From positions 62,001 through 126,000 of the forward strand of contig JBAIAA010000313.1 of assembly GCA_037893245.1 (NCBI GenBank): a stretch of 64,000 nt of DNA. Direction: 5' to 3'. The DNA is from Crossaster papposus (taxonomy: Eukaryota > Echinodermata > Asteroidea > Velatida > Solasteridae). The notes below the pieces were generated by a model. It saw nothing but the letters and a program-made list of their open reading frames with translations, did no database searches and was not told the DNA's origin. Positions 1 to 64,000 of this stretch are shown one piece after another. Position numbers and translations under genes: made by a program. Position 1 is the first letter of the stretch. Every line of letters starts with the position of its first letter.

Positions 1-2224
1 ATGTTGTGTGAAAAGCACTATCTAGCCAGAGACTAACATCGTTGAAACTAAGTTCACATTATGGTCCACTTTCAAATTATTAGCCACTTCCGGTTTCGAC
101 CGGAAGGAAGGGTCACGGGATTTTACGCACACGAGACAAAATGAAGATCCTGGATTTAATATTATATCAATTCCCACAAACCTTAAGTTCCGATCATACG
201 TGGTGGATTTTTTATTAATTTTCAAACATTAAATCTATTGCACGTTTAAGATGACGTCAAGTGACCCATGATGACGTCATCACGACGCCTCTCCGCAAGG
301 CACGAGTGCACTATAGAGTATTTACGGAGGTTAAGTTTGATGAGAATACCAATTTGTTTTCTGTTAAAAGTACTTGTGCAAAAGTTCCCGTACATCTATT
401 ATATCGTATAATTCACGCGTAGTTCTGCGTTGCCGAAGGCACGTTTACCTACCTGCCGTAAGCGGCGCCCTTCCTCATGGCCTATGTTGATGACTCTCGT
501 GTTTCACATGTCACCGTACAAATGGATACCAGTGTCCCGCCTTCCGTTCTCTATTGTACAATGTATGGAGCGTACTGACATCGTACGTACAAGTACGCTC
601 AATACAATGTACACGTATACTTGCGCCGTGCAATCAAGGACATAAAACATGACATTTCAAGGGTGTCTCAGGGTATGTCCAAGTTCGCCTTTTGCTACAA
701 AACACAGGGAAGTTTGAGAAGTACTTTTATATTAACCTTTAGAGCAAAAAACAAGATTATATCGGTCAGGGTTAATTTTTTATGAATTTTTAAAGTAAAA
801 GAGGTATTTTCATTATAACTTCCGGTCTGGTGACGTCATATTTTTTTCTTTCCGTCAACCTGTTCCTATCATGAAGCTGATTATATACATCAGTTATAAA
901 GTGATTTGAACAAACTTCGCCACACACATCAACTGATTATTCATTTTAAACATTTTTCAACCTGCCGCTAGAGGGCGCTAAAACAATTTATGACGTCACC
1001 GGTCACTTTTTTGGAGAGCGCAGCCTAGCTAGAGACTAACATCGTTGAAAGTAAGTTCAAATCATTTTCCACTTTCAAATTATAAGCCACTTCCGGTTTG
1101 GACCGGAAGGAAGGGTCACGTGATTTTACGCACACGAGATAAAATGAAGATCCTTAATTATTTTATCGATTCCCACAAACTTCAAGTTACGGTCATTCGT
1201 GGTTGATTTTGTATTGATTTTCAAAGATTAAATTATTAAAACTTTAAGATGACGTCACATGTCACGTGATGACGTCATGATGACATCCGAGTTTTAGGCA
1301 CTAGCTCAGTATGAGTTCTGAGTATGTGCAAAGTTTCAATGACATTGAAGTCTGTTTAATGACAAAAGTGACCGCCAGAATGAAACGTGTACAAAGTCTA
1401 TGCGATTTATGGCACAAGAACAAGAAGAAGAAGAAACTAGAGATATGTCTGTTCAAGGAACAGAGCATATGGCTTTTTCGCATTTTTTTGTTGTATTGTT
1501 CATTACATTTATGATTTCATTTAATAAATTTCTTTACTTTAATTTTTTCAAAACTGCAAATTTTAAATTATTAATTGGATTATATCTCTCGCGGTTAATT
1601 TTCAGAAATGTTTAAAGGTTTTTTAATTGTAATTTCCGGTCTAGTGACGTCATATTATTTTGTTTTTATCCGCCAACTTGTTCCTAGAGGGCGTTATAAC
1701 AATTTATGACGTCACCGGTAACTTTGTTTGTAGAGTGCAGGCTACCTAGAGACTATCATCGTTGAAAGTAAATTCATATCATTTTCAACTTTCAAATTAT
1801 AAGGCACTTCCGGTTTGGACCGGAAGGAAGTGTCAGGTCTTTTTGCATGTAATACAAATTATGAAGACCATGATTAATCTATCAATTTCCTTAAAAATCT
1901 AAATCAGATCTCTTACAGTTGATTTTATATTGATTTTCAAAGAATAAATTTAGAAATATTTAGTTGCTTGTAATCTGACACTTGATGACGTCATTGTGAC
2001 GTAATTAACAGAAACTCGAGATCAGTCTTAACTTTGCTATCTGAAGCAAAAATCTGGATTATATCTATAGCGGTTGATTTTTAAGCGACTTTTTAAAGTT
2101 AAAGGATTTTGTATTGTAACTTCCAGTTTGGTGACGTCATAAATATTTCTCCTTCCCAATGTGGTCTAAGCATGAAGCTGATTATATACACCGGTTATAA
2201 AGTTATTTCAGCAAACTTCGCAAC

Positions 2225-2538
2225 CACTGACCTCTACACCTGGACGGATCATTGTCCATATTCTGCTGTGCTAACACTTGAAGTCGGCGCGAACTGGAAG
2301 TGCAACATGGCGGACCCGAGACGTCACTGCTGTGAGCCAATGAAATGTCCAGGTGTAGAGGTTAGTGGATTTACTCTGTACGTTTTGTATTTATAAACAT
2401 TACGTAATACGTATCGTACCAACACCTAGACATTTCATTGGCTCACAGAGTGACGTCGTGGGTCCGCCATGTTGCACTTCTCCGCATGCCGACTTCAAAA
2501 TAGAACAATGATGATCTGTCCATGTATAGAGGTCAGTG
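2225..2538. mobile_element. 314-bp palindromic MITE, copy 1 (hAT-like, 8-bp target duplication)
   Basis: The element begins CACTGACCTCTAC and ends with the inverse, ...AGAGGTCAGTG; its two halves are imperfect inverted repeats, including mirrored blocks with ATTTCATTGGCTCACAG. TTCGCAAC flanks both ends (2,217-2,224 and 2,539-2,546). Sister satellite monomers contain the uninterrupted site TTCGCAACACACATC. An 8-bp duplication is the known signature of hAT-type transposition. No transposase is encoded. The second copy is at 56,205-56,530. Confidence 0.85.
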
Positions 2539-4130
2539 TTCGCAACACACATCAACAGATTAATCATTTTAACCATTTTCAACCTGCCGCTAGAGGGCGC
2601 TATAACATGTTATGACGTCGCCGGAATTTTTTTGAAAAGTTTATTCTAGCCAGACAATAACATCCTTAAAAGTAAGTTCATATCATTTTTCACATTCAAA
2701 TTATAAGGCACTTCCGGTTTTGACCGGAAGGAAAGGTCACGTGATTTCACGCACAGGAGATAAAATGAAGATCCTGGATTATTCGATTAATTGCCACAAA
2801 ATTCAAGTTTCGGTCTTTTGCGGTTGATGTTTTATTGATTTTCCAAGATTAAATCAATTGCACCTTTAAGATAAGGTCACGTGGGCCAGATGACGTCTTC
2901 CTCGTGGTGTCTGTCGGCGAGACTGGAGTTCACTATTGGGTCCTCACCTGGGTCGAGTTTATGGAAATACGACTTTGTTTTTCCGTTAAAAGTGCTTTGA
3001 ATTGTGCAAGCAACGTTTACAAAGTCTACGGGGTTGGATTCTGCGTAGCCGAAAGCGTGTTTACCCACCTGTCGTACGCGGCGCCCTTCCTCATGGGCAA
3101 CTTGATGACGTCATCCTGTTTCACAGGTTGGCGGCTAGTGTCATCTTGGGTGAGCGTAAATGTGCTTGCACGAACGATGTCAGTGGTGATACATTCGCTC
3201 AATACATAATGCACTATCGGTGTATACGTACATGTACTAGCATGTATATTATACGTGTGGCACGCACACGTAAGGGGTCAATGCTTTTTGCACCTAGGCC
3301 AAAACGATTACATTTCAAGGGTGCCGCAGGGTATGTTCAAGTTCGTTTTTTGCCCCAAAACACAGGGAAGTTCGAGAACTACTTTTACATTAATCTTTAC
3401 AGCAAAAATCAAGATTGTATCTGTCAAGTTAAATTTTTTAGGAATTTTCAAAGGAAAAAGAGTCTATTCATTCTAACTTCCGGTCTGGTGACGTCATAAT
3501 TTTTTCTTCCCGTCAACTTGTTCCTAGCATGAAGCTGATTAAATACACCGGTTATAAAGTGATTTCAGCAAACTTCGCAACACACATCAACAGATTATTC
3601 ATTTTAACCATTATTCAAACTGCCGCTAGAGGGCGCTATAACATGTTATGACGTCACCAATTTTTTTTGGAAAAATATATTGTAGCCAGACACTAACATC
3701 GTTGAAAGTAAGTTCATATCATTTTTCACTTTCAAATTATGAGGCACTTCCGGTTTAGACCGGAAGGAAGGGTCACGTGATTTCACGCACGCGAGATAAA
3801 ATCAAGATCCTGGATTATTCTATCTATTGCCACAAAAATTAAGTTTCGGTCTTTTGCGGTTGATTTGTTATTGAATTTCAAAGATTAAATCAATAACACC
3901 TTTAAGATGACGTCACGTGACCCCTGATGACGTCACCATGACGTATTTCTGCGAGACACGAGTTCACTATGGGGTCTTCACCTGGGTTAAGTTTTATGTA
4001 AATACGACTTTGTTTTCGATTAAAAGTGACGGGCAGAAAAAACGTGTACAAAGTCTATGGGGTTTAGGTTACTAAAAGAAAAGAAAAAAAAAAGAAGAAG
4101 AAGAAAAAAAAAAATCAGAACAAAAACAAA

Positions 4131-4158
4131 GGCTTTTTCGCAAAATTGCGAAAAAGCC
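4131..4158. repeat. 28-bp perfect hairpin in A-rich DNA
   Basis: GGCTTTTTCGC is followed by an A/T loop and then GCGAAAAAGCC. It sits in A-rich sequence and is repeated as a cluster in the equivalent position of the next higher-order repeat (6,624-6,826). Confidence 0.8.
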
Positions 4159-6559
4159 AAAAACTAGAACTACGTCTGTTCGAGGAACAGAACATAGGGC
4201 TTTTTCGCATTCGCAATTTTTTTTTATTAAATATTTCAAAAATTGAACTTTTAAACCATCAAAACAATTTAAAATCATTGAAAACTAATTTAAGTTAATT
4301 TAAACAGAGTAAAATGAATTAAAACTGATTAAAACGATGACGTCACACGTTTGTGAACTTTTTGTGCAACTATCTATCACCTAACAACACAAAATGAGGT
4401 GTTATGTTAACACGATCCGTTTCTGAGATATGCCTTCAACGTCTAAAAACGTAATAATTCAAATATAATCGTAATATGGTGTAACATTTGTCAACCATGC
4501 CGCTAGAGGGCGCTATAACATTTTAAGAAGTCACCGTCAACTTGTTCGTTACTTACAACCTAGCCAGCGCCTAACATCGTTGAAAGTAAGTTAGCATCGT
4601 TTTCCACTTTTAAATTATAAGGCACTTCCGGTTTGGACCGGAAGGAAGTGTCAGGTCTTTTTGCATGTAATACAAATTATGAAGACCATGGATTAATCTA
4701 TCAATTTCCTTAAAAATCTAAATCAGATCTCTTACAGTTGATTTTATATTGATTTTCAAAGATTAAATTTAGAAATATTTGGTTGCTTGTAATCTGACAC
4801 TTGATGACGTCATTGTGACGTAATTAACAGAAACTCGAGATCAGTCTTAACTTTGCTATTTGAAGCAAAAATCTGGATATATCTATAGCGGTTGATTTTT
4901 AAGCGACTTTTTACAGTTTAAAGGATTTTTTATTGTAACTTCCGGTTTGGTGACGTCATAAATATTTCTCCTTCCCAATATGGTCTAAGCATGAAGCTGA
5001 TTATATACACCAGTTATAAAGTTATTTCAGCAAACTTCGCAACACACATCAACAGATTAATCATTTTAACCATTTTCAACCTGCCGCTAGAGGGCGCTAT
5101 AACATGTTATGACGTCGCCGGAATTTTTTTGAATAGTTTATTCTAGCCAGACAATAACATCGTTAAAAGTAAGTTCATATCAGTTTTTCACTTTCAAATT
5201 ATAAGGCACTTCCGGTTTTGACCGGAAGGAAGGGTCACGTGATTTCACGCACACGAGATAAAATGAAGATCCTGGATTATTCTATTAATTGCCACAAAAT
5301 TCAAGTTTCGGTCAATTGCGGTTGATGTTTTATTGATTTTTAAAGATAAAATCAATTGAACCTTTAAGATGACGTCACGTGACTCCTGATGACGTCATTA
5401 TGACGTCTGTCTGCGAGACACTAGTTCACTATTGGGTCTTCACCTGGGTCAGGTTTATGGGAATACGACTTTGTTTTTCCGTTAAAAGTGCTTTGAATTG
5501 TGCAAGCAACGTTTACAAAGTCTACGGGGTTGGATTCTGCGTAGCCGAAAGCGTGTTTACCTACCTGTCGTACGCGGCGCCCTTCCCCATGGGCAATTTG
5601 ATGACGTCATCCTGTTTCACAGGTTGGCGGCTAGTGTCCTCTTGGGTGAGCGTACATGTGCTTGCACCAACGATGTCAGTGGTGATACATTCGCTCAATA
5701 CATAATACACTATCAGTGTATACGTACATGTACTATCATGTATATTATACGGGTGCCATGCACACGTAAGGGGTCAATGCTTTTTGCACCTAGGCCAAAA
5801 CGATTACATTTCAAGGGTGCCGCAGGGTATGTTCAAGTTCGTTTTTTGCCCCAAAACACAGGGAAGTTCGAGAACTACTTTTACATTAACCTTTAGAGCA
5901 AAAATCAAGATTGTATCTGTCAGGTTTAATTGTTTAGGAATTTTCAAAGGAAAAGGAGTCTTTTCATTCTAACTTCCGGTCTGGTGACGTCATAATTTTT
6001 TCTTCCCGTCAACTTGTTCCTAGCATGAAGCTGATTAAATACACCGGTTATAAAGTGATTTCAGCAAACTTCGCCACACACATCAACAGATTATTCATTT
6101 TAACAATTTTTCAAACTGCCGCTAGAGGGCGCTATAACATGTTATGACGTCACCAATATTTGTTTTGAAAAATACATTGTAGCCAGACACTAACATCGTT
6201 GAAAGTAAGTTCATATCATTTTTCACTTTCAAATTATGAGGCACTTCCGGTTTAGACCGGAAGGAAGGGTCACGTGATTTCACGCACACGAGATAAAATT
6301 AAGATCCTGGATTATTCTATCTATTGCCACAAAAATTTAGTTTCGGTCTTTTGGGGTTGATTTGTTATTGAATTTCAAAGATTAAATCAATTACACCTTT
6401 AAGATGACGTCACGTGACCCCTGATGACGTCACCATGACGTATTTCTGCGAGACACGAGTTCACTATAGGGTCTTCACCTGGGTTAAGTTTTATGGAAAT
6501 ACGACTTTGTTTTCTGGTAAAAGTACTTGTGCAAAAAAACGTGCACAAAGTCTATGGGG

Positions 6560-6900
6560 TTTAGGTTACTAAAAGAAAAAAAAAAGAAGAAGAAGAAAAA
6601 AAAAAATCAGAACAAAAACAAAGGCTTTTTCGCAAATTTGCGAAAAAGCCAATAAAACAAACAGAAGAAAAAGAAAGGCTTTTTCGCTTTTAAGCGAAAA
6701 AGCCAAAAAAAAAAAAAAAAAAAAAAAAAAACTTTAACGAAAACAAAAGCTGTTTCGGCTGAAATGCCGAAACAGCTAAAAATCAGAACAGAAACAAAGG
6801 CTTTTTCGCAAAATTTGCGAAAAAGCCAAAAAAAATAAAAAAAAAGAAAAAGAAACTAGACATGTGTTTTTGGACAAACACAGAGCTGTTTCGGATGTCT
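6560..6900. repeat. Cluster of four hairpins in A-rich spacers, between satellites I and II
   Basis: Hairpins lie at about 6,624-6,651, 6,676-6,703, 6,748-6,776 and 6,798-6,826. Three have GGCTTTTTCGC-type arms and one has GCTGTTTCGGC arms. Loops and arms differ while pairing is kept, for example TTCGCAAA/TTTGCGAA versus TTCGCTTTT/AAGCGAA. Long A runs separate them. The following stretch (ACTAGACATGTGTTT...AACACAGAGC) forms another weak hairpin that recurs near 8,612 and 9,933. Confidence 0.75.
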
Positions 6901-9900
6901 AAGATGACTTTCATTATGTGTGTGCCAAGTCTAAAATCGATTGGATTTGCCAATTTTCCCAAGATATATAAGTTGAAAAATACGTGTACAAATCCTATAG
7001 GAAAAACTGCACCTTTAATGTGACGTCACATGACACCCGATGATGTCATCATGATGTCATCTTAATTTTCGTCTATAACACATTCTGGAATACTTGCATA
7101 CCAAGTTTGGCCCCAATCAGACATGTACTTCTAGAGATAGAGCATAATGAAAACTTACGGTCATCTGCTCAACCAAAACAATGCACGCACGCTTCAACAC
7201 GGGAAATGACCAAAAAAATCAGGTTTTTTTTTACAAAACCGAACGTATCTTTAAAACTAAATGAGCTGTACATTTCTGGTGAACGGTTTCTAAAAATAGA
7301 CACATTAAGCTTTTTTTAAATCTAACTCTCGATATCATGCTACCTTCAGGGGTCCCGCCAAATGTTAGGGAAGTGTGTGTTTCCAGCCACGTTTTCAATG
7401 GGACGCGATGACATTTCGCCCTTTTGGGTACACTTTTTTACGTTCAGCAGGTCGTATATCAATAACCGCTTGTCGTACAGACTCCTGGTGAACGGATTTG
7501 TGTAGCCGATTTCAATAGCTTTCCAGTGATATAAGACATAAATTGATTGGTTGTTTAGTTCGGCCGCCCATTCATAATAAAAAATAGTGTCCAATCACGC
7601 ATTTTCTACTTTGGTACCCGGCTGCTTGGTGACCTTTTGAATCACGCTAGGACTACTGCATTCTCCCCGTAGGTATGAAAACATACACACGTACATGTAC
7701 GTGCACACGTGCTGTTGATTTTACGATCGTGTATGTCAATGTTCATTTCTATCGCTTGTTGGTTTTACCACATTACAAATTAGCATGTATTTCTTTCTGT
7801 TTACTGCAGTGAATTAAACATGTTATAGCCTAATGCCTAACAAGAAGTCCAAGAGTAATTGTTCGACTCTGTACAAATGTACATGATGTACTACTTGTCG
7901 TTTAAACTCCCCTATAAATCGTAATGGAATAACCCACGTGGGGAGATTTCCATGGTCTATGCGCGCTGCGGGTGTTATTATAATTAGGAAGGTCAACTCT
8001 CCCTCAGGCTGCTGCTGCACACACAGAAACCAGAGCTTTTGCTCGAAATCAGGTTAAAGTTTTCATTATGGTCCTAAAATCTGCCCCTTTAATGTGACGT
8101 CACATGACCCACGATTACGTTATCCTGACGATTTTACCCTTGGCCCTCCTGGGTATGGTGGTCGAGGTGTGTGCTAAGTCTAAAGTCGATCGGATTTACC
8201 AAATTGTCAAATTCAATAGTCTGAAGACAAACGTGTACAAACCCTATGGGGAAATAAATTACACCTTTAACGTCACGTCACGTGACCTTGAATGACGCAA
8301 TCGTGCCGAATTTTGTCCAGGACTATCTGTGAGTGGTGTTCTAAGTATATGCTAAGTCTAAAGTCGATCGAATTCATTAAAGTGTCAAAGTCAACAGTTT
8401 GAAGAAAAACGTGTACAAAACCTATGGGGAAAATGTTACCTTTAACATGACGTCACGTGACCTTGAATGACGGAATTGCGACGAATTTCTTCTAGGACCG
8501 TCCTTGGGTGGTTGTCTAAATGTATGCCAAGTCTCAGGTCGATCGGATTTACCAAAGTGTCAAAGTGTATTGGCAGAAAAAACGTGACAAAAAAAAAAAA
8601 AAAAAAAAAAAAAGAAACTAGACATGTGTTTGTGGACAAACACAGAGCTGTTTCGGATGTCTAAGATAACTTTCATTATGTGTGTGCCAAGTCTGAAATC
8701 GATTGGATTTGTCAATTTTCCCAAGATATATAAGTTGAAAAATACGTGTACAAATCCTATGGGAAAAACTGCACCTTTAAAGTGACGTCACATGACACCC
8801 GATGATGTCACCATGATGTCATCTTAATTTTCGTCTATTACACATTCTGGAATACTTGCATACCAAGTTTGGCCCCAATCAGACATGTACTTCCAGAGAT
8901 AGAGGGTCCTAAAATCTGCCCCTTTAATGTGACGTCATTTGACCCACGATGACGTCATCCTGACGATTTCCCCCTTGGCCCTCCTGGGTATGGTGGTCGA
9001 GGTGTGTGCCAAGTCTGAAGTCGATCGGATTTACCAAATTGTCAAATTCAATAGTCCGAAGAAAAACGTGTACAAAACCTATGGAGAAAATTGAACCTTT
9101 AATGTGACGTCACATGACACCCGATGATGTCATAATTACGTCATCCTATTTTTTGTCTGTAACACATCCTCGAATACTTGCAAACCAAGTTTGACCCCAA
9201 CCGGACTTGTACTTTCAGAGTTAGACGGTCTTAAAAACTACACCTTTAATGTGACGTCACATGACCCCCGATGACGTCATCTTGATTATTTTGTTCTTGA
9301 CCCTCCTAAGCATGGTGGTCGAGGTCTGTGCTAAGTCTCAAGTCGATCGAATTGACAGAAGTGTCAAATTCAATATTTTGCAGAAAAACGTGTACAAAAC
9401 CTATGGAGAAAATTGAACCTTTAATGTGACGTCACATGACACCCGATGATGTCATAATTACGTCATCTTAATTTTCGTCTATAACACATCCTCGAATAAT
9501 TGCAAACCAAATTTGACCCCAATCGGACGTGTACTTCCAGAGATAGGGGGTCTTAAAAACTGCACCTTTTGTGTAACGTCACATGACCCACGATGACGTC
9601 ATCATGACGATTTTTCTCCTGGACCTCCTGGGGATGGTGGTCGAGGTGTGTGCTAAGTTTCAAGTCAATCGGATTCACCAAACTGTCAAATTAAATAGTC
9701 TGAAGAAAAACGTGTACAAAACCTATGGGGAAAAATTGCACCTTTAACGTGACGTCACGTGACCAAGAATTATGTAATCGCGACGAATTTGTTCTAGGAC
9801 CGTCCTTGGGTGGTTGTCTAAATGTATGCCAAGTCTCAAGTCGATCGGATTTACCAAAGTGTCAAAGTGTATTGGCAGAAAAAACGTGTACAAATCCTAT

Positions 9901-10781
9901 GGGAAAAAGTGACAAAAAAAAAAAAAAAAAAAAACTAGACATGTGTTTGTGAACAAACACAGAGCTGTTTCGATTGTCTAACGTTACTTTCAATATGTAT
10001 GTGTGGTGGTCTATATGTGTGCCAAGTCTGAATTCGATTGGATTTACACAAGTGTCAAAGATTATTAGTTGAGAAAAACGTGTACAAATCCTATGGGGAA
10101 AATTGAACCTTTAATGTGACGTCACATGACACCCGGTAATGTCATCATGATGTCATCTTAATTTTCGTCTATAACACATTCTGGAATACTTGCATACCAA
10201 GTTTGACCCCAATCAGACATGTACTTTCAGAGATAGAGGGTCCTAAAATCTGCCCCTTTAATGTGACGTCACATGACCCACGATGACGTCATCATGACGA
10301 TTTCCCCTTGGCCCTCATGGGTATGGTGGTCGAGGTGTGTGCTAAGTCTGAAGTCGATCTGATGTACCGAAGTGTCAAAGATATATTAGTTGAAAAAAAC
10401 GTGTTCAAATCCTATGGGAAAAACTGCACCTTTATTGTGACGTCACATGGCCCACGATGACGTCGTCATGACGTCATCTTAATTTTCGTCTATAAGACAC
10501 CCTGGAATACTTGAGTACCAAGTTTGGCCCCAACCGGACTTGTACTTTCAGAGTTAGAGGGTCTTAAAAACTACACCTTTAATGTGACGTCACATGACCC
10601 GCGATGACGTCATCTTGATTATTTTTTTCTTGGCCCTCCTAAGGATGGTGGTCGAGGTCTGTGCCAAGTCTCAAGTCGATCGAATTTACAGAAGTGTCCA
10701 ATTCAATATTTTGAAGAAAAACGTGTACAAAACCTATGGAGAAAATTGAACCTTTAATGTGACGTCACATGACACCCGATG
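6900..10781. repeat. Satellite II: alternating ~147-bp and ~175-bp CRE-containing units
   Basis: The core GTGACGTCACATGACxC recurs at about 8,931, 9,106, 9,250, 9,427, 9,575 and 9,749, and again from 10,111 to 10,759. Spacings alternate near 175 and 147 bp, so the true repeat is a dimer of about 323 bp. One unit carries a block with GGTGGTCGAGGTGTGTGC and AAACGTGTACAAAACCTATG; the other carries CTTGCATACCAAGTTTG. The AACGTGTACAAA...TATGGG block is shared with satellite I, so the two families are related. Confidence 0.85.
7143..8070. mobile_element. 928-bp DNA element inside satellite II
   Basis: The sequence interrupts a satellite unit that elsewhere reads straight through AGAGATAGAGGGTCCTAAAA. 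Its ends are inverted repeats, CATAATGAAAACTT and AAGTTTTCATTATG. No clear target duplication is seen and no transposase is encoded; the open frames inside (for example 7,346-7,594 on the - strand) show no recognisable domain. Probably a non-autonomous DNA transposon of unknown superfamily. Confidence 0.75.
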
Positions 10782-11262
10782 ATTGACAGCGCACTAGGGG
10801 CCACGCTTTTGAACGTGTCACCGACATCTATAATACGTGCACCAATAAGATGTGTTCATTTCCCAATGTCGGTGACTGAAAGTTTCATTTACATAACTCC
10901 CGTTCATGAATATTAAACGAGTCAGTTGTGCGAAATTGACAGCGCACAGGGGGGCCACGCTTTTGAACGTGTCACCGACATCTATAATACGTGCACCAAT
11001 AAGATGTGTTCATTTCCCAATGTCGGTGACCAAAAGTTGCATTTACATAACTCCCGTTCATAAATTTTAAACGAGTCAGTGGTGCGTGATTGACAGCGCA
11101 CTAGGGGCCACGCGTTTGAACATGTCATCGACGTCTATAAAACGTCCACCAATAAGATGTGTTCATTTCACAGTGTCGGTGACTGCAACTACATTAACAT
11201 AACTCCCGTTCATGAATATTAAACGAGTCAGTGGTGTGTAATAATTGACAGCGCACTAGGGG
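10782..11262. repeat. 154-bp tandem repeat, three full units and a partial one, upstream of C1q gene A
   Basis: Units start ATTGACAGCGCACTAGGGG at 10,782, 10,935, 11,089 and (partial) 11,244. Each full unit has a CTATAATAC or CTATAAAAC box, CCAATAAGATGTG (changed in one unit), a TGTCGGTGAC block and AAACGAGTCAGT. Block B keeps about one unit (37,817-37,966). The array abuts the C1q promoter, so the units may add regulatory sites; that role is inference. Confidence 0.85.
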
Positions 11263-11345
11263 CCAATCAGAAACCGGGCAACGTTCCTCAGTCACTGCTT
11301 AGGAAATCACTGGCAAGTTTTAAGGCAGGAGCGCGCGATTCATTC
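11263..11345 (+). promoter_or_regulatory. Predicted promoter of C1q gene A (CCAAT, TATA-like, initiator)
   Basis: CCAAT at 11,263-11,267 is 79 bp before an initiator match TCATTCC (A at 11,342). A TATA-like TTTTAAGG lies at 11,318-11,325, 24 bp before it. Block B has the same three elements at the same spacing (37,970, 38,025 and 38,049). The start site is predicted from motif geometry only. Confidence 0.5.
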
Positions 11346-11423
11346 CTCACAACGACCGCAACTTACTTCGCTTTCGACAGGACAGCCAGAGAGAGACCTG
11401 AACGCAAGAACGAAATTTACAAG
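11342..11423 (+). other. C1q gene A, non-coding exon 1
   Basis: The exon is bounded by the predicted start site and a strong donor, ACAAG|GTAAGG (GT at 11,424). It contains the purine-rich CAGCCAGAGAGAGACCTG. The equivalent exon in block B is 38,049-38,131 with the same donor. The 5' end is approximate. Confidence 0.6.
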
Positions 11424-12052
11424 GTAAGGTTATATGAAACAGGCTCTTTAAGTCTTGAGATGGAATTAATGTTTGTATTCCTTCTTGATTAGTGGTTCTT
11501 ACAAAAGTATGTTTTAAACAAAACTCTTGAATAGAGTAAGTTGTGTCGGATTATATTTTGACTCTCTGCCTAGCTGTCCATGTAAATGGTTGTAAAAGGC
11601 TGTTCACGTAAATAGGGTCCCCTATACATGTATACCCTCGGTACTGTGCTTGATGTTCAAGCTGTTCCACCATTCTTCTGACATGCTTTAATGAGCACAA
11701 ACAGCCTACCCCAGCATCCTACCAAGCATCTGTTACTGTTAGCATCCTGTCAAAATCTGCCGCGTATCCTATTCCAGAATCGCATACCTCAATGGTCCAC
11801 TGAACTCGGCACCATCCACAACCCATATGGTGTTACCGCAAACCTCCCATCCTATTGATTATTCCACCATGCAAACTCTTAAGTCTTATTTAAAACGGTA
11901 GGGGCAAAAGTTTGACTATATTGACGTACTATATTCCTTCTTTGCATCCACGGACTCGTCTTGTTTCCCCCCATTTTGTCACCATCTTTGTTACAACAAA
12001 TGACTTAAAGTGTTGTGATCAAAGATATTTGTTTTATTTGTATTATTTTTAG

Positions 12053-12120
12053 GTGACATTCAACTTCAGTCACTAAGATTTCTACTTCGGCTGAGCTCTG
12101 ACTAAGAACACTACTTCAAG
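12053..12120 (+). other. C1q gene A, non-coding exon 2
   Basis: The acceptor TTATTTTTAG ends at 12,052 and the donor TTCAAG|GTAGGC follows 12,120. The 68-nt exon has no ATG. Both junctions are preserved in block B (38,750-38,817), which supports it as real. Confidence 0.65.
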
Positions 12121-12991
12121 GTAGGCCTTACTGTATTAAAAACAAAAAACAAATACATGTAACGTTATATTTTTGAACATCGCCACAAAACCATTGACGT
12201 TAAGCTATAGCTGAACAATCAGGAAGACAAATTCTTAAATATTACCGTATTTACATATTACCGTTTTTCATTCAGGATATTATATCTTCCCCAGTTATTT
12301 TAACACTTGCCTTACATATTCTTATAACGACACTTTACTTTTGGTCCCCGGACATCGCCTAGCTCATATCTCAATATAAAAAATCGTAAAATTCGTTTCA
12401 CGGGGCGTTCGAAATTGAATAAAAAAAAAAAAAAATTGGGTGTTTTTTGTTGTTTGTTTTAACACTCTTGGTTATTTAAATAAAACAATTAACCATAACG
12501 TTTGATATTAAACAGAATAAAATGCAATGGCAACAGCGTCTAAATCTATTAAAATAAAAAAATAAAAAAATACCCAAAACCACACATTAAATTATGACGA
12601 ATCGCAATGCTCTAATTAAATTTATACTGCAACTTTAATAAAAATCCCTTTGTAATTTTTGAAATTGAGAATCAAGAATTGAGCTCGACGATGTTTACGG
12701 ACGAAATTAAAGCGCAGTTACAATTAATTTCTGGAGAAAATAAGAGGTGGGGTTGGCCCTACTTTATAGCTTGATTCAAAACCCGTACGAAACTCTCCCT
12801 CAAAAAAGTTGTTCTGTCAAATTTTGTTTTGCCGCTTAAAAAAAACCCGACCAAAACGAACATCTGAAGTTATTTTGTATGCGCTCTACCCAAGAACCTT
12901 TCAATTCATTATTTATATTTGTTGCTTCTTTTTTTCGTTTAATAAAATTAGTCCCTTTTGTGATTTATATTGTCTACTTTTGGTATTTAGA

Positions 12992-13822
12992 ATGAAGATC
13001 TTGGTGACAACCGTTCTTTCAATCGCCCTCCTTCTGGGTAACTCTGTCAAGCTCCGAGCTTCCGTCACTGGGCCGGTTGCCTCGGACGGTGATGTTCCAG
13101 CGTCTCGGGTGTGTCCGATGTGCTGCCAGGGACCTTCTGCCACAAATGGTATACCAGGTTTACCTGGTCAGGTCGGACCCTACGGCCAGCCGGGGTCAAA
13201 GGGCGACGCAGGTCAGCCGGGTCAAAATGGCGATATCGGGCCGATCGGTCCAAGGGGTGAGCGAGGAGCACTTGGGAACGCTGGGCCTAAAGGTGACGAT
13301 GGGATAGGCCAGCCCGGCAAGATAGGTCCGAAAGGTCTGCAGGGTGTAGTCGGAAGTCCTGGTCAGACTGGTGTCAAAGGTCAGAAGGGTGAGCCAGGGG
13401 AGACACCAGACGACTCCAACCAGCGGGTAGCATTCACCGCGGTGAGGACGAGCACCTCTGATACCTCTACGAGTCACGACACCCGTTTGCCCTTCCAGCA
13501 GACCGAGACGCTTCTGCCGGATACCAGCTTTGATCTCGGGACCGGCACGTTCACTTGTACTGTGCCGGGCACCTACGTGTTTACGTTTTCTGTGAACAAA
13601 TTACCTTCCAGCAGCCACCTGCACGTTCATCTCCGGAAGAACGACGACTATGTTGTCACTGGCTGGAGCAATGATGCAAGTCACTATGAGCAGGTGTCTG
13701 GGAGCGCGGTGCTGGTTCTGCAGCGAGAAGACACGGTGGGGCTTACCATGTACGGTAGGGTGTATAGTCATTCCACCTATCACTACACCTCATTTAGTGG
13801 CTTCCTCCTTTACCCCGAATAA
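12992..13822 (+). CDS. Secreted collagen-like C1q-domain protein, copy A (276 aa)
   Basis: The chosen start is the ATG right after the acceptor GGTATTTAG|A (exon from 12,991). The frame is open upstream to 12,809 but that part is intron. Residues 1 to about 24 form a signal peptide (hydrophobic core LSIALLLG). A CPMCC cluster at 41-45 is suited to inter-chain disulfides. Residues 53-138 are Gly-X-Y collagen repeats with one break (GDD-GI-GQP near 104). Residues 145-276 are a C1q/TNF-like head with VAFTA, the FTCTVPGTYVFTFS core and the C-terminal FSGFLLYPE. Members of this family trimerise, are secreted and act as pattern-recognition or adhesion lectins. The intact frame and clean splice sites suggest a working gene. 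Ligand and tissue cannot be read from the sequence. It is 26.6 kb from its close paralogue at 39,561-40,394. Confidence 0.95.
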   Translation: MKILVTTVLSIALLLGNSVKLRASVTGPVASDGDVPASRVCPMCCQGPSATNGIPGLPGQVGPYGQPGSKGDAGQPGQNGDIGPIGPRGERGALGNAGPKGDDGIGQPGKIGPKGLQGVVGSPGQTGVKGQKGEPGETPDDSNQRVAFTAVRTSTSDTSTSHDTRLPFQQTETLLPDTSFDLGTGTFTCTVPGTYVFTFSVNKLPSSSHLHVHLRKNDDYVVTGWSNDASHYEQVSGSAVLVLQREDTVGLTMYGRVYSHSTYHYTSFSGFLLYPE

Positions 13823-13823
13823 A
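13818..13823 (+). other. Polyadenylation signal overlapping the stop codon of C1q gene A
   Basis: AATAAA includes the stop codon TAA (13,820-13,822), as part of GAATAAATAAT. If used, the 3' UTR would be only about 15-30 nt long. Other candidates lie further on (AATAAA near 14,082). Confidence 0.5.
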
Positions 13824-15742
13824 TAATTGCTGAAACAGTAGTCGTATTAAAAAGGGATAATATTCAATGTCATAATAATTAATATTTGTTTAGCGTCTTA
13901 CATTAGGGTTTCAAAACACATTACAAACAGACATAAAAACTACATGAAAAACAATTAATCAAAAGTAATATTTTAATAGAACTTGTTTTGGGTTGCGTGT
14001 GTTTTTTTTAATTCACACTCGATATTTGTCACAATAGCTGAAATACATTTGGTGTTTAATTCTATACTGTTTTAATAAGGGAATAAATGTGTGTTCGGTC
14101 GGTTTTAATCACTGTTTAATACCGCTTGGAGTCTGGGTGCTGATAATTACCCGAGCCGAAGGCGAGGGTAATTATCAGCACCCAGACTTCAAGCGGTATT
14201 AAACAGAGTGATTAATACCGACCGAACACACATTTATTCCCATTCATAAATACCTTTTTTGTAAAATTCAGCCATAAAAGCCCCGAAAATCACGGAAAAT
14301 TGTCGCAAGTAAATTTTAGTGTTTCGCCATTCTGTGTGTGTCAAATGACATGTTTCCGCCTCTGTCGCTCTACACAATACATGCAATAAAGCGTATTTAC
14401 TAGGAACCAGACTATTACTGCTATTGGCAACCAAGTTTTCAGGGTGTCAAGCTGTACGCGCCCAACACCACCCTACTATTGGAGACGATGTACGGTGGAA
14501 ATAAAGTGAGCCCTGGGGACGGTGTTTCCAGCTGGGTTTAAACACTTCCAGCCATGTCTTTATCGTCCGTTTAATACCGGCCACGTGACGGGCTCTCGAC
14601 CAATAGGAATGCCTAAACTGTCCCAGGTATTTATGAATACGATTTAATGCAGTTAATTAGTTGTACAATGTACTATCGATGTACTAATAAATATCTTACT
14701 TACTTGAAAGAAAATAATGAATCTAGGCATCCATCAAAATGATTATGGTAGATATCGTGTAATATTGTAACGAACAAATTAATTTTGTATAAACAAATTC
14801 ACAATCGCCCGCTGGCGAATGCGAAAAAAACCCAAGAACAACATAAGAATAACTGCCCGACGTCGGTTGAAAAAGAATGCCGTTTTTCTTGCTTTTCTCG
14901 GCATCCAATCCATGATTGCAAAACTTCGAACAGGTCAGTTAAGATTGTAAAACTTCGAACAGGTCAGTTAAACGATATTTACTATAAAATACAACCCCTC
15001 CAAATTCACCCATTCATGATAATTTAAGCAATGTATCCTACCTTTAAATGTTCATACATGTCCGCTGTACTACTACTGGCATTTAAACATATCGTTACTG
15101 AATAAACATATTTACCCATTTTATGTTGTTTCAAACGTATTTTATACTCTTTTCAATATTCATTTTTAATAAAATGTTCATATACTTTAAAGCTCAGTGC
15201 AGCTTAACTCGAGGTCCAAGGTTCAAACCCAGCTAGAGTGAATAAATACAAAATTGAATTTTGTGCTTCAATTAATTGCCAATTTTTAAGCATTTAATAG
15301 CATCTGTATGAATAACAAATTAAGGTAGAATATTAGCATTTGCTCCATTTGGTATGAATTAAAAGAAGTAAATGCTTCAGATTTGCAGTGCTTACTCAAT
15401 TTTTTTTTAAGGTTGGGTCGGGGCTACCTTGAAAAAGCGAAGCAAATACTAGTATGCAAACTACAAATTTTTAAGTGTGGTTAGGCAGAAAAAAGTATGA
15501 ACATAGAAGATGGAGTGTCTAGGATCGGAATACAAGCAGGTGTACCTGTTAGCATACGAGCATGTTCACTGTGTGTGGCTATACATGTACGTGCACATGA
15601 TAGACTCTATTGTTATAACCATTCGGCTGTGCAATTCACTGCAAGTATAAAGCATTTGAAACTTTGTCAGAATTCTAGGATTTCTAGGATTTTAAGTATA
15701 AGCATCATGACCTCTCGGTTTCCACTTCACTCTAAACTTCTC
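13823..15742. other. Spacer between convergent genes, block A
   Basis: Apart from the foldback insertion at 14,075-14,640 this stretch matches block B (40,395-41,521), with small indels near 15,470-15,640. The open frames here (for example 14,785-15,027) are not conserved as protein. I see no gene. Confidence 0.6.
14075..14640. mobile_element. About 565-bp foldback-type insertion present only in block A
   Basis: Block A reads CTGTTTTAATA, then this insert, then GATTTAATGCAG. Block B reads CTGTTTTAATACAATTTAATGCAG with no insert. The insert opens with a near-perfect hairpin: arms 14,079-14,152 and 14,166-14,241, loop about 13 nt. A second inverted pair, ATTCATAAATACC (about 14,242) and GGTATTTATGAAT (about 14,628), brackets the rest. 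No protein is encoded. Confidence 0.75.
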
Positions 15743-15942
15743 TCACGGCATGTCATAGTCCCACTCTCCCTTCAGTATCATGCTAGCTGCCATGTGGCCG
15801 ATCTCATCCGAGGACTTGGCCCCGACCCCGTTACCGCCAACGAGCACGCCAAGCCCAGGGCCGACCATGTCGCAGTAGAGTAGCCGTGTAGGTGTGGTAG
15901 TAGTCACGCAAGTATCGGTGTGAATGGAAAGTGGCTTCAGAT
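15743..15942 (-). other. Oxidoreductase copy A, last exon, ends early
   Basis: The acceptor CCGTTGCAG precedes 15,942. The exon reads LKPLSIHTDTC and GVGAKSSDEIGHMAA, then hits TGA at 15,745-15,743 where copy B has AGA and continues. Upstream of the acceptor the two blocks agree only to 15,994. Confidence 0.75.
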
Positions 15943-16380
15943 CTGCAACGGTAATAACAAGTGTTGCATCTTTTTCAATTTAATATTCAGAGGCAATCAC
16001 GGCAACTTGATGAAAGGGCGACAACAAAATAAGACGAACATTTTTGAATGGATGCTTCGTTCCATTTGAATAGGCTGCCACTTCACTGGATATTCTTGTA
16101 ACAAATTTGTGATTGACTTTTGTTTTATCCCACTGTTTTATAAAAACTTCCGATAGTAATTATCGACTAGTTTTGTGAAGACGGCGCTCAATATAACGGG
16201 GCACTACGATTCCTCGCATTCAATATATACAGTTTTATTCTATAAATTACACCTACGACGCGTCAATGTGTTTTGTGAAAAAACTCACACAACGTGTCGC
16301 AGCTGCGACGCATCATATGGATACGACGCGCAATGCATCATAAAATCGATTGCTATAGTCACATCTAGATTTTCTAAATT

Positions 16381-16660
16381 GGGTGCTGTGGCCTCGTGGT
16401 CTGGAGCATTGAATTTGTGGTCTGCGGGTAAATCTGCAGGTTGTGGGTTCGAGTCCAGCCTGGGGTTGTTGTCACTCATTGCTTCTCTCAACCCTGGAGT
16501 AAAATGGGTACCTGTGATGGCAGAGATGGTTTCTGGGATTGATTTATTGCTGCTTTGCGGTGAAATGGCTGCATCGAGCTGTATACTCCCCAGGAAGCAC
16601 AGATGGTATTTGGAATGTTTCGTGGGCCCAATGAGCAGGGGTAATAATATTAATAGTGAC
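16381..16660 (+). mobile_element. tRNA-derived SINE, copy 1
   Basis: The head has a Pol III A-box-like TGGCCTCGTGGTCTGGAGC and a B box GGTTCGAGTCC, as in tRNA genes. The body is shared with two other copies on the - strand (18,306-18,573 and 44,125-44,390), including GCTGTATACTCCCCAGG and AGATGGTATTTGGAATGTT. Length about 270-280 bp. Confidence 0.8.
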
Positions 16661-17034
16661 ACAAGCGGCAGTATTGTTGGATACGTCACTTTATAAATAT
16701 TATTATTGTTATCTATACTGTAGTTTTTACACAGTAATAAGATCGATGGAGTCCAACGGATCACCTACCAGGAATTATGCCTTGTAGGCACTGCAGGAGT
16801 CTATCTGACGTTGGTTGATCACCATGACCAAAGGACCAGGCCTTTATTTGCTCCTTAGTTGTCAAATCTTTCTCACCCACTTTATCGTGACCTATTTTCA
16901 GGTTCCACTTACCTACAAAACATATGGGGAAAGAAACCAAATTTAGCTACATGTATTCAATAGGAATAGTATGGTGTTTTCAGTGGGACTAACAAATGTT
17001 CATCTGACTCCAAGCACAAGTTCTCCTCTCGCTC

Positions 17035-17200
17035 GGTTGCAGCAAGTGAGTTAGGGGAGACTTGGGTTTGAGTCACCAAACATTGAGTCTGAGTCAGAAT
17101 TAGAGTCCCAGTCACCACTGTCGAGTCTTGAGTGCGAGTCCTGAATCGAACAGGTAGAGTCCGAGTCTGAGTCGTAGGTCAAATGGTCGAGTCTGAGCAA
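17035..17200. repeat. GAGTC-type short tandem repeat, block A
   Basis: Degenerate GAGTC/GAGTCCGAGTCT repeats, like those just inside the ends of the hAT-like element at 42,042-43,121. It may be a remnant of the same element family. Confidence 0.6.
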
Positions 17201-17633
17201 TATTTATTGGTATTTGCCAGAGATTAATTTAGTAAGAATTCAGTAAGAATTGAGAATCCAAATTCAGTAAGAATCGAAGCTCATTATCACAAAAATTGCA
17301 CATTCATAGCTCCATGCCTATTCCCATTTTGCAATCTATAAGTTGGTTGCGCACAAACATTACCGTTGTGATTTTGAATTTACGAGGCGGGATTCAGACA
17401 TATACACGTCATGCATATCATTTGCATATCTCAGGAGGGATGTCTCCTGAGGTACGCAAGATTCGCTGCGTGTTACTGGACACAATTATGAAGTCTAGGA
17501 ACCAGACTAGGCTAGACATGGGAGGAGTGCATGTGTTTACTCATAAAGATGTGTCAAAATCCACCTAGATTATTTAATGGCCTGTTTTCTTAATGATTAC
17601 ATTCATTAGGCACATATACATGGCAATATTTAC

Positions 17634-18222
17634 TGTTTGGGTACTGAATCGGTGGCAAAATGTAGCAGTTTTGTCCTAAGTCCGTTTCTCCCTCATAGAC
17701 CTGTAAGGAAGGCATGCCACGGAGCCTGTCCCTGTCCCTGTCATCTCCTGCCAACTCCAGAATCACCACGACTTGAGACTTCGCCGTTACATCAAGTTGC
17801 AACCCAGCGGGTAGTAGGTCTCCCACAGCAGTTGAGGCCCCAGTGCAGAGCAAGACTTACTTAGCATTGAAAGTCCTGCCGGCATCGGTAAAGAGTGTAA
17901 ATACGCTGATGGATGGATTGTGTGATAGATCGTCGACGACATCGTCGTCGTCAGATATTCTGCATCCTTGGCGCTGAGCCAAGGTCTGCTGGGCGAGAAG
18001 GAGCTCAGATGTCTTGTGCCAGTCGCTTGGAAGATGTCCACAGTGCCCGTGCCCGTTGCTTGGGTTATTTTTTTCAACGGACATAAAGTTAAACCATTCC
18101 AGCAGTTTTGTTTGATCGAGGACTTCGACACTGATCCCTGTCTGGTTGGCACCATCGAGTAGCTTACGGCCGAGGGAACCATCGTGTGCAGTCAGCCACA
18201 ACACCCCTGTAAAAATGTACCC
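17634..18222 (-). other. Oxidoreductase copy A, exon 3 with frameshift and stop
   Basis: The acceptor TTTTCTCTGTAG precedes 18,222 and the donor AACA|GTAAAT follows 17,634. It encodes LWLTAHDGSL, then TGISVEVLD, VLLCTGAS, GDLLPAGLQLDVTAKSQVVV and RGMPSLQVYEG. Compared with copy B, 8 bp are missing near the start, and a TAA interrupts between NAK and VLLCTG. Confidence 0.75.
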
Positions 18223-18305
18223 CTACAGAGAAAATGACAGGTATCCAACTATTTAAGGTGTCATGCAATGTCAAGGGCTGTTAACTGGTTCCCAGTCATT
18301 TTTTA

Positions 18306-18573
18306 CTCGATCATAATAATAGCGGGTACTTGTACAGTGTAACATTCCAAATACCATCTCAGCTCCCTGGGGAGTATACAGCATGATGCTGCCATTTCGG
18401 CGCAAAGAAGCTATTTCAATGGCCATCTCTGCCCTCACAGGTACCCATTTACGCCTGGGGAGAAGCAATGAGGCACACGCACAACCCCAGATTGGACTTG
18501 AACCCACAACCTGCAGAATTACCAGCAGACCACGAATTAAATGCTCCTGGCCCCGAGGCCACTCCACAGCCCT
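18306..18573 (-). mobile_element. tRNA-derived SINE, copy 2
   Basis: Same SINE as 16,381-16,660, reversed, in the intron between oxidoreductase exons 2 and 3. Block B carries it at the same place (44,125-44,390), so it predates the block duplication. Confidence 0.8.
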
Positions 18574-18979
18574 AAATAAGTGGTCTTCTACAATTGAAAC
18601 TCTGATATGAGATTTTTTCAGATGACTAACATTTTTGAGAAAAATTGACAAAAAACAACACAGTCCTACCTATTCCTTTGTATTTGTGTAGTTGTGAAAA
18701 TGTCCAAATACTCACTTTTCTCACTTCCAGAAACTTGTTTTAAACTCAAATTTTGATTCTGGGCTTCTCAAGAGGGCCTCTTCATTAAAAAAATAAATAA
18801 ATCCTAACCCCATTTTGTCTCTAAAGATCTTGCAAAAATGGCAAAACAGACTTTGGGCGTGCGCAAGTCTACAATCTGTAACCTCTTCCCGCATCCTGTG
18901 GACGTCAATGGTTCACAGGTTCATAGTACGCATGAAATATCTGCACATGCATTCACTTGTGCGTGCATTTCTCTCTTAC

Positions 18980-19086
18980 CTGTCATTCGTTCGATATCAC
19001 TGAACCTTTGAGCTGCTCGTCTGCCATGTTCTTCCTATCTGCTGATTCCACTAAATACTCGTCCCTCATCATAATGAGCACCGAAG
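18980..19086 (-). other. Oxidoreductase copy A, exon 2 with an in-frame stop
   Basis: Acceptor ATTGCCAG|C and donor ACAG|GTAAGAG give phases matching exons 1 and 3. Reads FGAHYDEGRVFSGISR, then TAG, where copy B has nine more bases and no stop. Confidence 0.75.
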
Positions 19087-20474
19087 CTGGCAATGAGAAT
19101 TATTTTACTCAATCTCTGGAATAATAAAACTTAAAAATTCAGTAATTCAACTTCGGTTGGCCGATATGAATGAATGAGGTGTCATTTTGCTCAGAAAAAT
19201 TAGCTACATCCTCATAATATGGAAACGTTTTCCCGGATTTGTCTCATAAAATAAGTTAACCACAAGAGCGCTCTGTAAGATCCACAGGATCGAGGCGTGC
19301 ACAAGGTCACGCGCCACTGACTGTTACTGTGGGACAGTTTCATTGTGGGAATGGGTAAATAAACAGTAAACAAACAGTAGCTCAAAAGAATACAATGGTA
19401 ATTGTAGCGTAGTTCTACTGTATGTATTTGAACAACTTACTTTTCTGATTATAACATCAATACCATGGAAAAACAATTTCTACTCGAAACTACATAGTTG
19501 AAGCATGAAGGTAGGAAACGTGTCCAGCGGCTAGTGTGTAAAATTTCGCGCGACGTGGCGAGAGAATCCACCCCTACAGCTTTAATGGTATGATCCAGTA
19601 AAAGCCAGAAAAAAATGGTTTTATTTGTAAAAGTTCACTTTAAATTCAACCCAAAACTTAGGAGATAGCTTAAAACATAGTCTTACATGTACTAATAAAT
19701 AAAATCTATACTAAATATCGTAGAATTGTAGCATTTGACGATGAAAGATTATGAGTGGCAATTGATGGCGTCACAAGCGATGCTTCGCTTACTAGCGCAC
19801 CCGGGCCTTTAAGATGAAAGGTCAATTCAGACACTAGCTATTAATGGTCAATGTTCTTTAAAGCCTTTGTTCCGACGAACTTATTTACCCAATCAAAATA
19901 GGTTTTATATCACAAGAAAGCTAACAATCAGCATAAACCGCTAGGCCCGAAGCAGGCTGGTCACGATGAAACAAGTGAGGGCTTGCGAAAGCGGGTCATG
20001 TACGAAGAAACTCGCTGTTTTGTCAACTCTCCCACGTAAAAACGAGGACATCTTGCAGACTTACTATGTTTTTTTCCGACGAAACTGAGGAACTGACTGG
20101 TATTATTTTTAGGTTTTGGATTTGATGAATAGTTGTTTTAGTGACTCCCGGGCAGCCCAATGCTAGCAATGAAAGCACTTTTTGTATAAAATCATTTGTT
20201 CATGAAAAAATGCTAATTTGCCCTATGTACGCAGGCCGCACAGAGCAGATGAGACAATGTTTCCATATGCGGCACTGATAACAACATTATTAGCCCAATT
20301 TGATTTTTTATATTTCTGTCCCTATTACTAGCATAATCCTTTTACTGGATGCCTGGAATAATTATTTACCTACAAATAAGTGGGATATTTCCTAATAATT
20401 CGGTAGTAAAATGTTGCGATTTCGCAAATGGTGTTCCCTACCTTTAAATCCCGAGTGGGAAACAAAAATCATAC
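19087..20474. other. Oxidoreductase copy A, intron 1
   Basis: Only its ends match block B (45,6xx-45,809); the middle (about 19,130-20,330) has no counterpart there. No gene or clear element is seen. Confidence 0.5.
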
Positions 20475-20614
20475 CTCTTCGTGACTGGTTCGCTGGGTCC
20501 GATAAGGCAAACCAAGATACCAGGCCACTCTGAGCAATATTTGGCAGCTGCACTGCCCCACAAACCTGCCCCGACGACACAAACGTCAAAAACCTCAATT
20601 GCAGTTGCAGACAT
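20475..20614 (-). other. Oxidoreductase copy A, exon 1
   Basis: Starts at ATG (20,614) and ends AAGAG|GTATGA, phase 2. The 46 codons encode a beta-alpha-beta FAD-binding start with VVGAGLWGSAAAKYCSE. Too short for a usual ORF scan. Confidence 0.8.
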
Positions 20615-22675
20615 GACTGACAAACGATGGGATTATCACGTACAGCTAGTAGTATGACACTAAATTACATGAATAGAAAACACAAACAGAAAAGGTCAGG
20701 TAAATACAAAATGTAAACGAAAAAGTCGTAGGTCGTCCTGATAAGGAAAGTATTCAGTTGATACGTACAGGGTGTGCCGGTGTTCTGTACAATAGGGTCA
20801 ATTGTTTTTTCTTGTTCCTGTATACAATTTATTTAACCATCATATATTTGTTTGGTTGCATGAAAATGCATGAGTTTACCCACATATTCTGTGTCTTGAT
20901 TGACCGAGAGCTAGTCACATGGTATTTTCTATTTCTATTATCTTTCTGTGCACGACCAAAAGTACTATACCCGTAGCAACCAAAGTACTATACCATTAGC
21001 AACCAAAGTAGTACCCATGGCGCGGTATTTGTGTGTAAATGTATGCTGATGTGCGCATACAGCGTAGAGCATTGAGCGTAGCGTGTATTGTTCCAAAGAG
21101 CGAGCGCTACGGAGCTGGATTAAAGTTCATTTTAACTGTATTTAGATTATAATTATAAAATATTAAAACCAAGCCGAATCTGTGGGTGAGGCATGAAGGT
21201 AGGAAACCTCCATGGCATGGGTGAGGTGTTATAAACTGTTATGTGTATTGTAACGGGCCTGAAAATACTGGTACAAGTACTAAATGACTAAAGAGACTGG
21301 AGAGATCGTGCTGTGGCTTCAAAGAATAATAACAGTTTTATTATCTGTACGATGCTTTCAATACTACAAGCACACACTATGCCTAATGCGCATAAACCAA
21401 ATGAAATGTCTATGTGTGTAACAATGAGACAGAGCGTCAAGGTGTATTGCAATCGAACGTCGAGTAAGACGCGCTCCGTGTACTAGGTCTACCGTGAGAA
21501 AATCAGGCCTCAAAATGTGGAGCAATGTTCACCGATTCAAATGCACGTACGTGTAGTCATTGTTGAGCAAAGTCGTACAGCTGTTACCTGTTTCGTGCAC
21601 TGTGCTGTACGGTAGTGGATTATACTCACAGACATATAAACACATAGACTGCCAGGTCCTATTCAAAACTACAGGGTGATTTCGTGGCGCCTGACTAAAA
21701 TACCAACTATGGACAAATTTAGCCCTCGGTATAGGGAATTTGTACACACCCGAACTGTTCCAGTCAAATAATTATATGAAAGCATTTTCGATTTGAAAGA
21801 AAATGTCATACTAGGTTATACCATATAGATTAAGCAGTGCCAATCTTGATACCCTCAAATAAAGACTTTTGGCCCATTTTGTGTTAACCCTAACGGCCCT
21901 CAATCCTCTAAAATCAATACAATTTTGCACAGACCCTAGCTCGCGTTGCCCACAGTATGTGCACATAACGTAAAAAGCGCGCGGTAGGTTGCCCATCGAA
22001 CGAAAGATAGTCTATGTCATGTGCAGATGTGTTGTCTGTGCTGTGGTTATACTACTGCACACACCGTCCAAAACATGTTTCTTTGACCTATACTAGCCTA
22101 CATACATCAAAGATACGCGTCTTTTATAAAACAAACTTTCTCTATACTGAACAGGCACATTTTTACCTTTGACGTTGCCTTTTCAACTCGTAAAACAGCG
22201 AAAGAAAAAGTTCCTTACCACTGTTTCATAATCATATAAACAGGCCAAGGGCGCCGCCATTACTAAAACTATTCGCGCCTCGACTTTTGAGGGCGCTACA
22301 CATTATTTTTTTCAAAACAGTCGCTTCAGACCATGCCATAGAGCTATATTAAATTACTTTAATATAGCTCTGCTTCAGACGCATCGCGTCCAAAACGGCA
22401 AAAGCGACAATTCTCTTATTATTATTTTGTTTCTATTTTTTTTTAAGACACATTTTTGTTTGTTTTTGTACCAACTTGTATCTCGCCGAAATTTCGCGAC
22501 GATTTTCTCTCCACTGATGTTCACTCAGATCGGGAACCGTTGAGGGTGGTTGGCCCCGGTGCGCTGGATAGCCGGGCCAGATAGCCCTTTCGCTGGACTC
22601 TGTTGTTCTCTAACACAATGACTGCTAGATGGACCTTGCAGTAGTCCCAATCGGATTCGCAGTTTGCTTCCTATT
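20615..22675. other. Upstream flank of oxidoreductase copy A
   Basis: Matches block B in two parts, 20,615-21,240 (45,950-46,580) and 22,050-22,675 (about 47,050-48,073). The middle has diverged or been replaced. No protein-coding gene is recognisable. Confidence 0.5.
22332..22371. mobile_element. 40-bp palindromic micro-insertion with 9-bp direct repeats
   Basis: Block B reads CGCTTCAGACGCATCGCG; block A has 40 extra bases between two copies of GCTTCAGAC (22,323-22,331 and 22,372-22,380). The insert holds a 32-bp palindrome, AGAGCTATATTAA...TTAATATAGCTCT. It looks like a tiny foldback insertion. Confidence 0.75.
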
Positions 22676-23261
22676 CAAGTTTCAAGTTTATTCACACACG
22701 TATTTCAATGTTGGCAACAACAAAACAATCATTACAAGTAAGCACAATATAAATACAAACAGTTAATTAAATGATAATGTGAAAATTAAACTACTAAGTG
22801 TAGAAAAAAGAACATGTCAACATTGAGGAAAAAGAAGAAGCCGAAGCTTTATTCCTTTCTGTATCCCCGACCCTTACCCCAACCCAGACACATTAACTAC
22901 GGACAACATACAAGGACTACAATAATCATCATCATCATCATCATATTTATTTCCACTTATTCAAAAACAAATGATTTACAGACGGGATAAATAAACGTAT
23001 ACGATTAAGCGGTGGGCTTCCCCAAAAAGCAAGCTTGTCTAGTGGAAAGGCCCTTGATGTGTAGAAAGAAAGTAATTATGTCATGATAAATAGATATTAT
23101 ACGGGTTCCATTTTAACTACACAGAAGTAAACTTATGTTGCACATAAAATGACAAGGACCAACACAAACAGGACATAACAAATACAATTGTACAATATAA
23201 CCTACACAGGGGGATCGTACAATGAATCTACATGTATCGCAGCTAATTATAATAATCAATG

Positions 23262-24760
23262 TTAAGAACAATATTTTTCCAAAAGCAGAAGTTTAAGTTT
23301 TTTCTTAAATAAAAGACGACTACGAATACTTCTTAGAGTTTGACTTAGTGAATTCCAATATGTTGTACCCTGATAAATGACAAATTTCTTTGCAAGAGCA
23401 GTACGTATAAAAGGAACATTGAAATCTTTAAACTGTCTGGTATGATATTGATGAATAACTGCATTAGTCACAAACATTCGTTCAAATGAATTAGGTAATT
23501 TATGAGCTACAAGCTAATGCATAAACATTCCTAGCTGGAGTGAATACATATCATTAATTTTAAGAGTATTGTGATTAAAAAACAATGGATTAGAATGAGC
23601 TCTAAATTCCACACGGTCAATAACACGCAATGCCCTTTTCTGCAAAACCAAAAACCCAGGCCAGAATACCGTAGGAGATATAAGGCAAAATTAACGCATT
23701 ATAAATATTATACAAAATATGAGAGGGAAACAAATATTTCAATTTGTTAATAATACCAATATTTCTTGAAATTAATTTACATAGATAATTTACATGACAT
23801 TTCCATGATAATTGTTCATCAATAAAAAGACCAAGAAATTTAGTACAGTTGGTTTGATTAACAGGATAATTATCGTACAAAATATCAGTAGGAATTGAAC
23901 TGGCTGTATTGCTAAACAACATAAAACAGGTTTTATCAATGTTGAGGGATAATTTGTTGGCTTTAATCCATTTAGAAACACCAATGAGTTCTGTATTAAT
24001 GACGTTAACCAGTGTACCCAAATTGTTATGCGAGTAAAATAATTTGGAGTCATCTGCAAATAAAATAAATGACAAGGTACCAGAAGATTTCTCAAAATCG
24101 TTAATATATATTGAAAAAAGAAGTGGTCCCAAAATGGATCCCGGGGGAACTCCACAAACCAACTCTTTAGGTGAAGACTGGTTATCATTGAAAAGTACAA
24201 ATTGTTTACGATTAATGAGATAATTTCTGAACCACTCCAAGGCAATCCCTCTAATTCCATAAAAGGAAAGTTTAGCCAAAAGTATATCATGGTCTATTGT
24301 ATCGAATGCCTTGTAAAGGTCCAGAAAAATTCCCAAAGTATGAGAAGACTGTTCATGACCAGTAATAATAGTATTTATCAATTGTAAAATAGCATGAGAT
24401 GTTGAATGGTTCTCCCTAAACCCATACTGCGAATCAGATAAAATATTATGTTTGGTTAAAAACCGAGACGTGCGAACGTAAATAATACGTTCAAGAATTT
24501 TAGAAAAGGTTGTCAGAATGGAAATAGGTCTATAATTATTAACTAAATGGGAATCACCTTTTTTTTTACGGAAACAACTTTAGCAATTTTCAGGGAATCG
24601 GGAACTATACCTGTACTTAATGACAAATTCACAATGAAAGCAAGAGGCTTGGAAATGGCGAGAAAAACAGCTTTGATAACAGTACTAGTAATCGTATCAT
24701 GACCAGAACTTTGCTTATTAGTTAATTTAAAAACAATAGTATATAGTAATAAACAATTAC
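23262..24760 (-). pseudogene. LINE 1 of the insertion: RT fragment, CR1/L2-like
   Basis: The frame at 24,381-23,617 has RT motifs FLDLYKAFDTIDHD, GIRGIALEWF, GVPPGSILGPLLFSIYIND (the usual GVPQG has become GVPPG) and the catalytic FADD in SFILFADDSKLF. The end of the protein (YWNSLSQTLRSIRS) follows in another frame at 23,477-23,262. The N-terminal endonuclease is missing, so this copy is 5'-truncated and frameshifted. Confidence 0.85.
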
Positions 24761-24870
24761 ACTTACAGGAGATCAGGCCAAATAATAAATTAATTAATTA
24801 CGATCATTGAGCAAGTTAAGTTTGATTTTGTTTCTAAAAATATGAAGAGAACAAGACTGCTTGACATCCG

Positions 24871-27811
24871 TCAGACTATTCCAAAATTTAATTCCACGTT
24901 GTTTGGGACTATTTTTTTAAATAAAGATGTACGGTTAAAATGTTGATACAAACGTTTTCGAGATGTACTTCTGGTTACATAACAATGAACATCTGAGGTT
25001 AAAATGAAAAGATGACTAAAGCAATGGGGTAATAAATTATTCATTAGTTTAAACATAAATATGCCAAGATTAAAATAATAAATATTAGTCAACTTAAGCA
25101 GGTTCAAATGGGCAAATAGAGGAGTTGTGTGATCCAAATAAACTGCTTTAGAAATAATACGTACAGCTCTTTTTTTGTAAGAGAAATAATTTATTATGTT
25201 GAGAAATTGAGCCACCCCAGACAATAACTGAATAATTTAAATAAGGAAGTATGAACGAATTATACAATGTTAATAAAACATTACTGGGAAAAATTGGCTT
25301 CAATCGATTCATAACACCAATCTTTTTAGAGACCTTAGTACTAGTAGCCAAAGTATTGATATGATTAGACCAACTTAAATGACTATCAATGTTAATACCT
25401 AAAAGGTTGGTATTGGAAACTTGTTGAAGAATGATACCATTTAATACCAAAGGAACAGTTTGAGAATATTTACAATTACCAGAACTGAAAATAATATAAT
25501 TTGTTTTTAAGAGATTGACAGATAATTTATTAGATAACAACTAAGATGAAATCTTAACAAGTTCAACATTTAAGTTTTGAATACCAGTATTAATATCATT
25601 ATGGTCATACAATAAACTTGTATCGTCTGCAAATAAACAAAATAATTTTCGAAGAATTACAAATATCGTTTATGTAAATAAGAAATAATAATGGGCCCAA
25701 CACAGAACCTTGAGGTACCCCACATGAAATATATTGATCCATGGAGATGGCAGAATTGTAACACACAAATTGCTTTCTATTACAAATATAACTTTTAAAC
25801 CATTCCAAAGCAATACCACGTATACCATATTGGTCTAATTTCCGAATGAGGATGTCATGATTAACCGTGTCAAAGGCCTTTGACAGGTCCAAAAACAATT
25901 CCAATAGATAGTTTCTTATTATCAATGGCACCAAGTATTTTATTAACAACCTGAACTATAGTCATCTCGGTGGACCTATTTTTCCTAAATCCAAATTGAG
26001 AATCAGACAATATACCATTTTTGTCCACAAACACTTTACTGTAAATTGACAAGATTGATATGGGTCTGTAATTTCCAATTTCATTCTTATTTCATTTTTG
26101 TGTATAAAGCCGGGAACGACTTTGCCAATCTTTAATCTATCAGGGATTATTCCTGAAGTAATAGATTTGTTAAAAATAAGGGCAAGTTGCTTGACTAAGG
26201 AATATTTAGCTTTTTTGTAATACAATAGAACTAATACAGGCCCATCCTGGTGCCTTACCGCTGGACATTTTACTAATAATATCTACTATATTTCTTCTTG
26301 TAAAACGGGAATAAAGAAAAAAGAATTCGAACATCTATCATTAAGGTAGAACTCGAAAGTTGTATCAGGAGTCGGAAGCTGACTAGCAATATTATTACCA
26401 ATATTAACAAAGTAATTATCAAATGTATCAGCTATATTTCTATCACCGTGGACTTCATTATTATCACAGACAAAACAAGATGGATTATGCTTAGATTGAG
26501 ATTTGTTTAGCAAGAAATTAATAAGTTTCCAGGTACTTTTGATGTTCGATTTTTCGTGGTTAAATCTATAACTAAAATAGTTTTTCTTAGCAAGTTTAAT
26601 CAAGCTATTGAGTTTATTTCTAAATTTCGTATAACAGGTTTTATTTTGTATAGAATGAGTTTTCAAATACTGTTTGTATAAATAATTATGTTTTCTTATA
26701 GAGTTATAAATACCATTTGTTAACCAAGAAGATTTATGTTTGTTAAAATTAATATTGATTTCTACTTGGGGAAAATGATGATTATACAGTTTCGTAACAT
26801 GATCAATAAATACATCGTACATTACGTTAACATCATAAGAGATTATGGGACTCCAGTCTGTCTCATTAAGATCAACAATAAACTGTTCAATGTTATCGTC
26901 AGAAAAGTCACGTTTAAAATTGGAGTCGGTATTAAACTGTTGTTTAATACTAGCTACCACCAAAAACACAGGCAAGTGATCACTTAAGTCGGTAACTAAG
27001 ACTCCGGCTCAGTGGTTAGAGAAATCATTGGTAAAAATAGTATCAATTAAAGTGGAACTATGATCTGTTATTCTTGTAGATTTACTAATAGTTGGGGAAA
27101 AAAAATAAGAGCTAAGTATATTCAGAAAATTAGCCACACTGCAATCAGAATTATAATTCAATAAATTAATAATAAAATCACCCATCATATAACACTTTTT
27201 GTTGTTATTTACTTGAGCTAGTATTTGTGTAAAATAGGTTATAAAATTATCGTGAATAGCATTAGGGGATTATAGATGATTCCAATAATAACATTAGTTG
27301 TATGGATATTATCCAGCTCAATAAAACAAGCTTCAATATCAGAATTAAATACACAAAATTCATTGCGAACCTTATAAGATAAATTATGATTGATATAAAA
27401 AGCCACTCCACCGCCTCTTTTATCAGATCTACAAAAACCTTCGATGTTATAGTGAGGAAGCTGGATAAGGGGGTCATTGAGATCCTTAAGCCATGTCTCC
27501 GAAATACCAATGACTGAAAACTCCAAGGTTAACAGATTAATATAATAAGAAATATTATTGAAATTTGTAATGAGACTACGAGCATTAATATGAAGTAATT
27601 TAACATTAGTAGTATTAGCAGTGAATGTATTCAGGAAAGTATCCTGGTCATAATAATCACAGCTAATATCTGGTAAATCATAGTTTAGGTCGAAATCAAT
27701 ATTATTGTCTACAAAAGATGTGAAATTAAGGTAAAAACAGATATACACTAAGTAGTCGATCTCCTGAACAGGTAACAAACTGACAAGAACAAGGACAAAA
27801 ACAATACACAT
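24871..27811 (-). pseudogene. LINE 2 of the insertion: endonuclease plus RT, CR1/L2-like, broken
   Basis: From 27,811: an APE-type endonuclease start (LLHINARSL, IGISETWL, GGGVAFYINHNL), then a linker frame (26,975-26,286), RT (25,949-25,605 with FLDLSKAFDTVNHD and GVPQGSVLGPLLFLIYIND) and the C-terminal part (25,540-24,871). A frameshift falls just before the catalytic FADD, which is legible only in the next frame. At least five frame breaks show it is dead. Confidence 0.85.
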
Positions 27812-28496
27812 AACGGTAATTATACATAATAAATGAAATAAAACTCAACAATATAATATAAGGCGTGGTGTCGGATCATATTACTCCCCCGATTCAAAAA
27901 TAAAATAGTGCAGTGCATTTGAAAATATATCATTGACCACCACCAGAAAGCTATAGGAAATTGAACAGCCAAAAAGCAGACCCTTGCTGTGGCCAACCAT
28001 GGAGTAATATACTAGTTTATTGCTCCATGGGCCAACTAGATGCAGACTCGACTATCCTCCAGCCAAACCCGACTACTGTAGGCGTCCACAGAGTATAGCT
28101 ACAAATTCACAAAAGACGCTGATTTAATTAACACAGGCCATGGAACGTTAAAAATTTAAATCACAATAAACACAATAACCATTCTTTGATCACAATAATG
28201 GTTAAGTGCGTAAGCTGAGAAATGTTTGAGTTTAAATCACAATAGATACAATGACTATTCTTTAAAAATTGAAAATGGCGTCCCCAGCAAAGAATTGTGA
28301 TTTTTTGTTTACCCACGGAATGGTAAACGCAGTAAATCACGAAACAAATGTATATATTGGCACATAATATTGTACATATACCCACAACAAATGCTAAATA
28401 CATGTGCACAAATATTCGTAAATACCATAATTAAATGAATACTATCAACAAAACTTAGCTTAGAACACTAATATGTGGTTGATTATGCCCCCCCCC

Positions 28497-28987
28497 AAAA
28501 AGTGCGGTGAGCCCACTCTATCTCGATTTCGTCTCCGCCTTCAAGCTTCATGTGATCTACGAAGAAGCTAGAAAGAAATTCCTCGCAGGTTTGAGTTCCT
28601 TCGGATCCCTCTGGAATTCCATGTATATTAACGTTTAACAACTTGGTTTTAAAGTTTGCCGATGAGATTAAAATTCGAGGCTGCTTGGTTGTTGATCTGG
28701 GGAGTCAATGAACTCACTAGCTCATCCCTCATATTTAGGCTGGTCTAAATGATTTGAAACGGTACTACTCACTGTGCTGAGTTTAGTCTCCAGGCCAGAC
28801 AATCTTGATTCCAAGGTTGCGAGGGTCTCAAGGATTCTATCAAGTTTAATGTGTACCTCGCTGATAGAATCGCGACAGGAACACGCACGGCAACCATCTT
28901 GGTTTTAATCACTCAAGTTCGTCTGGTTTGTCGAGTCCTTATTTCTCCGGCCGCTCTTGTCTTTTTGGGCTCTGTAGGTTCTGCCAT
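28497..28987 (-). pseudogene. LINE ORF1 fragment with coiled coil and RRM
   Basis: From ATG at 28,987 the frame starts MAEPTEPKKTRAAGE. It then has a coiled-coil-like stretch (LDRILETLATLESRLSGLE) and an L1-type ORF1 RRM (NVNIHGIPEGSEG to EIEWAHRT). It stops at a C run (28,488-28,496; G on this strand). Stops and a frameshift are present. It may be the ORF1 of LINE 2 or a separate element. Confidence 0.65.
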
Positions 28988-29318
28988 TCTATCGATGAAG
29001 TAATGATCTTAATTATCGAAGACAAAAATAAACGAGTACCGTCGAGCACTGACAGTATAAATGTAAAACAAAAATTGGGGGAGCGATCTGAAAGACACGT
29101 CTGACAGCTACGACCTCATTGTGTACTACAAAAAAAATGACGAATATTGACGAATATTACGACGATGTTTCAATCAGCAGGTAGACCCAGCCTTGTATTT
29201 TACACGCCAAGCGACGAGATAAATGGTGGTCGACTTCAGATTACTCGTTAGTCTATGGGACCCTTCCACACGAATTGAAAGGGCCCGGTGATGCAGGTAC
29301 ACCCCCACCCCCCCTGCT

Positions 29319-31361
29319 ACACTTTACTGGGGCAGTAGAGGGAGCTTAACCACTCACTGGTGCTAGGAATAACACTCCCCCACCCAAGAACTCTAAATCC
29401 TCCGGACTTATAAGCTAGAAGAGTTAAGTACTCAAATGATGTTTAAAGCAACATGAACATTTACATTCGTTTCAAAAATAACCTAGCGAATGATTAGGCC
29501 AGATAAAAAACAAAACTAGTTTCTAGTCCAGAAGATTTTTGGTTTATAGGGTCGTGTCATTATGATAATAATTAGACTCCACTAACTCTACAAAAGAAGA
29601 AGAATTAGGATTGGTAGAAAAGTGCCGATGTGAATATGACTCAGATTTTATTTATTTTAAAACTTTTGTTTGAGCAAAAAATTGATCCACACGAGGATGA
29701 GAAACGATATATTCATGATTTGGCCTTATAAAAAGCTTACATGGATTAAACATCTGGTTTGTCGTCTAGAAGAAAAAAGAAAAACCAATGTAGGTAAATG
29801 TCAACGATCATTCAAATGACTGATCGTTGAAAATTACCTACATTGTTGTTTTTTAAGAGCCAAAGATTGCAAACTGGACGTCTTATTTGCAAGACGTCCA
29901 AATCGCGGTATGCAGCGCCCGTAGGCCACTGGCGTCCTTTAAAGTCTAACGTGGCCACGCCATGACCTTCAAATAGAACGTCTTGGCTAACTAACATAAT
30001 CGATCGAAAAATTCGCATGCGCGTGTGACGTTGCGTGTACAATCGCGTGACTTAACATGGTCAAGTTTCTGTTACGTCACATAATTATGCACGCAACGTC
30101 ACACGCGCATGCAAATGCAACACAATTATGCTTTTAGAATTTTCCGAGCGATTGTTGGTTAGCCAAGACGTCCTATTTGAAGGTCAGCCTACGATACCGC
30201 GATTAGACGTCTTGCAACTAAGACTACAAACTGATGTGCAATTTTCTCATTTTTTTTGTGTACATGTATTTGTATTGTATACCTTTATATAACATTGTAC
30301 TATAGATAAACATTCAGCCATTGAGCTGATTTTTGAAGAAAAAAATTGTTTCGATTGTAAATTATTGTATGCACAAGAAAATTTGACAATTAAAGAACTT
30401 TTCATGAAACTGAATTATTGTGTGTATCTTTTTATTATTAAGTGTGATTGAGGTCCGTTTTTACAAACCTAATACTACTGGTTGGCACAAGTCCGGTATA
30501 TTGGAAATAGAGGTAACATTGTAAGGGTTTAGTGTTGCATTTTTGTTTTTAATTGGCTAACATTTGACTTTTTGCAAAACATTTAAACTGTAAGAGGGCT
30601 AGCCTTGCATTTTGATTAAAATGTGATCAAATTGTCATACAATGATAGTCAATGTTTCTCTATTCCTTTTAGAACTTTACGACGACTAACAGTGTTAATA
30701 ATAATACCTCTAGATATAGGCGCCACTCCAATTTGACATCTTTGCTTTCTCCAGAAACAGATCTGCACTCATTAAGCCGCATTCCACTAATTGAAATATA
30801 TATATATTTGTGTTTTCCTTTAAACAATTTGTAAGGACACTAACCAGTTTTAAATCCTATATTCGTATTCTGTATATCCGTATGTATATATACTTTATTC
30901 ATTTTAATAGAATCTATAAAACAATAACCCTAGAATTAAAAGACACAATCCATCAGACTGCTGAAGCTAGATGTTAATTAATAGTCAACAGAAGATATTG
31001 ATCATACATGGACACGTATATATTAAAGCTTTAAATTTAATTTTTGAGAACACATTTAACTTGTACAAAATCATTCATCAGAGTACTACGATCCAAACGC
31101 AGAAAAGTAATAGATAGTCGTTATTTAGGACACACAAAATATAACTCATTGCATCCCATTACTAATTACTTCTGTATACTTTATTGTTTATCATCACTTA
31201 ACCTAAATAGTATATTAATACCACCCATTTTTCAATTTTAAAGTTTTACACTGTTATAGTGGCCTTTGTCATTTTTTTAAATATAAAAGATACCGGTACA
31301 TGTACATATTAAATTTCTTTAATAAATGATTAAAACAAAAATTCACCTAACCAAAATGTCC
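29319..31361. other. Inter-block DNA with foldback repeats, no gene seen
   Basis: Includes a dispersed repeat pair: 29,562-29,790 matches 32,463-32,685 (shared AAAAGTGCCGATGTGAA and GAGGATGAGAAACGATATATTC). The small frame at 31,044-31,241 shows no known domain. Confidence 0.5.
29786..30235. repeat. Foldback repeats around 30 kb
   Basis: A palindrome at 29,786-29,845 (CAATGTAGGTAA...TTACCTACATTG) is followed by a larger imperfect foldback. Its outer arms are about 29,866-30,040 and 30,095-30,235 (GACGTCTTGCAA- and GTCTTGGCTAAC-type blocks) and its inner arms are GCATGCGCGTGTGACGTTGC with the inverse at 30,092-30,113. A partial copy of one arm is at 33,168-33,250. Confidence 0.65.
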
Positions 31362-31765
31362 CAAAGACACTGTTGCCATATCACGTTATTCGGGGCAAGC
31401 CTTACTTGTCATACGCTAGCAACCCCCAGCTCTGGAATGGTCTGTGTCTTTTTGCCATTCTCACCCATTGTAAACAATATATTGGTGCTGAGCGTCTCTT
31501 ACGTAACTATGCAAAAGCTTGCCCCGAATCACGTGATATAGCAACAGTGTCTTAGGTCTGGAGAATTTAAAGTTAAACTGTGCCAAGCTGTGTGAACAAG
31601 TCAGTGTACCAGATATTATTTAAATTTAACTCGGGGTCACGCGCAAATGACTTATTGAAGTAGAATGGTCTCCGTGAGCCATTGCATTAATCGTTGTGGC
31701 ACTCGGCCCAAAGTGTGAGACCTGAACTGTCGTCTGTAGCCCGTAATGTATACATGTATAGTGAA
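31362..31765. repeat. Dispersed foldback element, uninterrupted copy
   Basis: Arms CAAAGACACTGTTGCCATATC and its inverse bracket about 150 bp. The right side continues to about 31,765 with the same sequence as 56,640-56,905. This copy has the site GCAAGCCTTACTTGTCATACG intact, where the 56-kb copy carries a MITE. Confidence 0.75.
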
Positions 31766-31945
31766 ACGCATTAGTGAATTAATTGAACAGGTAATCGGGC
31801 GAGTGGGAACACATAAGATCACCTGAGGAAAGACACACCCGAGTACAATTATAACGACACAAAAGAGATTGTCTGTGATCTGATCATCCAACTGAAACAA
31901 ACTAAATTGTGTGTTCGTTCCCTGTCAATTCCGTCTTATTCCAAG

Positions 31946-32128
31946 GTTCTGACTCGCGTCAAAAACATCGAGCAACGCATGCAGGGAATCCTGAAGAACA
32001 AGAACAAGACGCGAGGGCTGCCTCTATCCATCGAGGGCCACGTCCATTACCTGCTACAAGAAGCTACCTCAGAAGCCAACCTAGCACAGATGTACTTTGA
32101 TTGGGCTGTGTTTATAGGAGGAAACTAA
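31946..32128 (+). CDS. ATR: Lone last exon encoding the FATC domain of ATR kinase
   Basis: After the acceptor TTATTCCAAG (AG at 31,944-31,945) the frame reads VLTRVKNIEQRMQGIL, then GLPLSIEGHVHYLLQEAT and LAQMYFDW, matching the C-terminal FATC domain of the checkpoint kinase ATR. FATC closes the PI3K-like kinase fold. No kinase-domain exon is recognisable in the 31.9 kb upstream, which holds other genes and repeats, so this is either the end of a gene with a very long intron or, more likely, a duplicated exon. The protein ends AVFIGGN; FATC domains normally stop at the hydrophobic residue, so the last three residues are unusual. Confidence 0.75.
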   Translation, partial: VLTRVKNIEQRMQGILKNKNKTRGLPLSIEGHVHYLLQEATSEANLAQMYFDWAVFIGGN

Positions 32129-32940
32129 TTGTAGATCACATCTAAGTTACATGGCTACGCTATTTACAAATCACTACCTATAGATGGGTGTTATACTGTC
32201 TTCAGAAACCCGTCAGTCTTCTATTGTATGCCATGTTACTCAATTCATATATCGGTGACTTTATAGCCAGGGAGTGCACAGTTGTAGATTGCAACGCGAT
32301 GGAGATTTAAAAAGCAAAATTGGGACACTGATGGAAGCCAAATTGGGACCGTGAAAATGGGTTAATCAAAACAGAAAAACATTTCTGGTTACGTGGCCAC
32401 CCTAAAAATCTCTCCCCCATCCCTCCTCAACCCTCCACCCCTCCCATAACCCCACCCCTCCGAATTGGTAGGATTAGTAGAAAAGTGCCGATGTGAAGAT
32501 TTTTGACAATTTTTATTTGTTTAAAAACCTTTGTTGCAAGCAAATAATTGATCCACATGAGGATGAGAAACGATATATTCTTTATTTGACCTTATAAAAA
32601 GCTTACATGGATTAAAGATTGTACCGGTCCCCCCTTGTTTATTTCATCTGGCTTGTCGTCTAGAAGAAAAAAAGTAAAATCAATGTACAAATAAACCACA
32701 AGAGAAACTAACTATGTAAATATGCATATTCAACAAATATGCAAATTCAGTTTCCCTTATGGTTTAGTTGTGTATTATTAGATAAAAAGTCGTATCCTCA
32801 ATGAGTGATCCCCACAATGTCACTTCCAAGGTTGTATCGTAAAATTAGGTGTGATCCCTGGCTACACGGCATTATGGTATTTATGACTTCTGACTAATGC
32901 CCTCGAACAAAGATATCAATTTGGGAAACCACCGGTATAG

Positions 32941-33014
32941 GGCAAGACAGCTCCGCAGTTGGTAGAGCGCCGGACCAGAATTCTGGAGGTCGCAGGTTCG
33001 AGTCCTGCCTTGCC
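32941..33014 (+). tRNA. tRNA-like sequence or tRNA pseudogene
   Basis: The acceptor stem GGCAAG/CTTGCC pairs, the D arm reads GCTC...GAGC, the anticodon stem CCGGA/TCTGG pairs with one G-T, and the T arm GCAGG-TTCGAGT-CCTGC is perfect. The anticodon loop is CCAGAAT: position 33 is C, not the near-universal T, and the nominal AGA anticodon does not fit a short variable loop. It could be a pseudogene or a SINE head. Confidence 0.5.
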
Positions 33015-36000
33015 AATTTCTTTGTTTACTTTCAATTTTATTTAAATTGACCAAAAATGTACTTTAAAAAAACAACACACAATTGTAAGTGGTTATAGCC
33101 TTGCATTTTTATTTAAAAAAATTGCCAAAATTAACAATATGGAACATTTTTTTAATTTTAAGGGGTTAGCCATGACCTTCGAATAGGTCGTCTTGGCTAA
33201 CTCGCATAATCGCATGCAATTCGACACAATTCTGTTTAGAATTTTTCGAGAGATTATTAGGCCGATGTGAGTAAGCGTGGTCATAGCGCGCGTGGTCTAC
33301 GGCGTACATCAGAGGGCGCCCGCATTGGCGGCCTACGCGCGCTGCATACAGCGCCGTTTTCTAAGTTGTGTAAGGAATTAATCAATATGCAAACATGTCA
33401 TAATCTCCAGAACCAGAGGGGCTATGAGGCTCTATTATATATAATTGAAAGCTGTGGGCTTTGCAGCCATGTATATAACTATTTTTTGCGACATAATATT
33501 CATTTTTATAAAAATTGACAAAATGTTGACTTTTTGATTTCTTTTTTTTTAAATTAGAAAAAAATGTTTTATTTATTTTACCAAAATGGTCATAAATTAC
33601 AAATGAAACAATTGACTGCATGTGATATCTGAAATCAATGAGAAATTTATTATTATCTTAAAAACACAAGATGAAACCAAATAAGGTCATTTTCCCCCAG
33701 AGTTTATACCTAAAACGTCCCTGTCACAACCGGATGAAAATATTGATTTAATTTAAAGCGATCTCCGTTTGCAAACCCTAAACCACTCGTATGGGACAAT
33801 AAGAGAAGCTCTTAAAAATCTTGTATATTTACAAAATCATTTACATCAATTTATTTACAATGATCACAAGTCGTTATAAAACTGAAACTAACTCCTGGTT
33901 ATTAACCTTATTAGCCTTAAATCTATATATGTATACCGCTCTAGATAGAGATATGTTTGTTTATATGTAAACCAAATATATAATTACTCTGACTAATAAA
34001 TAACAATAACAAAACACAAAGGAAGAACATTAGAACAATAGCCAAAACTAAACGTGGCTAACTATACATAACTATATTCCGAAATATATTTAAATTACTG
34101 TGGGCCCACCGCGGTTTGTCGGACGAATGCCCTGCGCCTACTTGGCTCTCGTGATCCCTGTTTGTGACAGCTATCGCCCTTGGTGATTGGTGATGGACGG
34201 TCACGCTCTGCTTGCTTCAATGCAACGGCGGTCAGTCGCTGTCCACACCCTCTTGTACCTTGTTGGCTCCCGGCACCTGACAGCCAGCTCACGGACCTGT
34301 GTTGTCTCGTCTGTTCCGGTGTCACTGTTTTGGACTGTATCCAAGCAAATGTGCCGTCTACAACAGATAATTATTAACAAAATACAAAATAATCCCCAGC
34401 ACAAACTCTTCTCCGATTTCTATGAACACTATGCTACTGAACGAGTACATTCTCATTGAACTTCATATTTCTTGAAAGACAAAACCATGAAACTTCACTT
34501 CTATGTTACAACGACGACTCATTATCATAAACAATTCATCTACTTATCCGCAATCAAATTTAGCGAATAATAAGTAATAACCAGGCTATACCTCAATTAA
34601 ATCAAGGTAATTAATTAAAATTCACCATAAACTTTAATTCATCAAAACATTGGCATATCACACAAATGACCATACTTACAGTCAGATAGGGTCATGTTAG
34701 CCTGGATCCCAATGTCTCACGACCATTGCTGGTCTCAAAACTTAGCTTTACGCAGCTCCAAAATGTCGTGTCGCTCGCGATTAACAATCTCTGTTTTTTT
34801 AATTTCGCGGGGATCTATATCTTTCCATCGCTTGACTACGGCACAATTTATTCAGCAAACTAGGATCAGTAAATAACACAATACAAGACGAGAGTTTCCA
34901 CAGCTTATTCAAATTCTGTGTCGAACAAGCATAAAAGGACAAACTTTGTACAACGGGGGAAATATATAAAACAGAAAGAAAAACAAAGAGTGTATCTGGA
35001 AGAAACTAAATTGGGCATTATCCTTGACAGTCTCATTTTTTTCTAGAATCAAGTAATTTGAAAGGTTAAACAAAAAATTGCTGGTAAAATTGCATTTTAG
35101 AGCATTGTTCACATGTGGCGTCAGTAATGACTGCAAAAGTAATTTGAATTGTTTCCTAAGATGTACAAATAAAGTCTAGCCTGAAGTCTGATGTCGAGAC
35201 AACAGTGGGTAATACCGACTGCACTCTCCTGGCACAGACTACTTCAGATTGAACATCTGCAAAAAAAAGAATTTTACACAATTTATTATTCACCTTTTTG
35301 TAAATTTGAATGCTTCAGATTTAACCGATGCCTCTTCTTCTTTCGTATGGTGAGCAGCTAAACGTGTTACTGCATACATCGGCTGTTACCACAAAAAACG
35401 CTCCTTCAATTTTGTTTGTTACACATGTTATGATCAATCATGACAACGTCATGATAACCAATTCCCTGCAGAAGTATCTACCCCACCCTCACCCCCAGTC
35501 CATAGCAGCTGGGATGCCATTATACCACACATTGTTTTGTTATGGGCTCATTAGTGAGGGGTTCTGGCAAAATGAGACGGAACTGGGCAGAGGTTGAAAT
35601 GAGAATTGTCGGGTATCAGAAAAGAGAATACAATTCTCCTTACAATACTGTATGTTGTGCTTAAATCGGACATTCCGTGAACAAGTTATGAATGTTTAAA
35701 GTTCACATTTATCAATATGTCGCAAAAGTAAAATGTTGAGAAAAAGGACTTTGAAATTTTGAGTTTTGAACATGATATGAAAAATTGTCAATTGTTTTTC
35801 CTGTAAAAGCACTTTCATTCGACTATTTCCATAATATTTCTTAATCAAATATAGTTATTAGGCATAGCAAAGATTACAAATATCAATAAATCTGAAAAAA
35901 AAAATCACCCATTATCTAATATTTTGCAGTTGTCTCCACTATGCCCTGTGCCCAGTTCCGCTTCGCACCTTAAAGCACATTGAGTTGCAAGTTTGGTTGT

Positions 36001-37520
36001 TTTTGTTTTCCCTTAGGGGCAACAAAAAAATCCTCCAGACCAAAAATTAATAAAAGAAAAAGGTTTCCAACGACTTAACCTGTTAGCGCCGGGATTATTG
36101 TAACATTCACCGAGCCGAGGCGCGGGGTTATTTTTTAATAACGAAACTCGACCCGACGCAGGTTCAGGCCAATTGTATCGGGAAGCACACCCATGACATT
36201 TCCGCCCTTGCTCGCTGCTGACAGACATTTCTGGCCTAGCTCGTGGCGTGTTTATGCGTCATCCGTTTTTAATCTCGGAACAAAAAAAGGTAATAATTTG
36301 TGTTAACAAAAACGAATAAAAATCCCAAACTACGATTGGGATTTAAATACTAAGCATTGTAAGTACTTAGTTTGGATCATTTATTATTTGATCTTGGAGC
36401 TTGTTCGCTTTTCAAGCGCTCGATCGCCTTTGGGAGTCAGACAGGAATGTTCAGAGCATCTTTTTCCTGAACCCAAATTAATCCCAGGTTTTGATCTCCG
36501 TTTATCGCCTGTCTCAAGGTCGGTAAAATAAAAATGCTTTCATACCTGGTTGTTTCGTTTTCAAATTCCAAGGCGATTAAAATTAACCATGACAATAATT
36601 AAATATTGATCAATCCCAAATTGTTCTAATCGTGCAAAATGTTCATAAAATTTCTTCAGGGATAGCAGCAAACGCTGTAAAAAATAAAGATATTTGTTGG
36701 GATGATTGCCAATACGCATCGGTTAACGATTTGAAGTGTTCATCGTAAAGACGGTCAATAGGGCATACCATGTTTATGTTAAATGTCCTGGTTTAGGAGT
36801 TAAAGAAAGAATTTTCCAGGTTTGTTTACAGTTTATTTCTATTTTCACAGTGATAGAGAAAAATGCTAACTAAACTTTTTAAGATTGTAGTATCTTATTA
36901 TGATGGTTTGTGGGAAATACGCTTCCAATCAAATCGGAAGTAAAAGTTTAAATACTGAAGTGTACATCACCACGTTATGCATATTGTAATGTACAATATG
37001 CATAAGATGCATAATATGCATAATTATTTAAGTTTGTAAGGCGAATTGAATTGAATCAAATATCAAAACATATGATAATATTCAAACATAAACATAGTCT
37101 TTTGCATTAAACCCCATAGGCCTAAATGCGTTACCATCATTAATTAATTTTAAATTTCAAAACATTCGCAGAATAGTATTGTTTAAACTTGATGTAGAGC
37201 GTAGAGATGTGGAACTCGACAGTTTGTTTTATAATGTTTGGGTATAATAGGTTCCCTTTAATAATATCGTGGCTAGTGTTTGTTTCATACATGGGGCTCT
37301 ACATACAACACGAACTGAACACTGAACAAATCACGACCGGTGTACGTCATGTTTCTATCCACCAATCATAGTTGGCCACCCAACAAGTCAGTGGTTCGAG
37401 CGGTCTGTCATTAAGGAAGTCACAATAAAATATTGTTCAAGGCACTTATCTATAACCCGGTTTTTCCTTTAGCCTTGCTCTCTGTTTAAGATATTTCACA
37501 AGAAAATTGGTAAACGTTAA
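33015..37520. other. 4.5 kb with no gene seen
   Basis: AT-rich with short open frames that show no domain, in either strand. A GC-richer patch at 34,100-34,330 and another at 36,080-36,230 hold no recognisable gene. Confidence 0.5.
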
Positions 37521-37521
37521 C

Positions 37522-37592
37522 AACAGCTGGATTCGAACCAGAGACCTTTCGATCCATAGCCCATCTCTCTACCAACTAGGCTATCAGCGAGT
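37522..37592 (-). repeat. tRNA-like Pol III promoter sequence, possible SINE head
   Basis: On the - strand GATAGCCTAGTTGGTAGAG resembles an A box with D arm, and GGTTCGAATCC is an exact B box, with CTGG/CCAG closing the T arm. The acceptor and anticodon stems pair poorly, so a functional tRNA is unlikely. Confidence 0.4.
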
Positions 37593-37969
37593 TAGTTAAG
37601 GACAGGGTTTCTTTAGAGTTTTTTTAAATAATAGACGATCAGTTGCCATTGTTCTTTTCATGATTATACGTTTACGCACCCAGCTGCAGAAGAAAAAAAT
37701 GCGAACCGCTACACGTTTACACGTGGTCTAAGTTCAATTATTGCCTTTTCGCCATGCAAACCTTTGAATCTCAACTGTCTTCCTTTCATTGGTCAGTTGT
37801 GAGTGTCAATCACGAAGCACGCGTTTGAACGTGTCATCGACGTTTATAAAACGTCAACTAATAAGATGTGTTCATTTCACAGTGTCGGTGACTAAAAGTT
37901 GCATTTACATAACTCCAGTTCATAAATTTTAAACGAGTCAGTGGTGTGTAATTGACAGCGCACTAGGGG

Positions 37970-38052
37970 CCAATCAGAAACCGGGCAACGTTCCTCAGTC
38001 ACTGCTTAGGAAATCACTGGCAAGTTTTAAGGCAGGAGCGCGCGCTTCATTC
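37970..38052 (+). promoter_or_regulatory. Predicted promoter of C1q gene B
   Basis: CCAAT at 37,970, TTTTAAGG at 38,025-38,032 and initiator TTCATTCC with A at 38,049 repeat the geometry of gene A exactly (79 and 24 bp). Unlike gene A, it has only about one 154-bp unit and no CRE satellite upstream. Confidence 0.5.
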
Positions 38053-38131
38053 CTCACAACGACCGCAACTCATCTTCGCCTTCGACAGGACAGCCAGAGA
38101 GAGACCTGAACGCAAGAACGAGATTTACAAG
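38049..38131 (+). other. C1q gene B, non-coding exon 1
   Basis: Ends TTACAAG|GTAAGG. Differs from gene A by a few bases, including CTCATCTTCGCC against CTTACTTCGCT. Confidence 0.6.
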
Positions 38132-38749
38132 GTAAGGTTCTATGACAGATGGAAACAGGATTTTCAAGTCTTGAGGTGAAATTAATGTTTGTATTCCTTC
38201 TTGATTAGTGGTTCTTACAAAAGTATGTTTTAAACAAAACTCGTGAATAGAGTAGGTTGTGTCGGATTATATTAAACTCTCTGCTCCGCCGTCCATGTAA
38301 TTGTTGTAAAAGGCTGTTCACGTACTTAGGGTCCCCTATACCCTTGGTACTGTGCTTGATGTTCAAGCTGTTCCACCATTCTTCTGACATGCTTTAATTA
38401 GCACAAACAGCCTACCCCAGCATCCTACCAAGCATCTGTTACTGTTAGCATCCTGTCAAAATCTGCCGCGTATCCTGTTCCAGAATCGCATACCTCAATG
38501 GTCCACTGAACTCAGCACCATCCACAACGCATATGGTGTTACCGCAAACCTCCCATCCTATTGATTTTTCCACCATGCAAACTCTTAAGTCTTATTTAAA
38601 ACGGTAGGGGCAAAGGTCGAACGTACTATATTCCTTCTTTGCATCCACGGACTCGTCTTGTTTCCCCCCATTTTGTCACCATCTTTGTTACAACAAATGA
38701 CTTAAAGTGTTGTGATCAAAGATATTTGTTTTCTTTGTATTATTTTTAG

Positions 38750-38817
38750 GTGACATTCAACTTCAGTCACTAAGATTTCTACTTCGGCTGAGCTCTGACT
38801 AGGAACACTACTGCAAG
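38750..38817 (+). other. C1q gene B, non-coding exon 2
   Basis: Flanked by TATTTTTAG and CTGCAAG|GTAGGC. Same length as in gene A, with two or three substitutions. Confidence 0.65.
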
Positions 38818-39560
38818 GTAGGCCTTACTGTATTATAAACAAAAAACAAATACATGTAACGTTATATTACTTTTGGTCCCCGAACATCGCCTAGCTCATT
38901 TCTCAATTAAAAAAAATAGTTAGCAATGAATTCTATTCGAGATCAAGTATTATTGCAATTTGTATACCGTTATGATTCCTCCTAAAATCGTAAAATTCGT
39001 TTCACGGGGCGTTCGAAATTGAATAAAAAACCAACAAATTTGGGTGTTTTTTGTTGTTTGTTTTAACACTCTTGGTTATTTAAATAAAACAATTAACCAT
39101 AACGTTTGATAGTAAACAGAATAACATGCAATGACAACAGCGTATATATCTATTAAAATTAAAAAAAATAAAAATACCCAAAACCACACACTAATTTAAG
39201 ACGAATCGCAATGCTCTAATTAAAATTATACTGCAACTTTAATAAAAATCCCTTTGTAATTTTATGAATTGAGAATCAAGAATTGAGCTCGACGATGTTT
39301 GCGGACAAAATTAAAGCGCAGTTACAATTAATTTCTGGAGAAAATAAGAGGTGGGGTTGGTCCTACTTTATAGCTTGATTCAAAACCCGTACGAAACTCT
39401 CTCTCAAAAAAGTTGTTCTGTCAAATTTTGTTTTGCCGCTTCAAAAAAAAACCGACCAAAACGAACATCTGAAGTTATTTTTTATGTTTTTTGCTTCTTT
39501 TTTTCGTTTAATAAAATTAGTCCCTTTTGTGATTTATATTGTCTACTTTTGGTATTTAGA

Positions 39561-40394
39561 ATGAAGATCTTGGTGGCAACCGTTCTTTCAATCGCCCTCC
39601 TTCTGGGTAACTCTGTCAAGCTCCGAGCTTCCGTCACTGGGCCGGTTGCCTCGGACGGTGATGTTCCAGCGTCTTGGGCGTGTCCGATGTGCTGCCAGGG
39701 ACCTTCAGCCACTAATGGTATACCAGGTTTACCTGGTCAGGTCGGACCCTACGGCCAGCCGGGGTCAAAGGGCGACGCAGGTCAGCCGGGTCAAACTGGC
39801 GATATCGGGCCCATCGGTCCAATGGGTGAGCGGGGAGCACTTGGGAACGCTGGGCCTAAAGGTGACGATGGGATAGGCCAGCCCGGCAAGATAGGTCCGA
39901 AAGGTCTGCAGGGTGTAGTCGGAAGTCCTGGTCAGACTGGTGTCAAAGGTCAGAAGGGTGAGCCAGGGGAGACACCAGACGACTCCAACCAGCGGGTAGC
40001 ATTCACCGCGGTGAGGACGAGCACCTCCGATACCTCTACGAGTCACGACACCCGTTTGCCCTTCCAGCAGACCGAGACGCTTCTGCCGGGTACCAGCTTT
40101 GATCTCGGGACCGGCAAGTTCACGTGTACTGTGCCGGGCACCTACGTGTTTACGTTTTCTGTGTGCAAATATCCTTCCAGCAGCAGCTACCTGAACGTTC
40201 ATCTCCGGAAGAACGACGACTATGTTGTCTCTGGCCGTAGCACTGATGCAAATTACCATGAGCAGGTGTCTGGGAGCGCGGTGCTGGTTCTACAACGAGG
40301 AGACACGGTGGGGCTTACTATGGTCGGTAGGGCGCATAGTGATCCCACCTATCACTACACCTCATTCAGTGGCTTCCTCCTTTACCCCGAATAA
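39561..40394 (+). CDS. Secreted collagen-like C1q-domain protein, copy B (277 aa)
   Basis: Same architecture as copy A: signal peptide (1 to about 24), CPMCC cluster at 41-45, collagen Gly-X-Y at 53-138 with the same break, and a C1q head to the end. The start is the ATG after GGTATTTAG|A; the open frame back to 39,351 is intron. About 5 residues differ from copy A in the first 144, but about 18 plus one inserted Ser differ in the head, mostly between residues 202 and 262. It gains a cysteine at 202 (SVCKYP). The frame is intact, so it is probably functional. The clustered changes suggest altered ligand binding, which is inference. Confidence 0.95.
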   Translation: MKILVATVLSIALLLGNSVKLRASVTGPVASDGDVPASWACPMCCQGPSATNGIPGLPGQVGPYGQPGSKGDAGQPGQTGDIGPIGPMGERGALGNAGPKGDDGIGQPGKIGPKGLQGVVGSPGQTGVKGQKGEPGETPDDSNQRVAFTAVRTSTSDTSTSHDTRLPFQQTETLLPGTSFDLGTGKFTCTVPGTYVFTFSVCKYPSSSSYLNVHLRKNDDYVVSGRSTDANYHEQVSGSAVLVLQRGDTVGLTMVGRAHSDPTYHYTSFSGFLLYPE

Positions 40395-40402
40395 ATAATA
40401 AA
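40390..40402 (+). other. Two polyadenylation signals at the stop codon of C1q gene B
   Basis: AATAAA at 40,390-40,395 includes the stop codon, and a second AATAAA follows at 40,397-40,402 through a small duplication of the ATAA unit. Confidence 0.5.
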
Positions 40403-41521
40403 TAATTGCTGAAACAGTAGTCGTATAAAAAGGGATAATATTCAATGTCATAATAATTAATATTTGTTTAGCGTCTTACAATTGGGTTTCAAAACACATC
40501 ACAAACAGACATAAAAACTACATGTACATGAAAAACAATTAATCAAAAGTAATATTTTTATAGAACTTGTTTTAGGTTGCATGTGTTTTTTATTTCACAC
40601 TCGATATTTGTCGCAATAGCTGAAATACATTTGGTGTTTAATTCTAGACTGTTTTAATACAATTTAATGCAGTTAATTAGTTGTACAATGTACTATCGAT
40701 GTACTAATAAATATCTTACTTATTTGAAAGAAAATAATGATTCTAGGCATCCAGCATGTGGCAGATTATGGTAGATATCGTGTAATTGTTCCCATTTTGT
40801 ACAAACATATTCACAATCGCCCGCTGGCGAATGCGAAAAAACCAAGAACAACATAAGAATAACTGCCCGACGTCGGTTGAAAAAAAATGCAGTTTTTCTT
40901 GCTTTTCTTGGCATCCAATCCATGATTGTAAAACTTCCAACAGGTCAGTTAAACGATATTTACTATAAAATACAACCCCTCCAAATTCACCCATTCATGA
41001 TAATTTAAGCAATGTATCCTACCTTTAAATAAATGTTCATACATGTCCGCTGTACTACTACTGGCATTTAAACATATCGTTACTGAATAAACATATTTAC
41101 CCATTTTATGTTGTTTCAAACGCATTTTATACTCTTTTCAATATTCATTTTTAATAAAATGTTCATATACTTTAAAGCTCAGTGCAGCTTAACTCGAGGT
41201 CCAAGGTTCAAACCCAGCTAGAGTCGATGGATAAATACAAAATTGAATTTTGTGCTTCAATTGCCAATTTTTAAGCATTTAATAGCATCTGTATGAATAA
41301 CAAATTAAGGTAGAATATTAGCATTTGCTCCATTTGGTATGAATTAAAAGAAGTAAATGCTTCAGATTTGCAGTGCTTACTCCATTTTTTTTTAAGGTTG
41401 GGTCGGGGCTACCTTGAAAAAACCTAAGCAAATACTAGTATGCAAACTACAAGTTATACATGTATAAAGCATTTGATACTTTGTCAGAATTCAAGGATTC
41501 CTAGGATTTTAAGTATGAGCA

Positions 41522-41766
41522 TCATGACCTCTCAGTTTTCGGTTTCCACTTCACTCTAAACTTCTCTCTCGGCGTGTCGTAGTCCCACTCTCCCTTCAGT
41601 ATCATGTTAGCTGCCATGTGGCCGATCTCATCCGAAGACTTGGCCCCGACCCCGTTACCGCCAACGAGCACGCCAAGCCCAGGGCCGACCATGTCGCAGT
41701 AGAGTAGCCGCGTAGGTGTGGTGGTAGTCATGCAAGTATCGGTGTGAATGGAAAGTGGCTTCAGAT
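41522..41766 (-). other. Oxidoreductase copy B, last exon
   Basis: The acceptor CCGTTGCAG precedes 41,766. It reads LKPLSIHTDTCMTTTTPTR to the family's NG-x-AKSSDEIG motif and ends KPKTERS and a stop. Confidence 0.8.
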
Positions 41767-42041
41767 CTGCAACGGTAATAACAAGTGTTGCATCTTTTTC
41801 AATTTAATATTCAGAGGCGGGATTCAGACCTATACACGTCATGCATATCATTTGCATATCTCAGGAGGGATGTCTCCTGAGGTACGCAAGATTCGCTGCG
41901 TGTTACTGAACACCATTATGAAGTCTAGGAACCAGACTAGGCTAGACATGGGAGGAGTGCATGTGTTTACTCAAAGATGTGTCAAAATCCAGCTAGATTA
42001 TCTAATGGCCTGTTCTCTTAATGATTGCATTCATTAGTCGC

Positions 42042-43121
42042 CAGAGTTGTATTCGAGTCACCAAACATCGAGTCCTATTCCCCCTCCCGAGTCCGAGTCC
42101 GAGTCCCGAGTCATACAGGTCGAGTCCGAGTCCGAGTCACAAAGGTCGAGTCACGAGTCCGAGTCACGAGTCACCATTAACTAGTGAAGTACCGCGAAAA
42201 GCTAACGGTGTAAACAGTTCAATTTTTACAGCTTTCCTCTACTTTAATGAACTGTCTAGATCATGTACATGATTATGTCAAATAAGTGACGATTAAAGTT
42301 GGAAGTATAGTGCCAGTTTTCTCCTCTATTTTGTGTGTGCAGAATTTGCAGTCTGCACTTGATTTTCCATGTGCATTTCTCTTGAAGTTCACAAACCCGA
42401 AATTCACAACTCTTGGGTTGGAAGCCATGACCGCGAATGTCTACTTTATGTTTGAGTATTGTTGTACTTCACACTCACTCACAGCGTTTTACTTTACATG
42501 AACAGCATAGCATAAGCAATCATTAGGAGGACAAGCATCACTGATATGAGCGCGTGCAATATAGCTAGCAACACACAGGATTCAAAGCTATTGCCTGGAA
42601 CAGCGCCAGTCTAGCAGTTTGTGCCTGAACGAATAATCCGGACAATCTCAATTTGCATTACGCAGTATCACCGTATGTGGACGCCGGGATACATGTTTCG
42701 ATACATTGATTTCGCTAGTCAATATATCGGAAACTAGTCTTTGGGCAAGACGTCAGATACGCGATAACGTCCTCTCGCGGCGGCTGGTTATCGCGTATAT
42801 CTATATCTAAAGTAACAACGTCTTGCCCAAAGACTAATCGGAAATATCGGAAGCCAACCGCACAGTACGTGCTTTTCTAGAGAGATGTGTTGCGTCGCGT
42901 CGGATCTGCGTAAACAATCTTTATTCCCTCTAAGTGAGTTTCTTGTTAAGAATAGTCTGAAAATAGTTGTTATGGTATTTTTTGGTCCAGTCACAAGTCA
43001 CGCAGGTCGAGGTCGAGTCCGAGTCCGAGTCACTTGTCATCGTGACTCGAGTCCGAGTCTGAGTCACAAATAATGGGACTTGAGTCGGACTCGAGTCCGA
43101 GTCCCGAGTCATACAACTCTG
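42042..43121. mobile_element. 1,080-bp hAT-like non-autonomous transposon, block B only
   Basis: Terminal inverted repeats are CAGAGTTGTAT and ATACAACTCTG. TTAGTCGC is duplicated at both ends (42,034-42,041 and 43,122-43,129). Block A has a single TTAGGCAC at the matching place (about 17,606-17,613). GAGTCC-type hexamers lie just inside both ends. No transposase is present. The interior holds a nested palindrome. Confidence 0.9.
42735..42836. repeat. Imperfect palindrome inside the hAT-like element
   Basis: TAGTCTTTGGGCAAGACGT pairs with ACGTCTTGCCCAAAGACTA, and inside it GATACGCGATAAC pairs with GTTATCGCGTAT. It could be a separate small foldback insertion. Confidence 0.75.
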
Positions 43122-43149
43122 TTAGTCGCATATACATGGCAATATTTAC

Positions 43150-43500
43150 CGTTTGGGTACTGAATCGGTGGCAAAATGTAGCAGTCTTGTCCTAAGTCCG
43201 TTTCTCCCTCATAGACGTGTAAGGAAGGCATGCCACGGAGCCTGTCCCTGTCATCTTCTGTCAACAAGAAGCACCACGACTTGAGACTTTGCCGTTACAT
43301 CAAGTTGCCACTCGGCGGGTAGTAGGTCTCCCACAGCATTTTTTCAAAGGACAGAAAGTTGAACCATTCCCACAGTTTCGTTTGATCGAGGACTTTGACA
43401 CTGATCCCTGTCTGGTTGGCACCATCGAGTAGCTTACGGCTGAGGGAACCATCGTGTGCAGTCAGCCACAACAACCCAACGTCACTGTAAAAATGTACCC
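43150..43500 (-). other. Oxidoreductase copy B, exon 3, deleted and with a mutated acceptor
   Basis: 351 nt against 589 in copy A. The sequence jumps from NFLSFEK to the GDLLP region, out of frame. The donor AACG|GTAAAT is kept. Confidence 0.75.
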
Positions 43501-43533
43501 ATACAGAGAAGAATGACAGGTAACCAACTATTC

Positions 43534-44068
43534 ATAAAATGACCATTTTTGATGCACTACTGCCTTAAGAAGATACAATCCCCCAAACTTTCTCACCAGA
43601 TATGAAAAGACCAATGTTGGCTCTAATCAAATCAAAAAGGAAAATATTCTGAGACCCCTGGCAAGTTGACTTTTTGAGGGACAAATATAGGTTCAAAATT
43701 ACAATTTTACAAGCTCTGAAAACCTGCTTTATTGCATGTTCTAAAAATAGCATAAGGGTGACATTTAAAACATTAAATTGTTGTCTCAAGTAAGGGCAAG
43801 GATGATACTTTGTAATGATATAGTTGATTTTGTGATAAAAGTTTGTAATTTGGCTGGGTGATATTTTTAAAATAAGCAAAAAAACTGTTTTTGCAGCCCC
43901 AAAACTGGCCCAAAATTCCCAAAACACAAAATGGCCTGTTACCGTGGCAACGGGCAAAAAAAAAAAAAAATTTCAATTTGTGTTACTTGCTTACCAAGTC
44001 CTTTCATATTAAAAAATTTAAAAAAAATGCCGAGGACACTTATATGAAATATTTACAAGGACCCACTC
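43534..44068. other. About 535-bp block B-specific sequence
   Basis: Lies between CAACTATT and AAAGTGTCATGC, which are adjacent in block A (about 18,247-18,262). No terminal repeats or coding are evident, so insertion in B and deletion in A are both possible. Confidence 0.55.
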
Positions 44069-44124
44069 TTAAAGTGTCATGCAATGTCAATGGCTGTTTA
44101 CTGGTTCCCAGCCATTTGTCACTC

Positions 44125-44390
44125 GATAATAATAGCGGGTACTTGTACAGTGAAACATTCCAAATATCATTTCAGCTCCCTGGGGAGTGTACAGCTCGAT
44201 GCTGCCATTTCGGCGCAAAGCAGCTAAATCAATCACAATAACCATCTATGCCCTCACAGGTACCCATTTACGCCTGGGTGGGGAGAAGCAATGAGGCACA
44301 CGCACAACCCCAGATTGAACCCACAACCTGCAGAATTACCAGCAGACCATGAATTCAATGCTCCTGGCCACGAGGCCACTCCACAGCCCT
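44125..44390 (-). mobile_element. tRNA-derived SINE, copy 3
   Basis: Orthologous to copy 2 at 18,306-18,573, same orientation and same intron of the oxidoreductase. Confidence 0.8.
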
Positions 44391-44873
44391 AAATAAGTGG
44401 TCTTCTACAATTGCAAACTCTGATATGATTTTTCAGATGACCAACATTTTTGAGAAAAAGTGACGACAAAAACAACACAGTCCTACCTATTCCTCTGTAT
44501 TTGTGTAGTTGGGAAAATGTCGAAATACTCACTTTTCTCAATTCCAAAAACTTTGTTTAAACTCAAATTTTGATTCTGGGCTTCTCAAGAGTTCCTCTTT
44601 ATTTAAAAAAAAAGATAATTCTAACTCCATTTTTCCTTAGCTAATTAGCCCTAACTCCCTAGGGTGTGTGCAAAACCATATTGATTTTGGAGGATTTGGG
44701 AGGGTTAGGATTAGCTAAAGATCTTGCAAAAATGGCAAAACGGACTTTGGGCGTGCGCAAGTCTACAATCTGTAACCTCTTCCCGCATCCTGTGAACGTC
44801 AATGGTTCACAGGTTCACAGTACGCGTGAAATATCCGCACATGCATTCACACGTGCGTGCATTTCTCTCTTAC

Positions 44874-44998
44874 CTGTCATTCGTTCGATATCACTGAACC
44901 TTTGAGCTGCTCGTCTGCCAAGTTCTCCCGATTCAAAACTTCTGCTGATTCCACTCAATACTCGTCCCTCATCATAATGGGCACCGAATACAGACCGG
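44874..44998 (-). other. Oxidoreductase copy B, exon 2, intact
   Basis: 125 nt between ATGAAAG and the donor ACAG|GTAAGAG, in phase with exon 1. It has no stop and reads RSVFGAHYDEGR, then RRAAQRFSDIERMTG. Confidence 0.8.
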
Positions 44999-45809
44999 CT
45001 TTCATAATTCTTAAAAAAACAGAAAATATAATTGAAATTATTCTTCCAGTGTTCCAGTGTTGTAATACTAGCACTCGCACCAAATTATGTAAACATAATA
45101 ATGACCCGATAAACTCCCTGTGAAATTATTTCTCTGGCATGCTGTCATTTTGAAGAATTTGAAGTAGTCTAAAGATGTGTCCCAGAGATGCAATTTTTGA
45201 AATTTCCATCAAGCAGTTGGTTCCATATCAAAATCTAAGAATATTATTTTCTTGGAATAAATAGCATTCACAGAACTAAACCTTCGTCAGGTTAGTTGTC
45301 AAACACTTTTCTTTAGATTTTTGAGAACTTTTGCTGCTTTCAAACAATAAAAATGTACAACTGACAATAAGTAAAACATTTTTGATGTCTTGGATATATT
45401 TGGACAATGTGCCCTTCAAAATATTTTAAAGGTAGGATACACCATCAGTAATTGCTTGAATTATCAAGAATGGGTACATTTTAGAGGGTTGTATTTTATA
45501 GTAAACATTGTTTAACTGACTTGTCCGGAGTTTTACAATCATGAATGCTGAGAAAAGCAAGAAAAACAATACTCGTTTTCAACCGGCGTCAGGTAGTAGT
45601 TCTTATATTGTTCCTGTTTTTTAATATATATAATTCAATTTGTCAGAACAATTAGAGGATATCTAGCACAATCTATTTGCTGGATGCCTACAATCATTAT
45701 TTACCTACAAATAAGCAAGATATTTCCTAATAATTTGGTAGTAAAATGTTGCGATTTCGCAAATGGTGTATCCTACCTTTAAATCACGAGTGGGAAACAA
45801 AAATCATAC

Positions 45810-45949
45810 CTCTTCGTGACTGGTTCGCTGGGTCCGATAAGGCAAACTGAGATACCAGGCCACTCTGAGCAATATTTGGCGGCTGCACTGCCCCACAAAC
45901 CTGCCCCGACGACACAAACGTCAAATACCTCAATTGCAGTTGCAGACAT
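45810..45949 (-). other. Oxidoreductase copy B, exon 1
   Basis: Starts ATG at 45,949 and ends AAGAG|GTATGA. Differs from copy A by one codon in the second half (ISVCLIG against ILVCLIG). Confidence 0.8.
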
Positions 45950-48246
45950 GACTGACAAACGATGGGGTTATCACGTACAGCTAGTAGTATGACACTAAAT
46001 TACATGAATAGAAAACACAAACAGTAAAGGTCAGGTAAATACAAAATGTAAATGGAAAAGTCTTAGGTCGTCCTGATAAGGAAAGTATTAAGTTGATATG
46101 TAGGGGTTGTTCTGTACATAGGGTCATTTTTGACAATTTTTCTTGTTCCTGTATACAATTTATTTAACCATCATATATTTTTTTGATTGCATAAAAATGC
46201 ACGAGTATACCCACAGACTCGGTGTCTTGAATGACCAAGAGCTAGTCACATGGTATTTTCTATTTTTACTATCTTTCTGTGCACGACCAAAAGTACTATA
46301 TCCGTAGCAACCATGGTGCTATACCATTAGCAACCAAAGTAGTACCCATGGCGCGGTATTTGTGTGTAAATGTATGCTGATGTGCGCAATGAGCGTAGTG
46401 CACTGATCGTAGCGGGTATTGTTCCAAAGAGCCAGCGCTACGGAGCTGGATTGAAATAAAAGTTCATTTAAACTGTATTTAGATTATGATTTTAAAGTAT
46501 TCAAAGTCAAACCAAGCCGAATCTTTGGGTGAGGCATGGAGGCAGGAAACCTCCATGGCATGGGTGAGGTGTTATAAACTTGGTAGGTTTGGTAGAACGA
46601 TTTTGTAAAATGACCTGTGACACCGCAGAGCACCCCTGCGTATAGTGGTACGGTCGGCATGCACTATTTTTGAAAATCAAAGCGTCTGATGCAGCTTGCG
46701 GAATTAACCTTGAAATTTCACTTTTCATTTGAATCTTACTCTGAGGTAAACCTTAGTACCACAATCTTATTCGTCGATGTGTACTTGTATCTCATGGCTT
46801 AGCAACTTAATCAAGTACTTTTTTTTGGCCGTTTTGAGGGTGAAATCGGATGTTTCTTTGGGCAAACATATGGGAAAAGTGACCTTTTGATTAAAATGTA
46901 GAAATACCAATGGCGCTCCCTGGGACCCTACTATCGCAAGGTCATGTCCAGATGTTAAAAAAACGATATTTGGGTCCTACTCTTACTCTTAGCAATTATA
47001 CTCGGACTAAAATTATACATAGACATATAGTACACACCGTTAAAACAATGTTGTTTTGCACAAATGTTTCTTTGTCTGACCTAAACTTAAGCCTACATAC
47101 ATGTACATCAAAAATACACGTCTTTTATAAAAACGAACTTTCTTCATACTGAACAGGCACCTTTTTACCTTTGACGTTTTCTTTTTAACTTCAAATAAAA
47201 CAGCGAAAGAAAAAGTTCCTTGCCGCATTTTCATAATCATATAACACAGGCCATGGGCGCCGCCATTACTAAAACTATTCGCGCCTCGACTTTTGAGGGC
47301 GCTACACATTATTTTTGTCAAAACATTCGCTTCAGACGCATCGCGTCCAAATGCGACAATTCTATTAGTCTTATCCTTACTGAAACCATCAACTAAAACA
47401 CTCAGCCATGCCAGCCACTTTATTTTCACCCAACAAGGCTAAATCCTCCAATTACAATATAATCTTATAATTCAATACATTTACATACACCCTAGGGTTA
47501 GAGTTAAAATAACCTTTCTTGTGATGAAAATACACACAAAAAGGGCTTTAAACAATGCCCTGATTAAACCCACCTCATCGGAAAACTATGACGTCCAGGA
47601 AAAAACAGAGATATTTTGCAACTGCTCTAAAAACCTGTGCCCAGCAACATTCAAAGCTTTCCTTAGTGAGGGTGCTGGACTTCACCCTGTACATGAACAT
47701 GTGATTTACTTCTGAAATCATAAAATAAAAACGATTATGTGTGCTCGCATGAGTGTGCTTTCTAGAACTGACATCCTAATCCTTTAACCTCATATATACC
47801 TCCAGACTTACTCGTTACGCAACAACTGTGCATTCTTCATGCTTACTCGTATAACTATAAGACAAATATTTCCCGCTAATCTGCGTAACGCGGGAAATGA
47901 ATATTATTATTTGGTTTTCAAGACCCATTTTTACTGTGTTTGTTTTTGTACCCTGGTGCGCTGGATAGCCGGGCTAGATAGCCCTTTCGCTGGACTCTGT
48001 TGTTCTCTAACACAATGACTGCTAGATGGACCTTGCTGTAGGCCCAACTCGGATTCGCAGTTTGCTTACTATTGACGAATATTACGACGATGTTTTAATC
48101 AGCAGGTAGACCTAGCCTTGTATTTTACACCCCAAGCGACGAGGTAAATGGTGGTCGACTTCAGATTACTCTTTAGTCAATGGGATCCTTCCACACGAAT
48201 TGAAAGGGCCCGGTGATGCAGGTACACCCCCCTGCTACACCAGGCT
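45950..48246. other. Upstream flank of oxidoreductase copy B
   Basis: Matches 20,615-21,240, 22,050-22,675 and 29,149-29,318. The unmatched parts (46,580-47,040 and 47,370-47,930) have short frames without domains. I see no gene. Confidence 0.5.
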
Positions 48247-48338
48247 GGTTTGTGGGGCAATGCAGCCGCCAAATATTGCTCAGAGTGGACTGGTATCTTG
48301 GTTTGCTTTAACGGACCCAGCGAACCAGTCACGAAGAG
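48247..48338 (+). pseudogene. Third, inverted fragment of oxidoreductase exon 1
   Basis: GGTTTGTGGGGCAATGCAG through ACGAAGAG and the donor GTATGA match exon 1 of copies A and B from codon 17 on, but on the + strand. The repeat that follows exon 1 in the intron (GGTAGGATA...ACCATTTGCGAAATCG) is also present, so this is a genomic fragment, not a retrocopy. Confidence 0.85.
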
Positions 48339-48742
48339 GTATGATTTTTGTTTCCCACTCGGGATTTAAAGGTAGGATAAACCATTTGCGAAATCGCAAC
48401 ATTTTACTACCAAATTATTAGGAAATATCTTTTATTTTTTTTAATTTTGTTTCCCCAGGGAATCTTATTTATTGCTCAAGGTCTCTTTTTTCAATAACCA
48501 TACAAACAATATTAAGTGACAGGTACAAGTTACAAATCCATTAATATTGAAAATAAATTAACCTTGACATAACGTCAAAAAAGAATCCCATTTCTGATAA
48601 AATTTGAAGCCGACTCCATTACTGTAAAACATTAATTTTCCCATCGAGTAGTAATTCTTCACATCTTTTTTTAACACTAAAAGTGATGGACATTTTCCAT
48701 TCATTTTCATTTTATAGACATGAAATCTACATATCAATAAGA

Positions 48743-50876
48743 TCAAATTAACCACTTTGTTATTAACGTTAGTATTACCAAATAAAAATACTTCATTGTC
48801 CATTGCAATAGAAAAATTAGTTTTCTCCTTAATCCATGAAAATACCGAAGACCAAAAGGAGATTGTATAAGTACAGGAGCAAAAGAGATGACTAATGTCT
48901 CCTCTTCATTCTTACAAAATGTACACAAATTAGTGTCTGTTTTATTAATTTTAAACAAAAATGAATTGGTACCCAAGATCCGGTGAATTAATCTAAACTG
49001 AAACCATCTTAATTTAGTGTCCACAGTGCACGAATATGGGATGTCAAAAATTAAAGACCATTTCGAAAAGTCGAGGTAAATATTCAATTTTACGTTCCAT
49101 TTGTCGATAAATTTCCTATTTACATACTTAGAATAGACTAAAACTTGATATATCCTTTGCGACCCCTTTTGGTCCTTTAAAAGGACTTCAAGGTTGAACG
49201 GTATGAAAGGGCGATTAATACACGTGTGTTGTTGCAACATAGCATCCTGAAAGGACGACGTAATAGCTCTCAACACCCCGCCATACTCTAAGAAATTAGT
49301 ATGAACATTAAACGTATTTTTAAAATCTTCCAATGAAAGAAAGTTACCGTTCTCATCTGTTAGATCACATACAAATTGAACTCCTACATTGTCCCAATGT
49401 TTATAATGTATACATTTCCCTCCAACCCTAATTTTATCGTTAAACCAAAGATAACTCTTTAGTAACTCCACTTTGGTTGTGGGTGTGTGGGTCCGAGTAA
49501 AATTGGACCACGAAGAAAACACGTTTAACCAAAAAACGTTACTTGTATAACCCTGTATACCCACAAATTTAGCGGAGCCCCCTTCCAATAAAGACAAACG
49601 GGTAGTATTAAAAATATGTTTACACAAAATAAACCATCCTGGGGATTGTGCCTTAAAAAGTCTACGTAACCATTTTTTAGCGCATCTATATAGGCCCGTA
49701 CATCGACCATTCGCAAACCACCATGACCATAATCTTGGAGCATTTGATTTCTAGCGACACGGTCTTGTCCTTTCCAGATAAATTTAAAAAACATAGTATT
49801 TAATTCTTTGATATGTTACATGGAGGGTCAGGAATGGTTAACGCAAGATAAGTAAGTTTGGACAAAAGCAATGATTTAACAACAGCAATTCTACCGAGAA
49901 CAGTCAAATGTCTCTTTGACCAGTTAAAAATTTGACTACGTAAGGACAAAATAATCTTATTGTAATTTAACGAAACCATAGAATTAAGGTCAGTAGAGAA
50001 CTCAATACCAAGAATTTGAAAAGTATGCTGAGCCTCAACCCAATTCACATTAATCCCTTCACAAAGCTTCTCCTCATTGTCCTTCTTAGAACCAATCCAA
50101 ATAGCGTACGTTTTCTCAACGTTAACTTTTAATCCAGACATACTAGCGTATAAATCAAGAATTCTAAAGGCTGCCTGCATTGACTTGTCAGTACCATTCA
50201 AAAACAAAACTGTATCATCAGCATACTGGGACAATCGAAATTCATTGCCGCCAACCTTAATACCCTTAAAATCTGTATCGTTGCATACCATTATGGATAA
50301 AACCTCTGCACACAAAAGGAACAAATATGGGCTTAAACCATCTCCCTGTCTACACCCTCTCCCAATGTGAAATGATTCTGAAAGAAATCCATTAACTAAT
50401 ACTGAGGAGGCGGCTTGGTTATAAAGTACCCTGATCCATTTTTTAACTGAGGGACCAAAATTAAAACTATCCAGAACTTTAAAAATAAAATCATGTGAAA
50501 TAGAATCAAAGGCTTTTTCAAAGTCGATGGAGAGTAATAAACCAGGGATGTTATTGGACTCGGTAACGTTCAATAAATCACACATCAACCGAATATTTTC
50601 CCCAATAAAACGATCTGCCATAAATCCCTTTTGTCTTTCATGAATAATGTGCGGGAGACATGATTTAACTCTCTCTGCAATACAGGCAGACGCAATTTTA
50701 TAGGAGGTATTTAGAAGCGATATAGGACGCCATTTTTTAAAATACTGTCGAGGCTTATCCCCTTTTGGCAGGAGAGTTATTATCCCGTATCTCTGAGTAA
50801 CCGAAAGTTGGCCTGAAACATATGCACCGTTTAGTGAACGTATAGGAGATACCATGACAAATCTGAGGCAAAACAA
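48743..50876 (-). pseudogene. L1/Tx1 ORF2: reverse transcriptase and C-terminal region
   Basis: The frame 50,876-49,800 has the RT motifs KKWRPISLLNTSYKI, LLSIDFEKAFDSISHDF, GRGCRQGDGLSPYLF and the catalytic QYADDTVLF, all legible. The C-terminal part (49,794-49,525, then 49,627-48,743, with FKINKTDTNLCTFCKNEEET) continues in other frames. At least two frameshifts. Confidence 0.9.
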
Positions 50877-51631
50877 TTATAAAATTCAAAACTAAAACCG
50901 TCCGAACCTGGGGACTTTCCAAACACATGTATAAGTTCTTCATGGGATAAAGGACCCTCAATACTGTCCCGCGTATTATCAGAAAGGATACTCTTATTAG
51001 CTGTAGCGAAAATCAAAATCAAATCAATATTATATTCAACTTTACGGGTGGAGTAAAGATTCTGATAAAATCTCTGAGCCTCTTGTACGATTTCTTTGGA
51101 ACTTGTAAATCTACAATTAGCATAATTAATAACACACTTAATCGATTTATTAACAAAATTACGTTTTTCCAAGTTTAAAAAGTACTTAGAAGGTTTTTCC
51201 CCATTCTCCATCCAACGAGTCTTAGATCTAATTAAAAAACCCTCCATTTCTCTTTTCCGGAGGTCCACAAGGTCGGCCTGCATAGCATTTAAACAATCAA
51301 CCGATGCAAGATCCCCTTGTGAAACTTTATTGGACAAAATACTTATCTCTTTCTCAAGCTTGCACTCTGTTTTTCTGGTTTCTTTCTTCTTCCAGACAGA
51401 AAAAGAAATCGTTTTCGATCTTATTTTCATTAATAACATTTCGAAAAAAACTTGGTCATTTATAACAAAGTAAATATCTCGAGGATGCATATTTCTCAAG
51501 TTGGAGGGTAAATAAGGAAAAACGGTGTATTCTTCTACCAACTCCCAAATAGTATCTTTAACTAATTTGGAGTATGTTTTATCTACCAGCAACGAATTAT
51601 TAAACTTCCAATAACCTTTTCCATGTTTCAT
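50831..51631 (-). pseudogene. L1/Tx1 ORF2: linker before the RT
   Basis: Starts with GKGYWKFNNSLL, the segment that normally follows the endonuclease. It carries RWMENGEKPSKYFLNLEKR and ends at KSPGSDGFSFEFY, the start of the RT, where the frame breaks. Confidence 0.85.
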
Positions 51632-52073
51632 GTTACTAAAATCAAATGTAATATCAATAAGAGAGTGAACGGATCAAATTACACAGTGAGCCACGAATTT
51701 GAATTAAAAACTCGGTGGTTAGGCTACCCCGGATGTTTGCATAGAACCCACCCTTCCCAAAAACCACACACCGTTGCATACCGCAAAAAAACAAACAAAT
51801 TAGAAAACTTCCCCCAAAAAATCTCCCTATTTTATACCCCCCACAAACAAATCTTATAGGTCGACAAATAACCCGCAAACAAAAAGTATTGTTGAGAGGA
51901 AACATATTCCAGCACCAATGAGCTCCTCTTCTCGCAAAGAAAAAAAAAAAAGGAAGGAAAAAAAGAAGTATCGCAATCGCTCGTAAATACAGGATAACAA
52001 AATCGTGTTTAATTGAGGATACAGTATTTTGCGGGGATAAACCCCACAAAACTAGAAATCATAATTCAGTTAT
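51632..52073. other. Stretch where the LINE endonuclease should be
   Basis: Only about 440 bp separate the end of ORF1 from the post-endonuclease linker of ORF2, and no endonuclease motif is readable in any - strand frame. An internal deletion is the simplest reading. Confidence 0.6.
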
Positions 52074-52365
52074 TCATTTCGAAACTAGGTTAAAGGCCTC
52101 ACCGTTGTTCGCTCTCCACTTTCCAGCAAAGAACCTCAGCTTTGTTCCTTTATCGTATAATGCCTTTACCTCAGTTTTCCATCGTTTCTTCTCTTGCCAA
52201 TCCCGCAAAGTGAGGTCATCCAGGATGAAAAGTTGCGACCCCTCCAAGGCTCGACGCCATTCCTTCATCACTCTCACTTTGTCGGGGTAGAACTGAAGCT
52301 TGACCAGGATATGGGCTGGTCGACCGTTCTGGTCTCGTCCGTCCCTGTGAGCACGCTCAATACGC
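52074..52365 (-). pseudogene. L1/Tx1 ORF1: end of RRM and C-terminal domain
   Basis: Reads RIERAHRDGRDQNGRP, LVKLQFYPDKV and LTLRDWQEKKRWKTEV, as in L1-type ORF1 proteins, which coat LINE RNA. It is cut off at a 25-base G run (52,366-52,390, + strand). Confidence 0.8.
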
Positions 52366-53805
52366 GGGGGGGGGGGGGGGGGGGGGGGGGCTTGAATCCC
52401 AGCCGAATCCTAACTCACAATCCTTGATTCGCATTCTCAATGCAGAACTTATAACAGTTTCTTCATGGTTTAAAGCCAACAAAGTCTCCCTTAATGCCAG
52501 CAAGACCAAATGTTTATTCTTTTCCAAAGCCAACAATTCTTCTGCAGACATCTTGCCAACCATCTATATTGACGGCACTCCAGTATCTAACAGCCGCTGT
52601 ACCAAATTCTTAGGTGTCATGCTTAACGACCGCCTCACCTGGAGTGATCACATCTCCTCCATTACCAAAACCGTAGCCCGGAACACCGGTGTCCTATCCA
52701 AGCTTCGTACCTTTCTTCCATCAACCACCCTTTTCACCCTTTACAATACACTAATTCTTCCCTACCTAAATTACTGCAATATTGTGTGGGCACGATCTAC
52801 TACTAATCAACTACATTCTCTTATTGTGATACAGAAGAGGGCCATTAGACTCTGCACCCGTTCACAACCACGGGACCATACTCCCCCTTTGTTTGCTAAA
52901 CTTCACACATTAACACTCACTAATATTAATAAACTCCAAATAGGGATTTTTATGTACAAGTATACTAACAAACTGCTTCCTCAAGTTTTTTCAAATTATT
53001 TCACCTCAGTACATGACATCCACGACTATAATACACGTTCTAAAAATAATATGTATGTCCCTTACACTCGCACAACGTTTTCCATGAACACTCTTCGTTT
53101 TCATGGTCCTCGTCTTTGGAACAGCCTAGACACAGCCTTGAGAACAAAGTCGTCTGTCGGCTGCTTTAAATCTGCTTACAAAAAATATCTCATCTCCTAT
53201 TGCGTACCGTAGATTATTCGCCATAGTCTTAATTTTGTTGTTTTGCCTCTTCCACAATTCTTGTTTCCTTATAATTCAATATTTTTATATTTGCTTATTT
53301 TCTTATACCGTTGTTTCGAATATAGTTATTGTCTTTGTTTATTTGTTTATTCTCTTAAAGATGGTTTAATTTAATCATATTTGTCTTCTCCCTGCATGTT
53401 GCTTGTGATGATTTATTTTATTTTTGTTGCCAATCATCTAGTTTGTTTTAAAATGTTTGTTAAATATATATTTGTTATATTTTTTCTTAATATTCATATT
53501 CATCCTATGTTATTTTTTCATCCCTGTTTATTGTTTTTCTTATTAGTTTGTCAGTCTAGGCATCTCCATAAAAGCCATTGGCTTCGGAAGATGCCTCCAT
53601 AGTTGCCATGTCACTCATTATTTTTTTTTTAACTTTAATTTGTGAACTTTATTTTTTCCTTTTAACATTAATGGTATTATTTAATCTTTCTCAGTAATAT
53701 TAATTGTATTGTTTATTTATTTTTCTCATTTTACATATAATTGTGTTTTTCACATATTATTTTGGCACTATGGGAATAAATGTTAATTGAATGAATGAAT
53801 GAATG
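52366..53805 (+). mobile_element. 5'-truncated CR1/L2-like LINE nested in the L1 ORF1
   Basis: After the G run a 262-codon frame (52,424-53,212) encodes the end of an RT (SLNASKTKCLFFSK, LGVMLNDRLTWSDHI, LNYCNIVWARS, FHGPRLWNSLDTAL). A 3' UTR of about 590 bp ends in a GAAT microsatellite, the usual 3' end of this class. L1 ORF1 continues on both sides, so this insertion is younger. The frame is open, so it is probably recent. Confidence 0.9.
53559..53595 (+). other. Stem-loop in the 3' UTR of the CR1/L2-like LINE
   Basis: GGCATCT...AGATGCC encloses AAGCCATTGGCTT, giving a two-part hairpin. Such 3' structures are known RT recognition sites in related LINEs; the role here is inference. Confidence 0.5.
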
Positions 53806-54059
53806 AACATGGAACTGAAAATATTCGAAATCTTCTCTACACAGTTTTCGTTCTCCGATTTGGACGCTCCCACCACGCGGAAGTTGTTTCGTCTGGCGAG
53901 CCTCTCCTGCTTGTTAATATCTTCACCCTGCTTGGACAGTAGGATATTCACGGCCGACAGATCCTTTTCGAGGGAACTAAAGGACTTCTCAAGGCTCGTT
54001 TTTGCCTTCTCTAAATTGACGATTCTTTCGCTGTTAAATTCTATTGACGCAGCCAACCT
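53806..54059 (-). pseudogene. L1/Tx1 ORF1: coiled coil and start of RRM
   Basis: Reads LAASIEFNSERIVNLEKAK, then coiled-coil heptads, then RLARRNNFRVVGASKSEN, the first strand of the RRM. The protein then meets the nested LINE at ISNIFSSM. Confidence 0.8.
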
Positions 54060-55496
54060 AAAGGCTGGCTCACATAGTAGCGGCAAAGACCCAACGAAAG
54101 GCGACGAACGTGAAAATCAAAAAATGTTGGCGGCAAAGCGACGGCAAAAGGGGAAAACCAAGATTCGCTGACGGTTGGGAACGACCTCCAGCGACAACAC
54201 GACGGCAAGGGACGAATGGCTGCGGCAGGGAACGGAGGCTAGCGACCAAACTCGGACGTTGTCTGGGCGGCGAGTGACGATGTCTCGACAGAGCCCGACA
54301 ACAAGGAACGAGGTCAGACGGCTAGCAGCGGATTGGCTGGCGGCAAGGAACGGTGGCTGACGGTGGGTTGCGGTCGATATCAAAGCCTGTGTGAGTTAGT
54401 CTTGCATACGCACTGTGGACCTCCGAACAATATAGGTCCACACGATGCGGGAAAAGGTTACGGTGTGTGGACTTGCACACGTCCACAATCCGTTTTTCAG
54501 TTTCCGAAAAAGAGCGCTTGAGGAAAAACGGGTTAGGGTTATATATAGAAAAGATAGAAGGAACAGCTGAGAGGCCCATAATCCAAATTTGAGGGTAAAT
54601 TTGTTTTGGGGAAGCAAGAAAAATGAGTATTTAGTCAAAGCTGCGTGTGTGTGAGTTTGTTTTTGATTGAAATAGGGGACGTAGGACAAAGGGAACAATG
54701 GGGTCCCCTATTCCGCAAAGGTCCCCGATTCAGACTCGTGTGCAAATCCTATGGCGATCATCCGAAAACGTTAGAGTACAAACAAAAGAGGGAAGACGGT
54801 CGGACAATGCCCCGTCCCCTATTGACGGCATTTACCCACTTGCGTGTGTGTGTGCGGGTCGTATAAATAGTCGAGTTTGGCGTTCCCACTCTTCACAACG
54901 TTCTGGCGTCACACAACGTGAAAAATCGCACTAAAAGTTTAAAATCGTGGACCATCGTTGCAAAATCGTAACCCATCGCAGGCCACCGTTGCAATGCCGC
55001 AGGTACTCGCAAACGACCTGCCACCAACAGTCATCACCCGTCACCCTCCGGCCAAAATTCGCAATCCATCGTCGCACCAAGGTCGTTACAATTTCGTTAC
55101 TTGCCGCAATGTGTCGTCAGGGTTCGAGATGTGACGTCACTTGCCGTTGTTTTGCCGTCAATGGTCGTTGACAACGACTACCAACGAAATTGTGACGACC
55201 TTAAAACGACTAGAGACGGAATCGCACGGGATGGAAACGTCAAGGAAATGAGGGTTGCGGACTCTAACGAAATCTGAACGGAATCACAACGAATTTTTTG
55301 CCGCCACAAAATTTCCAACAAGCTTAAAATTTGACGACGGACGCGACTGATTATTTCGGTCGTCTGCGGTCGCTAGCGGATTTGTCAGCGACAACTGACG
55401 GCAACACACGATGAGTGGCGGCAAATTCAAAATTGAAATTCGCAGCTTACCGTAGCTTGCCGTACCCCCCTGTTCGTCATAGTGTGAGCCAGCCTT
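54060..55496. mobile_element. 1.44-kb DNA transposon nested in the L1 ORF1
   Basis: Inverted ends AAGGCTGGCTCACAT and GTGTGAGCCAGCCTT, with AACCT repeated outside both (54,055-54,059 and 55,497-55,501). Subterminal ACGGCAA/GCGGCAA repeats lie on both sides. No transposase is seen, so it is non-autonomous; the superfamily is not clear. Confidence 0.85.
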
Positions 55497-55501
55497 AACC
55501 T

Positions 55502-55691
55502 CGAGTTGCTGCTGGCCATCCACTAGCTTGGAGAGGGTAAACCGGACGAAGGTCTCAAACTCCCCACAATGGACGTCGCTTTTTTCACCAGCGGTGTCAC
55601 TTCCCTCGTCTTCCGAGGCGGTTGGGTGCAGGGTGGCTGAGCCCGCCCCACGACCGGGCCTAGTCTTCCCTCCTCGTTGCTTCGGTGGCAT
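55502..55691 (-). pseudogene. L1/Tx1 ORF1: N-terminus
   Basis: From ATG at 55,691: MPPKQRGGKTRPGRGAG, then an acidic stretch (SEDEGSDTAGEKS) and ETFVRFTLSKLVDGQQQLE. A basic-then-acidic leader before a coiled coil fits L1-type ORF1. The DNA transposon cuts it off. Confidence 0.7.
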
Positions 55692-56065
55692 GGCCTGATC
55701 GTGCGGACAGGGAGTATATGGTTGAGCGATTGCGTACAATAGATTAATGTATGCGGAGCTCTGTTGGTGCATGTCCTTCCTCTACGGCGTCATTGTTCGA
55801 TCTTTTATTTAGTTTTATTGCCTCGATGGCTGTGTCCGTGTTCCCTGTATGAAACATAGAAACTTTAATTTTGCCTAAATATATTTCAAGTTGGCCACAA
55901 CATTCATACTGTGCCGAGTTTCCTAGTCTGTTTAAATCTTTGGCCGCAAGCTTGTTTTTGATCTCTTTTAGGGTTTACTCGACCAATTTTTGATTAGAAC
56001 TGTTGTTAAACTTATTGTCGACATATTCTTTAAACTTGTCGAATATGTGCATCTGTGTTAATAAG

Positions 56066-56790
56066 CCATTTGCGCGTGACCCCGAGTTAAATTTGAATAA
56101 CATCTGGTACACTGACTTGCTCACACAGCTTGGCACAGTTTAACTTTAAATTCTCCAGACCAAAGACACTGTTGCCATATCACGTGATTCAGGGCAAGCC
56201 TTACCACTGACCTCTACACCTGAACGGACCATTGTCCATATTCTGCTGCGCTAACGCTTGAAGTCGGCGCGAACTGGAAGTGCAACATGGCGGACCCAAG
56301 ACGTCACTTCTGTGAGCCAATGAAATGTCTAGGTGTAGTGGTTAGTGGATTTACTCTATACATTTTGTATTTATGAACATTACGTCATAAGTACCGTACC
56401 CACTGAACCGTACACCTGGATATTTCATTGGCTCACAGAGTGACGTTGTGGGTCCGCCATGTTGCACTTCCAGTTCGCGCCGACTTCAAGTGTGAAACAA
56501 TGATGATCTGTCCATGTGTAGAGGTCAGTGAACCTTACGCGTCATACGCTAGCAACCCCCAGCTCTGGAATGGTCTGGTGTCTTTTTGCCATTCTCACCC
56601 ATTGTAAACAATGTATTGGTGCTGAGCGTCTCTTACGTAACTATGCAAAAGCTTGCCCCGAATCACGTGATATAGCAACAGTGTCTTTGGTCTGGAGAAT
56701 TTAAAGTTAAACTGTGCCAAGCTGTGTGAACAAGTCAGTGTACCAGATATTATTTAAATTTAACTCGGGGTCACGCGCAAATGGCTTATT
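56066..56790. repeat. Foldback element with 135-bp arms, second copy of the 31-kb repeat
   Basis: Arms about 56,066-56,200 and 56,651-56,790 are inverted copies (GCGCGTGACCCCGAGTTAAA and its inverse, CCAAAGACACTGTTGC and its inverse). The copy at 31,362-31,765 keeps the right arm and part of the left. A MITE sits inside this copy. Confidence 0.8.
56205..56530. mobile_element. 326-bp palindromic MITE, copy 2
   Basis: Same element as 2,225-2,538, with ends CACTGACCTCTACAC and GTAGAGGTCAGTG. Flanks AGCCTTAC and AACCTTAC (7 of 8 identical) are the target duplication. The empty site is visible at 31,395-31,410. Confidence 0.85.
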
Positions 56791-57034
56791 AAAGTAGAAT
56801 GGTCTCCGTGAGCCATTGCATTAATCGTTGTGGCACTCGGCCCAAAGTGTGAGACCTGAACTGTCGTCTGTAGCCTGTAATGTATATACATGTACATGTA
56901 TAGTAACCTATTTGCACTGCTGCTTTGTTCGGGCTCCAGAATCGATACTAGGTTTAGATATGGGATAGATTCGAGCATAGAAACCAGAGTCCGAACAGAC
57001 AAACATCTGGAGGAGCCACCTCTGTTATCTGGCA

Positions 57035-59200
57035 TGCAAACAGGAATACAGACTCAATATTCAAGGGCCCATCTCTGTTTTCTGGCATGCAAACAGGAAT
57101 ACAATCTTAACATTCAAGGGCCCACCTCTGTTTTCTGAAATGCAAACAGGAATACAATCTCAATATTCAAGGCCCAACCTCTGTTTTCTGATATGCAGCC
57201 AGGAATACGATCTCAATATCCAAGGGCCCGCCTCTGTTTTCCAAAATTCAAACAGGAATACAAACTCAATATTCGAGGGCCCACCTCTGTTGTCTGATAT
57301 GCAAACAGGAATACAATCTCAAAATTCAAGGGCCCGCCTCTGTTTTCTGATATGCAAACAGGAATACAATCTCAATTTTCAAGGGCCCACCTCTGTTTTC
57401 TAAAATGCAAACAGGAATACAAACTCAATATTCGAGGGCCCACCTCTGTTGTCTGATATTCAAACAGGAATACAATCTCAATATTCAAGGCCCAACCTCT
57501 GTTTTCTGATATGCAAACAGGAATACGATCTCAATATCCAAGGGCCCGCCTCTGTTTTCTGAAATGCAAACAGGAATACAATCTCAAAATTCAAGGGCCC
57601 GCCTCTGTTGTCTGACATGCAAACAGGAATACAATCTCAATATTCGAGGGCCCTCCTCTGTTTTCAGAAATGCAAACAGGAATACAAACTCAATATTCGA
57701 GGGCCCACCTCTGTTGTCTGATATGCAAACAGGAATACAATCTCAATATTCAAGGGCCCAGCTCTGTTGTCTGATATGCAAACAGGAATACAAACTCAAT
57801 ATCCGAGGGCCCACCTCTGTAATCTGATATGCAAACAGGAATACAATCTCAATATTCGAGGGCCCGCCTCTGTTTTCTGAAATGCAAACAAGAATACAAA
57901 CTCAATATCCGAGGGCCCACCTCTGTTTTCTGAAATGCAAACAGGAATACAAACTCAATATTCGAGGGCCCACCTCTGTTTTCTGAAATGCAAACAGGAA
58001 TACAATCTCAATATCCAAGGGCCCACCTCTGTTTTCTGAAATGCAAACAGGAATACAAACTCAATATTCGAGGGCCCACCTCTCTTTTCTGAAATGCAAA
58101 CAGGAATACATATTCAACAATCGAGGGCCCATCTCTGTTGTGGGATATGCAAACAGGAATACAATCTCAATATTCAAGGGCCCGCCTCTGTTTTCTGAAA
58201 TGCAAACAAGAATACAAACTCAATAATCGAGGGCCCACCTCTGTTGTCTGATATGCAAACAGAATACAATCTCAATAATCAAGGCCCCACCTCTGTTATC
58301 TGATATGCAAACAGAATACAATCTCAATAATTAAGGCCCCACCTCTGTAATCTGATATGCAAACAGGAATACAATCTCAATAATCGAGGCCCCACCTCTG
58401 TTATCTGAAATGCAAACAGGAATACAATCTCAATATTCAAGGGCCCACCTCTGCTTTCTGATATGCAAACAGGAATACAAACACAATAATCAAGGCCCCA
58501 CCTCTGTTGTCTGATATGCAAACAGGAATACAATCTCAATAATCAAGGCCCCGCCTCTGTTATCTGAAATGCAAACAGGAATACGATCTCAATATCCAAG
58601 GGCCCACCTCTGTTTTCTGAAATGCAAACAGGAATACAATCTCAATATCCAAGGGCCCACCTCCGTTATCTGAAATTCAAACAGGAATACAATCTTAATA
58701 TTCAAGGGGCCACCTCTGCTTTCTGATATGCAAACAGGAATACAAACACAATATTCAAGGCCCCACCTCTGTTGTCTGATATGCAAACAGGAATACAATC
58801 TCAATAATCAAGGCCCCACCTCTGTTATCTGAAATGCAAAAAAGGAATACAAACACAATAATCAAGGCCCCACCTCTGTTTGCTGATATACAAACAGGAA
58901 AACAAAGTCAATATTCGAGGGCCCACCTCTGTAATCTGATATGCAAACAGGAATACAATCGCAATAATTAAGGCCCACCTCTTATTTCAAGCAAGCAAAC
59001 AGGAATACAATCACAAAATTCAAGGCCCGTATACCTCTGTTTTCTGAAATGCGAACAGGAATACAATCCCAATATTCAAGGCCCCACCTATGTTTTCGGG
59101 CAAACAGACAGGAATACAAACTCAATACTCCATGCCCTGCCTCTGATTGCAGGCAAGCAAACATAAGTTTTAATCTCAATATTCATGGCCCTACCTCTCC
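57035..59200. repeat. 53-bp minisatellite, about 40 copies
   Basis: The unit reads ATGCAAACAGGAATACAATC, then TCAATATTCAAGGGCCCACC and TCTGTTTTCTGAA, with variants at a few fixed positions. It recurs exactly every 53 bp (57,140, 57,193, 57,246, 57,299), sometimes 52. Most copies keep a GGGCCC palindrome. Because 53 is not a multiple of 3, the open frames across it are accidental. Confidence 0.95.
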
Positions 59201-59571
59201 CATAATAATTTATCCAAACAGCTCAACAGCGTGATTCCTCTATAATAATCAGCGTCGCCAAGCGAAACATTTCTTGTTTTATATAGCGGTTTGATCATCA
59301 TCAATACACCATTATGTTGGGATTAAACCAGTAGTTAATATCAAATTAAACAGAGATACAATAAGTGTGATCATTGGCTCAGGACAATGTTAAAGAAATT
59401 CATTAATAAATAAATCAACGTCAGCAGCTTTATTATCTCCTGATTTCCTTATTTGGACCAAAATTTCATATTCTAGTGAAACACTTGTTAGTCTCCTCAT
59501 TTACCGATTGATCGATTTTTCTGGGATCAATGCCATTGGATATGATATTTTTCGGTTGGACCTAACCCAAG

Positions 59572-59602
<31 letters not shown>

Positions 59603-59949
59603 ACTCAAATAATGCTTCTAATGCAACATTTCTCAGTTTATCTTTACCCTGATTGCTGGCATCATTAATAACTGTCCAATACTCCTTTGGGTAGTGCTCT
59701 ATATGTCCTTATTTTATTATTGAGTTTGTACTAAAGTCATGTTTAGTTTATTGATGAGCTTCTTATATTTTTTTTTTTTTTCTAACATATTTAGGTTTGG
59801 CTTGAGCTTCAGGCGAATTGATTTTGTTAATCTCATATTAGCTTTTAAATACTCAGATCTGGCTTTTTAGCGGTCACTGTTAAACCACGGATTATATCAC
59901 ACTGTTTACTTATTCTAGTTTGAAAAGCAGAATTCAAAAATTGAGCGCA
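59201..59949. other. Stretch with T runs, no gene seen
   Basis: T runs at about 59,572-59,599 and 59,769-59,781 could be old retroelement tails on the - strand. No frame has a recognisable domain. Confidence 0.4.
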
Positions 59950-60860
59950 CAAGTCACTGGTGATGTCACCCATATCAGAATGTGCCATTTGCAGAGATTA
60001 ATATTTTACCACTTGCTTGCAATTTCATAATTTCGTCTTCATCAAATGCATTTTTATACAAGTATTAAACAGAAAAAGTCGAATCCCAATTAGTTTTTGT
60101 GGTGGTTTGTGTATCTACAATTGGCACTTGCTCCTTACGTCTATCTATCTGCTGATGACACATATTTAAATTGAGTGGTAACTGAAATTGGGTTATGTTT
60201 GACCAACAAGAACCCTTCGAAATTACCAACAGTATAATTTGTAATTTGAGGGAACGGCTCAGTGGAAACGATAACATAGACACTCGTGCTTGAGCTACTG
60301 CAGGTAACCCTGCCTACGATTTAATCGCCATCTGCATGTTCGTACATTAACAATATGCAAATCAAGATTTTTACAGAGGTTGATGAGATTATAACCGTTA
60401 TAATTTAGGCAAGAATCAGAGTTACACCTAGTCGTTGATATACCAAGAGATTATAATTCGTCCTTGGCACTAAATAAGCTGTCATTTCCTAACTCAAATC
60501 CAACTACAGGAGCGACCGAATCATCTAATGTTACAAAGTCATTTAGATTACCTGGCCTGGCATTAAAATCTCATATCAGACACAAAGTAAACATTGTACT
60601 TACATTTTATAATAATACAGTCGTCTGCAATTTTATCAAAATTATCTTTAGTACGATATTTTGACCTACATGAGGCACATAGACCGCACCAACAACAAAT
60701 TCATATTAAAATTCCTTTTTATCAATATGAAAATATCCGTCACTGGACACGACTCGCAAAATGACGGACTGGCCGACTTTTGGCCATCAAATACTATTTT
60801 TACCTGCGTTTGTACCGAAATAAAAAGGCGGTATGCCACGCAACTCTATTATCGGGCGAC
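59950..60860 (-). pseudogene. Fossil LINE endonuclease domain
   Basis: Reading the - strand from 60,860 gives YFGTNAGKNSI, FVVGAVYVPHVG, then DFNARPGNLNDF preceded by a stop, then LINLCKNLDLHIVN, as in the APE-type endonuclease of LINEs. Several stops and shifts are present and no RT follows, since the T-rich region begins at 59,9xx. Confidence 0.65.
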
Positions 60861-61115
60861 ATAATTAGCCATCATAGGCCAGCGGAAAAAAAGAAAAAAA
60901 ACGCAAATGAACTATGCTAAGCTGAGAAAAAGACGTCCGTTCACGGGTTGTAGACTGCGAAGAGACTTTTCGACAATGGTGGTGCAAATACTACACAACT
61001 TTAAACCCGACGGGAAAAAACCCGTATGTTATGTTACGACCCTGCACGTAATGTTGCAAATTAACATCCGAAAGTTAACATTTCCCCAACCAAAAACATG
61101 CGACTTGCTCGACCA

Positions 61116-61340
61116 GCACTACACGCTTAAAACTAAAGTGCTGAATCAACTTTATAAGTGTGCGGTCAGTGACTACACTTTAAAAGGTTGGATTTCAACC
61201 ATAAAACTGTTGAATTCAACACATTGAGTGTTGAATTCAACAGTTTTATGGTTGAAATCCAACATTTTAAAGAGTAGTCACTGACCGCACACTTATAAGG
61301 TTGATTCAACACTTTAGTTTTAAGCGTGTTCTTGTCGTGC
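61116..61340. repeat. 225-bp near-perfect foldback
   Basis: Arms 61,116-61,222 and 61,234-61,340 are inverted copies with few mismatches (CTTAAAACTAAAGTG / CACTTTAGTTTTAAG; GTGCGGTCAGTGAC / GTCACTGACCGCAC). They meet at a tiny loop around CACATTGAGTG, with TTGAATTCAA palindromes on each side. It resembles a MITE; flanking duplications are not obvious. Confidence 0.85.
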
Positions 61341-64000
61341 AATGATTCAATGTACGTATGTGTGTGCATCACTACAGGCAAAAGACGCCAAGACTCCGTT
61401 TGCAGCTCCATCTATTTAATGCACCTGCCAGTTAGATAAACAACAAGGCTTTGAGAATTACCACAGTTAAAAGTAAGCCTGCTCGAAACATAACATAATT
61501 ACACAAGAAAAGGGAACAAACGACTCAGTAGCAATGTGGCTCATATCACCATAGCATAACTAAAGTATTTGAATTAATTTTTCGGCAAATGGGATTTCGT
61601 GACTGCATGCCCTGTTCTTCCTTTGAATCGATAAAAATGTTGAATTCACAAGACTAAACTATTTACAATGAATAGACATGGCTGCTCAAGGTGTGAATTT
61701 ACTGTCAGTCAGGGCAGTCAGCTGTGCAGAGCCTTCCGGAAGTGCTCTCTTTTATTTGCTACGTATGCGTGTCTCCCGTTAATTATTTTTGCGACATTTG
61801 TATGCAACAAAAAAGGTGATAATACTAGTATCGTCTTTATTGTTTAGTGAGATTATTCAAGTTTTCATCAACATTTTATTTTGTGGTCGGTAAAAAATAC
61901 CCGTTTACTTTACTAAACAAGTTGTGCAGAAGAATGCGACAGTTTGGAGACAAACAAGATATGTTATTTAGTTACCTATCTTCAAAATGTGTGGTTCTTT
62001 TATTTACCTCAAACACTTACGAACACTCAAAATGTCGTCCATTCCAAAAGTAGGCTCACAAAATAATGCCGCTCAAAAAGCACATAAATGCCTCAATTCT
62101 ACTGTCCTCCAATACCAAAACAATCTAGCACCTTGATCAAACATGCGTTGCTATACTAAACTCAAGATACCTCTGTAATTCGCATGTCGGAACCCCTGCT
62201 CCACACCAGAGCAAAGGCGCTCGACAAGAACATGTGGCGCTCTGACTATCGTAAAGAAACATCACATGCAAAACGTGAGCATAAAGCAAAGTTATGCAAC
62301 AACACGCACGTGTATACAATATAATTCACGTGAATTAGGTCCATTTGAAAAACAGACACTTCGCGATTCTAGTTAATTTGTTTTTTGTTTAACATTTCGG
62401 TTAAAAAGAACAGGACCTAATTCCGAGGGGCACACCTCCGTGCACACAAAACCTCGTAAAATTTCGCGGCTACGAGGCCGTCAACCCGCACAAAACTTCG
62501 CAGCGTACCTCATTAATGACTACGCTGCAATCTGACCAGCACAATGCGATAGCACACACCAGCCTCCAGGATTTCATTCCCATAGTATGAAATGGCACCG
62601 GGGTCCCAACATTTAGATTAAACGGGCTTTCCTACAGATATGTAGCGGAAATATATTATTTCAACACAGAATTCCAATAAAACTGAACATACATTATAAT
62701 CAGCTGGGTAAAGGTTTATGAAGGGAATGCTTGTCGCCCTTGTAAATAAACGTGTATTATACCCACCTAAAACCAGAAGGGGGGTTCGATAAGACTGCTA
62801 TCCTCGCTAGGTCTCAAATAAACCTAAAAATCAGATTTGTAGAAAAACACCCCCCGAAATAGAGAAATCACCGAAGATCACTGATTGCATAAAGAACACA
62901 ATACGGCATTTCAATACGGAGAAACAGACCCGCTTACCAAAACCAGAAATTAAATAAGTGAATTTGTCGGGGACATTTATTTGGAAACAAAAGCCGACAG
63001 GTGTCCAGCGGGACATCATAGAAAAGCTGCACAAACAGCTGCACAAACATGCGTGCTATAGGGATGCCCATACACCGGCATATGCCTGTTATGTAACCAA
63101 CTGCATTATACTGCATGGACATGTACACTTCGCATGGCAATTTATACGAAAAGATGCATTATATGAATTCAATACAAAATGTGAATTTCTTTAAATGCGA
63201 TAGGAGATGTACCTCTTACTGGTGAATATATATATATATATTGCTGAAAACGTATGCAAACGTTAAGTAGCACGAATAAAATAACTGTGTTATTAAACCC
63301 ACATTCCTGGCCCTATTGTTCAACAAGTAGGCCGACCGGGGCGATGGATAAACCATTGTGGTGCTCTCACATTCCATTGCCACGCATCAGTGCGGCCACT
63401 CCCTATCGCGCAAATTGTGGTCTTCGGTACGAAGGCTCTATGGCGCCAAGCATGGCAGGCTTCAAACCTACATGCTAGTGCACCCTGGGGACATATTCCA
63501 AACTCTGCCGAAGCAAAGGCAAAACGTGAGGTAAAACAAGAATACCTGCGCGTTTATAAGAATACAATTATCTCAGAGCTCGGCTCCATAAACCATTTCG
63601 ACACGCCCCTTTTCGAGGAGGGTTCTTCAGTTTCAGCTTCGCCAAATCAAATAAGTGGTTTGATTCTACCTCATTTCTCCATACAATCCAAGAAAGAGTC
63701 CTCAAACTAGCACGGGTGTCCAATCTCGCAAACACAAGCGCGATTGACTTTTACTGGGATGGAAAACCTTCCCAGAAAAGATCTCTCTTGAATCCTGGAT
63801 TGCTGCCACGCCGCGGTGTAAAACACGGCCCGGGTGGCCATCGGTCTGGACAGACGCGAAGACATGGAACGTCATGCCATGACGAAACCAGGGGTGCGTT
63901 CCACTTACGCGAACTGTTTGCGCGAACGTTCGCCAACGTTTTGAGTTGGCGTTAGGGGGAGTGGAACGATAGTTTAAAAACTACGTTTTTAAAATGGCGG
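61341..64000. other. 2.7 kb with no recognised gene
   Basis: Frames such as 63,254-63,478 and 63,390-63,710 (+) show no known domain. A TA repeat lies at 63,228-63,241. At 63,894-63,968 GGTGCGTTCCACTTACGC and GGCGTTAGGGGGAGTGGAAC are imperfect inverted repeats, perhaps the end of a MITE cut by the window. Confidence 0.4.

Follow-up and report, generated by a model that had tools for sequence, protein, structure and literature searches.

The closest described relatives of the locus analysed here are HINEs, non-autonomous Helentron-type rolling-circle transposons. According to the published description (PMC4067079), a HINE carries a palindromic end motif of 12-15 bp that lies no more than a few bases from one terminus; an inverse copy of it stands 38-60 bp from the opposite terminus and has a palindrome at a distance of 8-35 bp. 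The same account classes the Tsp elements of sea urchin (Cohen et al. 1985) as DINE-1-like elements of an echinoderm. It also states that DINE-1-like elements of Drosophila miranda supply sites for the MSL complex, for which binding is reported. Our window, by which we mean the whole 64-kb stretch of Crossaster DNA that was analysed, opens with 10.8 kb that had been described as a satellite region. We consider it very probable that these 10.8 kb are the right-hand part of an array of at least 40.8 kb, built from HINEs of two subfamilies, termed A and B.

The satellite look given in the preliminary description stands, but the local extent and the satellite origin do not. The right border, at 10781/10782, is sharp. 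The left limit in the window is the window edge only, and the 30 kb upstream (C313:32001-62000) are filled by the same repeats. The home array thus spans at least 40.8 kb, with positions 1-10781 as its right-hand end, and holds 24 left ends and 22 right hairpins across the 40.8 kb. Its units belong to the two related subfamilies, lie head to tail in a single orientation and produce higher-order periods of 2.45 kb and 322 bp. The features of this part of the window are as follows.

1..1434, + strand: right part of a B-type unit that starts upstream of the window, assigned by likeness to other B units
1435..4158, + strand: B-type HINE unit, left end 1435-1481, right-end hairpin 4131-4158, assigned by end patterns and repeat alignment
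4162..6650, + strand: B-type HINE unit, left end 4162-4208, right-end hairpin 6623-6650, head to tail after the preceding unit
6623..6827, + strand: four right-end hairpins with A-tracts between them, B type at 6623-6650, 6677-6704 and 6799-6827, A type at 6749-6776
6854..8588, + strand: A-type unit, left end 6854-6893, A repeats to 7142, A monomers 8070-8588
8616..9913, + strand: A-type unit, left end 8616-8655, monomers of 147 bp and 175 bp in alternation, A-tract at 9914-9934
9933..10781, + strand: A-type unit, left end at 9933/9934 and off the exact pattern, right side cut short by the gene block
10782..11265, + strand: three copies of a 154-bp unit (TRF), outside the array and just upstream of inferred exon 1
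11266..13822, + strand: start of a C1q-collagen gene, with inferred exon 1 and, in frame at 12770-13822, C1q and collagen domains

The partial B unit at 1..1434 contains two ETS-like pairs, one CTCF-like core and six copies of the octamer TGACGTCA, and the interval -979..1452 matches a sequence on C185 at 99.6% identity across 2,435 bp. Inverted repeats and a gap in array coverage reveal a nested inverted-repeat insert at about 2228-2538 in the second unit, and the third (4162..6650) shares 94-96% identity with units at -16.0, -13.6 and -3.7 kb. In the A-type units, the segment 7143-8069 showed no similarity to the array sequences compared, and 9001-9330 recurs with 99-100% identity at 40 places in the genome, its own place counted.

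In the 64-kb window TGACGTCA occurs 46 times, 45 times at 252-10760 and once at 55132, whereas 100 dinucleotide shuffles average 0.88 and never exceed 3. The preliminary claim of about 45 octamers where chance predicts fewer than one therefore holds, and the other motifs that it had placed beside the octamer are present as well. The first 10.8 kb contain eight paired ETS-like sites of the form CTTCCGG(N6)CCGGAAG and 15 CACGTG motifs, two of them in a stretch outside the repeats; ten more CACGTG lie elsewhere in the window. The CTCF-like core CCGCTAGAGGGCGC was found six times, on the + strand every time, and its degenerate form had no further match in the 64-kb window. The 30 kb upstream add 140 copies of TGACGTCA, which brings the total over the array of at least 40.8 kb to 185. 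Rfam at gathering level gave a single match, a tRNA at 32941, and ARAGORN gave none. All four kinds of site, TGACGTCA, ETS-like, E-box and CTCF-like, are components of the repeats inside the element. The excess of TGACGTCA is mostly copy number from transposon amplification. Hitchhiking on repeat amplification, one of the readings first offered, is thus the main answer for this octamer, which forms part of repeats inside a transposon present thousands of times.

The two ends of a unit match, and the pair is specific to the subfamily: on the left a short hairpin with an adjoining motif of 10-11 nt, and on the right the same motif as the arm of a perfect hairpin. The motif is AGCTGTTTCGG in A and GGCTTTTTCGC in B, the change having gone together at both ends. 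When one right-end hairpin per type was folded and compared with shuffles, the z values were -7.3 (A) and -6.4 (B); the left-end hairpin of B folded no better than shuffles (z -1.3). On the reverse strand, five delimited A insertions read T|TAGCTGTTTCGGC...GCCGAAACAGCT with a 12-bp stem, so that A insertions have a palindromic end motif near one terminus, as in HINEs. Toward the other end, CCGAAACAGCTC lies at about 29-40 nt from the terminus and the hairpin arms stop 8 nt from CCGAAACAGCTC, which gives an inverse motif and a palindrome at the low edge of the published range.

Ten of 12 left edges examined start at ACTAGA preceded by A, and the hairpin is terminal at six of 12 right edges; the element end is absent at the remaining two and six, respectively, and at the right edge of the home array. 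Six insertions have both ends, three of them single units and three blocks of two or three units, and all six are flanked by A|...|AA. The joined flanks of a 2,987-bp block (L030) match seven places on C1333 over the full 240-base query at 99%, and two aligned C1333 empty sites have one A fewer at the junction. The target of this block is A|A (TT on the other strand), without target duplication beyond one A. Insertion at TT without target duplication, a further HINE trait, is thus seen at one empty site and in the flanks of all six insertions. The polarity of the ends is conflicting, the left end being 3' by hairpin geometry and 5' by gene direction. Canonical Helitrons have a 5' TC and a 3' CTRR and insert between A and T; the family departs from them in its A|A target and in its hairpin terminus, and this class was rejected.

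The genome search for other arrays suggested in the preliminary description found the family on many contigs, in thousands of copies. Exact counts are 9,798 for a left-end 30-mer and 7,334 for a core 35-mer, with controls at 0 each. A looser loop pattern finds 6,101 right hairpins (control 0). A 7-to-1 ratio of left to right ends was therefore withdrawn, since the 1,353 right ends behind it covered one loop variant only. Many of these places sit well within megabase contigs, and identity between contigs is 99-100%. A local satellite was rejected because the family is dispersed through the genome.

Between array pieces on C510, Pfam matches to OTU, DUF6570, Helitron_like_N, PIF1 and Exo_endo_phos lie at one locus in two frames (scanned in three pieces), with a stop between the Rep and helicase frames. 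These genes combine the Rep/helicase, C-terminal endonuclease and OTU protease of a Helentron. An array-to-leader junction was found at 24 loci, 18 of which cover at least 327 of the 401 query bases. Among 102 listed array, junction and B places there are 23 place-Rep pairs within 60 kb, 22 of them with place and Rep on one strand, against an expectation of 1.6; the pairs are not all independent, since 19 different Reps are involved. Thirteen of the 24 junction loci are on contigs without a Rep among the 150 scored, and two more have listed Reps more than 60 kb away; the Rep is on the wrong side at two loci and on the other strand at one. The home array has none of the 150 scored Reps within 60 kb. 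The 14 top-scoring Rep hits, taken for another type, formed no pairs with array places. The co-oriented genes near arrays and the recurrent junction would fit a candidate Helentron partner, of which no copy was delimited with both ends and the gene inside. C510 and C81 had suggested an element that always extends 15 kb past the Rep gene on its downstream side. This was rejected: the two loci do not share the sequence that separates the gene from the array beyond it, so their similar 15-kb spacing is a coincidence.

Conservation was assessed in alignments of monomer a (263 of the 348 hits were long enough, and 240 of these distinct) and monomer b (118 of 122, 90 distinct), with 178 (a) and 58 (b) nearest-neighbour pairs after exclusion of neighbours more than 8% apart and of reciprocal repeats. 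For subfamily B, we used a long alignment of eight copies over 1,000 bp and a module alignment for which 36 of 43 hits were kept (31 distinct rows); 26 of the 30 module rows outside the window are distinct, so that four were duplicates. The best conserved stretches of B include both the paired ETS-like site and the CTCF-like core: one ETS-like half site ranks first of 448 7-mers, its partner 18th of 448 and the CTCF-like core 18th of 441. Moreover, in six young B copies outside the window motif columns changed by 0.56% versus 3.7% in the spacer, about 6.6 times less. TGACGTCA, in contrast, is kept no better than the spacer, either across diverged B modules or in recent changes of the main A monomer, although one A monomer has two TGACGTCA boxes of which one is better conserved. 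In the main A monomer, conservation is highest in the block AAACGTGTACAAA, whose best 8-mer shows a difference of 0.6%. The impression that motif cores are better conserved than spacers is thus correct for the ETS-like pair and CTCF-like core of B, for the pooled motifs of young B copies and for that single box, but not for TGACGTCA as a whole.

That two regulator-like motifs, ETS-like and CTCF-like, are unusually well kept hints that the transposon itself uses them, and judged from sequence, selection on these sites may be regarded as a live idea. It is possible, though doubtful, that this rolling-circle family carries ordered, selectively kept candidate sites for ubiquitous host factors (a strikingly well kept ETS-like pair and a CTCF-like core, accompanied by CRE and E-box sites) because they function in its life cycle; it would thereby have sown thousands of ready-made ETS/CTCF-like clusters, some tens of kb long, in an echinoderm genome.

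The same transposons could also use these motifs solely as DNA shape, as dyads that aid strand opening or Rep binding, and not as host-factor sites. We regard this as a serious contender, if short of an even chance: the element ends are defined by hairpins and AAACGTGTACAAA is not assignable to a named factor site, but the best 7-mer of B is an ETS-like half site, and its partner and the CTCF-like core also rank high. A host-selected regulatory array placed ahead of the C1q-collagen gene, whether enhancer, insulator or CREB/ATF sink, is improbable. The palindromic sites are dense and ordered, the motif columns of the six B copies change little, and the array stops about 0.5 kb short of the first exon, which is inferred from a CAAG|GTAAGG donor common to a paralogue. 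However, the paralogue block at 37818-44988, of which pieces are 87-97% identical, has a single 154-bp unit (37818-37969) and no array upstream, the family is dispersed on many contigs in thousands of copies, and TGACGTCA lacks general protection. A classical satellite, centromeric or heterochromatic, amplified by unequal exchange without transposition is more improbable still, since it explains the head-to-tail units and higher-order periods as tandem repeats without transposon ends but not the insertions with recurrent ends and an empty site, the many places deep inside megabase contigs or the 99-100% identity from contig to contig. For the L030 block the empty site refutes it outright; unequal exchange may have added to existing arrays later.

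For the HINE array, we envisage that a Rep/helicase/endonuclease from the co-oriented Helentron genes would nick at the hairpin ends, and that rolling-circle copying would be followed by insertion at A/T-rich sites. Head-to-tail arrays would then arise by repeated insertion or by read-through at ends flanked by A-tracts. With less certainty, the ETS-like and CTCF-like sites of B might be kept since copies retaining them spread better, possibly because host factors are drawn in and keep the copies accessible in the germ line. The locus shows how amplification of a transposon can give rise to a striking transcription-factor array. Thousands of copies that keep or lose each site offer a test bed for whether a transposon needs host-factor sites to spread. 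Should the ETS/CTCF-like sites bind their factors, this echinoderm family would amount to a natural experiment on a large scale, in which regulation and chromosome folding are reshaped by mobile DNA.

The end geometry agrees with the published Helentron/HINE description (PMC4067079). As described there, HINEs such as DINE-1 of Drosophila and HINE-Mo of a mite also share with the Crossaster family matched palindromes as end motifs, a short hairpin close to one end, TT or T-rich insertion without target duplication, tandem repeats in some copies and a copy number above that of the Helentron partner. Unlike the HINEs of that account, the Crossaster units are also arranged head to tail over 40 kb or more and contain ETS/CTCF/CRE/E-box-like sites in order, and the gene direction is opposite to that predicted from end geometry. 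The Tsp elements of sea urchin are likened by description, not by sequence (PMC4067079). The DINE-1-like elements of D. miranda are likewise a Helentron-type family spreading host-factor sites, with binding reported there (PMC4067079) and motifs and conservation as the evidence in Crossaster. A literature search for a link between motifs and Helitrons found nothing relevant. Cg_HINE with Cg170 in the Pacific oyster and Pearl in bivalves (about 160 bp) are similar in having dispersed satellite-like repeats inside non-autonomous Helentrons (PMC7492417). The Crossaster repeats differ in alternating 147 and 175 bp, in a second subfamily with a 2.45-kb internal unit and in their echinoderm host, and no transcription-factor payload was apparent in the account of PMC7492417. 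Finally, the tandem Helitron arrays of plants (Xiong et al. 2016, via PMC12628747) are also head-to-tail rolling-circle elements with unequal numbers of ends: many have multiple 5' ends and a single 3' end, whereas exact patterns in Crossaster give 9,798 left versus 6,101 often clustered right ends.

The window opens within a tandem repeat array (the home array) made of units of two related subfamilies, A and B. The preliminary description had placed this array at 1-10781: its right stop at 10781 stands, but its left start was that of the window, and the repeats continue upstream. Array sequence from other loci matches 39,543 of the 40,781 bases on the + strand from position 32001 of the home contig (C313) to window position 10781, and the only gaps of at least 100 bases in this coverage are 2228-2538 and 7143-8069. 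Since the matches run nearly throughout, the home array is at least 40.8 kb long, a lower bound because its left limit lies beyond C313:32001. This region contains 185 copies of the octamer TGACGTCA, 24 left ends and 22 right hairpins, the recurrent termini of the units. The window itself has 46 copies of TGACGTCA, 45 of these at 252-10760, compared with a mean of 0.88 and a maximum of 3 in dinucleotide shuffles, so that the reported excess is real. The other motifs named at the outset are also present: eight CTTCCGG(N6)CCGGAAG ETS-like pairs, six copies of the CTCF-like core CCGCTAGAGGGCGC, all on the same strand, and 15 CACGTG E-boxes in 1-10781, two of which lie in a stretch outside the repeats. 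These strings resemble ETS, CTCF, CREB/ATF and USF/MYC sites.

Features of the window
1-10781, + strand: home array, part within the window
2228-2538: inverted-repeat insert of about 310 bp within a B unit; arms 2220-2252 and 2511-2543; TTCGCAAC on either side, an 8-bp duplication
7143-8069: inside the array, without TGACGTCA and without similarity to the compared array sequences
10782-11265: three copies of a 154-bp unit, starting directly after the array
10802-19085: block of the C1q-collagen gene
23617-27844, - strand: LINE-like remnant by look; reverse transcriptase domain at 23617-24579
32941-33015: Rfam tRNA match (35.4 bits); ARAGORN makes no call there
37818-44988: paralogue of the C1q-collagen block
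48558-51673, - strand: LINE-like remnant by look; reverse transcriptase domain at 49800-50876
57016-59127: 53-bp tandem repeat of some 40 copies with 86% matches; several open frames run through it

The 8-bp duplication around the insert at 2228-2538 is hAT-like; the inner arms of the insert include another TGACGTC and a YY1-like string.

Searching the assembly (1.02 Gb, 1,841 contigs) for other arrays, a check that had been proposed at the outset, recovered the family at many further loci. An A segment (9001-9330, 330 bp) is found at 40 places on many contigs, its own included, with 99-100% identity over 328-330 bp (the best 40 of 1,306 first-look candidates), and a 401-bp B segment reaches 99-100% at 40 of 40 scored places, again including its own (the best 40 of 1,886). 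The near-identical copies on many contigs rule out a local repeat. Exact matches number 7,334 for a 35-base core pattern (reversed control 0), and the left-end 30-mer and the right hairpin with free loop occur 9,798 and 6,101 times genome-wide (control 0 in each case). Among the matches listed, many array places lie well within megabase contigs. Orientation within clusters of listed places is mostly uniform, the exceptions being around C3:1760000 and C17:1173000 and inverted pieces in C185 (C numbers are contigs of this assembly). Right hairpins, among those listed, often cluster two to seven together, suggesting that array units often lack a right end of their own or share one. The mitochondrial COX1 reads without stops under each of codes 5, 9 and 13; code 9, with AAA as Asn and ATA as Ile, restores invariant residues, which suggests an echinoderm or, less probably, a hemichordate. 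Another contig, C8 (>5 Mb), has COX1 matches without stop codons at 2872001-2873343 and 5208663-5210009 and may be a bacterial chromosome within the assembly.

A units consist of alternating 147-bp and 175-bp monomers, and B units have a period of about 2.45 kb and contain a sub-unit of about 1,035 bp. At other loci we inspected array edges, 12 on the left and 12 on the right. Ten left edges start at ACTAGA, each preceded by A, and two start otherwise; six right edges finish in the hairpin, which was not found at the other six, nor at the right edge of the home array. The left end consists of a short hairpin followed by AGCTGTTTCGG in A or GGCTTTTTCGC in B, and the same string forms an arm of the right-end hairpin of its subfamily. 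Compared with shuffles, the right hairpins fold far better (z -7.3 and -6.4) and the A left end moderately better (z -2.4); the B left end does not fold significantly better (z -1.3). A string that varies between A and B but is shared by both ends within each subfamily is what one would expect of matched recognition sites. Six delimited insertions, picked for having both ends, measure 1,067 to 3,353 bp and are each followed by AA; the one at locus L031 belongs to B, the remaining five to A. L027, L029 and L031 have one left end and one right hairpin each. The insertions at L028, L030 and C263 contain two, three and three left ends, respectively, and are therefore short blocks.

The array family transposes. 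On C1333, seven places match the joined flanks of the 2,987-bp L030 block (on C1) at 99% without interruption. Two of these empty sites, when aligned, lack one A at the junction and differ by one substitution 115 bases from it; target duplication beyond this one A was not found. The insertion point lies within an A tract (T on the opposite strand). The empty sites are paralogous and not allelic, since the L030 flank is a tandem repeat in its own right. The period of this flank repeat is about 916 bp on C1 (1062158-1111797) and about 5.8-6.2 kb on C1333 (19651-55142).

The arrays are linked to Helentrons by the recurrence of an array-to-leader junction and by same-strand proximity of Helitron_like_N (Rep) matches, although a copy delimited at both ends with a gene inside was not found. 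Of 273 Rep candidates 150 places were scored and split by eye on score into the 14 best, taken for putative canonical Helitrons, and 136 others, many of which lie in open frames of >3,000 aa. On C510, two + strand frames between array pieces carry OTU, PHD, DUF6570, Helitron_like_N, PIF1 and Exo_endo_phos domains, an assortment that is the Helentron set. The junction between array and the leader upstream of the Helentron gene recurs at 24 loci, including C185; 18 of them cover at least 327 of 401 query bases, and further matches, consisting of the array part only or of second pieces, are not counted. When all 102 places listed outside the window (array, junction and B) were paired with the 136 Reps at up to 60 kb, 23 pairs resulted, 22 on the same strand and one on opposite strands, compared with a random expectation of 1.6; 19 different Reps take part in these pairs, and the places represent best matches rather than a random sample. 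The 14 top-scoring Reps gave no pair within 60 kb of the 102 places. Nine junction loci have a Rep within 60 kb: in five it lies 9.3-12.0 kb downstream on the same strand, in one at 19.5 kb, in two upstream (15 and 29 kb) and in one on the opposite strand. At the other 15 no listed Rep was found within that distance. The sequence from the gene to the downstream array is not common to C510 and C81. In a region of about 100 kb (C18:103000-202600), co-oriented array places surround a single Helentron-type Rep match at 179869; the region includes many left ends and right-end hairpins and is possibly a very large composite element.

The published Helentron geometry has a palindromic end motif at the 5' terminus, an inverse motif and hairpin near the 3' terminus, and a TT target (PMC4067079). 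This geometry would make the left end of our units the 3' end, and the direction of the nearby gene would make it the 5' end. One Drosophila Helentron is mentioned there with its gene in minus orientation (PMC4067079).

The idea that motif cores are better kept than spacers holds for the ETS-like pair and the CTCF-like core of B, but not for TGACGTCA overall. In monomer a (240 sequences), TGACGTCA box 1 differs by 7.2% (rank 17 of 165 windows), and the best conserved block is AAACGTGTACAAA, its best 8-mer differing by 0.6%. In monomer b (90 sequences), box 1 differs by 2.2% (rank 3 of 139) and box 2 by 13.7% (rank 130 of 139). Recent changes, counted between nearest copies, are ordinary for TGACGTCA in monomer a (39 vs a window mean of 42.8); in monomer b they spare box 1 (3 vs 10.1), not box 2 (14). 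Sites in CpG change faster than the rest, by a factor of 2.2 in a and 3.6 in b, and most of their changes are transitions (135 of 190 and 26 of 39), which suggests some methylation.

Eight 1.6-kb B copies show 4 changes in 125 motif columns vs 455 in 1,493 others. When motif positions were set from the two window copies and the count was limited to columns in which these agree, the six outside copies, three of them from the home array, have changed at 4 of 717 motif positions (0.56%) vs 294 of 7,975 elsewhere (3.7%); one of 1,624 slid masks was as low. The contrast is smaller for whole unchanged 8-mers (11 of 23 motif vs 380 of 1,144 others). In 31 more diverged B modules the top three non-overlapping 10-mers are ETS-like (0.3%), CTCF-like (1.0%) and ETS-like (1.3%), the 10-mer mean being 11.4% and TGACGTCA 13.4%; the pooled motif set is not significantly low there (7.7% vs 12.1%, 40 of 453 slides as low). 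Among 26 distinct B rows outside the window, the ranks are 1 (CTTCCGG) and 18 (CCGGAAG) of 448 for the ETS-like pair, 18 of 441 for the CTCF-like core, 185 and 263 of 449 for the two CACGTG, and 180, 377 and 251 of 447 for the three TGACGTCA. By these comparisons, TGACGTCA is mostly carried along by the repeat, and the ETS-like pair and the CTCF-like core of B seem constrained. Some ascertainment bias may persist despite the outside-only tests, as the reader who supplied the motif list had seen the window, and ETS and CTCF were singled out after the data were seen. Of the proposed enhancer, insulator or CREB/ATF sink, what is left is a testable hypothesis concerning the ETS-like and CTCF-like candidate sites of subfamily B.

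The likely first exon of the C1q-collagen gene, which has C1q and collagen domain matches, comes after the 154-bp units. Its block recurs at the paralogue in collinear pieces, mostly 87-97% identical, with gaps between. The paralogue has a single 154-bp-type unit (37818-37969) and no array was found upstream of it. Thus, the array is a neighbour, not a common part of the C1q-collagen promoter block.

The home array is very probably an array of Helentron-type elements. This identity is well supported, if slightly less so given that L028, L030 and C263, half of the delimited insertions, proved to be blocks and not single units. Non-autonomous Helentron-type elements (HINEs) with internal satellite-like repeats are described for oyster and other bivalves (PMC7492417), sea urchin DINE-1-like elements are mentioned in PMC4067079, and Helitron-derived satellites with unequal end numbers are covered in the review PMC12628747. 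In D. miranda, as told in PMC4067079, DINE-1-like elements provide MSL-complex sites. Listings from one collection of open-access literature gave no report of a Helitron or Helentron combined with TGACGTCA, CTCF or ETS sites in an echinoderm. Hence the array family is a member of the HINEs whose payload and array length are unusual.
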